NCBI GenBank assembly: GCA_025765615.1
Contig: JAIVFJ010000195.1
Location: forward strand, 1-64,000
Direction of reading: 5' to 3'
Length of the DNA: 64,000 bases
Source: Zopfochytrium polystomum
Lineage: Eukaryota; Chytridiomycota; Chytridiomycetes; Chytridiales; Chytridiaceae
The stretch's first letter is position 1. Every line of letters begins with the position of its first letter. The position numbers and the translations under genes were made by a program. The notes below the pieces were generated by a model. That model was not told where the DNA came from. It ran no database searches and saw only the letters and a program-made list of their open reading frames with translations. This document shows positions 1 to 64,000 of the stretch, one piece after another.

Positions 1-268
1 ATGGAGGCCTCTTGTAAGTGTTGTTTTTGACCAAATCGTCTTCGCTCGTTCTGTTGGCTTCTGGACATTTTTCTGTTAGATCGTTGAGCTGGTCATACTG
101 AGCAGATAATAGAAAATCAGGTAGGGCGCTAATTGCACGATGCAGACTTACAAGCGCCTCAGCCCGCTGCATTATTTTCTCCATTGAGTAGTAGATGCTT
201 CCTGCCATCAGTCGTCTAAGCATGCCTTCAAACTGAGTTCGGCAAGTGGGGTTGTCACACTTATTCAT
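1..268 (-). CDS. Partial hypothetical protein, open through the left edge
   Basis: Reading leftward from an ATG at 268, the frame stays open for 89 codons and leaves the window without a stop; the frame is open back to a TAA near 325. The peptide begins MNKCDNPTCRTQFEGMLRRL and is ordinary in composition (mixed hydrophobic and charged residues), unlike the Pro/Arg/Ser-rich shadow frames common in this window. A Cys pair (KCDNPTC) lies at the N-terminus and another Cys near residue 70. A CTCAG at about 293 could be an intron acceptor, so the ATG may be internal to an exon. I do not recognise the family; a host gene or a transposon-derived frame are both possible. Confidence 0.35.
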   Translation of the reverse strand, partial: MNKCDNPTCRTQFEGMLRRLMAGSIYYSMEKIMQRAEALVSLHRAISALPDFLLSAQYDQLNDLTEKCPEANRTSEDDLVKNNTYKRPP

Positions 269-1162
269 ATCTTTTGTCCAACCAAATAGCTGAGCACAGC
301 ACCGCCTCAGGCATCCAACTTAGTGGTAGTGAAGAAAGGGAGGGGATCGGCAGGGGCTCAGATGCAATTTCACAGAACTGTCTCGAATCAAGGCTCTCCA
401 CACAAACCTGGGGGTTACTGACTGATTTTAGCTTTGCAGAGGAGTGGGCAATCGATTATGATGGCTAGAAACGGAGATGGACGACTTCTATCTTGAGCAG
501 TGAGACGCTTAGGCAACAAGGATCAGAACGATCTCACCCAGATTCTACGGACTACACTCAGAGTGATGGGCTTTGATACTTCGTGCACTTCAACCACATG
601 AGCTGCCAATCTTTCTTCGATTGCAGCTGCTGATTCTTGACGTTGGAACGCCCAATACCAGTCCCAGCAACCACAAACCAGCTAATCGTGCAATCAACCA
701 ACCCGGAGATATCTCCAGCATTCGTCTCGCTTTAGCTCCAAATTGCCTTCATTGGCCAGGAGACCAAGCTTGATCTGAGTCTGCCTCCTTTCGTCGCTCA
801 TCAGAACTTCGTATTCCCTGAAAGGGATTTCTTGTCAAACGGGTTGAACTTTGGGTTTGGGGTTGGTTTTGTTTTTGCACTACCATTTCCCTTTACCGTC
901 TCAAGGAATATGAGAAACCATGTAAAAAAAAAGGAAAAAAAAAGCAGGTGGGGTACCGCTTTTGCAATAAAACTACTGTGTGCGACATTGCATCTAACTA
1001 ATGGGAATTCGAGCCCACTAGTAGAGTAGCAGGGTGACTGTGCACTGGGAAAAACGAAAGATGGGAGAGGTATTGGGTGGAGGCCTTCTGGAGGGTATTT
1101 ATTCAGCCTTTTTATACCTTCCAGGGGGAATGATAATTTGAGGATGTCTTAGGCCATCTCTC
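269..1162. other. No assigned gene
   Basis: Only short ORFs without recognisable motifs are present. Base composition is less GC-rich than the coding regions. It may hold upstream exons of the edge gene, but I could not join any. Confidence 0.4.
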
Positions 1163-1180
1163 AAAGCTGTTATGAATCAC

Positions 1181-1294
1181 CCTCTGGAAACCTCTGGAAC
1201 CTTCTAGAACATTCCTTCATGGAACCTTCTGGAACCTTCTGGAACCTTCTAGAACATTCCTTCATGGAACCTTGTGGAACCTTCTGGAACCTTC
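1181..1294. promoter_or_regulatory. Heat-shock-element-like GAA/TTC array in the LTR
   Basis: From 1222 to 1259 there are eight consecutive alternating GAA and TTC triplets, each separated by two bases, the exact geometry of a heat-shock factor binding element. The array sits in a 45-bp tandem repeat (unit starts at 1202 and 1247), with further partial units before and after. It lies about 145 bp upstream of the TATA box. HSF binding is inferred from the motif only. Confidence 0.6.
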
Positions 1295-1403
1295 TTTGCT
1301 TTCCTGACTTGTCTTGTTGTCATTGGTATCATTGGTATCATTGCATTACTAATTGCTCTTTCTGGAACTTTCTTGGAGTCTTGACAAGGAACACTCTCAA
1401 AGG

Positions 1404-1410
1404 TATAAAA
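1404..1410 (+). promoter_or_regulatory. TATA box of the solo LTR
   Basis: TATAAAA followed by a G-run lies inside the LTR, downstream of the GAA/TTC array and about 110 bp before the LTR end. It implies rightward transcription. Confidence 0.55.
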
Positions 1411-1524
1411 GGGGGATGGGGGACCTGTCCCATCCCTCAAGTGAATTATTGTTTCCAATACAATCATCACTCCTCTCAGTTCCTTGTCTGCCTTGTCCTG
1501 TCCTGCCCTGTTCCTGACAAAAGC

Positions 1525-3100
1525 GGAGTGCCACACACACAGGCCCAAAATTTCTGCCTGTTCAACTTCCCAGTTCTTGCAGGAGTTTACTTATTCTCTG
1601 CAACGTGCTGAGCATGCTGAGGCCTTGGTCATTGCTCTTGTTGCAAAAGCAGGATGTAATAGCAGAGTAACAGGTGACTGACGCTCTAGGCAGATGCAGG
1701 AATAGGAGCTTAATTTGGGCGGAAGAGTGTGTATTTCGCTGAGGTTTCCAGTCAGTGCTGCTTCCCTCTACATTCCTCGCTTCCTTAATTGCCAGCCCAG
1801 ATGGGGGACAATGCACATGCTTGAAATTGAGGATGCTTGGGCCACTTCCACTTCACCCTAGTGCAACTGCCACACAGCCCACAATTCTGTCTGCCTAAAT
1901 TCCAACAAGATGTGTGAGAACGAGTGCGACCCGCAAATATTGTTAGTCAATTGGACGCCACAGACTTGGCCCCCCCAATGTGACTGTGTAGCTGTGTGTT
2001 TCCAGGTTCGAATTCTCAGCTACTGATGTGATCAAATTACACTGGACTGGCCTGCAGTCTGGTGGCAAGGTTTGTCAGTTTGACAGAACTGAGGCGAGGA
2101 TAGTTCCAATCAGATTGGGGTCTGCCTTGAAATAACACTCCCAGTGACGCAGGGAGATGATGCATACTACACAGTGCAATGAGGAAAAGGGCCTTTGTGA
2201 GAGTTAGGACTTCTTTTCACTATTCAATCGAAGAAATGTACCAGTGATGAATACCTAAGATCAATTAAGAAAGGAAAGAATAACATAATGTCCTATCAAA
2301 TCAGAAAGGAAATTGGGAGCCCGTGCGCAGCTGAGAGGAAGAAGATGAAAACCCAAAATTCGGCTGCAGTGTTTTTTTATACTAATTTATATCCGGCACT
2401 GCGTCATTTGTTAATCGTCACATTATCATCTGCGAACTAATATGACAGCAGCACGGCTTGTCGCGACCTTTGGCTGCGAACAGTGCAGCTGCTTACTATT
2501 TTGGCTGATGCTATATTCGTCATTCTTCGCTCCCCACGGATATTGCAGGTTGTCGGCGTACGGCAGGGTTGCTGGGGCTGAGGTAAAGCAATTTGGTTGG
2601 AGCGTCACTGGGCCTAATAGGAATGTGGGCTTACCGCTTTGGACACTGGACACCCGGGGACCGACCCAACGCATAAGGCATTCGGCGGTACCAGGTAACA
2701 CGAACACGCGGGTTTGTGGGTCGTGGGCACGTGACTTGTGGAAGACCGGTTGGAAAAATTTGTGTCATGCAGTATCTTTGCGCGCCTTCTTCGGGCTGTA
2801 CCGCGCCCGACAGACTGCCAGCGGATCAAGGCGCGTGTTTCCGTTCAGAGGGCGAGACTTCGATGATCGCTAAATTTTGGTTGTATATTTATTTCTCTGC
2901 ACTAACTTCGTGAGGCAGAACATCCGTATCCGTGGTACATCGAGAACCAACGCCTCGTTTTGGATCTCTAGAGATGGGAGGTACGGTTTGTCTGCAACCT
3001 TCCACGAACCCGTCGTTTACACTGCCATTTGATAAAGCAGACCCTGAGTGCGTGAGTCTCGCTCGTCAGATTTCAACGCCCCGTTTCACCTCCATTTATT
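1525..3100. other. No assigned gene
   Basis: ORFs up to 143 codons exist but show no motif or plausible start context. A tRNA B-box-like GGTTCGAATTC near 1992 has no pairing stem. The last part is the 3' flank of the sterol glucosyltransferase gene. Confidence 0.4.
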
Positions 3101-6100
3101 TCACGCCCGGGATGTCACACGCCTGAACAGCTCGTCCACCGCACGGTCCAGCTCCTCGTCCGTCAACACCCTGCCCAGCCCCTCAGCCATCGCAGCCTCG
3201 CACCGGTACACCGGCGCGCCCAGCTCCGACTCCTCGACCAGGACCCACACCGCTTCATTGGTCCCCTCCGCAGCCGCTCCCTCCACCACCGCCGCCGTCT
3301 CTACCCGCACCACCCCATACTGCCCCTCCGGGTGCCGCACCACCGTCCTCTGCTGCCATCGCCGCACCACCTTCGCCCGCGCGTTCTCCTCCATGTACCG
3401 CCCCGTCCCCGCAACCCGCTCCCCAAACTCCCCGACCCGGTCCCCCGCACCGCCCAGTACCCCGAGCACCGTCGCCGTCGTCGCCGATACGGCTTGCGAC
3501 GTGCTCGTCACCGCTTGCGTCAGCAACTGCGACGTGCTCGCCACCGCCTGGTTCAGCGCAGCAGACGACGCGGTCGTCGCTCGCCGCATGAAGCGGCACC
3601 GCCCCGGTCTCTGCTCGACCTATCGTCGCCCTTGCTTGAGGGTGGCGGCCCCGCCGTAACGGCCGGCACCGCCGCCGGACCCGCCACTGCCGGCGCCGTC
3701 GTCGACGCGGGCGGGGTCTGTCCGCGCCGCCCGCCGCCGCCGCCGCCCCCGCGCCCGACCGACGCCGAAATCGCCGACCCGATCTTTGCCGTCCAATACC
3801 CCGTCTCGCGCTGCAATATCGTCACGGACGGCTTGCACCGCCGCAGCCGCCGCCGCCGCCGCCGCCCGCGCGTACGCGCTCCCCGTCTTCGGCACAGTCA
3901 CCACCGCCGCATCCGCCGCCTCGACCGTCCCCGCGACCACCACCAGCGGAATCCCGCCGCTGCCGCCCTTGCCACCGGAGCCGGGCCCCGACGTCCCTAG
4001 CCGGAACAACCCCTGGACCCACCAGCCCGCGCGCGATCCCCGCCCGCTCCACGTCCCACAGCACATACCCAAACGCCTGCGCTGCCCCGACGCCGGCACC
4101 GACGCCGCGGCGCACCACCGCCGCCCACGCCTCCTCCGACACCTTCCGCCCAGCGCGCGGCAGCCACAACCGCGCGGCCCGCCGCGCGTCCAAGTCGCAC
4201 CGCATCGCGTCGACTGGCAGCCGTGCGTGGAAGCTCCGTGCCGCCGCCCGCGCCCCGTCCTCCCCCGCCACCCGCGCCCCCGCCGCGCCCGCAGCCGCAA
4301 CTACCGCAGGAGCCTGCACGAACCGCAAAGCGGCGGCCAGACGGTCCGACGTCAACTTCTTGAACGGGATCGGCGGCGGCCCGGCTTGGATCGAGGCTAC
4401 CATTGAGCCCCCTTTGTGTGTGTGGAGTTTCAGGTCAGGTTAGTTTGACGTACGGGCCGCCCACTCGTCTCCCCCCCAAAAAAGAATGTGGAGCCGCAAC
4501 CTACAAAAGCTCTGATCGCCAAAAAACGGCACGATGACCGTCGGCCTCCCCGCCCTCAACCCTGCCGCCGTCGTCCCGGCCCCGCCGTGGTGCACCACCG
4601 CCGACACCCGCTGGAACAGCCAGTCGTGCGGGCAGTTGCCGATCATGTACACCCCCGCGGGCACCGCCGAACCGGCACCAGCCCCGCCGAGCCCGCCCCA
4701 CCCCTTGGACACGATCGCCCGCACGTTCGCCTGCCGCACCGCGTCGTAGATAAGAGAGGTCAGGCCGTCCGGGTCGTCGACGACGATCGAGCCGAAGCCT
4801 GTGGGTGCGGTGTTGGGGCGAGGTTAAAAAAAGAAACAACAAAGGTAGGCGGCGTGGAGGAGGCCGGATGCGTTGGCGACGAGCTCAAAGGGGTCATTGT
4901 TGTATCCTTTCTCTCTCCCGGTTCCCTCAATACGCACCAATGTACACCGGCGGCGGACCTGCTTCGAGAAAGTCGACAAGGTCCTGCGGCGGCGTGTACG
5001 CGCTGGCCAGATCCAGAAAAATGAAACCGGTGATATCTGGTGAGGGGTGGCCAAAATAAGAAAAGATCGCGGTTGGGGAAAACTGTGAGCAGAAGCGACG
5101 TGATGGACAAGGGGAAAAAAAGAGATGGGGGCGTGTCTGCAAACCAATGTGTGGTCCCCAGTCCTGCGGCTTGGGGATCAGCGCCTCGCTCCAGATATAC
5201 GTGTGCGGAACCTTGCCCCGCAAAGAAAAACGACGGTGAGAAGTAAACTTTCTTTTTCTCCATCGTACACCCTTCACCCTCTCCCCTCCGGTAATACTAC
5301 AAAAATGGCTCACCTCGAGGTACTTGAGGATCATGGGTCCGGCCATCGGCGAAAGCTTTGCAAGGCCGAGGGTGTTTTTGCGGAAATTGTTGATAATGTC
5401 GCCCAGCCCCTCCCACGTCAGGATGTCGACCAGCTCGTACGAGTAGTAGTTTGTCGTGGTTGACGAGTCTGGGGTTTTCGTTGCGAGAGGAAATATTATT
5501 AGCGGTTTAGTGACAGCCCAAGGAGAGACAGAAAGCTAGAAACACACAAAAAGTGATACTAACGCGAAACGTTCGTCAACGGGTTCGGAAACGCGGCCGT
5601 CGGGCTCCACGGCATCGTGAAGAAGATGTGGCACGGGACCATGAGACGCTCCGCGCAGTGGATGTGCGCAAACGATACCGGGTTCGAGATGATCGCGTCC
5701 GCCCGGAACGGCGTCGCCGCTGGGTCCCCAGGGTCCGCGTCCACGCACGACCGCCACGCGCTCTCGAGGATCGCCGAGATCATCTCGCGCTTCTTGCGCA
5801 CGTCGCCCGCGCGGATCGACGAGAGGCCAGGTAGGAGGCCGGGGTCTGTGTGTGGGGGTGCGGCGGCATGGATCAGCATGTGGGGGGGGGTTGAGACGAA
5901 ACGACCGATGACAACAAACTCAACTCTTGACCATGTACGCCATCAGCTCGTTCGGATCCCCCGCCAAAGGGTAAAACTCGATGCCGTTCTCCGTCACGAA
6001 CTTGCGGAACGTCGCGTGCGTCGCCAACCGAACTCGGTGCCCGTAACGGAGGAGCTCCCGCCCCAGCGCGACGAATGGCTGCACGTCGCCGCGCGAGCCG

Positions 6101-7770
6101 ACAATCTGGATCACAATGTTTAGAACGGGGACGGAGCTGTACTGCGCGTCGTCGTCGCCGCTGCCGCTGTCGGCGGCGGGCATCGCCGCGCGCCGGCGCC
6201 GGAGAGGTAGTGAAGTCGCGGGAGGCTGGCTGCTGAATTGCCCGCTGCTGGGGTGCGCACCGCCTGCCCCGGCGAATGTCAGGTCCACACGCCCTTCGTC
6301 CGTGATCGACAACGTGTACGTCGAGTTGCGCCGCCGACGCGGCCTGCTCGCGTCCCATTCGTCCAGCTCCAACTCCTCGTCCACCGCGTTCTCTGCTGCA
6401 GTCGCCTCGTGCGCGGTGGCCGCGCGCTGCGGCTGCCGCCGTGAGCCGCTCGATCGACCGCCCGAGGACGCTCGGCTCCGGTGCGGCGCCCACGGCTACC
6501 GAGGACTTGCTGCGGCGGAGGGTCGGCGACGGCGGGGCTGCGGCAGCAGCAGCTGCCGGCGCCGCGAGGGCGTAGTCGGCGAGGGCGTCGACGAACGTGC
6601 TGTTGTTGTCCCAGAAGGATTTGTACTGCAGGGGGGGGAGGTAGGGGGGTTAGGTAAATGCATCTGCTTTGGCTTGGCTCGAGGGAAAAAATACGAAACG
6701 CCGTACCTTTAGGCTTCCCTTCCGCCACTTTAGGGCAAAGGCCTTGACGTCGTCGGGCAGCCGGTAAGTGTACCCGACATGGTCGATCTCGTCGTCGGGT
6801 CTGTCCACCAGCCATGCGCGGAGATTGTCGGCTGGCGGGGTCGCAGCGTCGCTCGGAACGGCAGTGATCTCGCGAACGAAGGGCTGGGGGGGTAGGGGTT
6901 GAGGATGAGTGTCAATCTTCGAATCAAGGAAGCGCTGCCCAAAACGCGAAACGACTTCCCTCGCTTCGCTCGGTCCAGACGGCTGCCCTCGCTTTCGCTC
7001 GGTCAATAACTCGGTCAATAACTCTCTCGCTTCGATTGGTCCAAGCGGACCAATCGGTTCGATCGGTCTACCGGTCATCTTCGCTTTGGTCGGCCCACTC
7101 TACTTCGCACGGTCTACCTGTCATCCTCGCTTCGCTCAGATTCCAATCCTCGCGCTCCGCGCGATCGCCTCCTTTCTATCTTGATCCCTTCCTCGCTTCG
7201 CCCGGCCATCATCGCTCCACCCAAAGATCCCCCTCTCCTTCTCTCTCTCTCATACCTTGACCAGCTTCGGATCCCCGACGAGCGACGCCGGCACGATCTG
7301 GTAGCAGACGGTCTCTGCGGGCCACGCGACCAGCAGGTACGCAAAGCGGCCGGGGCAGTGCGGGATGCCGCGTGGGACGGGTACGGGCGAGGCGGTGATC
7401 CAAGCGGTGCGGAGGGACGCGAGCGGCGCGAGGCCGATGTAGACGGGGGACGGGGGGAGCGGGGGTGGTGGCGGCGTCGCGGCGGGAACGGGGGTGGTCG
7501 AGGATCGTGACGGTGCAGCCGGGGGTTGGCTTGGCGGAGCAAGCCCTGTGAATGGTGGTGGTGGTCGGGGTCGTTGTGGTGGCGGTGGAAGCCGTGGGGC
7601 GGGTGGTGGCGTCGCCAGTAGTGGTGGTGGCTGCGGCGGGGTGGTAGCTGGCGGTGGGGGCGAAAACGGGAGGAGGCGGCGGGGGCGGAGGTGGAGAGTC
7701 GCGGTGCGACAGCGGGGGCGGCCGCGGGTAAGAGGACGACGGGTAAGGTGGCATCGGCATCGATCACCAA
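3101..7770 (-). CDS. Sterol 3-beta-glucosyltransferase (UGT80/ATG26 type)
   Basis: Predicted to transfer glucose from UDP-glucose to membrane sterols. Exons on the minus strand that I can join in frame: about 7770-7256, 6883-6707, 6625-5925 (with an unresolved internal join near 6490-6385), 5845-5564, 5468-5314, 5211-5145, 5036-4938, 4798-4505 and from 4411 leftward; the last part has a frame change near 4000 and ends in a stop at 3101. The GT28-type N-terminal fold is seen in [20 protein letters not shown], followed by MVKNPGLLPG restored exactly across one intron, then [14 protein letters not shown] and [11 protein letters not shown], and the nucleotide-sugar motif [10 protein letters not shown] with [10 protein letters not shown]. 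The catalytic half is strongly family-like. The N-terminal exons (Pro-rich, then [12 protein letters not shown] to KYKSFWDNN) do not look like the GRAM-PH region of ascomycete ATG26. The C-terminal tail is Ala-rich and helical. The start codon is uncertain because of low-complexity sequence. Confidence 0.85.
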
Positions 7771-7834
7771 TGAAATACTGTGTTATTTGAGAAGTGTAAG
7801 TATTTATCTGCATGCAAGTACGTTTGGAACTGCC

Positions 7835-7837
7835 GAG

Positions 7838-7919
<82 letters not shown>
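7835..7919. repeat. (GA)n microsatellite
   Basis: An almost pure GA repeat of about 85 bp lies in the upstream region shared by the sterol glucosyltransferase and the first GH16 gene. Confidence 0.95.
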
Positions 7920-7921
<2 letters not shown>

Positions 7922-8654
7922 TGAGACAGAGAGACAAAGACACTGGACGAACCAATCAACCGCCGCAAGACAACAACGCGAAACACTTACCCTTTTTCTA
8001 GTTGAAGTCCTGTCCACTCCTTGTGATACGATTCACTGCTCTGTCACTCGCCCTTTCGAAGTTGGCATCGGCTCAGGATTGTGGCTGGGGGAGTTGGAGA
8101 GTGGCTGTGCCGACAGACAGACAGAAGACAGAACAGACAGACAGGCCAGACTGGGCGGAAATCCAAAAGATATTCCGTCGATGCAGTGGTGCTCGAAATT
8201 CAAATTTTGCCGAGCAAGCTAATTATTAGAAGTAACAATACTAATACATCCTGCGCACAATCCCCCCCGGCACTCACCCCTCGCCTCGCAAACTGTCTGC
8301 CTAATACACACATCTTAAACAGCCGGCAAACCCATGAGGCCCCGGCAGTCAACAGCCCACTCTCCCTTTGAATCTGTCTCTGGTGGTGCTGACCAGGTTC
8401 CTTTGGCTTTAGCTCAGCCGATCCTCATCAATATTCTATCTCTGACGCAGGGAAGAAGCCTGCACTTGTTTCTTTCCCAAGGGTGGAGGGCCATCCTGCT
8501 TTTCTCGCGATTTCTGACTCCGCCACAGACTCTTGCGGATTTGTCTCATTTTTCGCGTTTACGTCTTTGGCTGCTCTGTCGCTTCCCCTCATCCCCAATT
8601 CTCTGTCGCTTTTCTGTTCCCACCTTGCTTTTCTCCTTGCGTCTCCGCATCGCC

Positions 8655-8687
<33 letters not shown>

Positions 8688-8883
8688 CTCACACCACACA
8701 GAACATACGCGCACTCGACGCAGAAGCGTCGCTGGTGCACGCGAATTCTCCAGTTCGATCTAAACAACCACTCTTCGAGTACCCGCACACAATCCCCGTC
8801 AGACGACAAACCGACTGTCAAAAACAACTGCGGGCGCGGCGAGAGGCCGATCCATCCAACCAGCGCTCGGCCAAACTTGGGAT
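7920..8883. other. Divergent intergenic region with (CA)n tract
   Basis: No gene is supported. It separates the leftward glucosyltransferase from the rightward GH16 gene and so should hold both promoters. A (CA)n tract runs 8656-8686. The last 60 bp resemble the sequence just before the second GH16 copy, so the gene duplication reaches into the 5' flank. Confidence 0.5.
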
Positions 8884-11533
8884 ATGCAGATCCGATTCCG
8901 ACCCGCGTCGCGAATCGCGATCGGCGCCGCATCCAGCGCAGTGGGTTTGAGCCTCTTCACCGTCGCTCCCAGTATCGCCATCGCTCAGTCTGTCTTCAAC
9001 GGGAGCTCGTGCTCGCTAAGCTACGATGCATTTGTCCAGTTTACCCCGTCGTCGCCTTTCACTATTCGTGAGTTTCGTCCTGCAGCCTCGCCTGGAGCGC
9101 CCAAAGCTTGTCGGCCTCATCGTCTGTCTAACGTTACACTCGACCATTCATCCTGTTCTCTTTTACTAACTTTCTTGCAGGCGAAGGCCAAGTCACATTC
9201 TCGGGTGGATCAATGATCCTCACCATGCAGCCGTGAGTTCTTCCTCTCAAGTACCTGTTCCCCCTGACGACCAGCAGATCTAACCCTTTAGCTCACCAAG
9301 GCCGGATGACGGGGCCGGAGCGGGGAAAAACAGCACTCGTGACGACGGTCCAGTCGCTCTTGTACGGGACGGTGGAGGCACAGATAACGCAAAGTTACGT
9401 CCCCGGCGCAGTCACGGGCCTGACTCTCGCAAAGGCAACGTTCGACCAAAGCGACGAGATCGACTTTGAGTGGCTCGGATCCGAACGGAACTCCGTCTGG
9501 ACGAAATTCTTTTACCGCGGCCTGCGCGACCCGCAAGGAGCGCCTTACTACGACAGTCGATCCATGAACCTCTCGGTAGCCGCCGACAACTCGCGCAACT
9601 TTCACACGTACAAGATTGAGTGGACGCCGTACGCGATTACGTGGTCGATCGACGGAACCGTTCGGCGCGTGCAAAACAGGACGGCTACCTGGGAGGCGAA
9701 AGGCACGGGCGATATGCTCGATCCGCCCGCCGACCATTATCACTACCCGGATCAACCTCTTCTTATCCGCTTGGGCATCTACGACCCAACGGGTGCTCCA
9801 TGGTCTGGAGGACCGATCAACTGGACCGACCCGCTTGCCGTGAAAGGCGCGAACGCTCAAATCGCCAGCCTAAAGATAACCTGCTACCAAGGTCCTTACC
9901 CCAGCAACATGTCCGCGCCCCCCTCCGACCCGAAAAGCTCCGACACGTACGGCATCGCGCCTGATCCAAGAAGCTTCTTCACCACTACGACAAGCTCGAG
10001 CAGCGCCAGCGCCACTACGGCCCCGGCGTCATACAGCCCCACGACGAACGGCACAGTGCCAGCCTCCAGCAGCAGCAGCGCCACTCCTATCATTGCCGGT
10101 TCCATCGCCGGCGCCGTCGTCCTCCTCGGCGCCGTCATCTGCGCAGTCTTTTTCCTCGTCATCCGCCCGCGCCGCGAAAACTCCCGCAACGTCGCCCAAA
10201 AGAAACGCGACCCAGCCGCCTTTTCCCCTCACCCCGGCGCGCCCCCAACCGCGGGCCTCCCCGCCCCTTACTACGCCCCGCACCCCCACAACCACCCAAA
10301 TCCGGACGTCAGCATCCAGCAGATGCAGCCCCTCCTCCCGCACGGCCCCCACGACCGCCACTCGTCCCGCCCCACCTCCACGCCGTCCGACGCCGCGTTC
10401 TCATCGCTTCATTCCCCTACCTCATCCACCGCGGCCGCCATCTCTCCACACATGCACCACCACCAACCCACCCCCAACGCCGCGATGCCCTTCCTCGCCG
10501 CCTCAACCCCAATCACCCCCGATGCCTGGCGCGCATCCGACCTCCACCACCGCGTCGGCTACGCCCCTACAACCTCCTCCCACCCCGCCTACGCGAAATC
10601 CGAAACCGGCTCACAATCCACCACCACCGCTCACCACCCTCTTCCGCGCGACTCGGTCCTCTCCATCGACCCCTCCACAGCCAGCGAATACACCCCCGCC
10701 CAGATCTTCCACAACTACTACCACAACCCGGCCCCAGCCCCCACCGCCCCGTCCACCGTCTCTGCCGCCGCCTCCGTCGCATCCACCACCTTCCAGCCGC
10801 TCCCGCGCGACCCCGGCAGCTACGACAAAAAGAGCGCTGCCGGCGGCGTCTCGGCCAGAACCTCGGCCGCTACCGCCGCCCTCGACGCCCCCCGCCGACG
10901 CCGACAGAAAGGACTCGACGCTGTTCACCGCCGCCGCCGCCGCCGCCGGGAATCCTGGAGACGTCGCGACCTGGAGCGTCGCAGGCGTCGGCGCGTTCTT
11001 GGGCCGCTGCGGCTTCGGCGCGGATGTCGTCAGCTTGTTTTACCGTGAGTTTGGACCCCTCCTCCTCCTCCCGCTCCCCCACCCCCCCTCTTCACGAAAA
11101 GAAACTCTCTCACGCTACGACGGCCCCCCCATTCTCCGCTGGGCAATAAGGCAACGACATCGACGGCCGCCTCCTCCTCGCCCTCGACGCCGCTTTCCTT
11201 CGCAACGAGCTCGGCATCGACTCGGCCGGCCTACGTGCCCGTATCCTCATGGCCGTCGAGCCGCTGCGGCCTGCCGCCCCGGCTCCCGCTGCAGATCCAC
11301 CCGCGACCGCCGCGGACGCGCCCGGGCTGCCGCCGTATTCGGGGGTGATTGGGGGAAGGAAATGGATGGAAGGAAGTAGGAGTGTTGCTGCTGGCTTGAT
11401 AGCCTTTTTTTTTTTCCTTTCTGAAAAAAAGTATTGCTTCCCATCGGATTCATGTCTGTTCGGGCGAGCCACGGACACACCTTTTTTTTTTTCTCTTAAC
11501 GAAGACTCGTATTGTGAATTAGGAGTTCACTAA
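8884..11533 (+). CDS. CRH-like GH16 transglycosylase fused to TM and SAM domain, copy 1
   Basis: Exons: 8884-9067, 9181-9232, about 9278-11044, 11151-11533. Residues 1-34 are a signal peptide ending AIAQ. The GH16 domain carries the catalytic motif DEIDFEWLG near residue 136 and an intact downstream core (FHTYKIEWTPYAITWSIDG), as in fungal CRH enzymes that link chitin to beta-glucan. A Ser/Thr-rich stretch and a transmembrane helix (AGSIAGAVVLLGAVICAVFF, about residue 350) follow, then basic RPRR and a long Pro/Ser/His-rich cytoplasmic region. The end is a SAM domain (WSVAGVGAFLGRCGF, then GRLLLALD and NELGIDSAGLRARIL) split by an intron. Frame problems against copy 2: an extra G near 9325, avoidable by using the acceptor at 9277; an extra C in the run 10888-10893 that puts SAM out of frame; an extra G that removes the stop matching copy 2 at about 11346, extending the end to 11533. 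Family CRH proteins normally end in a GPI signal; none is seen. Confidence 0.8.
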
Positions 11534-12420
11534 AGGGAATCATCGTTAGTCAGCCGATGCCTACTGTATGTCGAGGGCTCAATTGTCGCTGGGAGCTCGG
11601 TGATGTTCTCCTCGAACTTGGCTTGGACTTGGTTAAGTGTCTTTTTTTTTTTTTTTTTTTTTTGCGTTCCTTCAACCGATATTCTTTCCAAACCCCGGCA
11701 GCGTTTACGAACGCTATCGGGGGGCGAAGTTCGGGGCTGGATGCGAAAAAACAGAAAGAAGAAAAAATCAACAAAAAAAAAAAAAATGTAAAGATGAGGA
11801 AAGAAAAGAGCTGAATGATGTTTGACGACACTCCTTCTATCAATCCATTTTGGACTGCTCAATTACTCTTTACTCCGCCAACGCCGCTGCAGTCTGCCGC
11901 CCAACACCTCCCCCCCCAAACCCCCCCTTCCTTTTTCATCACCTAGTTGCGGCCGTCGCGGAACAAATTACCGTAAACGCCAATTTCATGGCCAAACTGT
12001 CCACGGAAGGTTTGATATTGATAAAAGTATGCAGTAGTTATCCGAAGGGAGTACGGTTAGATTCGTTAATGAGATGGGTGCACCGACTAATTTTTTCGCT
12101 ACTACTTCCTTTTTCGACCGTTTTTCGAACAAATTACACTATGCCTTTTGTTAGTTTTATTTTTAAATTTTTTTTTTCTCTTTCAATCAAGCTGAAACCA
12201 ATTTAGCTTTTGTTGCTTGGACCTCCCCGTTTCCAAAGTTCCGACGGATTCCTTCCCTATCGCCCAAACGCCATCAAACGCCACTTTTCGCAATTTCCGC
12301 GACTCGAAAGGGTTTTTGCTTTGTTTTTCGTCGTTTTTTTTTTTGCGTATCTCAGCCTCAGGCTCTGTATCTCACGCTTTCGCTTCCTAACTCACTCACA
12401 CACACACACACACACACACA

Positions 12421-12454
<34 letters not shown>

Positions 12455-12608
12455 GTCTCTCTCTCTCCCTTTTCTCCTTCTCTCTCCTCTGGCCAGCCCC
12501 CGACGTAATACTTGGATATAAAGCATACCAGCGGTCGCTGGCTGGTGCAGCGAGAGGCATCCGTCCAAACTGTTTGACAAAAACGCAACTCGCCCAAAAA
12601 CTTGGAAT
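11534..12608. other. Intergenic region between the two GH16-SAM genes
   Basis: No gene is supported. It contains a T22 run (11642-11663), several A-rich runs, and a (CA)n(CT)n microsatellite (12397-12480) in the same relative place as the CA tract before copy 1. The final 50 bp align with the copy 1 upstream sequence. Confidence 0.6.
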
Positions 12609-14931
12609 ATGCATATCCGATTTAGGCCCGCGCTGCAAGCCAGCAGCGTAAGCGTTGGGGCTCTTCGCCGTCGCTCCCACCATCACCTTCGCTCAGTCTG
12701 TCTTCAACGGGAGCTCTTGCTCTCTGAACTACGATGCATTTGTCCAGTTTACCCCATCGTCGCCTCTAACAATTCGTGAGTTTTGTCTTGCGCTTTGGGG
12801 TCTCCCGCTAATTAACATTCCCGTCCATTGTCACTTTTCTGCAGGCGAGGGTCAAGTCACATTCTCTGGCGGGTCAATGATCCTCACCATGCAGCCGTAA
12901 GTTTCCTTTTGTTCCTCACCAGACTCGATTATGTCTTTCCTCTGGAGACACCCCATCTCACTTTTCACGTCACCAAGACCGGATGACGGGGCCGGAGCGG
13001 GAAAAACAGCGCTCGTGACGACAGTCCAGTCGCTCTTGTACGGGACGGTGGAAGCCCAAATCACGCAAAGCTACGTCCCCGGCGCTGTCACGGGGCTGAC
13101 TCTCGCAAAGGCTACCTTTGATAAAAGCGACGAGATCGACTTTGAGTGGCTCGGCTCCGAACGCAACTCGGTCTGGACGAAATTCTTCTACCGCGGCCTG
13201 CGCGACCCGCAAGGAGCCCCCTATTACGACAGTCGATCCATGAACCTGTCTGTCGCCGCCGACAACTCGCGCAACTTTCACACGTACAAGATCGAGTGGA
13301 CGCCGTACGCGATTACGTGGTCGATCGACGGAACCGTTCGGCGCGTGCAAAACAGGTCGAGCACATGGGAGCCGAAAGGCACGGGCGACATGCTCGATCC
13401 GCCCGCCAGCCATTACCACTACCCGGAGCAGCCCCTTCTCATCCGTTTTGGCATCTACGACCCGACCGGCGCTCCTTGGTCAGGAGGACCGATCAAATGG
13501 ACCGACCCGCTTGCCGTGAAAGGCGCGAACGCTCAAGTCGCCAGCCTCAAGATAACTTGCTACCAGGGCCCCTACCCCCAGCGACATGTCCGCGCCGCCG
13601 TCCGACCCGAAAAGCTCCGACACGTACGGCATCGCGCCTGATCCAGCAAGCTTCTTCACCACGGCGACAAGCTCCAGCAGCGCCACCGCGGCCCCGGCGA
13701 CGAATAGCCCCACCGTGAATGGCACCGTGGCCGCCTCCGGCAGCAGCAGCGCCACACCTGTTATTGCCGGCTCCGTCGCTGGCGCCGTGGTCCTCCTCGG
13801 CGCCGCTGCCTGCGCAGTCTTCTTTCTCGTCATCCGCCCGCGCCGAGAAGCCTCCGAGTCGCGCAGCACCGAAAGAAAAAAGTTTGACCCCGCCCTCTTT
13901 GCCCGCCGCTCCAGCACGCCCTCATCCGCTCTCCCCGCATACGCTCAAGACCCTTACAACCGCCCGAACTCGGTCCTGAGCACACAGCAAACACACTCGC
14001 CCCCTCCGCACAGTTCCGCACCGTCAGACACCGGCTTGGACTCGCTGCCCTCCTCCCGCGCCGTCTCCCCTCACCTCCACCACCACCCGCCCACCCTGAC
14101 CGACTCCTCCGCACAGCCCTTCCTTGTCGCCTCCACCCCTATCACACCCGGTGCCTCGAGCTCCAACGCAACCGACATCCTCTACCACCGCGTCGGCTAC
14201 GCCCCACAGTCGGCTTCCAACGTCCACCCCGCCTACGCAAAGTCCGACGCTGGATCCACCGCCCGCACACAACGCGACTCGGTCCTCTCCATCGACCCCT
14301 CTACAGCCAGCGAATACACCCCAGGCCAGCTCTTCAACAACGCCTACCACCCGCCGGCCCCGTCCTCCGACGCCGCGTCCTCGTCCGTCTCCGCTTCCAC
14401 CTTCCAGCTGCCCCCGGGCACCACCCACTTTGCTTCAGACAGAAAAAGCGCCGCGGCCGGCGGCGTCTCGGCAAGGTCCACGACCGCGAGCGCGGGCAGT
14501 CGGACCGACGCCCCCGCCGACGGCGACAGGAAGGACTCGGCGCTGTTCGCCGCCGCCGCCGCCGCAGCTGGTGCCAGCCCGGCCGAGGTTGCCGCTTGGA
14601 GCGTCGCCGGCGTTGGCGCCTTCCTGGGCCGCTGCGGGTTCGAGGCGGATGTCGTCAGCTTGTTTAATCGTGAGTTTTCGATTACCCGCGCCCCTTCCCC
14701 CCCTTCATCTCACACTCACAAACCCGGCCCTCACCCCGCCCCGCAGGCAACGATATCAACGGCCGCCTCCTCCTCGCCCTCGACGCCGCATTCCTGCGCA
14801 ACGAGCTCGGCATCGATTCGGCCGGCCTGCGCGCCCGTATCCTTATGGCTGTCGAGCCGCTGCGGCCCGCCACCCACGCGCCAGCCCCCGCCGACGCGCC
14901 GGCTGCGGGGTTGCCGCCGTATTCGGGGTGA
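12609..14931 (+). CDS. CRH-like GH16-TM-SAM protein, copy 2 (5' end and one frame disrupted)
   Basis: A tandem copy of the preceding gene with the same exon layout: first exon to 12775, then 12845-12896, about 12953-14669, and 14747-14931 (TGA). GH16 is intact (DEIDFEWLG, MNLSVAADNS, GPYP end), the transmembrane helix (AGAVVLLGAAACAVFFLVI) and basic stop-transfer follow, and the SAM domain reads in one frame across its intron (WSVAGVGAFLGRCGF, ELGIDSAGLRARIL) to a clean stop after PPYSG. Two defects: the ATG at 12609 is out of frame with the mature GH16 start, with a TAA just before the signal-like segment; and the C-run at 13575-13579 has five Cs where copy 1 has four, breaking the frame between GH16 and the TM part. 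A GTAAGC after the ATG could act as a donor and rejoin the frame, but would remove the signal peptide. Decayed copy or sequence error are both possible. Confidence 0.75.
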
Positions 14932-14935
14932 TTGA

Positions 14936-14954
14936 GGGGGGGGGGGGGGGGGGG
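14936..14954. repeat. G19 homopolymer
   Basis: Nineteen consecutive Gs start five bases after the stop of GH16-SAM copy 2. The following 470 bp up to the next gene show no coding signal. Confidence 0.95.
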
Positions 14955-15425
14955 TGGTCGAGGGAGCCGCGGGTTGTGTTGGGAGGTGTGTGCATAATGG
15001 GAATCCGAAACAGTGTGTTGTACAGTCGTCTGGAGTGGGAGGGAACTTTTTCAAGGGTCGGATAATGCGTGGGTGGGGCCAGCAGAGAGCCGATGCTTTG
15101 GCGACGCCTTCGCTCGGGCGACATCCACAATTTGCAAAACTTTTTTTGGAGCCCGAGGACGGATCAAAATAATGTGTGCGAAACAACAACAAGAGTCATT
15201 GGCGGGCCCGCACGGCGCGAGCCTGTTTTGCTACATTGAGTGTCTGCACGATGTCCAGGATCATCCCTTAAGTAGCCGCCACTAGCAATGAGCGGAAGGA
15301 AGAAAAAAAAAAAAGTTAGTACATATCGCTTTCGAAGTAGCTAAACGCATGGCCATGACCAGCGGTGTCTTGGAAACCTTACTGCCTCGCAACACGCTGC
15401 GCTGCTTGCAGCCCGCCCTTCTTCC

Positions 15426-16848
15426 CTACTTTATAACCCTCTCGATCCTCTCCAGCTCCAACCCGAGCTTTACTCCACCGCCGCCGTCCTGCGTCCTGAA
15501 CTCCAACCCAAGTTGCTCCATCGTCGCCACCAGCGCCAGGTCCGCCAGCGACGCCGCGGTCCGCGTCGACGCCATGATCGGCGGCGACGGCGATGTTGTC
15601 GTACCGGTGGCCGGGGACCCGCGCGAAGACGGCTGCAGCAGCTGCGACTGCGGCGAGTTCGCCGGGGACGGAGAAGGCCGCGGCGCGTCCGCCGCGACGA
15701 CACCACCACCGCCGCCGCGCGGGTGCGGGCTCTTGCTTGTATGCCGACGGCGCGTCGCGACTGCGGCGCGCTGGGGCACCAGCGAGTTTCCGCGCGCCGG
15801 CACCGCGACGGCGGCGGTGGAGTACCCTCGTTTCGCGGTGGCACCTCCGTGCGGCGTCGGCGGCGACCGGGGTTCCGTCTCGGCGTCGGCAGCGGCCGCG
15901 GCGGCGGCCGCCACCACCGTCCGCTGTCTCGCCACCCGGCGGCCCCTCTCCGCCGCCGCCTCGGCCCGCGCCGACTCCGCCATCCGCTGCTGCGTCTTGA
16001 GCATCAGCGTGCTGACCTCGACGGCTACGACCAGCGACAGCGACTGCGCGTGCGGGTGCGGCGGCAGTCCCGGCGGGCACAACTCCGCATCCGCGCCGTC
16101 GTCCGACGAGGAGGGGAACCCGACGCCGGTCGCCGCGCACCCGGCGGCCAGGTTCGCGAGGGTCCGCCGCGGGTCGACGAGCAGCTTGAGGTAGAATAGG
16201 CGCAGGAACCCGGCGCGCGTCAGGACAGGGAGGAGCGCGGCCGGCGCGGCGGTTCGCGCAGTCGTGCTCCGTTGTGTTGAGCGTGTCCTTGGGCGTCAGC
16301 GGCGCGAAGGGGTCCGCGGTGCTGTGCGGCGGCGGCGACCAGGGCGGTTGCAGGAGGAAGGGGATTTTGAAGAGGGTGAGGATCTTGATGAGGGGCTTTG
16401 GGTGGGAAAAGACGTCTTGGGGAACGGGCGGAGGATTGTTCAGTTGTGTGTCGGGGGGGACTCCATCCGCCGCATTCTCCCCAACCTGTCGTAGAGGGAT
16501 CCATCAGGCGGGAAATCTCGACGATCTTTTGATGCTCCAGCAGGCCTGTGTTCGACGGCTCCACCGTCGCGTCAATGCGGTCGAACAGTTCGAGGAGGGT
16601 GGTGCGAAGCGCCGGGTGCACCGAGTAGTCCGAGTCGACGAGGTAGGTGGGGGGCTGCCGCTGCTGCACGGGTTCGAGCGAGGTCGGCTGGACGGGCAGC
16701 GGGGAGAGCGGGTTGGGCCTTCGTTGTCAGCGCCTCGCGGGATAGAGCTCGTTGAAACGGCTGCCCCTCGACCGGCTCTCGGCGGCGCGGTTGGTGCTGG
16801 TCGCCCTTAGCGCGGAGATGAGTGTAGAGGAGAGAGGGGTTGGGATAG

Positions 16849-16881
<33 letters not shown>

Positions 16882-16983
16882 CCCGTTGTGAGCGTGTAAG
16901 GCTGCGCGCGTCCCTGGCCCTGCTGAAGTAGCAGAGACAGCGGCAGCAGCGGCGGCGGCGACGGCTGGCGGTAGTACGCCATG
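15426..16983 (-). CDS. Unassigned low-complexity fungal protein
   Basis: Start chosen at 16983 (MAYYRQPSPPPLLPL), followed by a Gln run. Two non-repetitive cores are visible: YLVDSDYSVHPALRTTLLEL with a helical continuation (DATVEPSNTGLLEHQKIVEI) at about 16640-16500, and LTRAGFLRLFYLKLLVDPRR at about 16220-16160. The C-terminal part is Ala/Arg-rich, then disordered, ending LGLELERIERVIK at a stop at 15426. The pieces lie in different frames, so at least two introns are needed; I could not fix the joins. The order of the cores recalls the ascomycete DUF7514 region, but this is only an impression. No signal peptide or membrane segment. Confidence 0.5.
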
Positions 16984-18002
16984 TCTAATGGCGGTGAGGG
17001 AGTGGAATGAAGGGTGAGAGGGGAGAAGAGAGAGTAAGGAAGGAGCGCGAGAGAGAGAGAGAGAGATGGATTGAGGGACAGAGGGAGAGACAGAGAGAGA
17101 GCGAGAGAGAGAGAGAGAGAGAGGCGGAAAACCGAGGAGAGTGACGACGGCATAAATGGCTCTTGGCTGCACTGGCGCACTCTATCGATTCGGAATTTAT
17201 CGTGTCTGTTTCGGCTTTCCTTTTTCTTTTGTTTCCCGATTTGGCTTGGTGACAAATTTCGAGAACACTTTGGCAAGAAAATTCCAATCACGGGACAATT
17301 TGCAACACCCTGAACGGAACGGGGAACTGAGAGAATCCGTCCAAACTCAGGGTTGTTATTAATATTTTTTGGACGACCCTACCTCTGCGAGAGCGTCGCG
17401 CGATGCAGAAACCGCCCTCCTTCCATTTTTGGCAGATCGCCGGCATTTTGGACGGCATTTTGGACAGATCCAACGCTTGTCCCAACCCTGCCCAAGTCCC
17501 TCCCTGTGCATGAAGAGAGAGCTGAAGCACAGCTAATCTGGTTGCCGGGGGTAGGAGGTGAGAATTTGCTCACCTCGTCCCTCCGTCCGGAGGCCTCCTC
17601 CTCTTGCCCGGCACGTTGAGCCAAAAGCCAATTGGAAAAAAAAACTGGGCAGAGAGCTTCACATCCATTCGTTTCCAAAAAGGGAATTTCCAGCCAACCA
17701 ACGCGCAAGCAGTATGGCGCCGCTGTGCAATGAAGAGCTGGAGGTGAGTTGGAGGGAGTAGGGGGGGAGGAGAAGTACTCATCACTTTGACTCGGAGTCC
17801 GTCTCGTAATGAGCCCACCCTGTGCTTGAAACCGGAAAGGGCCCTTCCCAAAAAAAAAAGCGCATTAGAACACTTTTCGGCCGAAAACCGACCAAGCCGG
17901 TTCGACCTGTTCTCGAAAGTCGAAATATTCTCTTCGTCACGACTCAAGGTACCTCTCTTTCCCTCAAGTTCATAAGACGCAGGAGAGGGGGGGTGGGGGG
18001 GA
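16984..18002. other. No assigned gene; GA-rich promoter
   Basis: The first 150 bp are the upstream region of the minus-strand gene and contain a broken (GA)n tract (17047-17131). The rest has only short ORFs without motifs. Confidence 0.5.
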
Positions 18003-18722
18003 CGAGGTGGGGAGCTTAACGAGGCGAATCAGATATCAAGGCCGCCTTTGCTATACAGTTTGCTCAAGGTGCTAGGAGGTTTCGATATCGGGAACACACA
18101 AGCACCACTGCCCTGGCACTCCCCACTGGCCATTGCTGGGCCTACCCGTAAAAAAATGAGTGAACACGAATAAGGGCTGGCGTGCAGCCCCCTCCTACGG
18201 TCCTAGAGGGTACGTATGCATGTATGGAAGGAGCCCGCTTGTGAGGGTCCTGCCTTGAACTGTCGTGGGTAAGAGGCGGACGGGTGAGGGAGAAGGAATG
18301 GAGACACCAAGCGAGAAGGTGAGGAGGGAGGCAAGTGTCGCCTCTATTTCAGTGTGACGGGGAGGGAGGGAGATTTGCCCCGGCGAATGACTGGCTTCTT
18401 CGTACCTCCGTTGTTTGGAAGAAACTACTTAAAACCGGGAGCTGAATTTGACGGGGGTCGACCGTCATCCAAAGTCGGAATCTTGCCTTGGCCCCGCCGC
18501 AACAGAAGGTAATTCTCTGAATTCACTGTCGCTTTCGTGTTCTTCGTCGGGTGGGCGGTGGAGGGGCGGAGGGCACGAGAAGGGAGCTTAACAAGGTGAA
18601 TACGAGCCCGTCACTATCAAGACAGCTCTAGCAATGCTTCCTGCTCATGGTGCTGCAGCTAGGGGATTTTCCATAGAAAGTACACACAACACCACTGCCC
18701 TGCCGCTCCCCACTAGTCAGCG
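18003..18722. repeat. Degenerate direct duplication, about 0.58-0.6 kb period
   Basis: A 135-bp block at 18003-18136 (GGGGAGCTTAACGAGGCGAA ... ACCACTGCCCTGGCACTCCC) recurs, diverged, at 18576-18722 (AGGGAGCTTAAC ... ACCACTGCCCTGCCGCTCCC). Later landmarks such as CTCTATTTCAGTGTGACGGG near 18342 and CTCTATTCTGGGTGTGACGG near 18936 keep a similar offset, so the duplication extends to about 18960. No reading frame is conserved between copies. Confidence 0.55.
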
Positions 18723-19567
18723 TGCTCTCCTCCGTGAAGGCGCGGTTCTTTGTGCAGGGCCGAGATGCACGGTTATCGGAGCGAGCGAATGCGTGCGCCA
18801 TTGAAGTTCTGCATTGACCTGTTGTCGCAGCGGGCTTCGAGGGAGATGGAATGGAGAAGTCGGTTCGGTGGGTGGGATCAGTGGGAAGGTGATACGGTGG
18901 ATGGGTCGCGAGGAGTGGGGGACAACCCGGAGGAGGCTCTATTCTGGGTGTGACGGGAAGAAAAGGGTTTGTTTGTGCTCACACGGACTCATCGAAGCTT
19001 TCCATCGCTCATTTTGGAAGTTCGGTGTGAGAGACAACTTGCAATCGATGGAGAGCGTGGAGCGGCCTGTGTGAGATGAGGGGGAGCGAATCCCTTTGGA
19101 TATTGCAGGAGGCACCTTAGCACAGCCACTTTGGAGGGCAGAACAGCATGCGATGATGGTGCAACGACAGGGGCCACGTATACAGCCGTCTGTGGATGAG
19201 TTTGCGAGCAAGGAGCTTGTGTGCTTTCTTTCGCGGTTGGACGCGCCTTGTGACGGAGAGGGCAGGGGGGCGCATCTGTGTAAGGAGGGTTGGGGGGCAC
19301 TGTGGGGGTGGAGGCTGTCCGCATGACGCCTTCAATGCTTAGTCTGCGCCACAGCCACCGCTGCAGGCCGCATACCCGACGGAAGGCGAGCCCACTCACG
19401 CCACTCCTCTCACGTTGCTTCTTTCTCTCACTCTCACTCTCTCTCTCTCTCACAGGTCTTCCTTTCGTGCTTCTCGCAAGGTTCAACCTTTCTGTTCTTT
19501 TTTTTTTCAATACTTAACGTGGTTCAATCCGTTTTCAAAACGATAATTTTGGGGCATCGTTCGGTCT

Positions 19568-19729
19568 CACACAACACACTCACACACACACACACACACA
19601 CACACTTTCTTGGCACAGTTGCGGAATGTCAGGCGAGGGAAAACTACATCATTCTTTTTGCACTCTGTTTCTCTTTTAGGGGCTGTGCAAACACTGCCAC
19701 AAAGAAGCGGGAGGCTCCTCTCCGTCTCC

Positions 19730-19810
<81 letters not shown>

Positions 19811-19815
19811 TCTGT
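19568..19815. repeat. (CA)n and long (TC)n microsatellites
   Basis: A (CA)n tract at about 19574-19604 is followed by an 80-bp (TC)n tract at 19732-19815. Confidence 0.9.
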
Positions 19816-20320
19816 TCTCCGCAAGTCCTGGCCCTCTGTCACGGCAGAAAACCAGTGAAAGGATTTCTTGGCGGACGCGACCGAAATCGGCCCACGCGCC
19901 AGTCACAAAAACAACTCGCGTCCCAACCTTTGTCTTCCTCCATCGCTCCTCCTCTTCTCTCTCTCTCCTACTCGTCTGTCTTTTTCTGTCTGTCTCTCCA
20001 CCTTTTTCCCTTTTTTGGATGGCGCGATCGTTAACGCCCTCTCAAATCCCCGAAAATCTCGTTTCACCGATCACTTGCCCTTTTTGGTGCAAAGGCACCC
20101 AACGCCCACCACACACAACACCACACACAGACAGGCACAAACACAACATGAAAAAGATTGAAATAAACGAGAGGGAGCGAGAAAAAAAAATTAAAAAAAG
20201 AAAATAAAACAAGAAAAGGTTCTCCGAATTAATGGGTGATATTGGCCTTAGCCCTGACACACGTTCGCGGGAAGACGTTTGAAGGGGGCGGGTGGTTGAA
20301 TTTGCTGACCGACTCTGAGA

Positions 20321-20334
20321 GCCAGAAGAGAGAG

Positions 20335-20402
<68 letters not shown>

Positions 20403-20578
20403 GAGAGAGAGAGCGAGAGAGAGGAGAGAGAGAAGCCGAAAGAGAGACAGATAGAGCGAAGGGGTAGACAGATAGGAGCGAGAGTAGTAGAATCTATGCT
20501 TCCAAGAAGTCTCTTTCTCTCTCGCATCTCTCCAATCTCTCTCTCTGTCTCTGCGTATCCTCTCGCTCATTCTCTCAT

Positions 20579-20622
<44 letters not shown>

Positions 20623-20640
20623 TCTCTCTCCTCTCTCTCT
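20321..20640. repeat. (GA)n and (CT)n tracts facing each other
   Basis: GA-rich sequence runs 20321-20434 and CT-rich sequence 20515-20640. The two arms are complementary in composition and could pair as a long imperfect hairpin. Confidence 0.85.
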
Positions 20641-21191
20641 TTCATGGCCAGCTCACATACGCAGCGTGACGAACTAATGATCGAAAAAACATTGACAGGG
20701 ATGGCGCGAAAGGCAGAGCAAGGGACGGCGAAGGAAAACAACTGCTAGTGACGAGGCCCTCCAGGTTGTTGCGGAAGACAGATGTGATTCGGAGTAGACA
20801 CACAAAAGAGATAGAGAGGGAGAGAGAGAGTTAAAGGCTGACTATGAGTGAATGAGGGAGAACCAAACAGAAAGAGAAGAGAATGATAGAGAGAGAGCGT
20901 GAGACAGAGAGAGAGTGTGAGAGAGAGTGTGTGGTGTGAGTGAGAGTGTGAGTGGCTATTATCAAACAGGGACAACAAGCGAGCGACAGACAGAGTGAAC
21001 GAACGATGGCGAGAGCGACTTGGGGACAGAGAGGCAGTCAAGAGAGCAGAGATGGCGACAGCGTAGGAAACAAGTAGGAGAGAAACAGAGAGAGAGCGGC
21101 GGTGGATTAGTTTTAGCTCCCATAAAGAACCTTCTTTCACAAACACTCCTTTCGTCCCACAAGCTACCGTCGTTTCTTTCCAGCTACCAAC

Positions 21192-23479
21192 ATGCACCTC
21201 TCCATTCCCACCACCCCCGACGCTGCCGACAACGGCAACTCTTCCACCAGGTCGTCCTCCCGCGACACAGGTAGCACACCCGACACTTCCGACTCCCCTA
21301 CCGCCTCAAGAACACCCACCCCGTCCGACTCGAGCGAGCCGCCGGCCAACTCCTCCGACCGCGGTGACGACGACGACGACAGCACCAACGGCCGCCCCGA
21401 CCGGCCCGTCTCGTCCGCAAGCCGCTTCCGCAACCACTTCCTCGTCGCCGGGCTCGACGCCGCCACTCCGCGCCGAGCTTCGACACCCCCAGCCACCGCG
21501 GCCCGCTCCGGCTCCGACCCGTCTACCCCGCCCCTCTCCCCCTCCCCCTCGGCCGCATCCCTCTCGTCCCTCGAGGCCGCCGCACGAACCACTTTCATCC
21601 AAACCAAGCCCGAACGCGCCTCCCGCGGCTCATCTTCCTCCCTCGCGCAGCCGCCCGTCGACCGCCCCGCGAGCTTCGTGTACCAGCGCGGCAGCGCTGT
21701 TATGCGGTACTACGGCAGTACGGCCAGCATCGCAAGCAGCAGCGGCGCCAGCAGCACCACTAGCGCCGCCGCCGCCGCCGCTGCGGGCGGCCACTACCAC
21801 TACCACCGCCAAGTGCACACCGCCGGCCCCGCCGCGGGGGCGTCCATGACCTCGCGGTCGCGCTCCGCGTCCGGCGGATCGTTCGAACGGGCCACCAGCG
21901 GCACGCCGCACTCGAGCCCGGCGCTGAGCGAGAACGACCCCGGTGCCATCGCGCGACACCGGCTGTCGTCGCCGACAGGCACCGCGTCGTTGTCGTCCCG
22001 CTCGCCCCGCCCGAGCCTGATGCTGAGGAGCTTTGTGTCGCACTCGTCGTTTGCCATGCCGGCGGCGGACGACGACGACGACGACGACGACGAAAGTGAC
22101 GATGGCGACGGAGACGACGAGGAGGCGGCGTCCAAGCCGAGGAAGGTGGGCGGCGAGATGAAGGCGGCGAAGGGCGAGCGCGGCGTGGACCGCCTGCGGA
22201 CTGGTGAGGGATAGCTTTCTTTCTTTTTTTTTTTTTGTTTTGGGTTATCGTGGAGGCAACTATGTGTTCTATTTTTTACGCTTGTTGCTCGCTGACAAGG
22301 ATTGACAAACACAAACACAGCAAAGAACGGGCGAGTGTTTTTCGTGCTGCTTGCCTTCCTTACCCTCGCTGCGTTGGTAAGAACATTCGTCTGCACCTGA
22401 ACAATCGAAAGCGCGCTGCCTGTCTCTTTCCGTGTGCTAACATTTCTTTCGCTTCTCTTTCTGCATGTCTTCCACCGGCACAACCACACAACCGCCAGTC
22501 CGGCACGTTGACGGTCTACTTTATCCGGTACTCCACGAGCACGGCGTCCACGCGCCAAAAGCCCCTGGACCTGACCATCAAGCTCGACTCGCGTCTGCGC
22601 AAGAGCCTCTACGGCCTGGACTACACCCCGCCCTTTGGCGGGCAGTACGACCAAGGCTGCTACATCACGCAGCAAGACGTCCTCGACCACGTCAAGCTCA
22701 TGTCGCAGCTGACCACCCGCATCCGCCTCTACGGCATGGACTGCCTCGTCGCCGACTTCACCCTCAACGCCGTCCGCCTACTCAACGTCAACCTCTCCGT
22801 CGTCCTCACCCTCTGGGAAGACAACGACATCGCCATGATCACCCGCCAGCGCAAAGAGCTCTACCGCGTCGTCGCAAAGTACGGTGGCCAAAATATCTCC
22901 TACGTCTCCGTCGGAAACGAGGTCCTCCTCCGCGCCGCCGACAAGGGCGACCAGGCCGTCAAGTTCATGGGCAAGGAAATCGACAAAACCAGGGCCTGGC
23001 TGAAGGACCAGGGGTACGGACACATTGGCGTCGTCACCACCGACGTCGCGGACAGCTGGTCCACCTACCCGGACATCCTCTCCCACTCCGACGAGGCCTG
23101 GGGCAACGTCCACCCGTTCTTCGCCGGCGTGCTCCCCACCGCCGGGTGGGACTTTGCGATGAAGTCCCTCGCCGCCAAGGGCACCGGGCTCGCGTGGCTG
23201 GCGAACAAGACCGGCAAGTCCGCCATGATCAGCGAGATCGGCTGGCCGACCGCGCCCGTCAACGAGAGCTACCAGGCCAGCGTGCCCACCGTCGAGAACA
23301 TGAATACTTTCTTCAACCTGTGGGTGTGCCCCGCGAACCGCGCGGGGATAAAGTACTTTTGGTTCGAGGCGTTCGACTGCCCGTGGAAGGAGGCGTACAG
23401 CATCCGCGAGGCGAGCTGGGGACTCTTTGACAGCAGCTTGAAGCTCAAGGACGGCGTCGTGATCCCGCAGTGCGATTAG
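21192..23479 (+). CDS. Type II membrane GH17 endo-beta-1,3-glucanase
   Basis: Three exons (21192-22203, 22321-22376, 22499-23479) join in frame to 682 aa. Residues 1-340 are a disordered Ser/Thr/Pro-rich cytoplasmic tail with an Asp run (about residues 295-302) and no signal peptide. Exon 2 codes the signal anchor (GRVFFVLLAFLTLAAL, about residues 340-365). The rest is a GH17 domain: YGLDYTPPFGGQYDQGC, RIRLYGMDC, the acid/base Glu in YVSVGNEVL (about 495) and the nucleophile Glu in ISEIGWPT (about 600), ending KYFWFEAFDCPWKE. This is the layout of ascomycete btgC-type glucanases, which act on wall beta-1,3-glucan from the plasma membrane. Intron sites are canonical. The GA/CT-rich upstream region is the likely promoter. 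Confidence 0.9.
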
Positions 23480-24585
23480 GGCGGAGCTATCCCCGCCAAG
23501 ATAAAAACCAAAACAAAAAAGACAAAGAAAAGCTGAAAAAGAGAAAAGAAGTGAACAATAGTCACAAAGAGCGCAAACTATTATTCGCAAAGCTTATTAT
23601 TAGAAGTAAGTCGAGCTGCAAAGACCTCCTAGTATTAACTGAAGCGACGGTATTATCAAAATGTTCTATTTTTTTACCTTGTTTGATGGACCTGTATTTT
23701 TGGAATGATTCCCGAAAAATTCAAATTCGTGAAAGAAAGCAGAGAAGCGCAATCCAACTCCCACGAAGAAGGGGCTGCGTTACGAAGAAGCGTTAGCGAA
23801 GTGAAGGATACCAGTGGCGAGGGGGCACGCAAGAGAGAGGTTGGGCGGGAGCAGCGAGCGAAACAGACAAGGGCTCTGGCGGCCGAGATACGCCACCGTG
23901 TGCCGGGCTTGGGAATCGTTCTGCGGGAAATTTCGCCCTCTTTGCAATTGGTGGCGGTGCAGGTGTCCTTCCACGCTCCGTGTCGCCTTTGTACCTGCAT
24001 ATCTCGTGCTGCGAGAGACTTCAGCTGGATCCACGCACTCTTTTTCTTCTATATTTCAATTTTTTTTCTCTCTTGGAAAGTTTGAGAATCTTCTTCGTTA
24101 CACATCGAGTGCAGGGCCGCGAACAGATTGACCCAACGAGCCAAACTGCGAGACCGAACCCACTGGCTTCTCGCTGATGACCAAAAATCCGAATTTATTG
24201 AACGCACGGCTGTAAGTCCTCCTGGTGTGTTCAACTACCTAGGACCTCCTTCAATAAAGACCACTCCGGTAACCTCACCGCCTTCCCCTCGATCGATGCG
24301 TCGCAGTCCAGAAAGAACTCTGCGATTTGGCGCCTATCGCCGAATGAAGCCCCCGCCGTCGCGGCAAGCGGATTCCAGGTCTCTCGGAGCGGGCGCGCGA
24401 GCAGATTGACCGAACAGCGAACGATTGCCTTGGTCGGTCGGTCGGCTCGCGTCGTTTTTTTCTGGTGGGAATGATGATTGTCATTCTGACTCACCCCTCG
24501 TGTGCCGCAGGGAATAGAACAAAAACAAAAAAAAAAAAAAAAAAAAAAAATCCACATTCACAGTGAGTAAGTTCCCCAACACAAA
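23480..24585. other. Intergenic region with A24 tract
   Basis: No gene is supported. A run of 24 As (24527-24550) ends 35 bp before the next start codon. Confidence 0.5.
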
Positions 24586-25573
24586 ATGGACAGCAGCAAC
24601 ACGAAGCACAGCAGCACCAGCAGCAGCAGCACCGAGGGCGGCGGCGGCGGCGGCGGCGTCGAGCCCGCCAACCGCGAACCACTACAAGCACCGCAGGCGC
24701 AGCCGCCGCAGCCGCCACAGTCACGGTCTTCCCCATCGCCATCGCCATCGCCAACGCAATCGCAACCGCAATCGCCGCGGACAGTCCTCGTATGCATCCG
24801 CGACGTGCTCGACACGACAGCGTTTGGTGAGTCGCAAACTCTGCCCCTCAATACCCACTATCCCCTCCTCTTCTCACAATCCGATCGAAAACAATCTCAC
24901 CAACTCCTGTCAACCGCCCCCCCCCCCAGACTGGGCCGCCTCCAACCTCCTCCGTCCCGGCGACCTCTGCATCCTTTTTCACGTGCACAGCCCCCCGCCA
25001 CACCCGCGCGTCGCCGCCGCCTTGCTCGCAAAGCTGCGCATCGCTCGACACCCTGGAGACCCCGACCGCAGCAGCAGCGCGCAGTACCTCGACGCCCTGT
25101 ACAGCGACGACGACGGCGACGATGACGGCGACGCCGCGCGCGACACATCCACACAGCGCGCCGCCGACGCCATCGTCGCCGCCTTTGACGCCCGCTGGCG
25201 ATCCCGATTCGCAGTGACTCCCGCATCACCACCCGACGCCGCCGACCCCACGGACGCCGACCCCTCTGACGCCGGCCCGCCTCCGCCGCCTTTCCACCTC
25301 GCCGCCCACATCCACACCTCCCCCGCCACCGCCGTAGCCGCTGCAGCCGACCCCCGCACCGAGATCTGCGAAGCGGCCGAGAACATGGGCGTCGCCGCCG
25401 TCGTCGTCGGGTCCGGAACGGGCCCGGCGGGCCGCTCCTCCTCCTCAGGTGGCGGGGCGTCCATCACGCAGAAGCGGACGACGCGCGCGCTGGGTTCCGT
25501 GGCCGCGTATGTTGTTCGCCACTGCCGCCGGCCGGTGGTTGTTGTCGTCAACAATGGCGCGGGTGTGGAGTAA
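24586..25573 (+). CDS. Universal stress protein (UspA)-like protein
   Basis: Two exons (24586-24826, 24930-25573) give 294 aa. After a Ser/Gly/Pro/Gln-rich N-terminus (1-65) the fold starts at RTVLVCIRDVLD (strand 1), continues DLCILFHVHSPPPHP after the intron, and ends with the nucleotide-loop pattern AAENMGVAAVVVGSGTG ... RALGSVAAYVVRHCRRPVVV, the G-rich region that binds ATP in one UspA class. The middle holds a long acidic insert (DALYSDDDGDDDGD) absent from bacterial proteins. Fungal relatives are cytosolic and of largely unknown role. No signal peptide or membrane segment. Confidence 0.75.
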
Positions 25574-26894
25574 CCCGCCAGAGGTGGAATCTGGTGGTTT
25601 TTTTTTTTTCTCGTTTTTTTTTGTGCGGGGAGAGGATGTTGTCATGCAGTTGTGAAGGTGGGTATACCTGGTCCCGATCGCTGTCTCATAAATAGAGTGG
25701 GTTTTGTTTGATTAAGTACGGGGTTCCGATTGAATACAAATACAAAGCAGCGATATGAGAGCGAGTGTGCCCATTGAGTTGGACAGACGAGAGCCAAAAT
25801 GTAATGTTGTGAGGCGAATTTTTTGGGAAAAGGGTCCTTGTTTCACGAAGATGGAAGTAAAACATGAACCAGGAGGCGGGTGGAGGAATTCGACACACCA
25901 CAGCCAGTTGGTGTCCGATGATCAGAGGTTCATACGCTTTGTCAACCAAAGCAGGATGGCTTGGTTCCGCAGCCGATTCAACGATATTGGAAACCACCAC
26001 CGCCTTCACTTTAACTTCATCGCTACGGGGGTGTAACCGAGCGGCGCTTGCCACGGGCACCTCCATCGGTTACAGTCCACTTCTTTGTGCCACCGCGAAC
26101 CGCTTGCTGTCACCACCGAAGGCATGGCTCCCGCGCTCGCGCCTCCGCCACCCCCGGCCATCGTTATTGTTGATGATGACGTATAGCGGTGACCGCAGCG
26201 GTGGCGGTGGTCAGTGGTAGCGCGCGCTGGAGAGTGATGTCGATTCCCGTCGACGCGGACATGCCGGCGATGCTTGGAGCGCATGCGAGGCGTGTTAGGG
26301 CGAAGGGTAACGGTCTGTTCGAGAGGGTCTTGCTTGAATCACGTGGAATTCGTGTAAAACATGCATATTTTGAAGGTGCCAGTGGGAGAGATTTGCGCCT
26401 GGCTGGAGCTTGGCCTGGTGGCGGGAGTTTGACTGCGCGGGAGTGTGTGTGTGTGTGTGTGCTTGTGAATCTGCACGCGATGTGAATTCACATTTGGCAC
26501 AATGTAAAAACACACCCAGCAAATTGATGCATCCTGCTACACAGTCAAACTCTGCTCCACCCATCTCTACACAGCCGGTAGCTCTGTCTAAACGATCAAG
26601 GATATTTACAAGCGGCGGCTTCCCCAGTGTCTTTAGGTTGTCAACTCCACCCACTCGTGTGTCTTCTTGTGCAGCCAGTGCCTCCACCCACCCGCTCCCC
26701 CACTCCACCCACGCGACTTTCTCTTTCTTCGTCTTCGGACCAAAAGAAGAAGAAAAGAAAAAAAACCGCAAACTCAAAGCAACTCGAACGCAGAAGACCA
26801 GCCTCCACAAGCCTGCCGTCCTCTGCCAACCGGCCCTCCCGCTGACCATCAAAGCTCCGTCAAAGCCTCGCCAGCCTACCACCCACCAACCACC
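25574..26894. other. Intergenic region, one doubtful ORF
   Basis: A minus-strand ORF at 25686-26066 (126 codons, starts MEVPVASAARLHPRSDEVKV) has ordinary composition but no recognised motif, and its ATG is in a poor context. I list it only as a possibility. A short (GT)n tract lies near 26445. Confidence 0.3.
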
Positions 26895-27393
26895 ATGCGC
26901 CTTTCGCTCCAACTTTTCTTTCTGGTCGTGGGTCTGATGCTCTTCATCGGGTGAGTAAGACGAGAACAAGTACTGGCCTTTCGCGAGTTCTTCAATTGCT
27001 CCGCGACACGCCCCTTGCGCAAAAGCCCAACATATGAAGGGTTAAATCGCCTACCTCCATCTCACCTCCCCCCCGACACGCCATCACCCCACACCCACCC
27101 CCCCACCCAGCCACCACCAGCGCGTCAGCGCAGTCCCCCAAGGCTCCGGATCCGCCCCGCACCACGCGTCGGCGCCGCCGGCCGCCGGTCGGAAGCGGCG
27201 CGTCGAGCACCACCGCTCCAGCCCCATCACCAGCGACCCGATTGTTGACAAGGTGGTAAAGATCAGCAAGGATCGTCACGACGAAATAGTGCAGAAGAGG
27301 ATTGACGCCAGGGAGAAGTACGATGCGAGGCTGAAGGTCAACCTTGGCACGATACCCGAGAGCAAGCTGGAGAACAAGAAGCCTTCACGTTGA
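26895..27393 (+). CDS. Small secreted protein with dibasic processing site
   Basis: Two exons (26895-26950, 27111-27393) join in frame to 112 aa. Exon 1 is a hydrophobic signal sequence (MRLSLQLFFLVVGLMLFIG). A Gly/Ser/Ala/Pro-rich stretch ends in GRKRR at about residues 46-50, a good Kex2/furin-type site, and the remaining 62 residues are charged and helical (DKVVKISKDRHDEIVQKRID, ending KKPSR). No cysteines, so not a disulfide-rich effector type. I do not recognise a family. The exon 1 boundary coincides with the end of the signal peptide. Confidence 0.65.
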
Positions 27394-28580
27394 CGTGCCA
27401 CCGTTGGGTTGAAGCCATGTGTTTTTTTTCTTTTTTTATTTTTTTTTATTTCGGATATCATTTTCTTTCGCTCTGATTGGTTTAGAAATGTTCAAGTCGT
27501 CAATTGGAAGCTTTACAGGATATTTTTTTTTTTCGCCTTGCTACCAATCTGAACAGTCGAAGTAATTTTGCAAAATCAGTAGAGCGCGGCAATTGCCATT
27601 TTTCCTTCTTTTCAACCCCCTCCGGCTGAAGACCGACAGGAAACGCACGATCCCTACGCCCGATCGCTGCTGCAAACCGCCCGATACCTATGTAATTATG
27701 GAGACTCGTTTGCAGAGTACGGGTCGTCGTTTCCCCCGAATCTTCGGGCAAGTGTGCAGAGCCAGCTCGGCACGAGGCTTCGCCAGACTCGAGCGACGAC
27801 CGGACCATCCCATCGACGGGTGCCAGCCGATGCAGTTGCTGCTCGCGCTCCTGCGCCGGACGTGCGGGTGCCGTGTTGGGTCGTTGGGCGAGGCGGAGGT
27901 GAGCAAGGTGGGCGGAGATGGAATTCGTGGACGGTGTCAGGAACGGCCGGCGGATGTTGGAGGCGGAGAGCAAGTGGGGCGGCGGTGGCCGCTACAAGAA
28001 TTGTGGGAGAGGGCAGCTTGTAAGCAAAAGCGATCAAACCTTGGCGCCGGAGAGCGCCGTTCTGGGCGTTGATGCCATTTCCCACCCTTGGACGCAGCCC
28101 CGCTGGCAAGAAAAAAACCCCAACCCTGTGATCAAGGCAGGTACTTCGGATGGTCAAAGTTTATAGCGGCGCGGAAGAATCGTCGTGCGGACGGGCGAGA
28201 GTGCTCGCTCGAGGTGCCGTGTGGTCTGCCTGAAAAGTTCGCCGAGGCGACCGCACGGATCCCGCGTTCTGCGAAGCGGAGAAATGCTCGTTTCAAGAAA
28301 GTCCCGCTGCGAGGGTGGCACCACGCCAGTGTGTGGCTCTGTCCGCTGCCCAATGGTAGGGACGGGGTTTTGGGCGATTATGGTTTCTCGATCGCGAGGG
28401 AAAGACAATCGGTGTTTACGGGTTTGGCTTGCGCTCCGTCCGACGGGTTTTGGTGGCTGTCCGAAAGGAGAAGCGGCGGTCGAGCGGCGAGCTCCACACC
28501 CAGTACTTAAGGCCAGCGGTGCAGGTCCCCACAACCTACATCCCCCAGAGCCACTCCCTTCGAGCACACTCGTGCAAACG
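27394..28580. other. No assigned gene
   Basis: ORFs up to about 160 codons lack motifs and overlap on both strands. A T-run lies at about 27422-27451. Confidence 0.4.
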
Positions 28581-30313
28581 ATGACCCCCTCAGAAGCGCA
28601 AAGAAGCACGACGTCCTCCGGCTCCGGCCACACTGACGTCGAGCGAGGACCTGTAGGTGCCTTTTCGGTGGCCGACGACGGCGACCACCACGCCGAGAAG
28701 TCGAACGATCAGGTGAAATATTCACGCATTGTTTTTTCAAGTTGTTGCCCTTTTCCGAGTCCGACTGATCTCGAAGCTTATTGCATTGCACGTTGATCGG
28801 TGCGTAGAATGGGTGGGATGGACCATCGGACCCGTCGTTCCCCCGCAACTGGCCTGCGTCAAAGAAATGGACTGTGGTCGCGATGATTGGCCTCTTCACT
28901 TTCATGGCTCCGATGGGCTCATCCATAATTGCTCCAGGCGTGCCGTTCATCGCACGAGGTAACGCCGTGGCCACCATTCAGTTGGATTAAAATCGACTAA
29001 CCCACCGCCCCACTCTCTCGTTAGAATTCGGAATCACCACCTCTTTGGAGGGCGAAATGATCATCTCCATTTTTGTTCTCGCCTTCGCCTTCGGCCCTCT
29101 CTTCATGGGTCCGCTCTCGGAGGTTTACGGCCGGCGGTGGATCGTCCTCGTTTCCAATGTGGTGTTTTTGGGTTTCAACATTGGTTGTGGTTTCGCGCAG
29201 AGCACGACGCAGCTTTATATATTCCGTTTTTTGGCGGCGCTTGGAGGAAGCGCACCCCTTGCGGTAAGTCCCTGGTTCTTATTTCTGTATGTTGCGGCGC
29301 ATTTCGACTCACACCGCTTTCCCGCTTTTTAAATCAAAAGATCGGATACGGCGTCATTAGCGACATGTTCGTCGTCGAAGAACTCGGTTTTGCGAACGCA
29401 ATTCTTTCGCTATCTCCTTCGCTGGGACCCGTTCTGGGCCCTTTCGTCGGCTCGTTCCTTGCAGAGTACACAACTTGGCGATGGATCTTCCACTTCTTGT
29501 CCATTTTCGACGGAGGTCGTTCTGGTCGCTGGATGCTTCTTCCTCTACGAGTCTTACGCGCCGGCCCTCCTGGCCCAAAAGGCGAAAAAAACTCGGCGGT
29601 CCAAGCACTTCTACCCACACCTCCGTGCTGAACAAACTGAAAGAGTCCTCGGTCCGACCCTTCCTCCTCCTCTTCACGCAACCTATCGTCCAGATCGTGT
29701 CGCTATACATGGCGTTCATCTACGGCCTCTTATATCTCGTCCTCGCCACCTTCACCCAGCTCTGGATCGAGCGCTACCACCAATCCATCTCCGTCTCGGG
29801 CATCCACTACCTCTCCCTCGGCTTCGGCTTCATCGCCGCCGGCGCCCTCCTCGCCCCGCAGGTCGACAAAATCTACATCCGCCTCCGAGACAAGAACAAC
29901 GGCGTCGGCGTCCCAGAGTACCGCATGCCCCTCGCCATGCCCGTGTCGTTCCTCCTCCCGGCCTCGCTCTTCATGTACGGCTGGACCGCAGAGAAGGAGA
30001 CTCACTGGATCCTCCCGGACATTGGAATCATGCTGTTCGGCGTATGCTTCTGCGTCGTCTTCCAGGTCATCTCTGTTACCTCGTCGACGGGTACCGCCGC
30101 TACGCCGCCAGCGCGGTCGCCGCGGCCACGTTCCTCAGGTCGGTGTTTGGTTTTGGGTTCCCGCTGTTTGCGGGCGCCATGTACGACCGATACGGGTACG
30201 GGTGGGGAAACTCGATTCTGGCGTTTGTGGCGATTGCGGGCATTCCTGCACCGTTTTTGGTGATCAAGTATGGTGCGGCGTTGAGGGCGAGGAGCACGTA
30301 TGCCGCGGGCTGA
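28581..30313 (+). CDS. MFS transporter, DHA1 drug/polyamine type, with three frame breaks
   Basis: Exons 28581-28712, 28808-28958, 29025-29263 and 29341-30313. A cytoplasmic start (MTPSEAQRSTTSSGSGHTD) is followed by PRNWPASKKW, typical before TM1 in fungal DHA1 proteins, then MFS motif A (GPLSEVYGRRW), LYIFRFLAALGGSAPLA, and motif C (SPSLGPVLGPFVGSFLAE). TYAP-like YAPALLAQKAKK marks the central loop, and the C-terminal half ends with RRYAASAVAAATFLRSVFG. Exon 4 changes frame three times: near 29512 (one extra base at TTTT), near 29585-29591 (one extra A in A7), and near 30079 (one base missing). With those corrected the gene would be about 497 aa, normal for the family. Error or recent decay cannot be separated here. 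Confidence 0.8.
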
Positions 30314-30754
30314 GGGAACGAGGTCGCGGGGAAATTATTCATAGGGAAATGGGCGAAATAAGAATCACATCATCATACGTTCTCAAGCTAGGTGTGGCGA
30401 TGATCTTGTACTCTGCTAGAAAGCGCATAGCTTTTTTTTTTTTTTTTTATTATTTCACGCAGCCGGAGGCTGTGTGACGGGAAGAGTGAGATGCCACGCA
30501 GGTATGGCAGGAAGCCAAGGACCTTGACAGAACCAAGCGCGTTACCGCACACAGGCCACCCTAGCCGCTAACACTACAGGGAAACAAAGTAAAACAACCA
30601 CAAGAAATCTACAACAACAACTAAAGGGGGAGAAAATTAAGGCCTAGGCCGTGCGGAAAGTGTCATTCTGACAGCGGAGTAAGTGGGTGGAAGGAGTCAG
30701 GAAGGAAAGGGCAGAGCCGTGGAAAAGGGGTGGAGCAGGGGAGGTGGAAGGCAA

Positions 30755-33700
30755 TTAGTGCACGTCTGGTGGTACAGGATGTGGGGGACGCATAATTGTC
30801 TGTGGAGTAGGATTGGAAACAGTGACCGTGCGCCGAATCCAGAGCGTTCCAAGAGCTGGCCGAGCAAGGCCAAGGTAGTGATGGCGCCAGGACCGAATAC
30901 CGCCTCGCAAGAGTAGCCAATCAGGAGGACAGGTGTTGGAGTGGTGGCGGCCGCATGTACCGCATTGAGGAGCATGAGGTGGCCGTTGCTGATGTACAGG
31001 GGTATTTGAGGCTGCAGGGAGGCAGTATTGCTGGGTGATAACCTTGGAGTGGGGGATTGCGAGGGAGAGGAGTTGACCTGCGAGGCTGCGGGAGTGGGGT
31101 TTGCAACTGGGGATGGTGCGTGGGACGTAGCGGGGCTTGCAGGTGGAGGAGTGGGAGAAGATGGTGGGGCGGTGGCGATGCTTTTCGGAGGGTGTAATGC
31201 CGTGGTCGCGTTCCCAGAGGATAGTTTCGTCACAGCGAGGGCGCCAGATTAACCGATGGACGTCGAGGAGGAAGTCATGGAAGATGCGTACAAGGGCGGG
31301 GGTAACGACTTTGTCAGCTGGGAAGGTCTCGCTGTGGTGGAGGGTATCGTAAAAGGATTGAGGGATGATACCCCGAAGGAGAGTGAGGAAGTTGAGCGGT
31401 GCATTGGCAGAGAGGGAAAATTCAGGGAGGGATAGCCAAAAGGGGGCAGAGGAGTGAGGTTTGGGTGGTAGGGCGTCTGAGGGGGCACAAGAGGCCAAGG
31501 CGGATGCGAGGGAGTTCTTAACAGAAAGGAAGGCATCGTGAGCGACAGGGCAGAGAAAGATGTGGGAGAAGGTCTCTGCCACAGTTGCGCAACGACGACA
31601 GCAACCATTGGGGTAAACCATAGGGTACCAGAGGTGGAGGCGTGATTGAGAGGGTAGTGATTCAGTGAAGAGTTGGAGGCGGAATTTGCGGCGGTGTGAA
31701 GCAGAAAGCGTATCAAAAAGGGAGGAAGGGCGTGTGCCAGAGTGAAGAACGAGGAAAGTAGACTCCCACTGAACAGAGGAAAAGGAAGTCTCGGAAAGCA
31801 GAAGCAAAGGAGAGTAATTGGAGAGACTACTGTGGAGTGTGTGACGATGTAGGAGGCGGAGTTGTCGGCGGAGTTGCCCAAGGACTGCTGTTTCGCCGAT
31901 GAAGGCTGTTGCAGGTAGGAGGGTCTGTGAGGTGAAGGGGATATCGAATGGGGGGTGTCGTGACTTGGAGGTGAGAGGCAAGATGATCGGCTGCCTCGTT
32001 GCCAGGCAGAACCAGAGTGGCCACAGGGTCCAGATCACAGTTGGGGGAGGTCCAACACGTAGCGAGAGGGCGTGTCCGACGAGGGCCCAAAGCGAGGCGA
32101 GGGGTGAGCGGAGGAGAGAACGGAAGGGGACAAGGAGGGGATTAAGGGGTGGTGCGGGGTGAAGGCCAAGGGTAGCTAGGGAGAAGGAAGCAATGGGGTT
32201 GGGGGGTTGAGAGAAGAGGCGATTGTATGTGGTGACGACAGAACTGTTGTCAAGTTGGATGGTGATAGGGGTGGGGAGTTTGGTGTGTAGAAATCAAGGC
32301 AGAGAGAAGTCCGACAAGTTCAGCTGTGGCAGAAGAGCAAGCAATGGAGGGGAGAGCGACAGCGAAGGAGAAGGGAGGGTCGAGGGAGACTACTGCTGCA
32401 GCCATAAAGCCAGTGTTGCGGAGGGAGCCATCAGTGTCAAGTGTGAGGGATAGGGGAGGGATGGGGGGAGTGAAAAAGGGGATAGGGCTGACGAGGGGGA
32501 TGGGGGAAGGGCGAAGTGGATAGAGGGGGGTAATGGAAGGGATTGGACAGTCTTCGTCGAGGAGGGATGTTGTAAATTGTCGGGAGCGAAGGGTGGGGAG
32601 GGTATTGAAGTGAGGGCAGAGGGAGTTGTAAAGGGTGCGTAAGGACTTCTTTGCCTTGCTGCGGCCCCGAAATGTAAGGGGTTTAAGAGAAGCAGAGAGG
32701 AGTTGCTCAAAGAAAAAGATTTGGGAGCGCTGTAGGTCAGGCAGGAGTGGGAGGCGAACAGACCAGGGTACATCAGAGACAGGGTGGGCGTGAACTCGGA
32801 AAAGAGGAGGGAGGGAGGACGTGATGGAGAATTGGTTGGCAAATAAAAGTGGGATAAGGGAAGCGGTGAAGTTTTTAGGGGAGGTGGGAATGGGGAAGGG
32901 GTGTGTGAACATGGGGGTAGCTTGACAAAACTTTAACTGGAGGCGTTGGTAAAGAATGAGAGTAATGGAGCCAATCAGGGAGGGGTCGTTAAGGCGGTGA
33001 TGCAAATCAACAAACATGTCAGAACAATATTCTGTGTAAAGTTCGGGGACATCGTAAAAGTGGTGGTGGTGTATAATGGTAGAGGGGAAGGAAGTGCAGA
33101 GGCCAACTAATTTTTTAAAAGCACGGCGAAGGCGAGCAGTTTCGTTAAGAAGAAAAGTGTGAGGAAGGACAAGCAGTTTTCCAAAGGAATCGAAGTCGAG
33201 GGAGTAAAACGTTACGAAGAATGTATGCTGCGAGTTTGTCACCCATCACTTTTCCTTGAATAGTTGCAAGGACGTCAGAAATTGTAGCGGAGATCTGATG
33301 GCGAGCAGAATTGGAGCGACCATTGGCGGTGAAGAAGTTCCCAAGGTGGCGAAAAGAGACAGAGTCGGGCTGGATGGGGATAGGGGTCAGGCCCCACATT
33401 ATCTGCCTCGGGCAGTCTGCTGAGATGTTGGCTGGCTGAGATGAAGATTTTACGGGTGTTAGACTCAATGTTGTTGTGTGACTGATATGCATAGAGGATG
33501 TTGGCCTGTTGCTGAAGATCGAGGAACGAGCAAGAGAGCGTGTTCGTGTCATCCACCAGGGCAAATCCGGAAACTGAGATGGGAGGGGTCGGGGGAAATG
33601 AGGGGAGCAGGTATTGTTGGTGGAGGATTGACTGCAAAGGTGATGCCGGTGGTGTGTTTATCGAGTGCGCAGAGGACAGGGTCCCAGAAAATGCGCCAGT

Positions 33701-36016
33701 CGAGGGGGCCTTCGAGGGAGCCTTGCTGGATCATGGTGCCAATAGGAAAAGTGGGGGAAGGGCCAAAGGCAGTGATAACAAATGAACGAAACCGAGTTTG
33801 GGTGTTGACACGCATCCGAACAGTAAGACTCTGGTAGATGGATGCGATGCAGGCAGAAATAAGGCCAGCGACTGGTGCGCTGTCAAAGGCCTCTTGATGT
33901 CGTTAAGAAGGAGGAAGAGGGGAGAGGAGGTCTCATGACAGTAATCTAGGGCTGAGCGAACCAAATGGAGGGGAGGATCAGGAGAGGAGCCAGGAAGGGC
34001 AGAGAAGTTACGGCCTTTGAGGATCACAGGGGTGGAGGAGAGGATTTGGGATAAGCGGCGAAGACGGACACCCTGGACTACTTTGGCGGCCAGTTCGCAC
34101 AGGCTGATGGGTCGGAGGTTGGTGACATCACCACCCCACGCGTCCTTCTTTGGAATTGGGAAAATGGCGGTGAGGGTCCATGTGGAGGGGATATTGAGGA
34201 CAAGGAAGGTTCGTTGGACAAGGGAGAGAAAGAGAGTGATTGCATTGGGACCGGCCAGGAGTAAAAGTTCACGAGAGAGCTGGGAGGGGCCAGGGGCTTT
34301 ATTGGGGGCGAGAGACTCGAGGACGGAACGGCATTCATCGAGGGACAGAGGAAGCATGATGTGAGAAAAGGTGTGTGGGGGGTATGTAAGGTCGGGGGGT
34401 TATCTCTTCATGTAGGGGGGACGTGGGGGGGAAGGGGTGAAGAGCCCGAGGACGAAACCACTGTTCCACCTGTTCACTACAAAGTCGGGGATTTGGGAAG
34501 GGTCATATTCAATTTCCGGACCCTCTGGGGTCTCTGCCAGAATGTGATCAATGCTGGAGTTGGAGCGTTTGCGGTTGAGGATGTTGTTAAGAACATTGCG
34601 GATCTTTCCAGTGGAGAAAAGGTCTTGGCGGCGGTCAATGGCAGTGGCAATATCAGAGCGCTTAAAGGAGGCAGTTGCAGAGAGCTGGGCGCGATAGACT
34701 GCTTTTCGGAGGCGCTGGAGGAGTGGAAGAGCGTCGCTGGTGAAGGCTGCTGCAGTCACAACGGAGCTGGTGAAGCGCGCAAAAAGAAGGCACAGGGCAT
34801 CCCGAGGGATTGTAGCGTTCCAAGACTCTGGGAGAGGGGGGAGGGCAACGAGGAAGGAGTGGAGGGGGAGTGTACCGCGATGAAGGCGTTTCCAGAGGTC
34901 CTCAATTTTCTTACGAGCCTCGACATAAGGGGCAAGGCGCTGGTCAGTCTTGGCTGGAGCTGTGGAGGAGCCGGAGCAAGGGAGGCAGCGTCGGGCAGTG
35001 CTGACGAGGAGCTCATGGAGGGAGGAAGAGATAGCATCTAGAGATTGAGTGTATTGGAACGCGCGACCAATGGGTGGATAATCAAAGGGCAGGGAAGGTT
35101 GGGTGAGGAACGTTCGTTCTGCTGGGGTGAGGGTGGAGTCAAGGGCGTCGAGGTTGTCCTGTAGGTTTGGGAGAGCTGTGTCAACCGTTTGGGCGAAGGC
35201 ACGTTTTTGATCCTCTGAAGCCTGTGCAGGCTGGATAGTACGTCGACGGGTGGGGGTGAAGGGGAATGTTGTGTATGGGCAGAGGGCAAGTGTGATAAAG
35301 CAAGGAAGGTGGTCGGAGATGTCTGGGAGGTGGGGATACTCTTCAGGGGAAGCGATGTTGGAGGAAGCGAGATGGTGGAGGAAGGTGTCGGAGACCCAAA
35401 TGCTGTCAAGTCGTGAACGATATGTTGAGTTGGTGGAGGAGTGAGAGAAGGTGGAGAGGTTGGGGTGGGTAGCGCGAAAGGTATCCGATAGGCCACTGGC
35501 TGACAGGATAGGAAGGAACCCCGGGCGAGAGGGTGGGATGGGTTCAGCAGTATTATGATCGAGGGGTGAGATAAGAGCATTCCAGTCACCGAACCAGTAA
35601 GCTGGGTGATGTTGGGCGGAGTCGTGATTGAGGAGGTTGGTACACCACTCTTGGAGAGGTGTGGTTTCTGGGGACAGCCGAGAAGCAGGCCAGTAGATAG
35701 AACGGAAGAAGAGACGGCGATTATGGAAGGAGAGGGTAATGGCAAGTCCTCTGGTGTTGTGTTGGCTGATGTTGGTGACGTGGCGGTAAAAGGAAGACGC
35801 CAAAATGAAGCCGACCCCCGCATGTTTCGATGTTGAAGCGTCAGTGAAAATACCCATGTAGTTATTTGAGGAGTGTTGGCGGATTGCGTGTGTGGCGTTA
35901 ACAGCAGAACAGCCAGTCTCTTGAAGTGCGAGGATGATTGTGCCAGTTGATGTCATCCATTCCAGTATTGAAATACATTTGGAGGCAAGGTTTTCGGCCC
36001 ACATTCCAGGTAGCAA
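30755..36016 (-). pseudogene. LINE ORF2 (endonuclease, RT, RNase H), frameshifted
   Basis: The longest intact piece (34400-36016, 538 codons) is the endonuclease: LALQETG, YWFGDWNAL, SRLDSIWVS and DISDHLPCF. The opening TWNV motif lies in another frame just upstream. RT follows: NKAPGPSQLSRELL, a break inside box A (DIK then AFDSAP one frame off), and the catalytic box ALVDDTNTLS near 33560. RNase H is visible as DTDGSLRNTG (about 32420), ATAELVGLL (about 32330) and GNEAADHLA (about 32000). The C-terminal CRRCATVAETFSHIFLC near 31580 is the usual LINE Cys/His motif. At least five frame changes are needed. Confidence 0.85.
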
Positions 36017-36084
36017 AACAAGGGGGTGGGGGGGGCGGAGGCATTTCGGGGGTGGGGGGAGGGGGAAGGGGGCATTGTTTATTG

Positions 36085-36155
36085 ATGTGTCGTTTTTTTT
36101 TTTTTTTTTGTTTTTTTTTTTTTTAATTTTTATTGTTATTTTTTTTTTTTTATTA
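36085..36155. repeat. A-rich linker between LINE ORF1 and ORF2
   Basis: T-runs on the plus strand (A-runs in the element) of up to 17 bases separate the two ORFs. An internal A-tract at this place could come from an older 3'-end fusion or be a normal inter-ORF spacer. Confidence 0.6.
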
Positions 36156-36193
36156 TAAAAGGATGAAGGGAAGGAAGGGAAAGGGGTGATACA

Positions 36194-37821
36194 CTATACG
36201 CAATTCAACGGCGAGGGCCGCCCTGCGAGTGGGGGGGCGGCAGGAGCGGTGGTGCAGGCAACAGGCGGGGTGCGAGCCTTATCAGAGTAAGTGGGAGAGG
36301 TGCGCATGGTGACGTCGTGGGTGGAAGCGCAGGTTGGAGTAGCGTCGAGGGGAGGGACTGAGGGGGGAGGGGGATTGAAGCTGCACTGTTGGAGGAAAAA
36401 GTCGACGGATTGCTGAGCAAAGGGGGCGATGACAGCAGACACGTCGTTGCGGAGACGGGCGTGGATTTCTGCAACTGCATTCTCAATCTGAGTCTGAACG
36501 GCGTTGGTGATGGTATCTTCGCGGCGCTCAAGCATGGTGAGTCGAGTGCTGATGGCGCTGATGCTGTCCGAGTGGTGAGCGACATTGCGGCAGACAGCTT
36601 CTAAAGCAGCAGTGTGTTCCTGATGAGTCTTCTGAAGGTCTGCAAGGATTGCGTCGGCGTTGGCCTTTTGCTCGGCACGGAGGGTGGAGAGGGCGGCATT
36701 CTGAGACTCAACAAATTGCGTATGCAGAGCGGCTTGTTGGGTGGAGAGGCTGCGCATGTCCTTCATAAATTGGGCAAGCTCAAGGGAGACCGCTTGATTA
36801 GGGGGGGAAGGAGGGTCTGGGTGGCGTTAAGTGCTCGAGGAAGGAGGAGTTGGTGGGTTGGGTGGGGGGAGGGGTCGAGGGGCCTGGCGTCTTGCGAGCG
36901 GGCAGTCGTATGTGAAATGGTTGGTGAATCCGCAACGTTGGCAACAAGTGAAGGAGGCTTGGTCCTCGTTCCAATAGGGTTGAAGAGTGGTGGAGCGTCC
37001 ATTGATAAGAATAGAGTTGTTAAGGGAGAGAAGATCACGGCGGGAGGGAAACACGAGGAAGGCTTTGTTGGAGCGTCCAGCAGAATTGGTAACAGGGTTA
37101 AAATAACCGGGGTTACGACGAGGGAACAGCCAAGATCAGTAGCGAGGGGGCCCAGATCACAAGCGGATAGGTTACGGGGCAAGTTGAAAAGAACACCAGT
37201 GCGAAGGTTTTCATCTTTAACTCGAGCATCACGCTCCGCAGGGGTTTCGCGGAGGCGGAAAGCAACGCCAGCACCGTTAACAAATGCAAAGGGAGGAAAG
37301 TGAGAAGGGGGGGCAGTGAACAAAATGAAAGCGACAGTCGAGGCGAGGTTGCGATTGTGGGTGTAGGCGATGTCGACGACATCCCCGCAGTCGTGGAGGA
37401 GTTGGTGAAGGGTGTGGGTGATGGGTGCCTTATGGGAAGGGAACGTATCAGAGAGGACACCTGGAGCAAGGTGGGTAGCGAGAAGGATGTTGGTAAAGTC
37501 GCGATTCGCAAGGTACGTGGCTGTGTTGAAGAGTGGAAGACCGTGCGGGATGCGATTGTAGAAAAGGGTGTGCGTCGTAAAGAGGGTTCGGATTGCAACG
37601 AGTCGTTCGTCAGACGGTTCGGAGACCAGATTGAGTGTGATGTACGGAGGATTCAGATTGGTGGTGACGGGGCCCCGCAGAAAGATCTCGTTTTGTGCAC
37701 AGATCTGAGCGATCTCCTCGATGTGTGGTTGGAAATTGTTATCGTCAGGAGGAGGTACGCAGATCCGCAGGATGAAGTGCGTAGAGGTGGTCGTGATGGA
37801 ATGAACGATGGAGTCAGGCAT
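36194..37821 (-). pseudogene. LINE ORF1 (gag-like), frameshifted
   Basis: Starts MPDSIVHSITTTSTHFILRI at 37821. A CCHC zinc knuckle (CQRCGFTNHFTYDC) sits near 36930 in a second frame, and a third frame from 36766 codes an amphipathic coiled coil (LRAEQKANADAILADLQ) with a Pro-rich end and a stop at 36194. The order knuckle then coiled coil is seen directly; the joining frames are broken. Confidence 0.75.
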
Positions 37822-38095
37822 GCTGGGTTGTGAGGGTGCGATCGGAGCTGTGGTGGCAGTGGCGCAGTCAGGTGGTCTGTGTGCCGATTGGCGGATTTTT
37901 TTAGACGTTCAAGCGACCTTTGTGTTTGCCCTTTACTTCCTTTGTGATTCATTCAAAAAAAAAAAAAATTCATATCAAGAGGTGGCTGTTTTGGTTGGTT
38001 GTTGACTCGGTTGAAAACATCCTGGCAGTAAAATACACGAAAGCTAAGGGATTAAAACGAGAAAAGCGTTCACAAATAGACACGGTTATGACGGG

Positions 38096-39640
38096 TCACT
38101 CCTGCGGAGCTTCTTTGCCATCCTCCTCTTCAAACTCTTCCTCGTCCTCGGCTGTCGCGTCCTGGTACTGCTGGTACTCGGAAACAAGGTCGTTCATGTT
38201 CGACTCCGCCTCGGTGAACTCCATCTCGTCCATGCCCTCACCGGTGTACCAGTGCAGGAAAGCCTTGCGCTTGAACATGGCCGTAAACTGCTCCGAGACG
38301 CGTTTAAACAGCTCCTGAATGGCCGTCGAGTTGCCGATGAATGTGGCCGACATCTTGAGGCCCCGCGGTGGGATGTCGCAGACGGCCATCTTAAAGTTGT
38401 TTGGGATCCACTCGACAAAGTACGAAGAGTTTTTGTTCTGGATGTTGAGCATTTGCTCCTCGACCTCGTTCATCGACATCTTGCCGCGGAACACGGCCGC
38501 GGCGGTGAGGTAGCGGCCGTGGCGCGGGTCCGACGCCGCCATCATGTTCTTGGGGTCGAACATCTGCTGCGTCAGCTCGGGGACGGTCAGGGACCGGAAC
38601 TTCTGCGAGCCAGCGGCGGTGAGCGGCGCAAATCCGACCATGAAGAAGTGGAGCCGCGGGAAGGGAACGAGGTTCACAGCCAGCTTCCTCAGGTCCGAGT
38701 TCAGCTGGCCCGGGAAGCGCAGGGACGTCGTCACGCCGGACATGACGGCGGACACGAGGTGGTTCAAGTCGGAGAAGGCCGGACTCTGCAGCTTGAGGGT
38801 GCGGAAGCAGATGTCGTACAGGGCTTCGTTGTCGATGCAAAAGGTCTCGTCTGAGTTTTCCACGAGCTGGTGGACGGAGAGGGTGGCGTTGTACGGCTCG
38901 ACAACGGTGTCGGAGACCTTGGGCGAGGGAACGACGGAGAAGGTGCACATCATGCGGTCCGGGTATTCTTCGCGGATCTTGGAGATGAGGAGTGTGCCCA
39001 TACCAGCGCCGGTGCCGCCGCCGAGGGAGTGGGCGAGCTGGAAGCCTTGCAGACAGTCAGTCGCTTCGGCCTCCTTGCGGACGACGTCGAGGACCGTGTC
39101 GACGAGCTCGGCGCCTTCAGTGTAGTGACCTTTGGCCCAGTTGTTGCCTGCCCCAGACTGCCCGTAGACAAAGTTGTCCTATTATTGATTGTGCGGCGAA
39201 GACGGTAGTTCAGAAGAGCAGCAGTGGCCTGATCGTTGCAGCCCTCATTCGCCATGCGTGGCCAGAGATGATCACACAAATCCCGCTCCCTCTTCGGGCT
39301 ACATTCACGTGCGACTCACCGGTCGGAACAGAGCGCCGACGGGACCGGCTCTCGCCGAGTCCATCGTACCTGGCTCCAAATCGACAAGGACGGCGCGCGG
39401 AACATACTTGCCACTGCTTGCCTCGTTGTAGTAAACGTTGATTCGCTGGAGCTGCTCGTCAGGTATGGACCCGCTGTAGTTCCCAGCAGCGTCAATGCCG
39501 TGCTCGTCTGAGATGACCTCCCAGAATTTGGCACCGATCTGTTGCGTGAAGAGGGGTGAGAGGAGGGAAGTGAACTGCGCAGGTCAATCGAATACCTGGT
39601 TGCCGCACTGGCCGACCTGAACGTGCACGATTTCCCTCAT
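38096..39640 (-). CDS. Beta-tubulin
   Basis: Three exons (39640-39596, 39538-39320, 39178-38096) give 448 aa, the usual length. The N-terminus is [15 protein letters not shown], including the MREI autoregulation motif. The GTP-binding signature GGGTGAGMG is intact, and the C-terminal tail is acidic ([17 protein letters not shown]). Introns interrupt after residue 15 and after the LFRP segment, common intron places in fungal tubulins. CTFSVVPSP and DETFC contain the residues conventionally numbered F167, E198 and F200, the benzimidazole-sensitive state. The LINE begins within about 250 bp downstream on the same strand, so it may affect the 3' UTR. Confidence 0.97.
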
Positions 39641-40494
39641 AGTGTCGTGGATATTCGAGTGGCGGGTCGAGGCCGAATTGGAACGGGCTTCCGTGCTGCT
39701 ATTTATGTAATCATTTTTTCCTTGGATTTTTTTTAACACCTGCCCGAGTCCATTCGGAATTCGGCTGGGATGAACGAAACGCACTCACACACTGCGGGAG
39801 ACAGAGACAGATAAATTAATAGAAAACACCGTGCTGAAATCAGTTCAGCAACCCACTTTTCTAAAGCAACGGAAGTCTGGCTTCCGATGAGGGAACCACA
39901 AGAAGAGGAGCGGACACGAATGATCCGTCGTTTCAAGAGAGCAGTTTCGCAATTACAGAAGCCGAACATTTTCAAAAAACGGCCTCTCGCGCGGCCCGTT
40001 TTCAATTTCGATTCTCGGTTTGGTTTCGAATCTCCGAATCAAAGCGCCGATCCCTAGACTAAGAATGGCTTTTTGAATGTTTGTCTATTCGACAGCCCTT
40101 TTCTTTAAATATATATATTCGCGCTCTTCCGGTAAATCATTGAACACCCGACCATGTGATGCGCGCCGCCGAACAACAAGGGCAGACACTTCCGAATAGG
40201 AGTACATATGAACCAACAAAAACGGGAGCGTCAGTGGGAACGAAATGCGACAAGCATCGCACACCCTCCATGCTCGCCGCTAGCACCACGCGCTTCCACG
40301 AGGATAACCACAGGCACTGCCCGTCGCACCGTCGCCCCTCTTCTGGGCCAGACCCTCAGCAACAGAGTAGGGCGGCGGAGCGCAGAAGTATAGTACAGAA
40401 ACTCTTCAAAATAGCATCGTCTACGCCTGCAGTTACACATTATTCATTGAAAAATTGGCTGGTCCACTGCGTTTAGAGCTCACATGTCGACGAA

Positions 40495-40531
<37 letters not shown>

Positions 40532-41232
40532 CGCTCCTCGAGCCCACTGGTTTCTTCACCGATCCTCCGCATCTTCCTTGCCAAACTTCCAAGTCCGACG
40601 GCGACGCTGACGAACCCTGGAACCAACACTCTCCGCATCGAATGGAGCTAAGGTACTATCAGAAGAGGATCTGGAAATTGCCGATTGCGAGTGCGCTTGG
40701 GCTGGTGGCTGTCGCTGTTAATCCTCATGTTCTCCCGCCGTAGGGTGCTGCTGCTGCGACTGATGTGGCGTAGTTGGAGGTGGAGGCGGCGTGGGAGACG
40801 TGGGAGACATCGGGGAGGAGGAGGAGGAGCCTACGGGGATGGGATCGGGGAGTGTGGGTGGTACTTGCGTTGGTCGCCTTGTCTTCAATCATACTCCTCC
40901 TTTTTTCCCCCACAGCTTTGCGATTGCGGCACTTAAAACTGAATATGGTTCCCCCTTATCAATCTTCACTGAATACCATAGCTGCTGTGTCTCCACACAC
41001 CCATCTTCTGTCTTGTCTCTGTGATTTGCTTGACGACGAGACCGACTTCATTATTTTGGGACGAGTATTCTCTTCGACAGTCCGCTTTTTCCGCCAGTAA
41101 ATGAACAACGGGAGCACATAAATATTGAGCCAACGAGCTGGCCAACGAGAAAGGAAACTTCGCATAACAGGGGTTCGTCAATGGAAAACGAAATAAAAAA
41201 AAATCCAGAAAAAAAATCAAAAAAACAAGCAA
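39641..41232. other. Intergenic region with A35 tract
   Basis: Holds the tubulin promoter side (T-rich tract 39723-39734). A run of 35 As lies at 40496-40530. A 33-codon frame from 40641 (MELRYYQKRIWKLPIASALG) looks like a small membrane peptide but has no support beyond composition. Confidence 0.45.
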
Positions 41233-43698
41233 TCACTTTCCAGCCCTTCCACGCCGGCCGCGTCCGCCACCAACACCGCGCGGTTCCACCCGCGTTGCCA
41301 ACGGCGCCACCCCCTCGCCCCTCTTCTCTGCCATTCCCTGCCCACCTCCCATGACACCCGCCGGATGCGTCGTCTTGAGCATCTTCGTCCTCCTCGTCTC
41401 GACGCCTCCGCCGCCGCCGCCAACCCCACGCTCCGCGTCCTCCGCCACCCCCGTCGCTCCCGTCCTCCCAACCGCCATCGCCACCGGCCCGCGCCTCCGC
41501 GCCCTCATCCACCCCACCACCCGCGCAATCTCGTGCTTCCGCATATAATACGCCTCGACGCAGTCCCCCGTCGCGCGCGTCTTGACATACTCGCGGGAGA
41601 TGATCGTAAAGCTCTTGCCGACGGCCGCGAGGCCGCGAGCGAGGGCGTCGAGCTCGCGGGGCAGCCAGGCCGGGGCGGGGAGGAGCGTGGCTTCGACGGG
41701 GAGGTGGTGCGTGTGGGCCGTGTGGGTTTCGTCGTACGGGTGCGCGAAGCGGTGGAGGTCGGGGTGGGGCGGGGCGAGCGGGGGGTTGGGGTCGAGCCAG
41801 CGCCAGCGTAGGCGCTTTGTGGATGGGCGAGCGGGTTGCGGTTCCAAAGCAGGTGCCGACGACGGATCCCGGGGTCGATTGGCCGGGGTGGGGTTCGTCA
41901 TGGGGAGGGTATCTGTTGATCCCGCGAGCGATTCTCGCCCGGATACGGGCCTCCCCGCGCGCACTGGCTCGAACGGCGGGGGTGTCGGCAGCCGGCCCTG
42001 CTCCGTGTACTTTACCCTCACGTCGGCGGGCGCCAGCGACACGTTTGTCCTGAGCGTGCTGAACTCGGGGTCGATGATCCCGGTAGGTGGCGGCACCGCC
42101 CGCGTCTTGCCCGTCGGCGCGAGTCGCGGACGCGGCACAAACATCCACGCGGGCACGTCAAACCTTCGGCGGCAGCGTTCCTCGGGGGATGGCAGGCCGC
42201 CGGCGTCCCCGCCGCCAACGACGAGTTCGGGGATCGGGCACGCCATCTTGGTGATGGAGTATGGCTTGGGCGCGGTGCGCGAGAACGCGGCGGCCAGCAC
42301 GTGCTCGACGGCGTCGGGGTCACCCTTCCGCGTGCTGCGGACGGCGACGGTGCGGACCGGGCGGCGTGGGGCGGCGGAGGCAGCTGGCGCGAGCGCTGTG
42401 GTCGAGGAGTCCAGACCGAGTGCGAGGTCGCGGTCGGCGCCGCGTCGCTTGCGGGCGGCTCTGGCGATCGCGGGAATGTTTTCTGCCGCGGACCCGGAGG
42501 CGCTGGTAGGTGTCCCGGGAACGGCACGCTTGGTGGGTGGGCTGCTCTTTGCAGTGGTTTCCTTTGGCTCCGGTGTTGCCTCCTTTCCTGCTGGCGAAGA
42601 TGCAGAGTTATCGACAAGATGTGCCGATCTGGGCAAATTCTTCTGAGAAGTCTTTTCGATCGGCTCTTCCGCTCCTTCCACTGAATGTGCAGTCGAGGAG
42701 AGCGCTTCGTCGATCTTCTTGGCCGCGGTGGGCGAAGGAATGCTGTTGATCACGGCCTTTTCTGCTGCCACCGTTGGGGTGGCCGCCACGGGTTTGTCTG
42801 GAATCACGATCCTACCTACGCTCTGGATGCTCGCAGTCGCGATCTTCGGTTCCTTGCTTTCAGAAGCCTCACCCACAGTTGATGGTTGGTCGGCTCCCTC
42901 CTCGCGCTTCACGCGAACCGCCGATTCAACTGCCGCAGGCCCACCATCTGTTAATCCCTCCGCCTCGTCCAGTACGGCGCATTTCCTTTTGCGCCGTTTC
43001 GGTTGCTGGACGATCGGCGTCAGGCTCGCAAGAACCGGCGTCGTGGGCGTCGATCGGCCCTCTGGCGGAGTGGCCGTGCCGCCGGTCGCGATCGCAACGG
43101 CTTCGGCCGTGCGCCGCCGGGTGGCGTACCGCGCCTGTGTCTGCGGCAGCTCCGACACGAGCTCTCCAAACGGGTTGTCCAACCGAAGGCCGTCGCGGCG
43201 GCGGCGGGTGCCGACGGACCCCTTCCGCGACTGTGGGGCGGCGTCCGCGGGCGATTCTGAGGATGGCTCGCCGTCGGGCGCGGGCGTTGTTGGCGAGAGT
43301 TTGACGGGGTCGGCTGTGCTGGGCGATTTGAGCTTCGTGGCCGGGTTTGCATGGGGTTCGACGTGCAATTTGTGTTGCCCTTTCTTCCCTGTTTCCACGG
43401 GGATAATAGGCTCCGCCGAATTGCTGGAACCACCGCCTGCGAGAGTGTTGTCCGGTCCATCGCTGTTTGCGGTCAGGCAGTTGACGCTGGGGGAAGGCAG
43501 TGCCGAAATCAACGTCTTCGCCGCGGCGTCGCCGGGGCCCGCCGCGGCACTGACCGCAACAGACACATCCACGGGCGTGAGGCGCTTTCCAGCTGGGTTG
43601 ATGCGGTCCGCTGCAGTCGCGGGCAGGTGCGGTTGGGGTTGACGGGCAATTTCAAACTCCGCAGGTTGTCTGGACATTGCTCCTGCTGTGTGTGACAT
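41233..43698 (-). CDS. SANT/Myb-domain protein, probably chromatin-associated
   Basis: A single uninterrupted frame of 821 codons; the ATG at 43698 (MSHTAGAMSRQPAEF) is the first true ATG. Residues 1-500 are disordered and rich in Pro, Ala, Ser and Lys with several basic patches (QPKRRKRKC, RKRRGADRD). A short conserved-looking block follows (RRFDVPAWMFVPRPRL, IIDPEFSTLRTNVSLAP). A SANT-like helix triplet is at about 690-740: AWLPRELDALARGLAAVGKS, then FTIISREYVKTRATGDCVEA with aromatic spacing ending EAYYMRKHE. SANT proteins of this sort sit in histone-modifying complexes. The C-terminus is Gly/Arg-rich (GGGRGRRGRAGK). No catalytic domain is seen. Confidence 0.7.
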   Translation of the reverse strand: MSHTAGAMSRQPAEFEIARQPQPHLPATAADRINPAGKRLTPVDVSVAVSAAAGPGDAAAKTLISALPSPSVNCLTANSDGPDNTLAGGGSSNSAEPIIPVETGKKGQHKLHVEPHANPATKLKSPSTADPVKLSPTTPAPDGEPSSESPADAAPQSRKGSVGTRRRRDGLRLDNPFGELVSELPQTQARYATRRRTAEAVAIATGGTATPPEGRSTPTTPVLASLTPIVQQPKRRKRKCAVLDEAEGLTDGGPAAVESAVRVKREEGADQPSTVGEASESKEPKIATASIQSVGRIVIPDKPVAATPTVAAEKAVINSIPSPTAAKKIDEALSSTAHSVEGAEEPIEKTSQKNLPRSAHLVDNSASSPAGKEATPEPKETTAKSSPPTKRAVPGTPTSASGSAAENIPAIARAARKRRGADRDLALGLDSSTTALAPAASAAPRRPVRTVAVRSTRKGDPDAVEHVLAAAFSRTAPKPYSITKMACPIPELVVGGGDAGGLPSPEERCRRRFDVPAWMFVPRPRLAPTGKTRAVPPPTGIIDPEFSTLRTNVSLAPADVRVKYTEQGRLPTPPPFEPVRAGRPVSGRESLAGSTDTLPMTNPTPANRPRDPSSAPALEPQPARPSTKRLRWRWLDPNPPLAPPHPDLHRFAHPYDETHTAHTHHLPVEATLLPAPAWLPRELDALARGLAAVGKSFTIISREYVKTRATGDCVEAYYMRKHEIARVVGWMRARRRGPVAMAVGRTGATGVAEDAERGVGGGGGGVETRRTKMLKTTHPAGVMGGGQGMAEKRGEGVAPLATRVEPRGVGGGRGRRGRAGK

Positions 43699-46191
43699 GT
43701 CAGTGCGATCAAAACAGGAAAATGGAAACGGAGAAGAAAAAAAAAAACAGAAAAGGCGTTGATTGGTTGGAAGGCAAGCAAACAATCAACTCGGGAGGAG
43801 GAGGAGGAGGGTTTGAGGTGTTTGACGCAACAGAGAACCGGCCACATCGCCAACAGCACGCTTGGCGCGACCTGGCGCGATGGATCGCAGCATCACCATT
43901 CCACCTAAGCCCACTAGCCTTCGCGAGTGAAAGGGGTTGAAGGCGACCAAGTGAATGGCGGGGAAGGGGGTGTGGGGGGTAAAGGTAGCAAACGCAGAGA
44001 AGACACACGATACCAACGATCCAGGGGGCCAAAAAAAAGATCAAAAAACGAGGGTGTGGCGCTTCCAAACAATCGCCCGTGGAGCCCTCCAAGAAGAGCC
44101 CGATTACATGCCCTCCCGGGGCCGATCGCCCGCAGGCGAAGAGGGCCAAGAAGGCAGGCACGGCTCAGAAGCGCAACACAACAAAAATAAAGAAAAACAA
44201 GCCAGCTTTCACAAAACAAGCAGCTTTGAGATTCAAAGCTCAAGACACAAACCTCCCGCGAGAGGGTGACGTGCTTGCGTGAAGCGGCCAACATCGACTC
44301 GAACGAAGGAAAACAACGGAAAAAAGCGAATAGAATCGGGAAATCGAGAGGCACAAACCTTGGCCTATTTTTTTTTCGTACCTTTTCAGGGAAACGGTGC
44401 TGATTTGTTGGATTGCTGTCACTCTCTTTGTTCTTTGGAGGTGTTCGCTATCTACACGGTCCGTGCAGGAGGGGGGGAAGCGGGGGAAGGTCAATGGGGG
44501 TCGCCGGCAGCGGGAAATGGGTGGGTGGGGAAGGCGACGTGGCCGCGTCTCTGACCGCGGCGTCGACCTGAGCGAGACAGAGGGTGAAGGCGAGGAAGAG
44601 ACTCGAGAGAGAGGGACAGAGACTGGGTGCGTGCTCGCCGGTCTGCACAAAAAAATTTTTTTTTCGTTTTGCCCCCTTTGTTTTTCCAAGTGCTATTTAT
44701 TGGTGATGAGTTTGTCCTTCCCACTCACAGCCGGGCACCCCAACTGTGAAGGCCTTAGGGTTGAGACGGAAGCAACCAAAGTGGAAGGGGTGGTAGAAGA
44801 GGAAATATGGTGGTCGACGGCAAAAGCTGTCTGCATACCCCTTGCCAAACACCCTCCCCCCCCTCTCCCCGCATTCGGATTTCTTTGAACCATGGTTTTG
44901 TTATTGTTACCATCCGCGAGTCACAGATGGAACCATCCTCCACCTACTGAGAAGAAGGACTACGCAATCGTTGTATGAGGCATCTGCCCCAAATAAAACG
45001 GTCGCCGTTGTGGGTTGAGCGGCAGTCCTTTTCTCAATTTCAGCAAATGTGGTTTTTCACATGGGTGCCCCATTGATGACACAAACGTTGTTTGCCCAAA
45101 TCACGGGGATCTTGATCCGAGGCGCGATCGTTCAAATCGTGGTATGCTAAAGACGTTTGATCGCCAATGCCCGCTTTAATCCCCTCTCGAGCAATTAAGT
45201 TGACCTCCACTTTTTGCAGAATGTAAGCCGTTTCGTCCCAACCCCAACCACACCAAGAGCTCGTGAGCGGTCTGGCTCTCCGAACCTATCACGAACAACC
45301 GAAAGACGGCTCTCGCTTCCCATGATTGGTGGCGCTTTAGGTTAAAGCTGAGAAGGTTGCTTATTCGATGCGACCCACAGTCGAAGGATAGACCGATCTT
45401 TGCACCGCGAGTTTACAGCAGTACAGCACAAAACGGCTGTGGTTCAAATACTAGGGCTCACGCTTCACTTGCCGTTAAGATCAGCTACTCGCCAATGCTC
45501 ACGGATCTAAATGAAAACGATTGACGCGATGAGAAAGCGTTAAATGCGAAGCAGGCAATCGAGACGTTCAGGCTGGCTCAGATCGCTGGTGGCGTTCGTT
45601 TGCGCACCTAATTGGGTTGGGGGCAACGGCTGGTCCGGGATGTGCTTCACGATATTTTGCCTCACAGAAGACCTCTCATATCTTATTCCAGCCAACTGAC
45701 TGAGCTATTTCTTACTCACGTAACGAACGCCCGTTACTGCCCATACGGCCTCGACCAAAGATGAGGGTGTTTGTCTCGGCGAAACGCAGAAACAAGATTT
45801 TATTTGTCAGTTGGCCTTGACAACCATGGACAACGACTCTCAAACCTGATGCGCTATGGCTTTCTCTTGAGTGCGATTCTAGGGGCGGTGTAAAGGTCGT
45901 TCGGCGGATCGTTCATTCTGCGGCACATTTCAGATGCTGAGCCCACCTCCAATTTCCCCTGCCACGGTCATCTTATCAGCAATTGCGGACAGTGTGGCTG
46001 ATCGGCGAGTTCTTTTTTCCTTCGTCACAAACTAACTTCTTGGTGGCTGGCAGGCTTGGCGTCTGTCTTCTTAGCATCCTTGCCGACTTGAATCCCCGAA
46101 CGTGGCTTGCAGTGCTGGGACTCGCCCCAGCACAAGAGCGACACAAGAATGGATCCAAGCAAAGTGTGGCTGGCTGGGCGCTTGTACAACG
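43699..46191. other. Long region without a supported gene
   Basis: Short overlapping ORFs before 44943 have no motifs. From about 44944 to 45975 no frame longer than 60 codons exists on either strand, and the base composition drops toward balanced. I see no tRNA or repeat in it. Confidence 0.5.
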
Positions 46192-46197
46192 TATAAA
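46192..46197 (+). promoter_or_regulatory. TATA box of surface protein gene A
   Basis: TATAAA lies 120 bp upstream of the ATG at 46312, the same spacing as in genes B and F. Confidence 0.5.
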
Positions 46198-46311
46198 GTC
46201 AACTCGAAGAACCGTCAATACCCCCGAACCTACAAAAACCCTTCCGACCACCCCACACACACGCCCACTCACACACACCCGTTCGATACGTCATAGCCCG
46301 TCTCCAGAAAA

Positions 46312-47046
46312 ATGAGCCGACTCGCCCTGCTCTTCGTTGTTGCGTTCCTCGCATCACCGTCCCTCGCGGCGTACCCTCAAGTCGATGGCAACTTCACCAT
46401 CTCCGTCACCAACCAGCCCTCCTCCAACCAGTACTGCGTGGCCGACTCCATCGCCTACACGCTCGACCTGACCAACGTTCCAAAAGCCAACCCGAACAAC
46501 AGCTCGGACGCGACCTACCTCTCCATCATGGTCATGGGACCCCCGCAGGACCCCTCTGTCGATCCGAACGGAATATCAAAGACACCTCGCGGCCTTGTCG
46601 TCGGCGCGCTGGGCAAAACCCTGGTCTCGACGTTCTCTGGTTCGGATGCGTATGTCGTAGAAGAAAAGCTGAAAGGATTCACCGGCCTCTTCCTCCGCGC
46701 GATCGTTTTCTACGACAGCCAAAGCGCGCTGTTTGAGTCCTTCCAGACGGCGGCCTCCAGCAAAACCCCTTTCTCGATTGCGAAGAGCTGCAACTCAACT
46801 AGCACATCGCCCTCCTTGTCGTCGACCTCATCATCGTCAACCTCGGCATCGTCGTCCACTCTTCCGACTTCATCGACCTCAGACTCCACCTCAGCATCGT
46901 CGTCGCAAACATCCAGCTCCTCGGCCTCATCGAGCAGCTCTCAGAACTCGACTTCGTCGATCCTGTACAGCGGTGCTGTTGCGGGGGCCTCGGTATCCCG
47001 CTTTGCTGCCTTTGCTGCAGTCCCTCTGTTAATTCTCCTCGCATGA
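46312..47046 (+). CDS. GPI-type surface protein, family member A
   Basis: Intronless, 244 aa. A signal peptide (1-20, ends SPSLAAY) precedes one 135-residue domain with the family signature NFTISVTNQPSSNQYCVADS, then ISKTPRGLVVGALG and KGFTGLFLRAIVFY, closing at a second Cys (AKSC). Two Cys at the domain ends may pair. A 75-residue Ser-rich stalk with NSTSSILYSGA and a hydrophobic end (VPLLILLA) fit a GPI anchor signal. Several N-glycosylation sequons occur. Its domain is closest to the second domain of gene B, not the first. It stands 9 kb from the rest of the array, separated by an oxidase and a laccase. Function unknown. Confidence 0.85.
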   Translation: MSRLALLFVVAFLASPSLAAYPQVDGNFTISVTNQPSSNQYCVADSIAYTLDLTNVPKANPNNSSDATYLSIMVMGPPQDPSVDPNGISKTPRGLVVGALGKTLVSTFSGSDAYVVEEKLKGFTGLFLRAIVFYDSQSALFESFQTAASSKTPFSIAKSCNSTSTSPSLSSTSSSSTSASSSTLPTSSTSDSTSASSSQTSSSSASSSSSQNSTSSILYSGAVAGASVSRFAAFAAVPLLILLA

Positions 47047-47344
47047 GGCGGGCATTTGCTGGGCCTTATGGTCTCGTATCCATCTTTGTTTTGGTCGTTC
47101 ATTTTTTCAGATCTTCTTTTTATTTGGGCCAGGGCCTCGTCTTCTGCACTTAGATTCACCAGTCATTGCATTCTCTGTTTAACCCAAACACATCCGTCAA
47201 ACGCACACACCAATGAACCTATACTATTATTTGGTCACAAACACTCTGGCGTGTATTTTCTCGATGCTGATACTGACTCGATTCAACTAACACACCAGAG
47301 CCACCTCAACCCAAAACTGCTGCTCAATTCCTTTTCCTTGTGCT

Positions 47345-48966
47345 CTACTCCGCCGGGACGATCGGGTGCTTCTTGTGGAACACATTGGCGGGGTCATACT
47401 TTTTCTTGAGCAGTTGGAGTCGAGAGTAGTTCTCCCCGTAAATGTAGTCGCCCTTGTGCTCTTTCAAGACGGCTGCGTTCGGGTATCCGGTGCCTTTGAT
47501 AATGTCTCCGCCCACCTTTTTTGCGTGCCTGTCGCGGAGATTCTTGATCATGCTTTTGGCATGCGCGTGGGCCTCGCCAGCCTCTTTGGGATTGTCGTAG
47601 CTGCGGTTGAAAGTGGATTGTGTGGGAAAAAAAGGGTTTGATTGAGGATGAATAATGTGCAAAAATTAATGTGCCAGCGGAACTCACCCCACGTAAATGG
47701 CAACATCACGCCAAATGTTGCCGTTCGGGTCGGCCGGCTTTCGTCGGTGCGGTGGCCAAGCGGACTCGAGGTGGGCGAACTCGGTGAGTGGCTTTGTCCA
47801 GTCGTACAATCCGATATAAAACTGGGTGCCGGCGCCGCGGCCCTTCCCGCCTCGCATCCAAGCGCGCGTCTCGTCAACCAACGGCATGAGTACCTCGGGT
47901 GACAGGTCCGTGATCAGCGTGCCGTCCGACAGCCGGTTCGTCGGCGGCCAGATGGACTCGGGGAAAAAGTCTGCCGACTCGTGAAACCAACATTCCCGCG
48001 ACGTGTCCTTGACAAAGGGCAGCTCAAAGAACACCCGGAACCGGCGCTGGTACTCCTCCTCGCTGTCCCCGTGGTAGTACAGCATCAGCACGAACATATC
48101 CTCCTGCCCCGGTATCAGCCCGGCCATAGTCAACGCCGCCATGTCCTCCTTCTTCTGCGACTTGGCGTAGCCCCCCAGCGCCTCAATCACCGCAGCGTAC
48201 GCCGGCGGCGGGTACAACACAGCGCCGAACCACACCTTGCTCACCAGCGGCACCGCGCGGAAACGCATCTTCGTCACGACGCCAAAGTTGTACGCTGCGC
48301 CGCGCAGCGCAAAGTACAGCTCCGCGTTCTCCGTCGCGGACTCCGTCACGCACTCGCCGCTGGCCAGCACCACCCGCGCGTCGACGAGCCCGTCCGCGGC
48401 CATCCCGTAGACCCCCATGCCCCAGCCGAAGCCGCCGCCGAGGGCGAAGCCGGCGTAGCCGATTTCCTTGTGGGAGGGGACGGGGACGAAGACGCCGCGT
48501 CGCTCGCAGGCGAGGGCGACGTCTGCCACTGTTGCGCCGCCCTCCATGACGACGTGACCAGCGGCGCCGTAGGCGGCGTTTTCGACCCACGCCGTACGCA
48601 TCCGCTTGAGGTCGATGATGACGCCGTCAGAGGATGATGCGCCGAGGAACGAGTGGCCGCCAGAGCAGACTGCGAGCTCGAGGTTGTTGGACGTTGCATA
48701 ATTGATGGCGACCGCGACGTCGGCTTCAGTGCAGGGCTGGAAGATGACTTGTGGGCGGGCTTCTTCGTTGGGAGAGAAGCGGTAGACGAGGGCGTTGTAG
48801 AGGTCGTCGCCTGGGACGACAACCACTGGAGGTGGGCGAAGCGAGGAAAGCACAAAGATAGGCTATGATTAGCAAGATGAAGCGCTCATCTTCACGTTGC
48901 ACAAGTAGCTCGCTTGGTGAACAGACCTCCTCGAAAACGGTCTTTGACAGACTCCAGTGATGTCAT
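47345..48966 (-). CDS. FAD-linked oxidase, BBE (berberine-bridge) type
   Basis: Exons 48966-48927, 48825-47688 and 47600-47345 give 477 aa; the short first exon (MTSLESVKDRFRG) joins in phase to VVVVPGDDLYNALVYRFSP. The FAD-binding PCMH fold is shown by CSGGHSFLGASSSDGVIIDL, whose His is the usual covalent FAD site, and ALGGGFGWGMGVYGMAADGL. The second covalent Cys of bicovalent members is not in its usual place. The BBE C-terminal segment is complete (GDYIYGENYSRLQLLKKKYD, PANVFHKKHPI). No signal peptide, so probably cytosolic, unlike many secreted members. Substrate unknown; relatives oxidise sugars or alkaloid-like compounds. Confidence 0.88.
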
Positions 48967-49266
48967 TTTTGTGTACGTTTGAGATTGTGCTGCAGAATTG
49001 AGTGTTTTCAGTCTTCAAGTTGATGAGAGAATGGCGCTCGGTATTTATGGAGGGGATCCACAGCCTCATTCACTCGTCGTCGGATTCCGATTGTTTTACG
49101 CGCTCCCGAATGCGAGCATGAAAGTTTAGGTCGAAAGCATATGATTTGGTGGAAGCGGAAGGCCACCCGACCTAGGCGAAGGCGGAGGTGACGGCGTGCA
49201 AGCCGGACCTAAACGAGCTGGCGGAGGATGCAAAGATCCCCCAGTTCTTGGGGCCCTGGGGGATTC

Positions 49267-49348
49267 TGCCGATTGTCCGCGGACATGGTCTTGACCGGTC
49301 ATAATGACCGGTCAATATTGTGCCGATTGTCCGCGGACATGGTCTTGA
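49267..49348. promoter_or_regulatory. 25-bp palindrome between two 28-bp direct repeats
   Basis: A perfect 12+1+12 palindrome (arms TTGACCGGTCAT) lies at 49291-49315. An identical 28-bp sequence beginning TGCCGATTGTCCGCGGACAT occurs on both sides (49267-49294 and 49321-49348) and itself contains the palindromic TCCGCGGA. It lies about 300 bp upstream of the FAD oxidase start. CGG/CCG half-sites recall Zn2Cys6 regulator sites; the regulator is not known. Confidence 0.55.
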
Positions 49349-49404
49349 GGGGGGGTGTTTGGGGATGCTGCCGCTCGTTGGCGGACGCGGTCAACGGCGG
49401 ACAA

Positions 49405-49414
49405 GTCACGTGAC
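49405..49414. promoter_or_regulatory. E-box GTCACGTGAC
   Basis: A perfect 10-bp palindrome with the CACGTG core bound by bHLH factors of the Cbf1 class, close to the palindromic cluster. Confidence 0.4.
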
Positions 49415-49429
49415 TGCGTCCCGTTTGAG

Positions 49430-49944
49430 AGCCGGACAGCACGCCCTCACTGGCGACTTACAGTGAGTGATTTTGCCAACCAACTCTCGCCCCGCCCGAA
49501 AGCACCTAACCCGCGACAGCGCCACGCAGTGCCAGCTTGCGTGGGGCCAGATGCAGGCCGAAAGCCAAGAACAGACCCAAAGATGCCGAGGATAAAGTTG
49601 TGATTTGGTGAGCAAAGCTAAGGTGGAATCACTTTTTGTTACAAAAAACAAAATGCTAACGACACTTTTCTACCACTGGACAGAAACATTTCTACCACCG
49701 GAAATACATTTTCGAAGAAGACGCCGCGCGTTTCCACTCGGTCATCAAGGCATGCTGCGACAAGCACGACCGGGCGTACACCCACGCTTCAAAGCCTGGT
49801 GCCAAAGGTATTTCCACCTCCCGCACCGCGACAAGCACCGCGGGGTGGGCGGCATCTTTTCGACGACCTCGACGTCCGCCCATGCATTGACGATGCTATT
49901 AATTACCCTCGCTGCAACGCGTGCTACAGCTACGGTTAGGATTC

Positions 49945-50019
<75 letters not shown>

Positions 50020-50909
50020 TTCGATCCCCAGCGCGTCCCCCACCTCCTGGCTTGGCGCTTTTCATTTCCACGCCATGTTTCGCTGTCCAATAGATATCAT
50101 ATAAGCCCGCCGATCAGATATGCTTGACAAACTCCTTCGCCCTCCCGTCTCACCTCGTTCAGTCCAACCGAGCCTGCAACCCTCAATGGGCGCCCGTTTT
50201 GGTATTCAGCTTCCAGGACCTTGCAAGTCCCGAATCACGAAGAAAGAACCACCCGTACCCACGCTCCGTCCGGCACAAAAACTGGTCAATCGACCAAATT
50301 GACGTTTCAACAATCACTACCGCTTCTCGTTCAGCTGCCATGAACGCGAGCACTGACATCGAACGGTTGGCGGCTCACGTCTGATCGTTGCCCCATGCGG
50401 GCAGGGTAAATTTTGCGCTATTTCAAATACTGGCATACTACAAAGTCGAATGCAAGACCTATCGGCAACCCAGATTTCTTGTTTCTTCATCCACAGGACT
50501 GTTACGTACTGTATAGGATTTTCTCCGGTGAGTCAGGGAAGTGTGGGAAGGAAACAATTGGAGTTGCAAGACACGAAAGGGTGAAAGGGCAAGGAGAGCG
50601 GAGGGACGGGGAAGCGGAAAGTTACTTAAGACCGAAAAAGCTGGAATGTGTGTTGCTGCAAGGGAAAGGAGGTTGACAGATGTAAGAAAAATTGGGGAGT
50701 GAGGAGAGAAACGGGAAAGGCAGAAAGGTGGGATGAAAAAGGGATAAAGATAAGAGCATACTCAAACTGTAACAGACGCGAGAATGATGACGGAAAGCAA
50801 GATGTGTTATACGAGCAGTTGTCCAAACAGAACTGGCGCGTGGGGCTCGAAATGTGCTCTTCTAACATGCTGCACATACCACCCTCACAACTTGTGCCGA
50901 CCCACCACC
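49430..50909. other. Intergenic region with (CT)n tract
   Basis: No gene is supported. A near-pure (CT)n microsatellite runs 49948-50014. ORFs around it are repeat translations. Confidence 0.5.
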
Positions 50910-52837
50910 TCAAATTCCCGAATCATCCATCTCCGCAAGCGTCGGCTCCACCGTCACATACGATTCCCAATTCGTGCACGTCTGATTCCACGCGCTATCC
51001 ACGCCGACATTGCCCCTGATTTCCGAGTACCTCTCGACAAACTGCAGCGACAGGCCGTCGCTGGCATGGAAAGCGATATGGCAGTGCATGAGCCAGGTGC
51101 CAGGGTTGTCGAGGGGGAACGCGACGGCGAGGTAGCCGACGGCGGGGAGTACAACGACGTCGCGGCGAGGGGCGGCCGTCGTGAGGTAGTCGGTGAAGTC
51201 GCCGGAGAAGGTGCCGGTGCCGCGGGCAAGGACCCACCAGTCGTGGCCGTGGATGTGCAACGGATGATCGGCGGGAATGCTGGAGCTGTGATTTTGTAGT
51301 TTTCGTATTGAATTGGTTGGTTAAAGCTCCGTCCTAGGGACGGGGGCCGGGAAGAAAAAGTCCAGGCAATAACCTGATCACAAAGTAGGCCCAGTCGGAG
51401 GAAGTGCCGTTGAGCGAGACGACGTTGAAGGCGCTGGGGTACGACGCATTCTGGGCTTCGATCATCCCGAGGGATGGGTTGGCCCAGTCGATGACCTGAG
51501 TCACTCCGTTGATGTACCATTTCGCTTGGGAGAACACGACGGGCAAAGAGCCGCTGGAGGCGGCGGACGACGCAGAAATTGTTTTCGTGAGTTTCGGCGT
51601 CAGCGACATGGTCTCATCACCGCAGTCGTCCGTGTACGCGTACGCCGTCGTCGTGGGGTCCGCTGTCAGGTTGGCCGCCGTCGCGTACCGGAGGATGCCC
51701 TTGATGCCGTTCTGGTTCTTGTTGTTTGTGCAGGACAGCTGCGGGATGGCGCGGATCCAGTAGTTATCGGCCGTCTGATTCGCGGTGAAGACAATGTCGT
51801 ACCGCTGACCGAGGGCGACGTTTATGACGGTAGCATTGTAGGGGACGATGGGGACCAGGTCGGCGGCGATGACCTGGAAGGTGTGGTTGTCGATCGAGAA
51901 CTTCATGTGAGCGAAGACGCCGGTGTTGATGACGCGGAGGCGGTAGGTCTTGCCGGGGTCGACGGTCGTGGTGTAGTAGGAGCCGGCGTCGTTGTACATG
52001 TTGGTGCCGTTCAGCAGGCCGTTGTCGGCTGCCGGTGGCGGGCCAGTGTTGATAGAAAAGAGATAGAATGCATCGGAGTGTGCCCAGTCTTGGATCGTTA
52101 GCGGGCCGAGGTCCACGTCGTAGTTGGCAGTGGCAGGGCCGTTGATGACGATGGGACCGATTGCGCCGTTGCCGTACTGCAGGGAGAAGTGGCTGTGGTA
52201 CCAGGTCGTGCCTTGAATTGTGTAAGCATGTCAGATTACAGGCTTTGAGAACAGCGCCACAGCCAATCAAGGAAAAAAGTCACGAACCGTATTGCGTTGC
52301 GTGCCAGGTGTACTTGAAAGTATCACCAGGCGCGATCGCGCACTGCGTTACGCCCGGTACTCCGTCGCTTGCGGCAGTGTAGTTTTGACGCAGCCCGTGC
52401 CTGTACAGTTTGTTTCGCTGCTTATTAGACAAGGGAACGGGGTTGTGGGAGTAGCTTGTGGTAATAAAATTAAAACCAACAGGGCTTAATACGTACCAGT
52501 GGAGAGCCGTACCGTTACTCTCGAGATTATTAGTAACGTACACCACGACGGTGTCTCCCCAGTCCGCTGTGATCGTCGGTCCGGGAATCGAGCTGTTGAA
52601 AGCGGTGACCGAGCGCGAGAAGCCGTCGGGAGCCATCGTGACATTGTTGAGGGAGAGGTAGTAAGTGCGGGTGACGCCTGTGTGAGGCGCGGTTTCGTAG
52701 TAGTCGGTGGTGATGTCGTAGTCGCCCCAGCAGTCGCGGGCGCTGGCTGAATGAACGCAGGCTGCGCTTGACGAGCGGGTGTGGAGCAGAGCCGCAGCGG
52801 CGACCGTTGCCCCCAGTGAGAGCGCTTTAAAAATCAT
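50910..52837 (-). CDS. Secreted laccase (multicopper oxidase)
   Basis: Four exons (52837-52497, 52400-52288, 52211-51374, 51285-50910) give 555 aa. A signal peptide (MIFKALSLGATVAAAALLHT) is followed by three cupredoxin domains. All four copper motifs are present: L1 HWHGLRQ (across intron 1), L2 TTWYHSHFSLQYGNGAIGP (after intron 2), L3 HPLHIHGHDWWVLARG, and L4 GTWLMHCHIAFHASDGL. All copper-binding His and the Cys are intact, so an active phenol oxidase reducing O2 to water is expected. Many sequons suggest heavy glycosylation. Roles could be pigment, wall cross-linking or lignocellulose attack; the sequence does not decide. Confidence 0.95.
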
Positions 52838-53093
52838 TGTTGTAGTATTCTTTAAAGTGAAGTCGCTTGTTGTCTCCATTTGGTGCAATCGATGCTTGCG
52901 ATTGGCAGCGCGTGCCCCTTTTGCTTTATACTGAAAGAAATGTCAAATCTGAATGGAGATAATGGAAGAAAATTTTCATCAAATAGCTGGGAAATTGAAA
53001 AGAATCGGAGGCGGGATGCTGCTCCGGCGAAAACTTGGCGCTTGACGGTTGTTATTAACGCGCCTAAGAGGTAAAAGCTGCGACGGAACAAAC

Positions 53094-53096
<3 letters not shown>

Positions 53097-53133
<37 letters not shown>
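53097..53133. repeat. (GT)n microsatellite
   Basis: A 37-bp GT repeat lies about 260 bp upstream of the laccase start. Confidence 0.9.
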
Positions 53134-53134
<1 letters not shown>

Positions 53135-55324
53135 AAATCTATGGGCATGACCGAGCGAGAGTGATGGAAGACGGAGAAGTCAATTTTTGCGAATGGAGGA
53201 TAAATTTGTTTGTCTTTCGCGTCTTGTTTGCAAATCTTGGCACCACCGAAAAAGAGCGGAATTATTCTCAGTGCTTTATTTAGTAAGTTTTCCCCACTCG
53301 CGCGACCCTCACTCGCGATAAAGTCGAATTTTACTAACTATTTGACAGTCCGCTCCGCCTCGGCCGCTCCGTAAAATTGGAGTCTGGGGGGCACGGGAAG
53401 TGACCAGGCGGACTGGAAAACGGAAGGGCAAAAGAGGAGGGAAAGAAAAAAAAAAAAAGAAAAGAAAAGAAAAAAAAGCGGCTGTGACGTGCAGTCCGTC
53501 ATTGATGCACCGGAGATGTCACGGTGACCGTCGCGCATCGACGCCGCTTTGGGCACTAATGGCAAGGGAATTCTCCTTAAAAAAAAGCAAGCAAAAGCAT
53601 CGCTTTCCCGTGAGCCACCGGAACTTCCTGTGGTCACCGGAAATTCTCTCGTTTTTGACTGGTTTTTACTTAAGGGACAGGTGTGTGAGGGTGTGTGAGA
53701 GTGGTGGATTTTGCAGGAACCTGCAGTTTTTTGCGCCATTCCCGTTGGCCCCCTTGTCACATTCCCGTGCGCATCGCCGAGGAAACAGAAGGTTGTTGGA
53801 CAAGGAATGAAGGAATTGGAAGGGGAAAAAAAAAAAGAAAAACAAAGAAAAAAAAAGAAAAAAAAAAGAAAACATAAACGGACATGTGAGCCAAACCGTG
53901 GGCAGGGGTCGGTTTTGTTTTCTTTTTCGCCGGCCGCACATCCCCGGAAACTGCGCAAAGCCCGCCTGGTTGCCCCGAAGTCCGACAGCAAGCGCCAGCC
54001 GCGCTCGGGATCTCCCTTTGTCAATCTACACTGCATCAATAATATCACACGGGAAACCATTGCGCAAGCATCTCCGCCACCGCGGGTAATTCCGTTGCTG
54101 TTTGTTCCGCAGCTGCGGAAAACCGTGCCCGTCTGGGAACACCGCCCGACCTCGTCTCCGATAAATCTTCCACAGCCTCCGTTCTTTGTCCTCCGCACCT
54201 CCGTCCCAAAACGCCACCAATCTCCCTCCCCTCTTTCTTTTCTTCCCGGCTGTGCCAGCCCAACTTCGCTGCCAACCAGACGAATTCCGCTATCTATCAT
54301 TTCTCTTACCCCTCTCTCCCTAAAACCGATGGAGGTAACAACAAGCACATATCCCCGGCCTCATCCCATTTTCCGACCCTGCCTCGCAAGACTCAATTTG
54401 CTGCAGCTGAGGGCGGTCACGATTTCCACCAGCCCTCCTTCCCCTCCTGCCCACCAGCCTTCCCAGCCAAGTCCATCTTCCAGGCTGCTTTGGTCGGCGT
54501 GCGGGTGGGCCAACCAGCGCACTCTTTTCACTGCCCTCGAAAAAGGGATGAGGGGAAGAACCGTCCTGTCTCTCCAGACCCCGGATGCGTAACAACGGCC
54601 TCCAACCAAGCCTGACCGGCCACTGCCCCGTGGTCATTTCAAGCGGGCCCGCTTCGCTCGACCGACCCACTGTTATAAACCAAAGATCTCCGCCGTCGCA
54701 CACTCTACAAGCGCGTGTAGTCCGTACAGGCAACGCGGCACAGGCTTCCGACAACTACACTCGGCGGCGGAGTCCTGGAAGCTATCATCATCATTTTGGC
54801 TGTTCAACTGGGACGTCGCGGGGCATTCGGTCTTTCTTCATGATCACTCCTTAGACGGCCGTGCAAACCACACCCGTGAGGAATTGCTACATCGTAGCCT
54901 CCCGCAGTCTAAAATCCTGCACTTTAGGTCCTCCGTATCGCCTACTTTAGTTATTTACGCGAGTGAAGAAATGAGCGAAAATGAGGAGAGATCACTGTTT
55001 GTCGGAAGCCTCCTCCTCTTTCGACAACCCCCGTCGGAGCGTCCGAGCCGACGCCGTCGACTTTGGGTCGGCGGCATCCCCAACAGCCCAAACAGTCAGA
55101 GACAGAGACTGATATGGAGGGCCCGGTTGAACGCTTCAATTCTGGGAATTACAATTCCGCATTGCCCCGAAGAAACCTCGCAGAGTTCAGATTTTCTTCG
55201 ACCTTTTCGTCCATAGATACGCCAGAGTACGTTTTAATTTCTGCGATTTGAGTCGTCGGTCCAACTGAATTAGGGCCTTTTTATGTTTTCTGTTTTCCCA
55301 TCAGTTTTTCGCGGAACGTCTTGG
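53134..55324. other. No assigned gene
   Basis: Overlapping ORFs up to 336 codons occur but are rich in Lys/Phe runs from A/T tracts (53443-53475, 53825-53870) and show no motif. A real small gene cannot be excluded. Confidence 0.4.
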
Positions 55325-55600
55325 TCTTCGACAAAATGCTTCTGCTGTCGAAGACGTCCTTGTTCGAACAAGTCGAAGACAGCCTTGGTCGTCGCTGTGT
55401 TAATTCCGGCCTTCCGTTCCTTGTGCGGCGAAGGGGCCAGCCACATTGTCATGCTGACACTTTGCATTCGCTCCCCAACGAAAACGAAGACACAGCCACT
55501 GCGCCTTGCCTGTCTTCGGCCAGGCGTGGCTTGGGCGGCAAGCATGCATGTTTCTTCATGCTCAGACGCACCGAGTGTAAGATGAAAGCGAAGACAGCCA
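55325..55600. promoter_or_regulatory. Cluster of CGAAGAC motifs upstream of gene B
   Basis: CGAAGAC occurs four times on the plus strand (near 55349, 55374, 55485 and 55589) and once inverted (GTCTTCGA near 55324). The copy at 55372-55382 reads GTCGAAGACAG. The same word flanks an inverted repeat upstream of gene C. Confidence 0.5.
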
Positions 55601-55627
55601 CGCCCTGCCTGGTAGGACCAATGCAGG

Positions 55628-55635
55628 TATAAAAA
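55628..55635 (+). promoter_or_regulatory. TATA box of surface protein gene B
   Basis: TATAAAAA lies 118 bp upstream of the ATG at 55746. Confidence 0.55.
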
Positions 55636-55745
55636 TGACGAGATCGAATTGGGTTGTTGAACATTCACATCGCTTCCCCAAGTTCTTCTTTCAACCCTTT
55701 CCATCCCTCCCGCAAAATCCTCATCAACAACAATCAGCTTGCAAA

Positions 55746-56885
55746 ATGGCCAGAGTTTCATCGCTCATCACTGCATTCGCTGCCGCCGCCGGTCTCATGA
55801 TTGCCACCCCGACCCTCGCTGCGTATCCTCAGGTTGATGGCACCTTCTCCATCAGTGTCACCAACCAACCAGCGTCCAACCAATACTGCGTCGGCGATTC
55901 CATCTCCTTCTCGCTGGACCTCTCCAACATCCCAACGACCAACCCGCAAAACAAGTCCGACGCCACCTTCGTCTCCGTCATGGTGATGGGACCGCCGCAA
56001 GGCTCGACCGTTGACCCGACGGGCATCTCAAACACCCCGCGGGGCCTTGTCGTCGGAGCTCTCGGGTTCACTCCTATCTCTTCGTTCTCCGGGTCTGCTA
56101 CCTACGTCGTCGAGGACAAGTTCAAGGGCTTCACGCGCCTCTTCCTTCGCGCGATCGTGTTCTACGAAAGCCAGAGCTCCCTGTTCGAGTCGTTCCAGAC
56201 TGCGGCTTCCACGCAGACGTCCTTTTCGATCGCGTCAAGCTGCAACGCACCTCCAACACCCCAGCAAGTCGAAGGCAGCTTCACGATCAGCGTCACCAAC
56301 CAGCCTGCGAACAACCAGTACTGCGTCGGCGACTCGGTCGCCTTCTCTCTCGACCTGTCCAACATCCCCAAGGTCAACCCAAAGAACAGTTCAGACGCCA
56401 CCTACCTCTCCGTTATGATCATGGGCCCGCCTCAAGACCCCTCTGTCGACCCTTCAGGCATCTCCAAGACGCCCCGCGGCCTCGTCGTCGGCGCGCTCGG
56501 CAACACTCTAGTCTCGACGTTCTCCGGATCGGCCACCTACGTCGTCGAAAGCAAGCTCAAGGGCTTCACCGGCCTCTTCCTTCGCGCCATCGTCTTTTAC
56601 GAAAGCCAGAGCTGGCTGTTCGAGGCGTTCCAGACCTCGGCCTCGGCGCAGACGATCTTCGCCATCGCCCCGGACTGCGGATCGACATACTTGCCGTCGT
56701 CGTCGGTGTCTCCCACTGGAACTCTGTCGCCGTCATATTCTCCGACTGGTTACTACGGTGGATCGAGCTCGTCGCTGAACTCTACGTCGTCCATCTTGTA
56801 CAGCGGCGCTTTGGACGGCGCGTCGGCATCTCGTGCAGCCCTTGTGGGCATTGCTGTGATTCCTGTCCTCATGCTCTTTGCATGA
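55746..56885 (+). CDS. GPI-type surface protein, family member B (two domains)
   Basis: Intronless, 379 aa. Start chosen at MARVSSLITAFAAAAG, which gives a signal peptide ending TPTLAAY. Two family domains follow in tandem: domain 1 (TFSISVTNQPASNQYCVGDS to SSCN) and domain 2 (SFTISVTNQPANNQYCVGDS to PDC), linked by a short Pro-rich joint (APPTPQQVE). Domain 1 resembles gene C (VGALGFTP), domain 2 resembles gene A (VGALGNTLVSTFSGS), so B looks like a fusion or unequal-crossover product of C-like and A-like genes. A Ser/Tyr/Gly-rich stalk and the SILYSGA plus hydrophobic tail predict GPI anchoring. Confidence 0.85.
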   Translation: MARVSSLITAFAAAAGLMIATPTLAAYPQVDGTFSISVTNQPASNQYCVGDSISFSLDLSNIPTTNPQNKSDATFVSVMVMGPPQGSTVDPTGISNTPRGLVVGALGFTPISSFSGSATYVVEDKFKGFTRLFLRAIVFYESQSSLFESFQTAASTQTSFSIASSCNAPPTPQQVEGSFTISVTNQPANNQYCVGDSVAFSLDLSNIPKVNPKNSSDATYLSVMIMGPPQDPSVDPSGISKTPRGLVVGALGNTLVSTFSGSATYVVESKLKGFTGLFLRAIVFYESQSWLFEAFQTSASAQTIFAIAPDCGSTYLPSSSVSPTGTLSPSYSPTGYYGGSSSSLNSTSSILYSGALDGASASRAALVGIAVIPVLMLFA

Positions 56886-57505
56886 GTTCTGGATCATTCG
56901 AGTTTGATTTTAATTTCTTGGGCCGATTTCGACTATTTTGCTTTGCTTGCCTTTTTCTTATATTGGGGTGCCCCGTCCGAAGTTTCCATAGATCTCTTGA
57001 CAGTTTTTGAAAGCCAATCACACATTCGTCACACTTAAAACATCCGTTCCAATAAAACCACTTACAGTTCGTCTCGTCACAGCTTTTTGTTTCCGCTAAC
57101 CTCGTCGAGGCTTGACTTGGGCAAACAAATGCGGTGCTAATTTCGCCAGATCAACAACAACAATAAAACCACAACAAGATTTTCAGTTTTTTTTCTTTTG
57201 GGCCGCTTGCATGAACACTGCTTTCCAATCAGAAGGCTAGTTGCATTCACCGCGTGGAACAGATGCTAGACCTTCAATGAGAGCTCCAAAAGTCCGACAA
57301 AGTAGACAAACTGTTGGCGCATGGTCGGTCGTAAGAGTCACGAATCATGTTAAGAAGGCATTAGGGGTAGCACGGGGCTGTGCGAGGATATCTTGCCGCC
57401 GAGAATAAGGGAGCTGCTGTTCCCCACGAAAGTGGAAGCCACTGCCGGAGAAAAATCTGCAAACTTTTTTTTTTCCAAATGCAATTCCGAAATGAAAATG
57501 GGAAT
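56886..57505. other. Intergenic region between genes B and C
   Basis: Contains an AATAAA-like signal (57051-57056) in the B 3' flank. No gene is supported. Confidence 0.5.
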
Positions 57506-57560
57506 CGACTGTCTTCGACGCAGCTTGCGTTAGAAATTCTTTTCTCGACGAAGACAGTCG
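57506..57560. promoter_or_regulatory. Inverted repeat CGACTGTCTTCG upstream of gene C
   Basis: Perfect 12-bp arms at 57506-57517 and 57549-57560 with a 31-bp gap. Each arm contains the CGAAGACAG word found in the gene B promoter. It lies about 60-115 bp upstream of the C TATA box, a fitting place for an activator site. Confidence 0.55.
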
Positions 57561-57619
57561 CGAGGTGGCGATGCGAGGCTGGCTTCAATGACATCCATTT
57601 TGTGAGCAACACATGCATG

Positions 57620-57626
57620 TATAAAA
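57620..57626 (+). promoter_or_regulatory. TATA box of surface protein gene C
   Basis: TATAAAA preceded by ATGCATG, 78-84 bp upstream of the ATG at 57704. Confidence 0.55.
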
Positions 57627-57703
57627 CGGTGCATTCCCCCACGTAGAAAATGGGTAAACAAGAAGAATCAACTTGTAATTCAAGACCCTAAGCTTCGCTC
57701 AAG

Positions 57704-58372
57704 ATGACCAAAATCTCCTCTCTCCTCGCCGCCTTTGTCGCTGTCGCCAGCCTCGCCGTCACCCCATCCCTCGCCGCCTACCCCCAAGTCGACGGCAACT
57801 TCACCATCACCGTCACCAACCAGCCCGCGTCCAACCAGTACTGCGTCGGCGACTCCATCGCCTTCGCGCTGGACCTCGGAAACATCCCGAAATCCAACCC
57901 TCAAAACAAGTCTGACGCCACCTACGTCTCGGTACTAGTAATGGGCCCCGCGCAAGACCCCGCGGTCGACCCGGCCGGCCTCTCCAAGACTCCGCGAGGC
58001 CTGGTCCTCGGCGCCCTCGGCTTCACGCCCGTCTCGACGTTCGCCGGGTCGGCCACGTACACAGTCGACAAGCGGCTGAAGGGGTTTACCGGCCTGTTCT
58101 TGCGCGCCATCGTGTCGTACGAGAGTCAGTTTGCGCTGTTCGAGTCGTTCCAAACCGCGGCGGCGACCAAAGTGCCGTTTTCCGTTGCGCTCGACTGCGC
58201 GCCGGCTGGCTCGAGCTCGGCCACGTCATACGGCGGAGCTACTACTAGGACGGCGCAGAATGGGACTTCGTCGATTCTCTACAGCGCTGCGGTTGGCGGT
58301 GTCGCTCCGGCTTCTCGCAGCGCCGTTGTTGCGGCTGCTGCTGCCGTCCCTCTGTTGATGCTTTTCGCTTGA
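57704..58372 (+). CDS. GPI-type surface protein, family member C
   Basis: Intronless, 222 aa. Signal peptide MTKISSLLAAFVAVASLAVT ends before AAYPQVDG; one domain with NFTITVTNQPASNQYCVGDS, LSKTPRGLVLGALGFTPVS and KGFTGLFLRAIVSYES closes at LDC. The stalk is short (about 30 residues, Ser/Thr/Gly), so the domain would lie close to the membrane or wall. NGTSSILYSAA and a hydrophobic end (VPLLMLFA) fit a GPI signal. Closest to domain 1 of gene B. Confidence 0.85.
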   Translation: MTKISSLLAAFVAVASLAVTPSLAAYPQVDGNFTITVTNQPASNQYCVGDSIAFALDLGNIPKSNPQNKSDATYVSVLVMGPAQDPAVDPAGLSKTPRGLVLGALGFTPVSTFAGSATYTVDKRLKGFTGLFLRAIVSYESQFALFESFQTAAATKVPFSVALDCAPAGSSSATSYGGATTRTAQNGTSSILYSAAVGGVAPASRSAVVAAAAAVPLLMLFA

Positions 58373-58633
58373 AATTTGGTGTTTTTGCTTAGGGAAATGA
58401 AACATCGGCGTTTCTATGGGAGGAATTGATGTTTCGCTTGTTCGCTTTGCCAATAAAGGCACTGTCAAATGCTTCTCCCCTTCGTGTGGCTGAGGTCCAG
58501 GTCCGCTCGGCCGAGTTTCCATGCGCGGACAAAACCCAAAAAAAAAGCTTGTCTTTCGAGAGGAACCCACATTTGCGGAACCGACCTGACGGTGAGCGAA
58601 CAACAGTCAGAGAAAGGAAGAACAAAATAAGAA

Positions 58634-58636
<3 letters not shown>

Positions 58637-58664
<28 letters not shown>

Positions 58665-58691
58665 TGTGTGTGTGTGTGTGTGAGTGAGTGA

Positions 58692-58733
<42 letters not shown>
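58637..58733. repeat. (GA)n(GT)n compound microsatellite
   Basis: A GA tract (58637-58664) changes to GT (58665-58733) and ends about 70 bp before the start of gene D, so it lies in its promoter or 5' UTR. Confidence 0.9.
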
Positions 58734-58735
<2 letters not shown>

Positions 58736-58803
58736 GTGAGTGTGTGGAGAGAGGACAAACGCTAGGTGCTGCCTTCCGCAAGAACGAAGGAAAACACAAC
58801 ACA

Positions 58804-59622
58804 ATGTTCCGCTCTCTCGTTGCAACAGCCGCAGCCGTCGCCTTCACGGCCCTCACCACCTTCCCCGCCGCAGCCCAACCCGCTCCTCCTATCGTCCCAG
58901 GCATCTTCACCATCCAACTCACAAACCTCCCCACATCCAGCGAGTACTGCGTCGGCGACGCCATCGCTTTCACCCTCTCCCTCGTCCAAGTCCCCGCGAC
59001 CAACCCCGCAAATGCCTCCGACCCGACCCTGATCTACTTCGAGATCATTGGCCCGCAGCAGGACCCCTTCACCGACCCTACCGGTATATCCAAAGGCTTC
59101 CGAGGCCTGGCGCTCCCCGTGAGCGACCCGGCGCCCGTCGTGTCTTTCGCCACCGCCGCGTCCGTCGCGGTTCCAGACGTGGTCGCCGGGTTCACGGCGT
59201 TGGCGCTGCGTGCGGTGCTCGCGTTTCAGAGCACGATCGATCAGCCGAGTTTCCGGCAGGCGGTTGCGGTGGCGGCGGGGGTGTTCTCGATCGCAAAGGT
59301 TTGCGTTCGAGACGGCGGTGGTGGTGGAGGTGGTGGAGGGTCGAGCGGCTCCGTCTCGGTCTCTGCTTCCTCTTTTGGGTCGGCCTCCGCGTCGGCTTCG
59401 GCATTCGGATCTGGGTCGGGAGGCGCGACTAGTGGGGCTGCGTCGACCACGGTTGGGGCGACCACTCTTTCGACGGCGGTGACGTCCTCACCGGGCGCGG
59501 TTGGGACGTCGTCGTCCGTTTCCAACATGAAGAGCAATGCATCGATGTTGTCGTCGCCGCTACGAGCGGCCGCGGCGTGCATCGTTTCCGTGGTTGCGGT
59601 ATGGGCTGTGGCCTGGGTCTGA
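58804..59622 (+). CDS. GPI-type surface protein, family member D (diverged)
   Basis: Intronless, 272 aa. Start MFRSLVATAAAVAFTALTTF gives a signal peptide ending PAAAQP. The domain keeps the frame of the signature (GIFTIQLTNLPTSSEYCVGD, DPTGISKGFRGLALP, AGFTALALRAVLAF) but differs at many conserved positions. A Gly8 run and a Ser/Ala/Gly stalk follow, with a hydrophobic end (CIVSVVAVWAVAWV) as GPI signal or membrane anchor. No TATA box is seen upstream; the promoter is occupied by the GA/GT repeat. Confidence 0.8.
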   Translation: MFRSLVATAAAVAFTALTTFPAAAQPAPPIVPGIFTIQLTNLPTSSEYCVGDAIAFTLSLVQVPATNPANASDPTLIYFEIIGPQQDPFTDPTGISKGFRGLALPVSDPAPVVSFATAASVAVPDVVAGFTALALRAVLAFQSTIDQPSFRQAVAVAAGVFSIAKVCVRDGGGGGGGGGSSGSVSVSASSFGSASASASAFGSGSGGATSGAASTTVGATTLSTAVTSSPGAVGTSSSVSNMKSNASMLSSPLRAAAACIVSVVAVWAVAWV

Positions 59623-60020
59623 CTCTTTCTTCTGGTCGTGTTGCATATGAGTCTGATGTCGCTCCAAAGCAGGGTAGTGTGTGTCATAGGAATATAAGTT
59701 TGCCAATCATTTTAGTTGTCAAGGACTTCATAAGCAGTGAAATGGAAGGAAATAATGGGTGTAAGCGGGGGGACTGTGCGGAAAGCGCTGTTGTATATTT
59801 AAGAATAGTTGCGGGAGAGTTCGATCGCGTGAGTTGTGGGTTCAAGCGGGGAAACGCCTCGGACCTCCGGGCTTGCATATGGAAGCGTCCATGCAGCTTC
59901 TATTTTTGGATTGTTTGGAAGGGCGGCACCCGAGAGAAAACCACACAAACACACTGGCTCAGCAGCGCCGCTAAATCGTTCTTGGCCGCAATTTCTCCAC
60001 CAAACAACCACCAAACATCC

Positions 60021-60803
60021 ATGATGGCGCTTCGCCGCTCACACCACCACACCCTCAACGCAGCAGCCGCCGCCGGCGCGGTTGGCAGCAGCTTTGCTAT
60101 CACCGTCTTCGCCGTGATCGCCGTGCTGGTGGTCGCTCTTCTCTCTTCGTGCTCAGTAGCAATGGCCCAACTCACCCAAGTGCAAGGCAACTTCACCGTC
60201 ACCGTCACAAACCAGCCGGCCTCGAACCAGTTCTGCGTGGGCGACTCGATCTCGTACGCCCTGGACCTCGCGCAGATCCCCGCCGCCAACCCGGCGAACC
60301 AGTCGGACGCGACGTACCTGTACGCCTTCCTGTTTGGACCGCCGCAGAACGCCTCGGTCGACCCGACGGGCATCTCAAAGACGCCGCGCGGACTCCGGCT
60401 CAGCATGCTGCAGCCGACTCCGCTGTCCGGGTTCGCCGGCGCCGCTACGTTCGTCGTGCCCGAGTCGGTCAGGGGTTTCGTCGGGCTGAGCGTCAGGGCC
60501 ATCCTTTCGTTTCAGAGCGGCCTGGCGTCGCCCGAACAGCTGCAGTCGTCGGCGGGCTCGAGTCCGCAGTTTTCAATCGCGGTGGCGTGCGCAACTGGAT
60601 CGGCGTCCGGCTCGGCGTCGACCGGATCTGCCACAACAACGAAGGCGGGTTCGAGCGGCACAGCATCATCAACGACGGCGTCGACGACGACCGGTTCGGT
60701 CAGCCTGAAGAGCGGCGCTTTGGCGGCGACGGGGTGGTCGTTGGTATCGGTGTTGGCTGCAGCCGGCAGCCTCTTTCTCCATCAGCATACAATCCTGATG
60801 TGA
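60021..60803 (+). CDS. GPI-type surface protein, family member E
   Basis: Intronless, 260 aa. The N-terminus is unusually long before the domain (MMALRRSHHHTLNAAAAAGA, then a hydrophobic helix ending SSCSVAMAQ), so it may be a signal peptide with an extended n-region or a signal anchor. The domain reads NFTVTVTNQPASNQFCVGDS, ISKTPRGLRLSML, RGFVGLSVRAILSF, VAC. A Ser/Thr/Gly stalk of about 55 residues follows, but the C-terminus (SLFLHQHTILM) is less hydrophobic than in A-C. E and F share YLYA/YLYV FLFGPPQ and form a subgroup. A TATATTTAAG about 220 bp upstream is a weak promoter candidate. Confidence 0.82.
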   Translation: MMALRRSHHHTLNAAAAAGAVGSSFAITVFAVIAVLVVALLSSCSVAMAQLTQVQGNFTVTVTNQPASNQFCVGDSISYALDLAQIPAANPANQSDATYLYAFLFGPPQNASVDPTGISKTPRGLRLSMLQPTPLSGFAGAATFVVPESVRGFVGLSVRAILSFQSGLASPEQLQSSAGSSPQFSIAVACATGSASGSASTGSATTTKAGSSGTASSTTASTTTGSVSLKSGALAATGWSLVSVLAAAGSLFLHQHTILM

Positions 60804-61120
60804 GGTACAATGTTTCAAGTTATTTAGCCTTGGCTGCGTTTGGATGCCGAGACAATACATCTACCGTCTTTGGTCCTTCCTTCCTTCGTTTGCGCGATGA
60901 TCACACACCAAACATCGTTCCCGTTCTTCGGCAGAAGAAGTCCGGCCGCGCTTCGGGTCGTGGCTGCAATCTCCCTCTAATGCGTCTACAATGCGTGGAG
61001 GCGCTCAGCCGCAGCCGCGGACAAGCCACAAACAGCCGCCACGCTTGTGGCTGAATCTCCTCCGTCTGCCTCTGTCTCCCGCTCTGTCTGCCTCCTTTCT
61101 TTCCGACGCATTTCGTGTCA

Positions 61121-61130
61121 CACCCACACA

Positions 61131-61183
<53 letters not shown>

Positions 61184-61214
61184 ACACACACCCACACACA
61201 CACACACACACACA
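61121..61214. repeat. (CA)n microsatellite
   Basis: A long CA repeat with scattered CC interruptions lies upstream of gene F, 35 bp before its TATA box. Confidence 0.92.
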
Positions 61215-61248
61215 AACGCTTCTCATCTCCAAAAGAAAGGCAAGTCCG

Positions 61249-61257
61249 TATATAAAG
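61249..61257 (+). promoter_or_regulatory. TATA box of surface protein gene F
   Basis: TATATAAAG lies about 130 bp upstream of the ATG at 61386. Confidence 0.55.
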
Positions 61258-61385
61258 AACCGCCCTTCGCCTGCTCTTCCTTCCCCCCCAAACCCATCCT
61301 CCTTCTCAAAGACCAGGCCTCGTTCCGTCTAGCCGACCCCTCCAAAAAAAAGAAGACCTTCCATCACTTACTCCACAAAGCAGCC

Positions 61386-62081
61386 ATGGTCAAGACCAGC
61401 AACCACCCTCTCCTCCTCTCTGCCCTCGCAATAATCGCCGCCCTCGCATTCGCCCCTCTCCTCGCCGCCGCCCAACGGCCCATCGTCACCGGCAACTTCT
61501 CCATCACCGTCACAAACCAGCCTGCCTCCAACCAGTACTGCGTCGGCGACTCGATCGCCTACTCGCTCGACCTCTCCAAGCTCCCCGCGGCGAACCCGCA
61601 GAACCAGTCCGACCCGACCTACCTCTACGTCCTGCTCTTTGGCCCGCCACAGGACGCGTCCGTCGACCCCTCCGGCATCTCAAGGACCCCGCGCGGTCTG
61701 AGCCTCAGCGCCCTCGCCCAGACCCCGATCTCGTCGTTCAAGGGCATGGCGACATACGTCGTCCCGGACAACGTCAAAGGGTTCGTCGGGCTGTTCCTCC
61801 GCGCCGTCGTCGCGTACCAGAGCACACTCTTTGCGCCTGAGGCCCTCCAGGCGTCGGCAAACTCGAGCCCTGCTTTTTCCATCGCCACGTCTTGCAACGC
61901 AACTTCGTCGTCGTCGTCGCCGTCGTCGACCGCCGTCACCGCCTCGTCGTCGGCCAAGGTCGTGTCGTCCACCTCCACGTCGTCTACCAACCTTGTCAGT
62001 GGTGCTGCTGGCTCGTACTCGGCGCCGCCTGCGGCTGTCTACGCTCTGGCTGCCGTCCCTGTCTTAATGTTTTTTGCTTGA
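61386..62081 (+). CDS. GPI-type surface protein, family member F
   Basis: Intronless, 231 aa. The ATG at 61386 (CAGCCATGG context) is preferred over upstream starts inside the CA repeat. A signal peptide ends LLAAAQ; the domain shows NFSITVTNQPASNQYCVGDS, ISRTPRGLSLSALAQTPISS, KGFVGLFLRAVVAYQS and TSC. A Ser/Thr/Val stalk and hydrophobic end (AVPVLMFFA) fit a GPI signal. Closest to gene E. Confidence 0.85.
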   Translation: MVKTSNHPLLLSALAIIAALAFAPLLAAAQRPIVTGNFSITVTNQPASNQYCVGDSIAYSLDLSKLPAANPQNQSDPTYLYVLLFGPPQDASVDPSGISRTPRGLSLSALAQTPISSFKGMATYVVPDNVKGFVGLFLRAVVAYQSTLFAPEALQASANSSPAFSIATSCNATSSSSSPSSTAVTASSSAKVVSSTSTSSTNLVSGAAGSYSAPPAAVYALAAVPVLMFFA

Positions 62082-62477
62082 AACTCCCGACCAAGGATGT
62101 GGAGTCGCTTGTTGCGTGGTTATTGATTTATGTTATTGTTTTCGTTCCGACCTTACTTTTTATCCACCACTCCAACGAGACGCTTCCTTTCCTCGTTCAA
62201 TCTTCACGTTAGAGTTTACATATGGCCAGTGTGAACCCATCATCAATATATGACTTATAGCATCTTCTCACCAGCCACCTGCTCTTCGTGTGTTCATGTA
62301 TTTTGAGTTTTTAGTTGCGCATTGCTCGTGAGTTTCGGCATGCAAGTTGAAGAAGAAGACCGAGCAAATAAAAAGGAATGGCACTTCAAAGCGAGGGGTG
62401 GAAGGAAAGCAAGGCTGCTGCTGCTGTGACACCAACAGAAGAAAGGAAAAATGATAAGCGAGCCACGAAGCCGAAGA

Positions 62478-63707
62478 TCAAAAAGTGCTTTGCATCTTGC
62501 CCTTCGAGACGGCGCCAGACCGTCCGCCTTGTGTGCCAGAGGCTCCAGTCGCAGAGCGGCGTGGGCGCATCGTCGCCGTCGTCGTCTGCGGCTGCATCAT
62601 CTGCTGCTCCTCCTGCGCTTGCTGCGGCGGGTGCATTCCGCCCGTGTGCCCGCTCATCCGACAGAGCCGCTGTCCGGCGTCGGGAGCCATGAGCTTGCGA
62701 GCCACCTTCATCAGCCGCCTGTCGCGCTCGTGGTCCTAGCGGTAAGCGTGAGTGCTTCATCAGATACGAATCCCGTGCAACCAAAACCCCACCCCCTCCC
62801 TCCTCTTTACCTCAGCCTCCTCCGTCTCATCCTGCTGCCTGAAGCAATTCCTCCTCCCCTTGCTCAAGTTCCGCACGATCTCGTCCGCCTTCCTGTTCGT
62901 TTGCTTGTCCTCCAGTATCTCCAATATCACGTCGTCGACCGCCGCGTCCAGCAACACGTCCTCGCACAGCAGCGCGTGGATCTCCCGCTTGGACACCCTC
63001 TCCCCGCCCGCCAGGGCGTCGCATATGTCGTGCACGTTGCGGTTGGTCCGACGGTCCTTGATCAGCGCCTCCATGAGGGAGATCTGCAGCTCGTCGCGCT
63101 CGCGGTCGATCGTGAGGTCGCGGAGGATCTCGGAGAGCTCGGAGTCGGCGTCGGCGGTGGGGGTGCTGGTGGCGGCGGGGGTGGGCTGCTGAGCGGGCTG
63201 ATGGAGGAGGCTGCCGCCACCGCCGCTTGTGGAGAGTCGAATGGGGCGACGTGGCTGGGATGTCGACGTCGCAGGCGCCCTGCGCGTGCTGATGCTGCTG
63301 CTGCGGCCGCCCCCGCCTCCGCGGACGGGTATCGACTGCTCGGCCTCGCCGAGGTCCTCCTCGCTTTCAAGCAGGTCGCCCGTGTTTTGTGTGCTACCGC
63401 CGTACTCGCCACGGCGAGTTGTCGGCTGGATCATCGTGGGGGCGGTCATGGTGCGCCGCGTCCTCATCGGCGTCGTCGTCGCAGGCACCGAGTGCTGCTG
63501 CTGCACCCCGCCGGTTGGGCCGCCTTGGATCAGTTCCGTCTCGCTGTCGGTAAAGTCGTCCTCGGCGACGGGGGCGGGCTGCTCGCGGCTGATGATGCGG
63601 CTGGGGCGCTATGATGGGGTTCAAGAGCGTAAGCGATGGAGGTTGTCGTTCAGTTCGTGCGGCATTTGCACACAGGAGAAAGAAATAGTTACCTGGCGAG
63701 TGGACAT
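62478..63707 (-). CDS. Unassigned helical protein
   Basis: Three exons (63707-63693, 63608-62811, 62735-62478) join in frame to 356 aa; exon 1 codes only MSTRQ. Residues 1-135 are disordered (Gln, Thr, Arg, Gly). Residues 135-260 are charged and helical without low complexity: SELSEILRDLTIDRERDELQ, ALIKDRRTNRNVHDICDALA, KREIHALLCEDVLLDAAVDD and ILEDKQTNRKADEIVRNLSK. Two copies of a (D)(K/R)(R/Q)TNR word (KDRRTNR, EDKQTNR) about 50 residues apart suggest an internal repeat. The C-terminus is Met/Gln/Thr-rich. No signal peptide, membrane segment or known domain. Confidence 0.65.
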
Positions 63708-63810
63708 CGTCGAGTAGCGTTTCTGATTGAAAGGTTGGTTTGGTGAAGTAAGTCTTCTTTTGTTTGTTGGGTGCGTGGATGTGCAGTTGGCGTACAGGAG
63801 AAGAGGACTG

Positions 63811-63819
63811 CTTTTATAT
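63811..63819 (-). promoter_or_regulatory. TATA box of the right-end gene
   Basis: TATATAAAA on the minus strand lies about 105 bp upstream of the ATG at 63707. The last 180 bp of the window are otherwise unassigned; an open plus-strand frame there is Glu/Lys-rich but unsupported. Confidence 0.5.
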
Positions 63820-64000
63820 ACTCCTTCATAGCGACGGACGCGCTCGAATGCGAGAAGGAGAAGATCGGTTTGCGAACCGAAAGGGCCCTTGCTGAAAGTG
63901 CTGCTCAGGTGACTCGAGTGGGCAAAATAAGGGTCTCGTGCGTGCTTGCGGTTGGTGGCGTCTTCTCACGCTGGAAGGAAGAAATCACTTTGAGCGCTGA

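Follow-up and report, generated by a model that had tools for sequence, protein, structure and literature searches.

Two tandem genes of Zopfochytrium polystomum predicted to link a CRH-like GH16 enzyme, across one membrane helix, to a SAM-PY tail

In most descriptions, Crh-type cross-linkers of the fungal wall carry a GPI anchor or are secreted, and a locus of the chytrid Zopfochytrium polystomum raises the question of whether an enzyme of this kind can instead span the membrane and carry a binding domain on the inside. The locus lies in the window, that is, the whole stretch of 64,000 nucleotides analysed here (contig JAIVFJ010000195.1), and consists of a tandem pair on the + strand, copy 1 at 8884-11347 and copy 2 at 12611-14931, which are 75.8% identical over ~2.4 kb. 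Each copy shows the same order of modules: a signal-peptide-like stretch, GH16, a Ser/Thr stalk, one helix, a long tail, an intron-interrupted SAM domain, and LPPY. The sequence-only reading had proposed tandem genes running from enzyme to SAM; the modules and their order are borne out in both copies, but the whole chain is not in one frame in either. It overlooked three points found here: that the frames are broken, that a PY motif stands at the C-terminus, and that a family of this genome shares the SAM-PY end.

Exon 1 of copy 1 (8884..9067) encodes, on translation, an in-frame signal peptide (MQIRFRPAS...IAIAQ) and the start of the mature protein; signal peptides and GPI-type ends were judged by eye. 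Exon 2 (9181..9232) has a GT donor and an AG acceptor and an equivalent place in copy 2. The start of exon 3 (9278..11044) at 9278 keeps the GH16 frame continuous with exon 2, and this exon encodes GH16, stalk, helix, tail and the first half of SAM in two open reading frames (ORFs). The main part of GH16 lies at 9297..9902 (Pfam PF00722, E 2.8e-26; DEIDFE at 9453-9470), and the membrane helix IIAGSIAGAVVLLGAVICAVFFLVI, followed by RPRR, at 10089..10163. The first exon part of SAM (10972..11044) is separated by an intron (11045..11150), in whose alignment no codon-position bias is seen, from a second exon (11151..11347) that holds the rest of SAM (to ~11269) and the C-terminus with LPPY (11327-11338). 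The final frame as written continues beyond the stop site of copy 2.

In copy 2, the ATG at 12611 and the signal-peptide-like stretch of exon 1 (12611..12775) are, as written, in different frames, and the mature part from 12694 is in frame with exon 2 (12845..12896). Exon 3 (12978..14669) encodes the same modules, again in two ORFs, with the main part of GH16 at 12978..13575 (PF00722, E 5.8e-27; DEIDFE at 13129-13146), the membrane helix VIAGSVAGAVVLLGAAACAVFFLVI, then RPRR, at 13760..13834, and the first exon part of SAM at 14597..14669. The SAM intron (14670..14746) matches that of copy 1 in position, and the last exon (14747..14931) holds the remainder of SAM (to ~14865), LPPY (14911-14922) and the stop.

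The length of an open frame by itself was rejected as coding evidence, as more than one frame is open in this region of 65-69% G+C; mismatches between the copies were therefore counted by codon position. A third-position excess is found in GH16 exon 3 (6/2/45, p 1e-14), in the first SAM exon with its linker (7/5/19, p 0.004) and in the second SAM exon (1/0/8, p 0.002). Neither intron 1 (6/12/8) nor the SAM intron (7/8/12) shows such an excess, and codon-position bias is also absent from the C-terminus beyond SAM (8/4/8). The dN/dS between copies is 0.091 in GH16 (243 codons), 0.115 in SAM (111 codons) and 0.38 in the tail (278 codons); by these estimates, SAM is selected about as strongly as the enzyme domain.

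With the exons joined, SAM_2 scores 38.9 bits in copy 1 and 38.4 bits in copy 2 (cut-off 20.5; positions 2-63 of 66), a match to SAM (PF07647) along the length of the domain. Taken alone, the second SAM exons lie scarcely above the same cut-off (21.6 and 20.8 bits in copies 1 and 2, respectively) and the first SAM exon of copy 1 has no Pfam match, as would be expected if the SAM exons were a distinct downstream gene or a chance match. This was rejected as highly improbable on the frames, the codon-position counts and the rise to 38 bits on joining; moreover, stalk, helix, tail and first SAM exon of copy 2 share one ORF of 459 codons, the whole block was carried along in the duplication, and helix, tail, SAM and PY occupy a single ORF in 11 of the 14 members of the family described below. 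SAM exons belonging to separate genes, which the sequence-only reading had named as a finding that would undo it, are thus made unlikely by the single stalk-to-SAM frame of copy 2 together with the codon statistics. The predictions support a membrane-spanning GH16 protein with a cytoplasmic SAM domain.

The frame breaks bear on whether such a protein is made at all. In copy 1, the GH16-to-tail frame (ORF 9237-11048) passes SAM in another frame, the first SAM exon being in ORF 9880-11379, with the break of exon 3 near 10885-10900. In copy 2, the GH16 frame (ORF 12901-13641) differs from the stalk-to-SAM frame (ORF 13556-14935), with the break near 13570-13580. It might be argued that both copies are decaying, that the breaks are real and that the proteins are never made whole, since each copy is broken and contig C685 concurs with the window at the run in the first exon of copy 2 and at the run near the start of copy 1 exon 3. 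However, the breaks coincide with or adjoin short G/C runs and fall at different sites in the two copies, C685 and the window disagree at three such runs, comparable breaks distinguish other contig pairs of the assembly (C39 vs C354 and C306 vs C86), and dN/dS is 0.09-0.12 in GH16 and SAM, which makes decay improbable. Given that each copy tiles the other and that both domains have a low dN/dS, assembly error or very recent damage appears likelier than old pseudogenes as the source of the breaks.

The outside domain is a GH16 domain in both copies (PF00722, 92.5 and 94.7 bits, cut-off 22), with the EXDXE active site present as DEIDFE. The CRH subfamily is marked by the motifs DEXDXE and GTIXWXGG (PMC6458159), the second being given as G[TN]IXWXGG in PMC7389268. 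The catalytic motif DEXDXE is present in both copies and, as in Crh, is without the extra residue carried by five of the six non-Crh GH16 proteins of A. niger (PMC7389268). The second motif, GTIXWXGG, has zero matches in the six frames of the window, and the residues aligned to it by profile read GPI(K/N)WTDP, in which just G, I and W are kept. Among solved structures, the best relative is Crh5/crf1 of A. fumigatus (PDB 6ibu; for copy 2, E 7.5e-10 and by profile 6.3e-16), which leads with 61.7 bits vs 44.8 for the runner-up. Both copies share with such CRH enzymes, which are chitin-glucan transglycosylases, the GH16 domain, DEXDXE, secretion and a Ser/Thr-rich stalk, and differ from them in the GPI(K/N)WTDP stretch and in having a predicted membrane helix with a SAM-PY tail instead of GPI. 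The earlier description of the enzyme as CRH-like therefore keeps the catalytic motif and the nearest solved relative but not the second motif, and the label CRH holds only loosely on these comparisons. Structure prediction of the GH16 part scored low, with a mean pLDDT of 39 alone and 33 with both copies aligned.

No GPI signal is found at the C-terminus of either copy, where the Ser/Thr-rich stalk and the single hydrophobic helix are followed by RPRR and then by a tail of ~250 residues before SAM. The closest GH16 paralogue, on contigs C39 and C354 (53-54% identity), ends in a hydrophobic GPI-type tail (the C39 end judged by eye), and SAM is absent from C39 and C354 among the matches listed for the genome contigs. 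Relatives of stalk and tail in the genome are limited to three weak matches (E 0.003-0.08). From the GPI-type end of this paralogue and the tail end shared by other loci, it could be deduced that the ancestor was probably a GH16 wall enzyme of GPI type to which the shared SAM-PY tail was added, most likely with the duplication afterwards. The A. niger enzymes CrhF and CrhG likewise have a signal peptide, GH16 and one predicted helix in place of GPI (PMC7389268, section 3.1), and a helix replacing GPI in a Crh-type enzyme is, by itself, already known and not new. CrhF and CrhG have 363 and 443 residues, and that section mentions neither SAM nor a PY tail, the comparison being one of descriptions. 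What is new here is the predicted LPPY ends of both tails and the family to which their common end belongs.

LPPY near the end of both tails corresponds to the docking motif of NEDD4/Rsp5-type ligases. A PY motif falls in the last 12 residues of the two GH16 copies in ~4% of shuffles, and it is convincing by the family alone, whose members are related, so that they do not count as independent support. The best relatives of the copy 2 SAM outside the two copies lie on contigs C86, C4, C306 and C524 (45-51% identity). Of this family 14 loci were read (13 plus C105, second-haplotype versions included); in all 14, the final 9 residues contain the start of a PPPY or LPPY motif, and P-P-Y is invariant in 9/9 aligned members. 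A strongly hydrophobic helix is found in the same ORF at 11 of these loci, the tally being restricted to such helices, and the remaining three have the family helix in another frame. At the six SAM_2 loci that served as non-family controls, each taken in its true SAM frame, PPPY/LPPY is absent from the 40 final residues of the ORF and no strongly hydrophobic helix occurs in the SAM ORF. A hydrophobic stretch upstream in any frame was discarded as a helix test, as it was non-discriminating, the control loci L015, L017 and L018 being positive too. Both GH16 copies have the helix, tail, subgroup SAM and C-terminal motif of the family, in frames broken in the assembly. On these predictions, the SAM-PY end is established as a shared family feature of membrane proteins in the genome, set under different outside parts. 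An intron interrupts SAM in the GH16 copies and is absent from SAM in the family members read. Pfam sees SAM of other members poorly, one of two scanned ORFs giving SAM_1 at 13.6 bits (cut-off 23) and the other being unmatched; the member at C86:76596 passes the Pfam SAM cut-off with 29.9 bits.

The outside domain of three C86 members has no Pfam match. Members on C86 and C105 carry eight cysteines in an order recalling WSC, yet WSC domains are not supported there, with an hhalign probability of 1% for four such sequences against six WSC sequences of the genome. The two GH16 genes are not WSC-type sensors, their outside domain being GH16.

At the level of predicted proteins, the sequence shows which modules are present, how they are ordered and that they belong to a family. 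The best explanation, to which we would give a probability of about 0.5, is that both genes specify GH16 enzymes that cross the membrane once (type I) and carry the family's SAM-PY tail, clustered via SAM and turned over via a PY-binding ligase. A CRH-like GH16 domain on its Ser/Thr stalk would lie outside, and a long, probably flexible tail, SAM and the terminal LPPY would lie inside. SAM could bring copies of the enzyme together or gather it with further members of the SAM-PY family; the oligomerisation or coupling to signalling scaffolds put forward in the sequence-only reading would likewise be a putative role. The SAM domains of polyhomeotic, DGK delta, SARM1 and tankyrase polymerise, and they are among the weak matches in solved structures, the similarity being weak and at the level of sequence. 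The PY motif may dock a NEDD4/Rsp5-type ubiquitin ligase that would set the enzyme's time at the surface. On sequence alone, the genome holds both parts, [PL]PxY at the predicted inner end and NEDD4-type ligases, the latter on contig C215, where three WW domains and then HECT occur twice, at 73.9-75.8 kb and 78.1-80.1 kb. The yeast proteins Sna3, Ear1 and Ssh4 are membrane proteins with a PPxY-type motif inside, like the one predicted here, and to our knowledge lack GH16 and SAM.

A possible but less likely alternative is that SAM and PY serve just sorting and turnover, with neither clustering nor an inward signal. It would agree with the single predicted helix of CrhF and CrhG (PMC7389268), and with yeast Rsp5, which according to PMC4276913 ubiquitylates membrane proteins for sorting, binds PPXY motifs through its WW domains and has Sna3, Ear1 and Ssh4 named as its adaptors. 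Nevertheless, selection on SAM near the level of the enzyme domain and its retention across the family exceed what a bare sorting tail would need. Under the preferred reading of a clustered and ligase-controlled enzyme, the cell may cluster or remove a wall enzyme from the inside. A bolder proposal, which we regard as rather unlikely, is that this lineage has a wall-surface family with one inside SAM and C-terminal PY unit, exchangeable outside parts and one branch with an active wall-remodelling enzyme, in which SAM would draw the enzymes into clusters with the rest of the family and a ligase of NEDD4 type would turn these clusters off. If true, this would amount to direct inside-out control of wall remodelling.

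An inside binding module together with a ligase-docking motif would let the cell set the place and duration of the enzyme directly. A search of the open-licence PMC literature found no paper on a GH16-SAM protein, by which absence is not proven. Since one genome holds GPI-type and SAM-PY-type GH16, it offers gene pairs for probing the role of the tail. The yeast wall-stress sensors Wsc1 and Mid2 have an outside domain, a Ser/Thr stalk, one helix and a cytoplasmic tail, and are, as far as we know, non-enzymes without SAM-PY; the two chytrid copies resemble them in plan only.

The two GH16 genes lie in tandem on the + strand at 8884-11347 (copy 1) and 12611-14931 (copy 2), within a part of contig C195 of an assembly of 80.2 Mb and 761 contigs, and their DNA is 75.8% identical across ~2.4 kb, in agreement with the two neighbouring genes proposed in the sequence-only reading. 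Both copies show the same exon plan: a short exon 1, an exon 2 of 52 bases, a long exon 3 that runs from GH16 through stalk, membrane helix and tail into the first half of SAM, and, after an intron that splits SAM, a last exon with the SAM remainder and the C-terminus. The exon borders are models based on GT/AG sites and on copy-to-copy comparison; exon 2 of copy 1 runs in frame into GH16 with the acceptor before 9278, and the model acceptor of copy 2 is located further downstream. The order GH16, helix, SAM, LPPY is evident in both predicted genes, and the basic residues behind the helix fit a tail on the inside.

The chain of modules described earlier could be retained in its order, but not as an unbroken reading frame, since neither copy reads through in the sequence as written. 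In copy 1, ORF 9237-11048 covers GH16 through the tail end, and the first SAM exon falls in a different frame, in ORF 9880-11379. In copy 2, ORF 13556-14935 is open from stalk to SAM, GH16 is found in ORF 12901-13641, and the signal-like stretch and the ATG at 12611 are in different frames. The copies tile, with GH16-to-tail open in one and stalk-to-SAM in the other. The frame breaks are in or adjacent to short G/C runs of unequal length between the copies. A counterpart of window 7289-22073 is present on contig C685 in two pieces of 91.9% and 92.9% identity. Over the 10,540 aligned columns of the first piece there are 220 mismatches, fewer than the 245 gap openings, and the density of one-base gaps in C685 suggests a second haplotype that was left unpolished. 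At three of the runs (near 10888, 11341, and 13575) C685 and the window disagree, and at two others they agree; comparable breaks are found between C39 and C354, and between C306 and C86. The breaks are taken as probably being mostly assembly errors.

Constraint between the copies was examined for each region. GH16 has a dN/dS of 0.091 over 243 codons, with 93% of the residues identical; the SAM region has 0.115 (111 codons, 87%), and stalk, helix and tail together have 0.382 (278 codons, 67%). Counted by codon position (1/2/3), mismatches in GH16 exon 3 number 6/2/45 and those in stalk plus helix 13/5/20; the first SAM exon with linker has 7/5/19 and the second SAM exon 1/0/8. The corresponding intron counts are 7/8/12 (SAM intron) and 6/12/8 (intron 1). 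The tail (55/41/61) and the post-SAM C-terminus (8/4/8) show no significant excess by codon position, so strong constraint is not demonstrated there.

The SAM fold proposed for the C-terminus was borne out by profile scores. Scanned by itself, the second SAM exon narrowly passes the SAM_2 cut-off of 20.5 in each copy, with 21.6 bits in copy 1 and 20.8 in copy 2, and no Pfam match is obtained for copy 1's first SAM exon on its own; when joined, the exons reach 38.9 and 38.4 bits and cover SAM_2 positions 2-63 of 66, a gain expected if the intron is real. This intron is absent from the other members read of a family of predicted membrane proteins with a tail, SAM and a C-terminal PPPY or LPPY, here called the SAM-PY family.

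The existence in the genome of a family sharing the same C-terminal end as the GH16 pair is shown by its gene sequences. The SAM of copy 2 has 53 genome matches at E up to 1, counting its own copies and second-haplotype versions; its best non-self matches are on C86, C4, C306, and C524, the top four being 45-51% identical. With the C4 member as query, 45 matches spread over 15 contigs reach E 0.001 or better, counting exon pieces and the GH16 copies. Fourteen family loci among these places were read (L021, L042-L047, L049-L054, and L058 on C105), which represent fewer independent genes because second-haplotype versions are among them. Every one of the 14 has a terminal PPPY or LPPY that begins within the final 9 residues, and in 11 the same ORF also encodes a strongly hydrophobic segment of 19 residues. 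For L043, L045, and L053, the family helix lies upstream in another frame, which is read as probable frame breaks. Six SAM_2 controls outside the family (L015-L020, in the SAM frame) have no PPPY or LPPY in the final 40 ORF residues and lack a comparable helix within the ORF, their top mean hydropathy being 1.36 compared to at least 2.25 in the eleven family loci; the control is limited in that some of the control ORFs, at 81-172 codons, amount to short exon fragments. When seven family members are aligned with both GH16 copies, P-P-Y is invariant. In shuffled sequences, the chance of a PY motif within the final 12 residues is ~0.037 per GH16 copy and 0.002-0.024 in the seven others, values that are not independent as the nine sequences are related.

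Counting against the family reading, the SAM of other members is weakly recognised by Pfam: of two family ORFs scanned, one falls short of the SAM_1 cut-off of 23 with 13.6 bits, and no SAM match is seen in the second. The member at C86:76596 reaches 29.9 bits with SAM_2. Against solved structures, a nine-member SAM profile, which includes both GH16 copies, finds SAMHD1 as its best match (E 4.1e-6), but these two copies already match solved SAM domains without the other members, the copy 2 SAM with a best E of 1.3e-4.

Family members also occur in arrays. The C86 array at 70310-82447 (L021, L042, L046, L049, L050, L055, and L056) contains five membrane proteins with SAM-PY tails, several of which carry a repeated motif resembling LFTGAADITAALAAAA. 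On C195, ~97 kb from the GH16 pair and outside the window, four family matches are located at 111920-117033, with L052 read, and similar matches are found on C188, C208, and C477; several regions of the genome, the arrays on these four contigs being examples, are present on 2-4 contigs each, in the match pattern of C685 versus the window. A cysteine-rich outside domain of ~110-130 residues is found in three C86 members and the C105 member, and another of ~150 residues in L051 and L054; no outside sequence from two ORFs and three C86 domains scores above the Pfam cut-off. Eight shared cysteines of the former domain recall WSC, but profile comparison did not support this identity. WSC matches form a large set genome-wide (141 at E up to 0.01, counting within-gene repeats and haplotype versions); along with the CRH-like enzymes and the overall style of the genes, they are the grounds for calling the genome fungal.

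The nearest other GH16 gene, found on C39 and C354, shares 53-54% identity with the pair. Common sequence extends beyond CYQGPYPSDMSAPP; in the paralogue it gives way to a Ser/Thr-rich segment and then a hydrophobic C-terminal end, judged by eye to be of GPI type, and none of the matches listed for the copy 2 SAM falls on either contig. The stalk, tail and first SAM exon of copy 2 give three weak genome hits (E 0.003, 0.02, and 0.08) beyond the copies and C685. From these observations, we infer that a GPI-type end was probably replaced by a SAM and PY tail before the tandem duplication.

The GH16 domains score 92.5 and 94.7 bits against PF00722 (cut-off 22). Their best solved relative is Aspergillus Crh5/crf1 (6ibu), with E 7.5e-10 for a single-sequence query and 6.3e-16 (61.7 bits) for a three-sequence profile, for which the runner-up structure scores 44.8 bits. 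DEXDXE and GTIXWXGG are given as motifs common to Crh enzymes in PMC6458159 and PMC7389268. The CRH label of the sequence-only reading holds for the former, present as DEIDFE, but not for the latter, which has no exact match in six frames of the window and whose place in the profile alignment is occupied by GPI(K/N)WTDP. Among the six GH16 enzymes of A. niger that are not Crh, five have a catalytic motif one residue longer (PMC7389268), so the window genes are closer to Crh at this motif; they are called CRH-like. The membrane helix by itself is not novel, because A. niger CrhF and CrhG, in the same paper, already have one predicted helix instead of GPI. A partial GH17 match (PF00332, 36.6 bits), from another wall-glucan enzyme family, is located ~7 kb from the pair at 22208-23476.

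LPxY is a variant of the PPXY-type motif. A predicted ligase of suitable type is encoded in the genome, as three WW domains followed by HECT are matched in two places on C215, 73.9-75.8 kb and 78.1-80.1 kb, giving a tandem pair (C215:73910-80108) with a matching pair at C164:77923-84112; this is the NEDD4/Rsp5 layout. PMC4276913 describes binding of PPXY motifs by WW domains of Rsp5/NEDD4 and yeast plasma-membrane proteins as Rsp5 targets. In the proposed working, self- or cross-association of SAM would cluster the GH16 enzyme, which may act in remodelling of chitin or glucan, and LPPY could recruit the ligase and thereby lead to removal of the enzyme. Elsewhere in the window, at least seven stretches of ~120-445 bases are repeated at 69-80% identity within 46357-61932, where Ig-like_Pom152_9 is matched over a short stretch of ORF 55581-56882.
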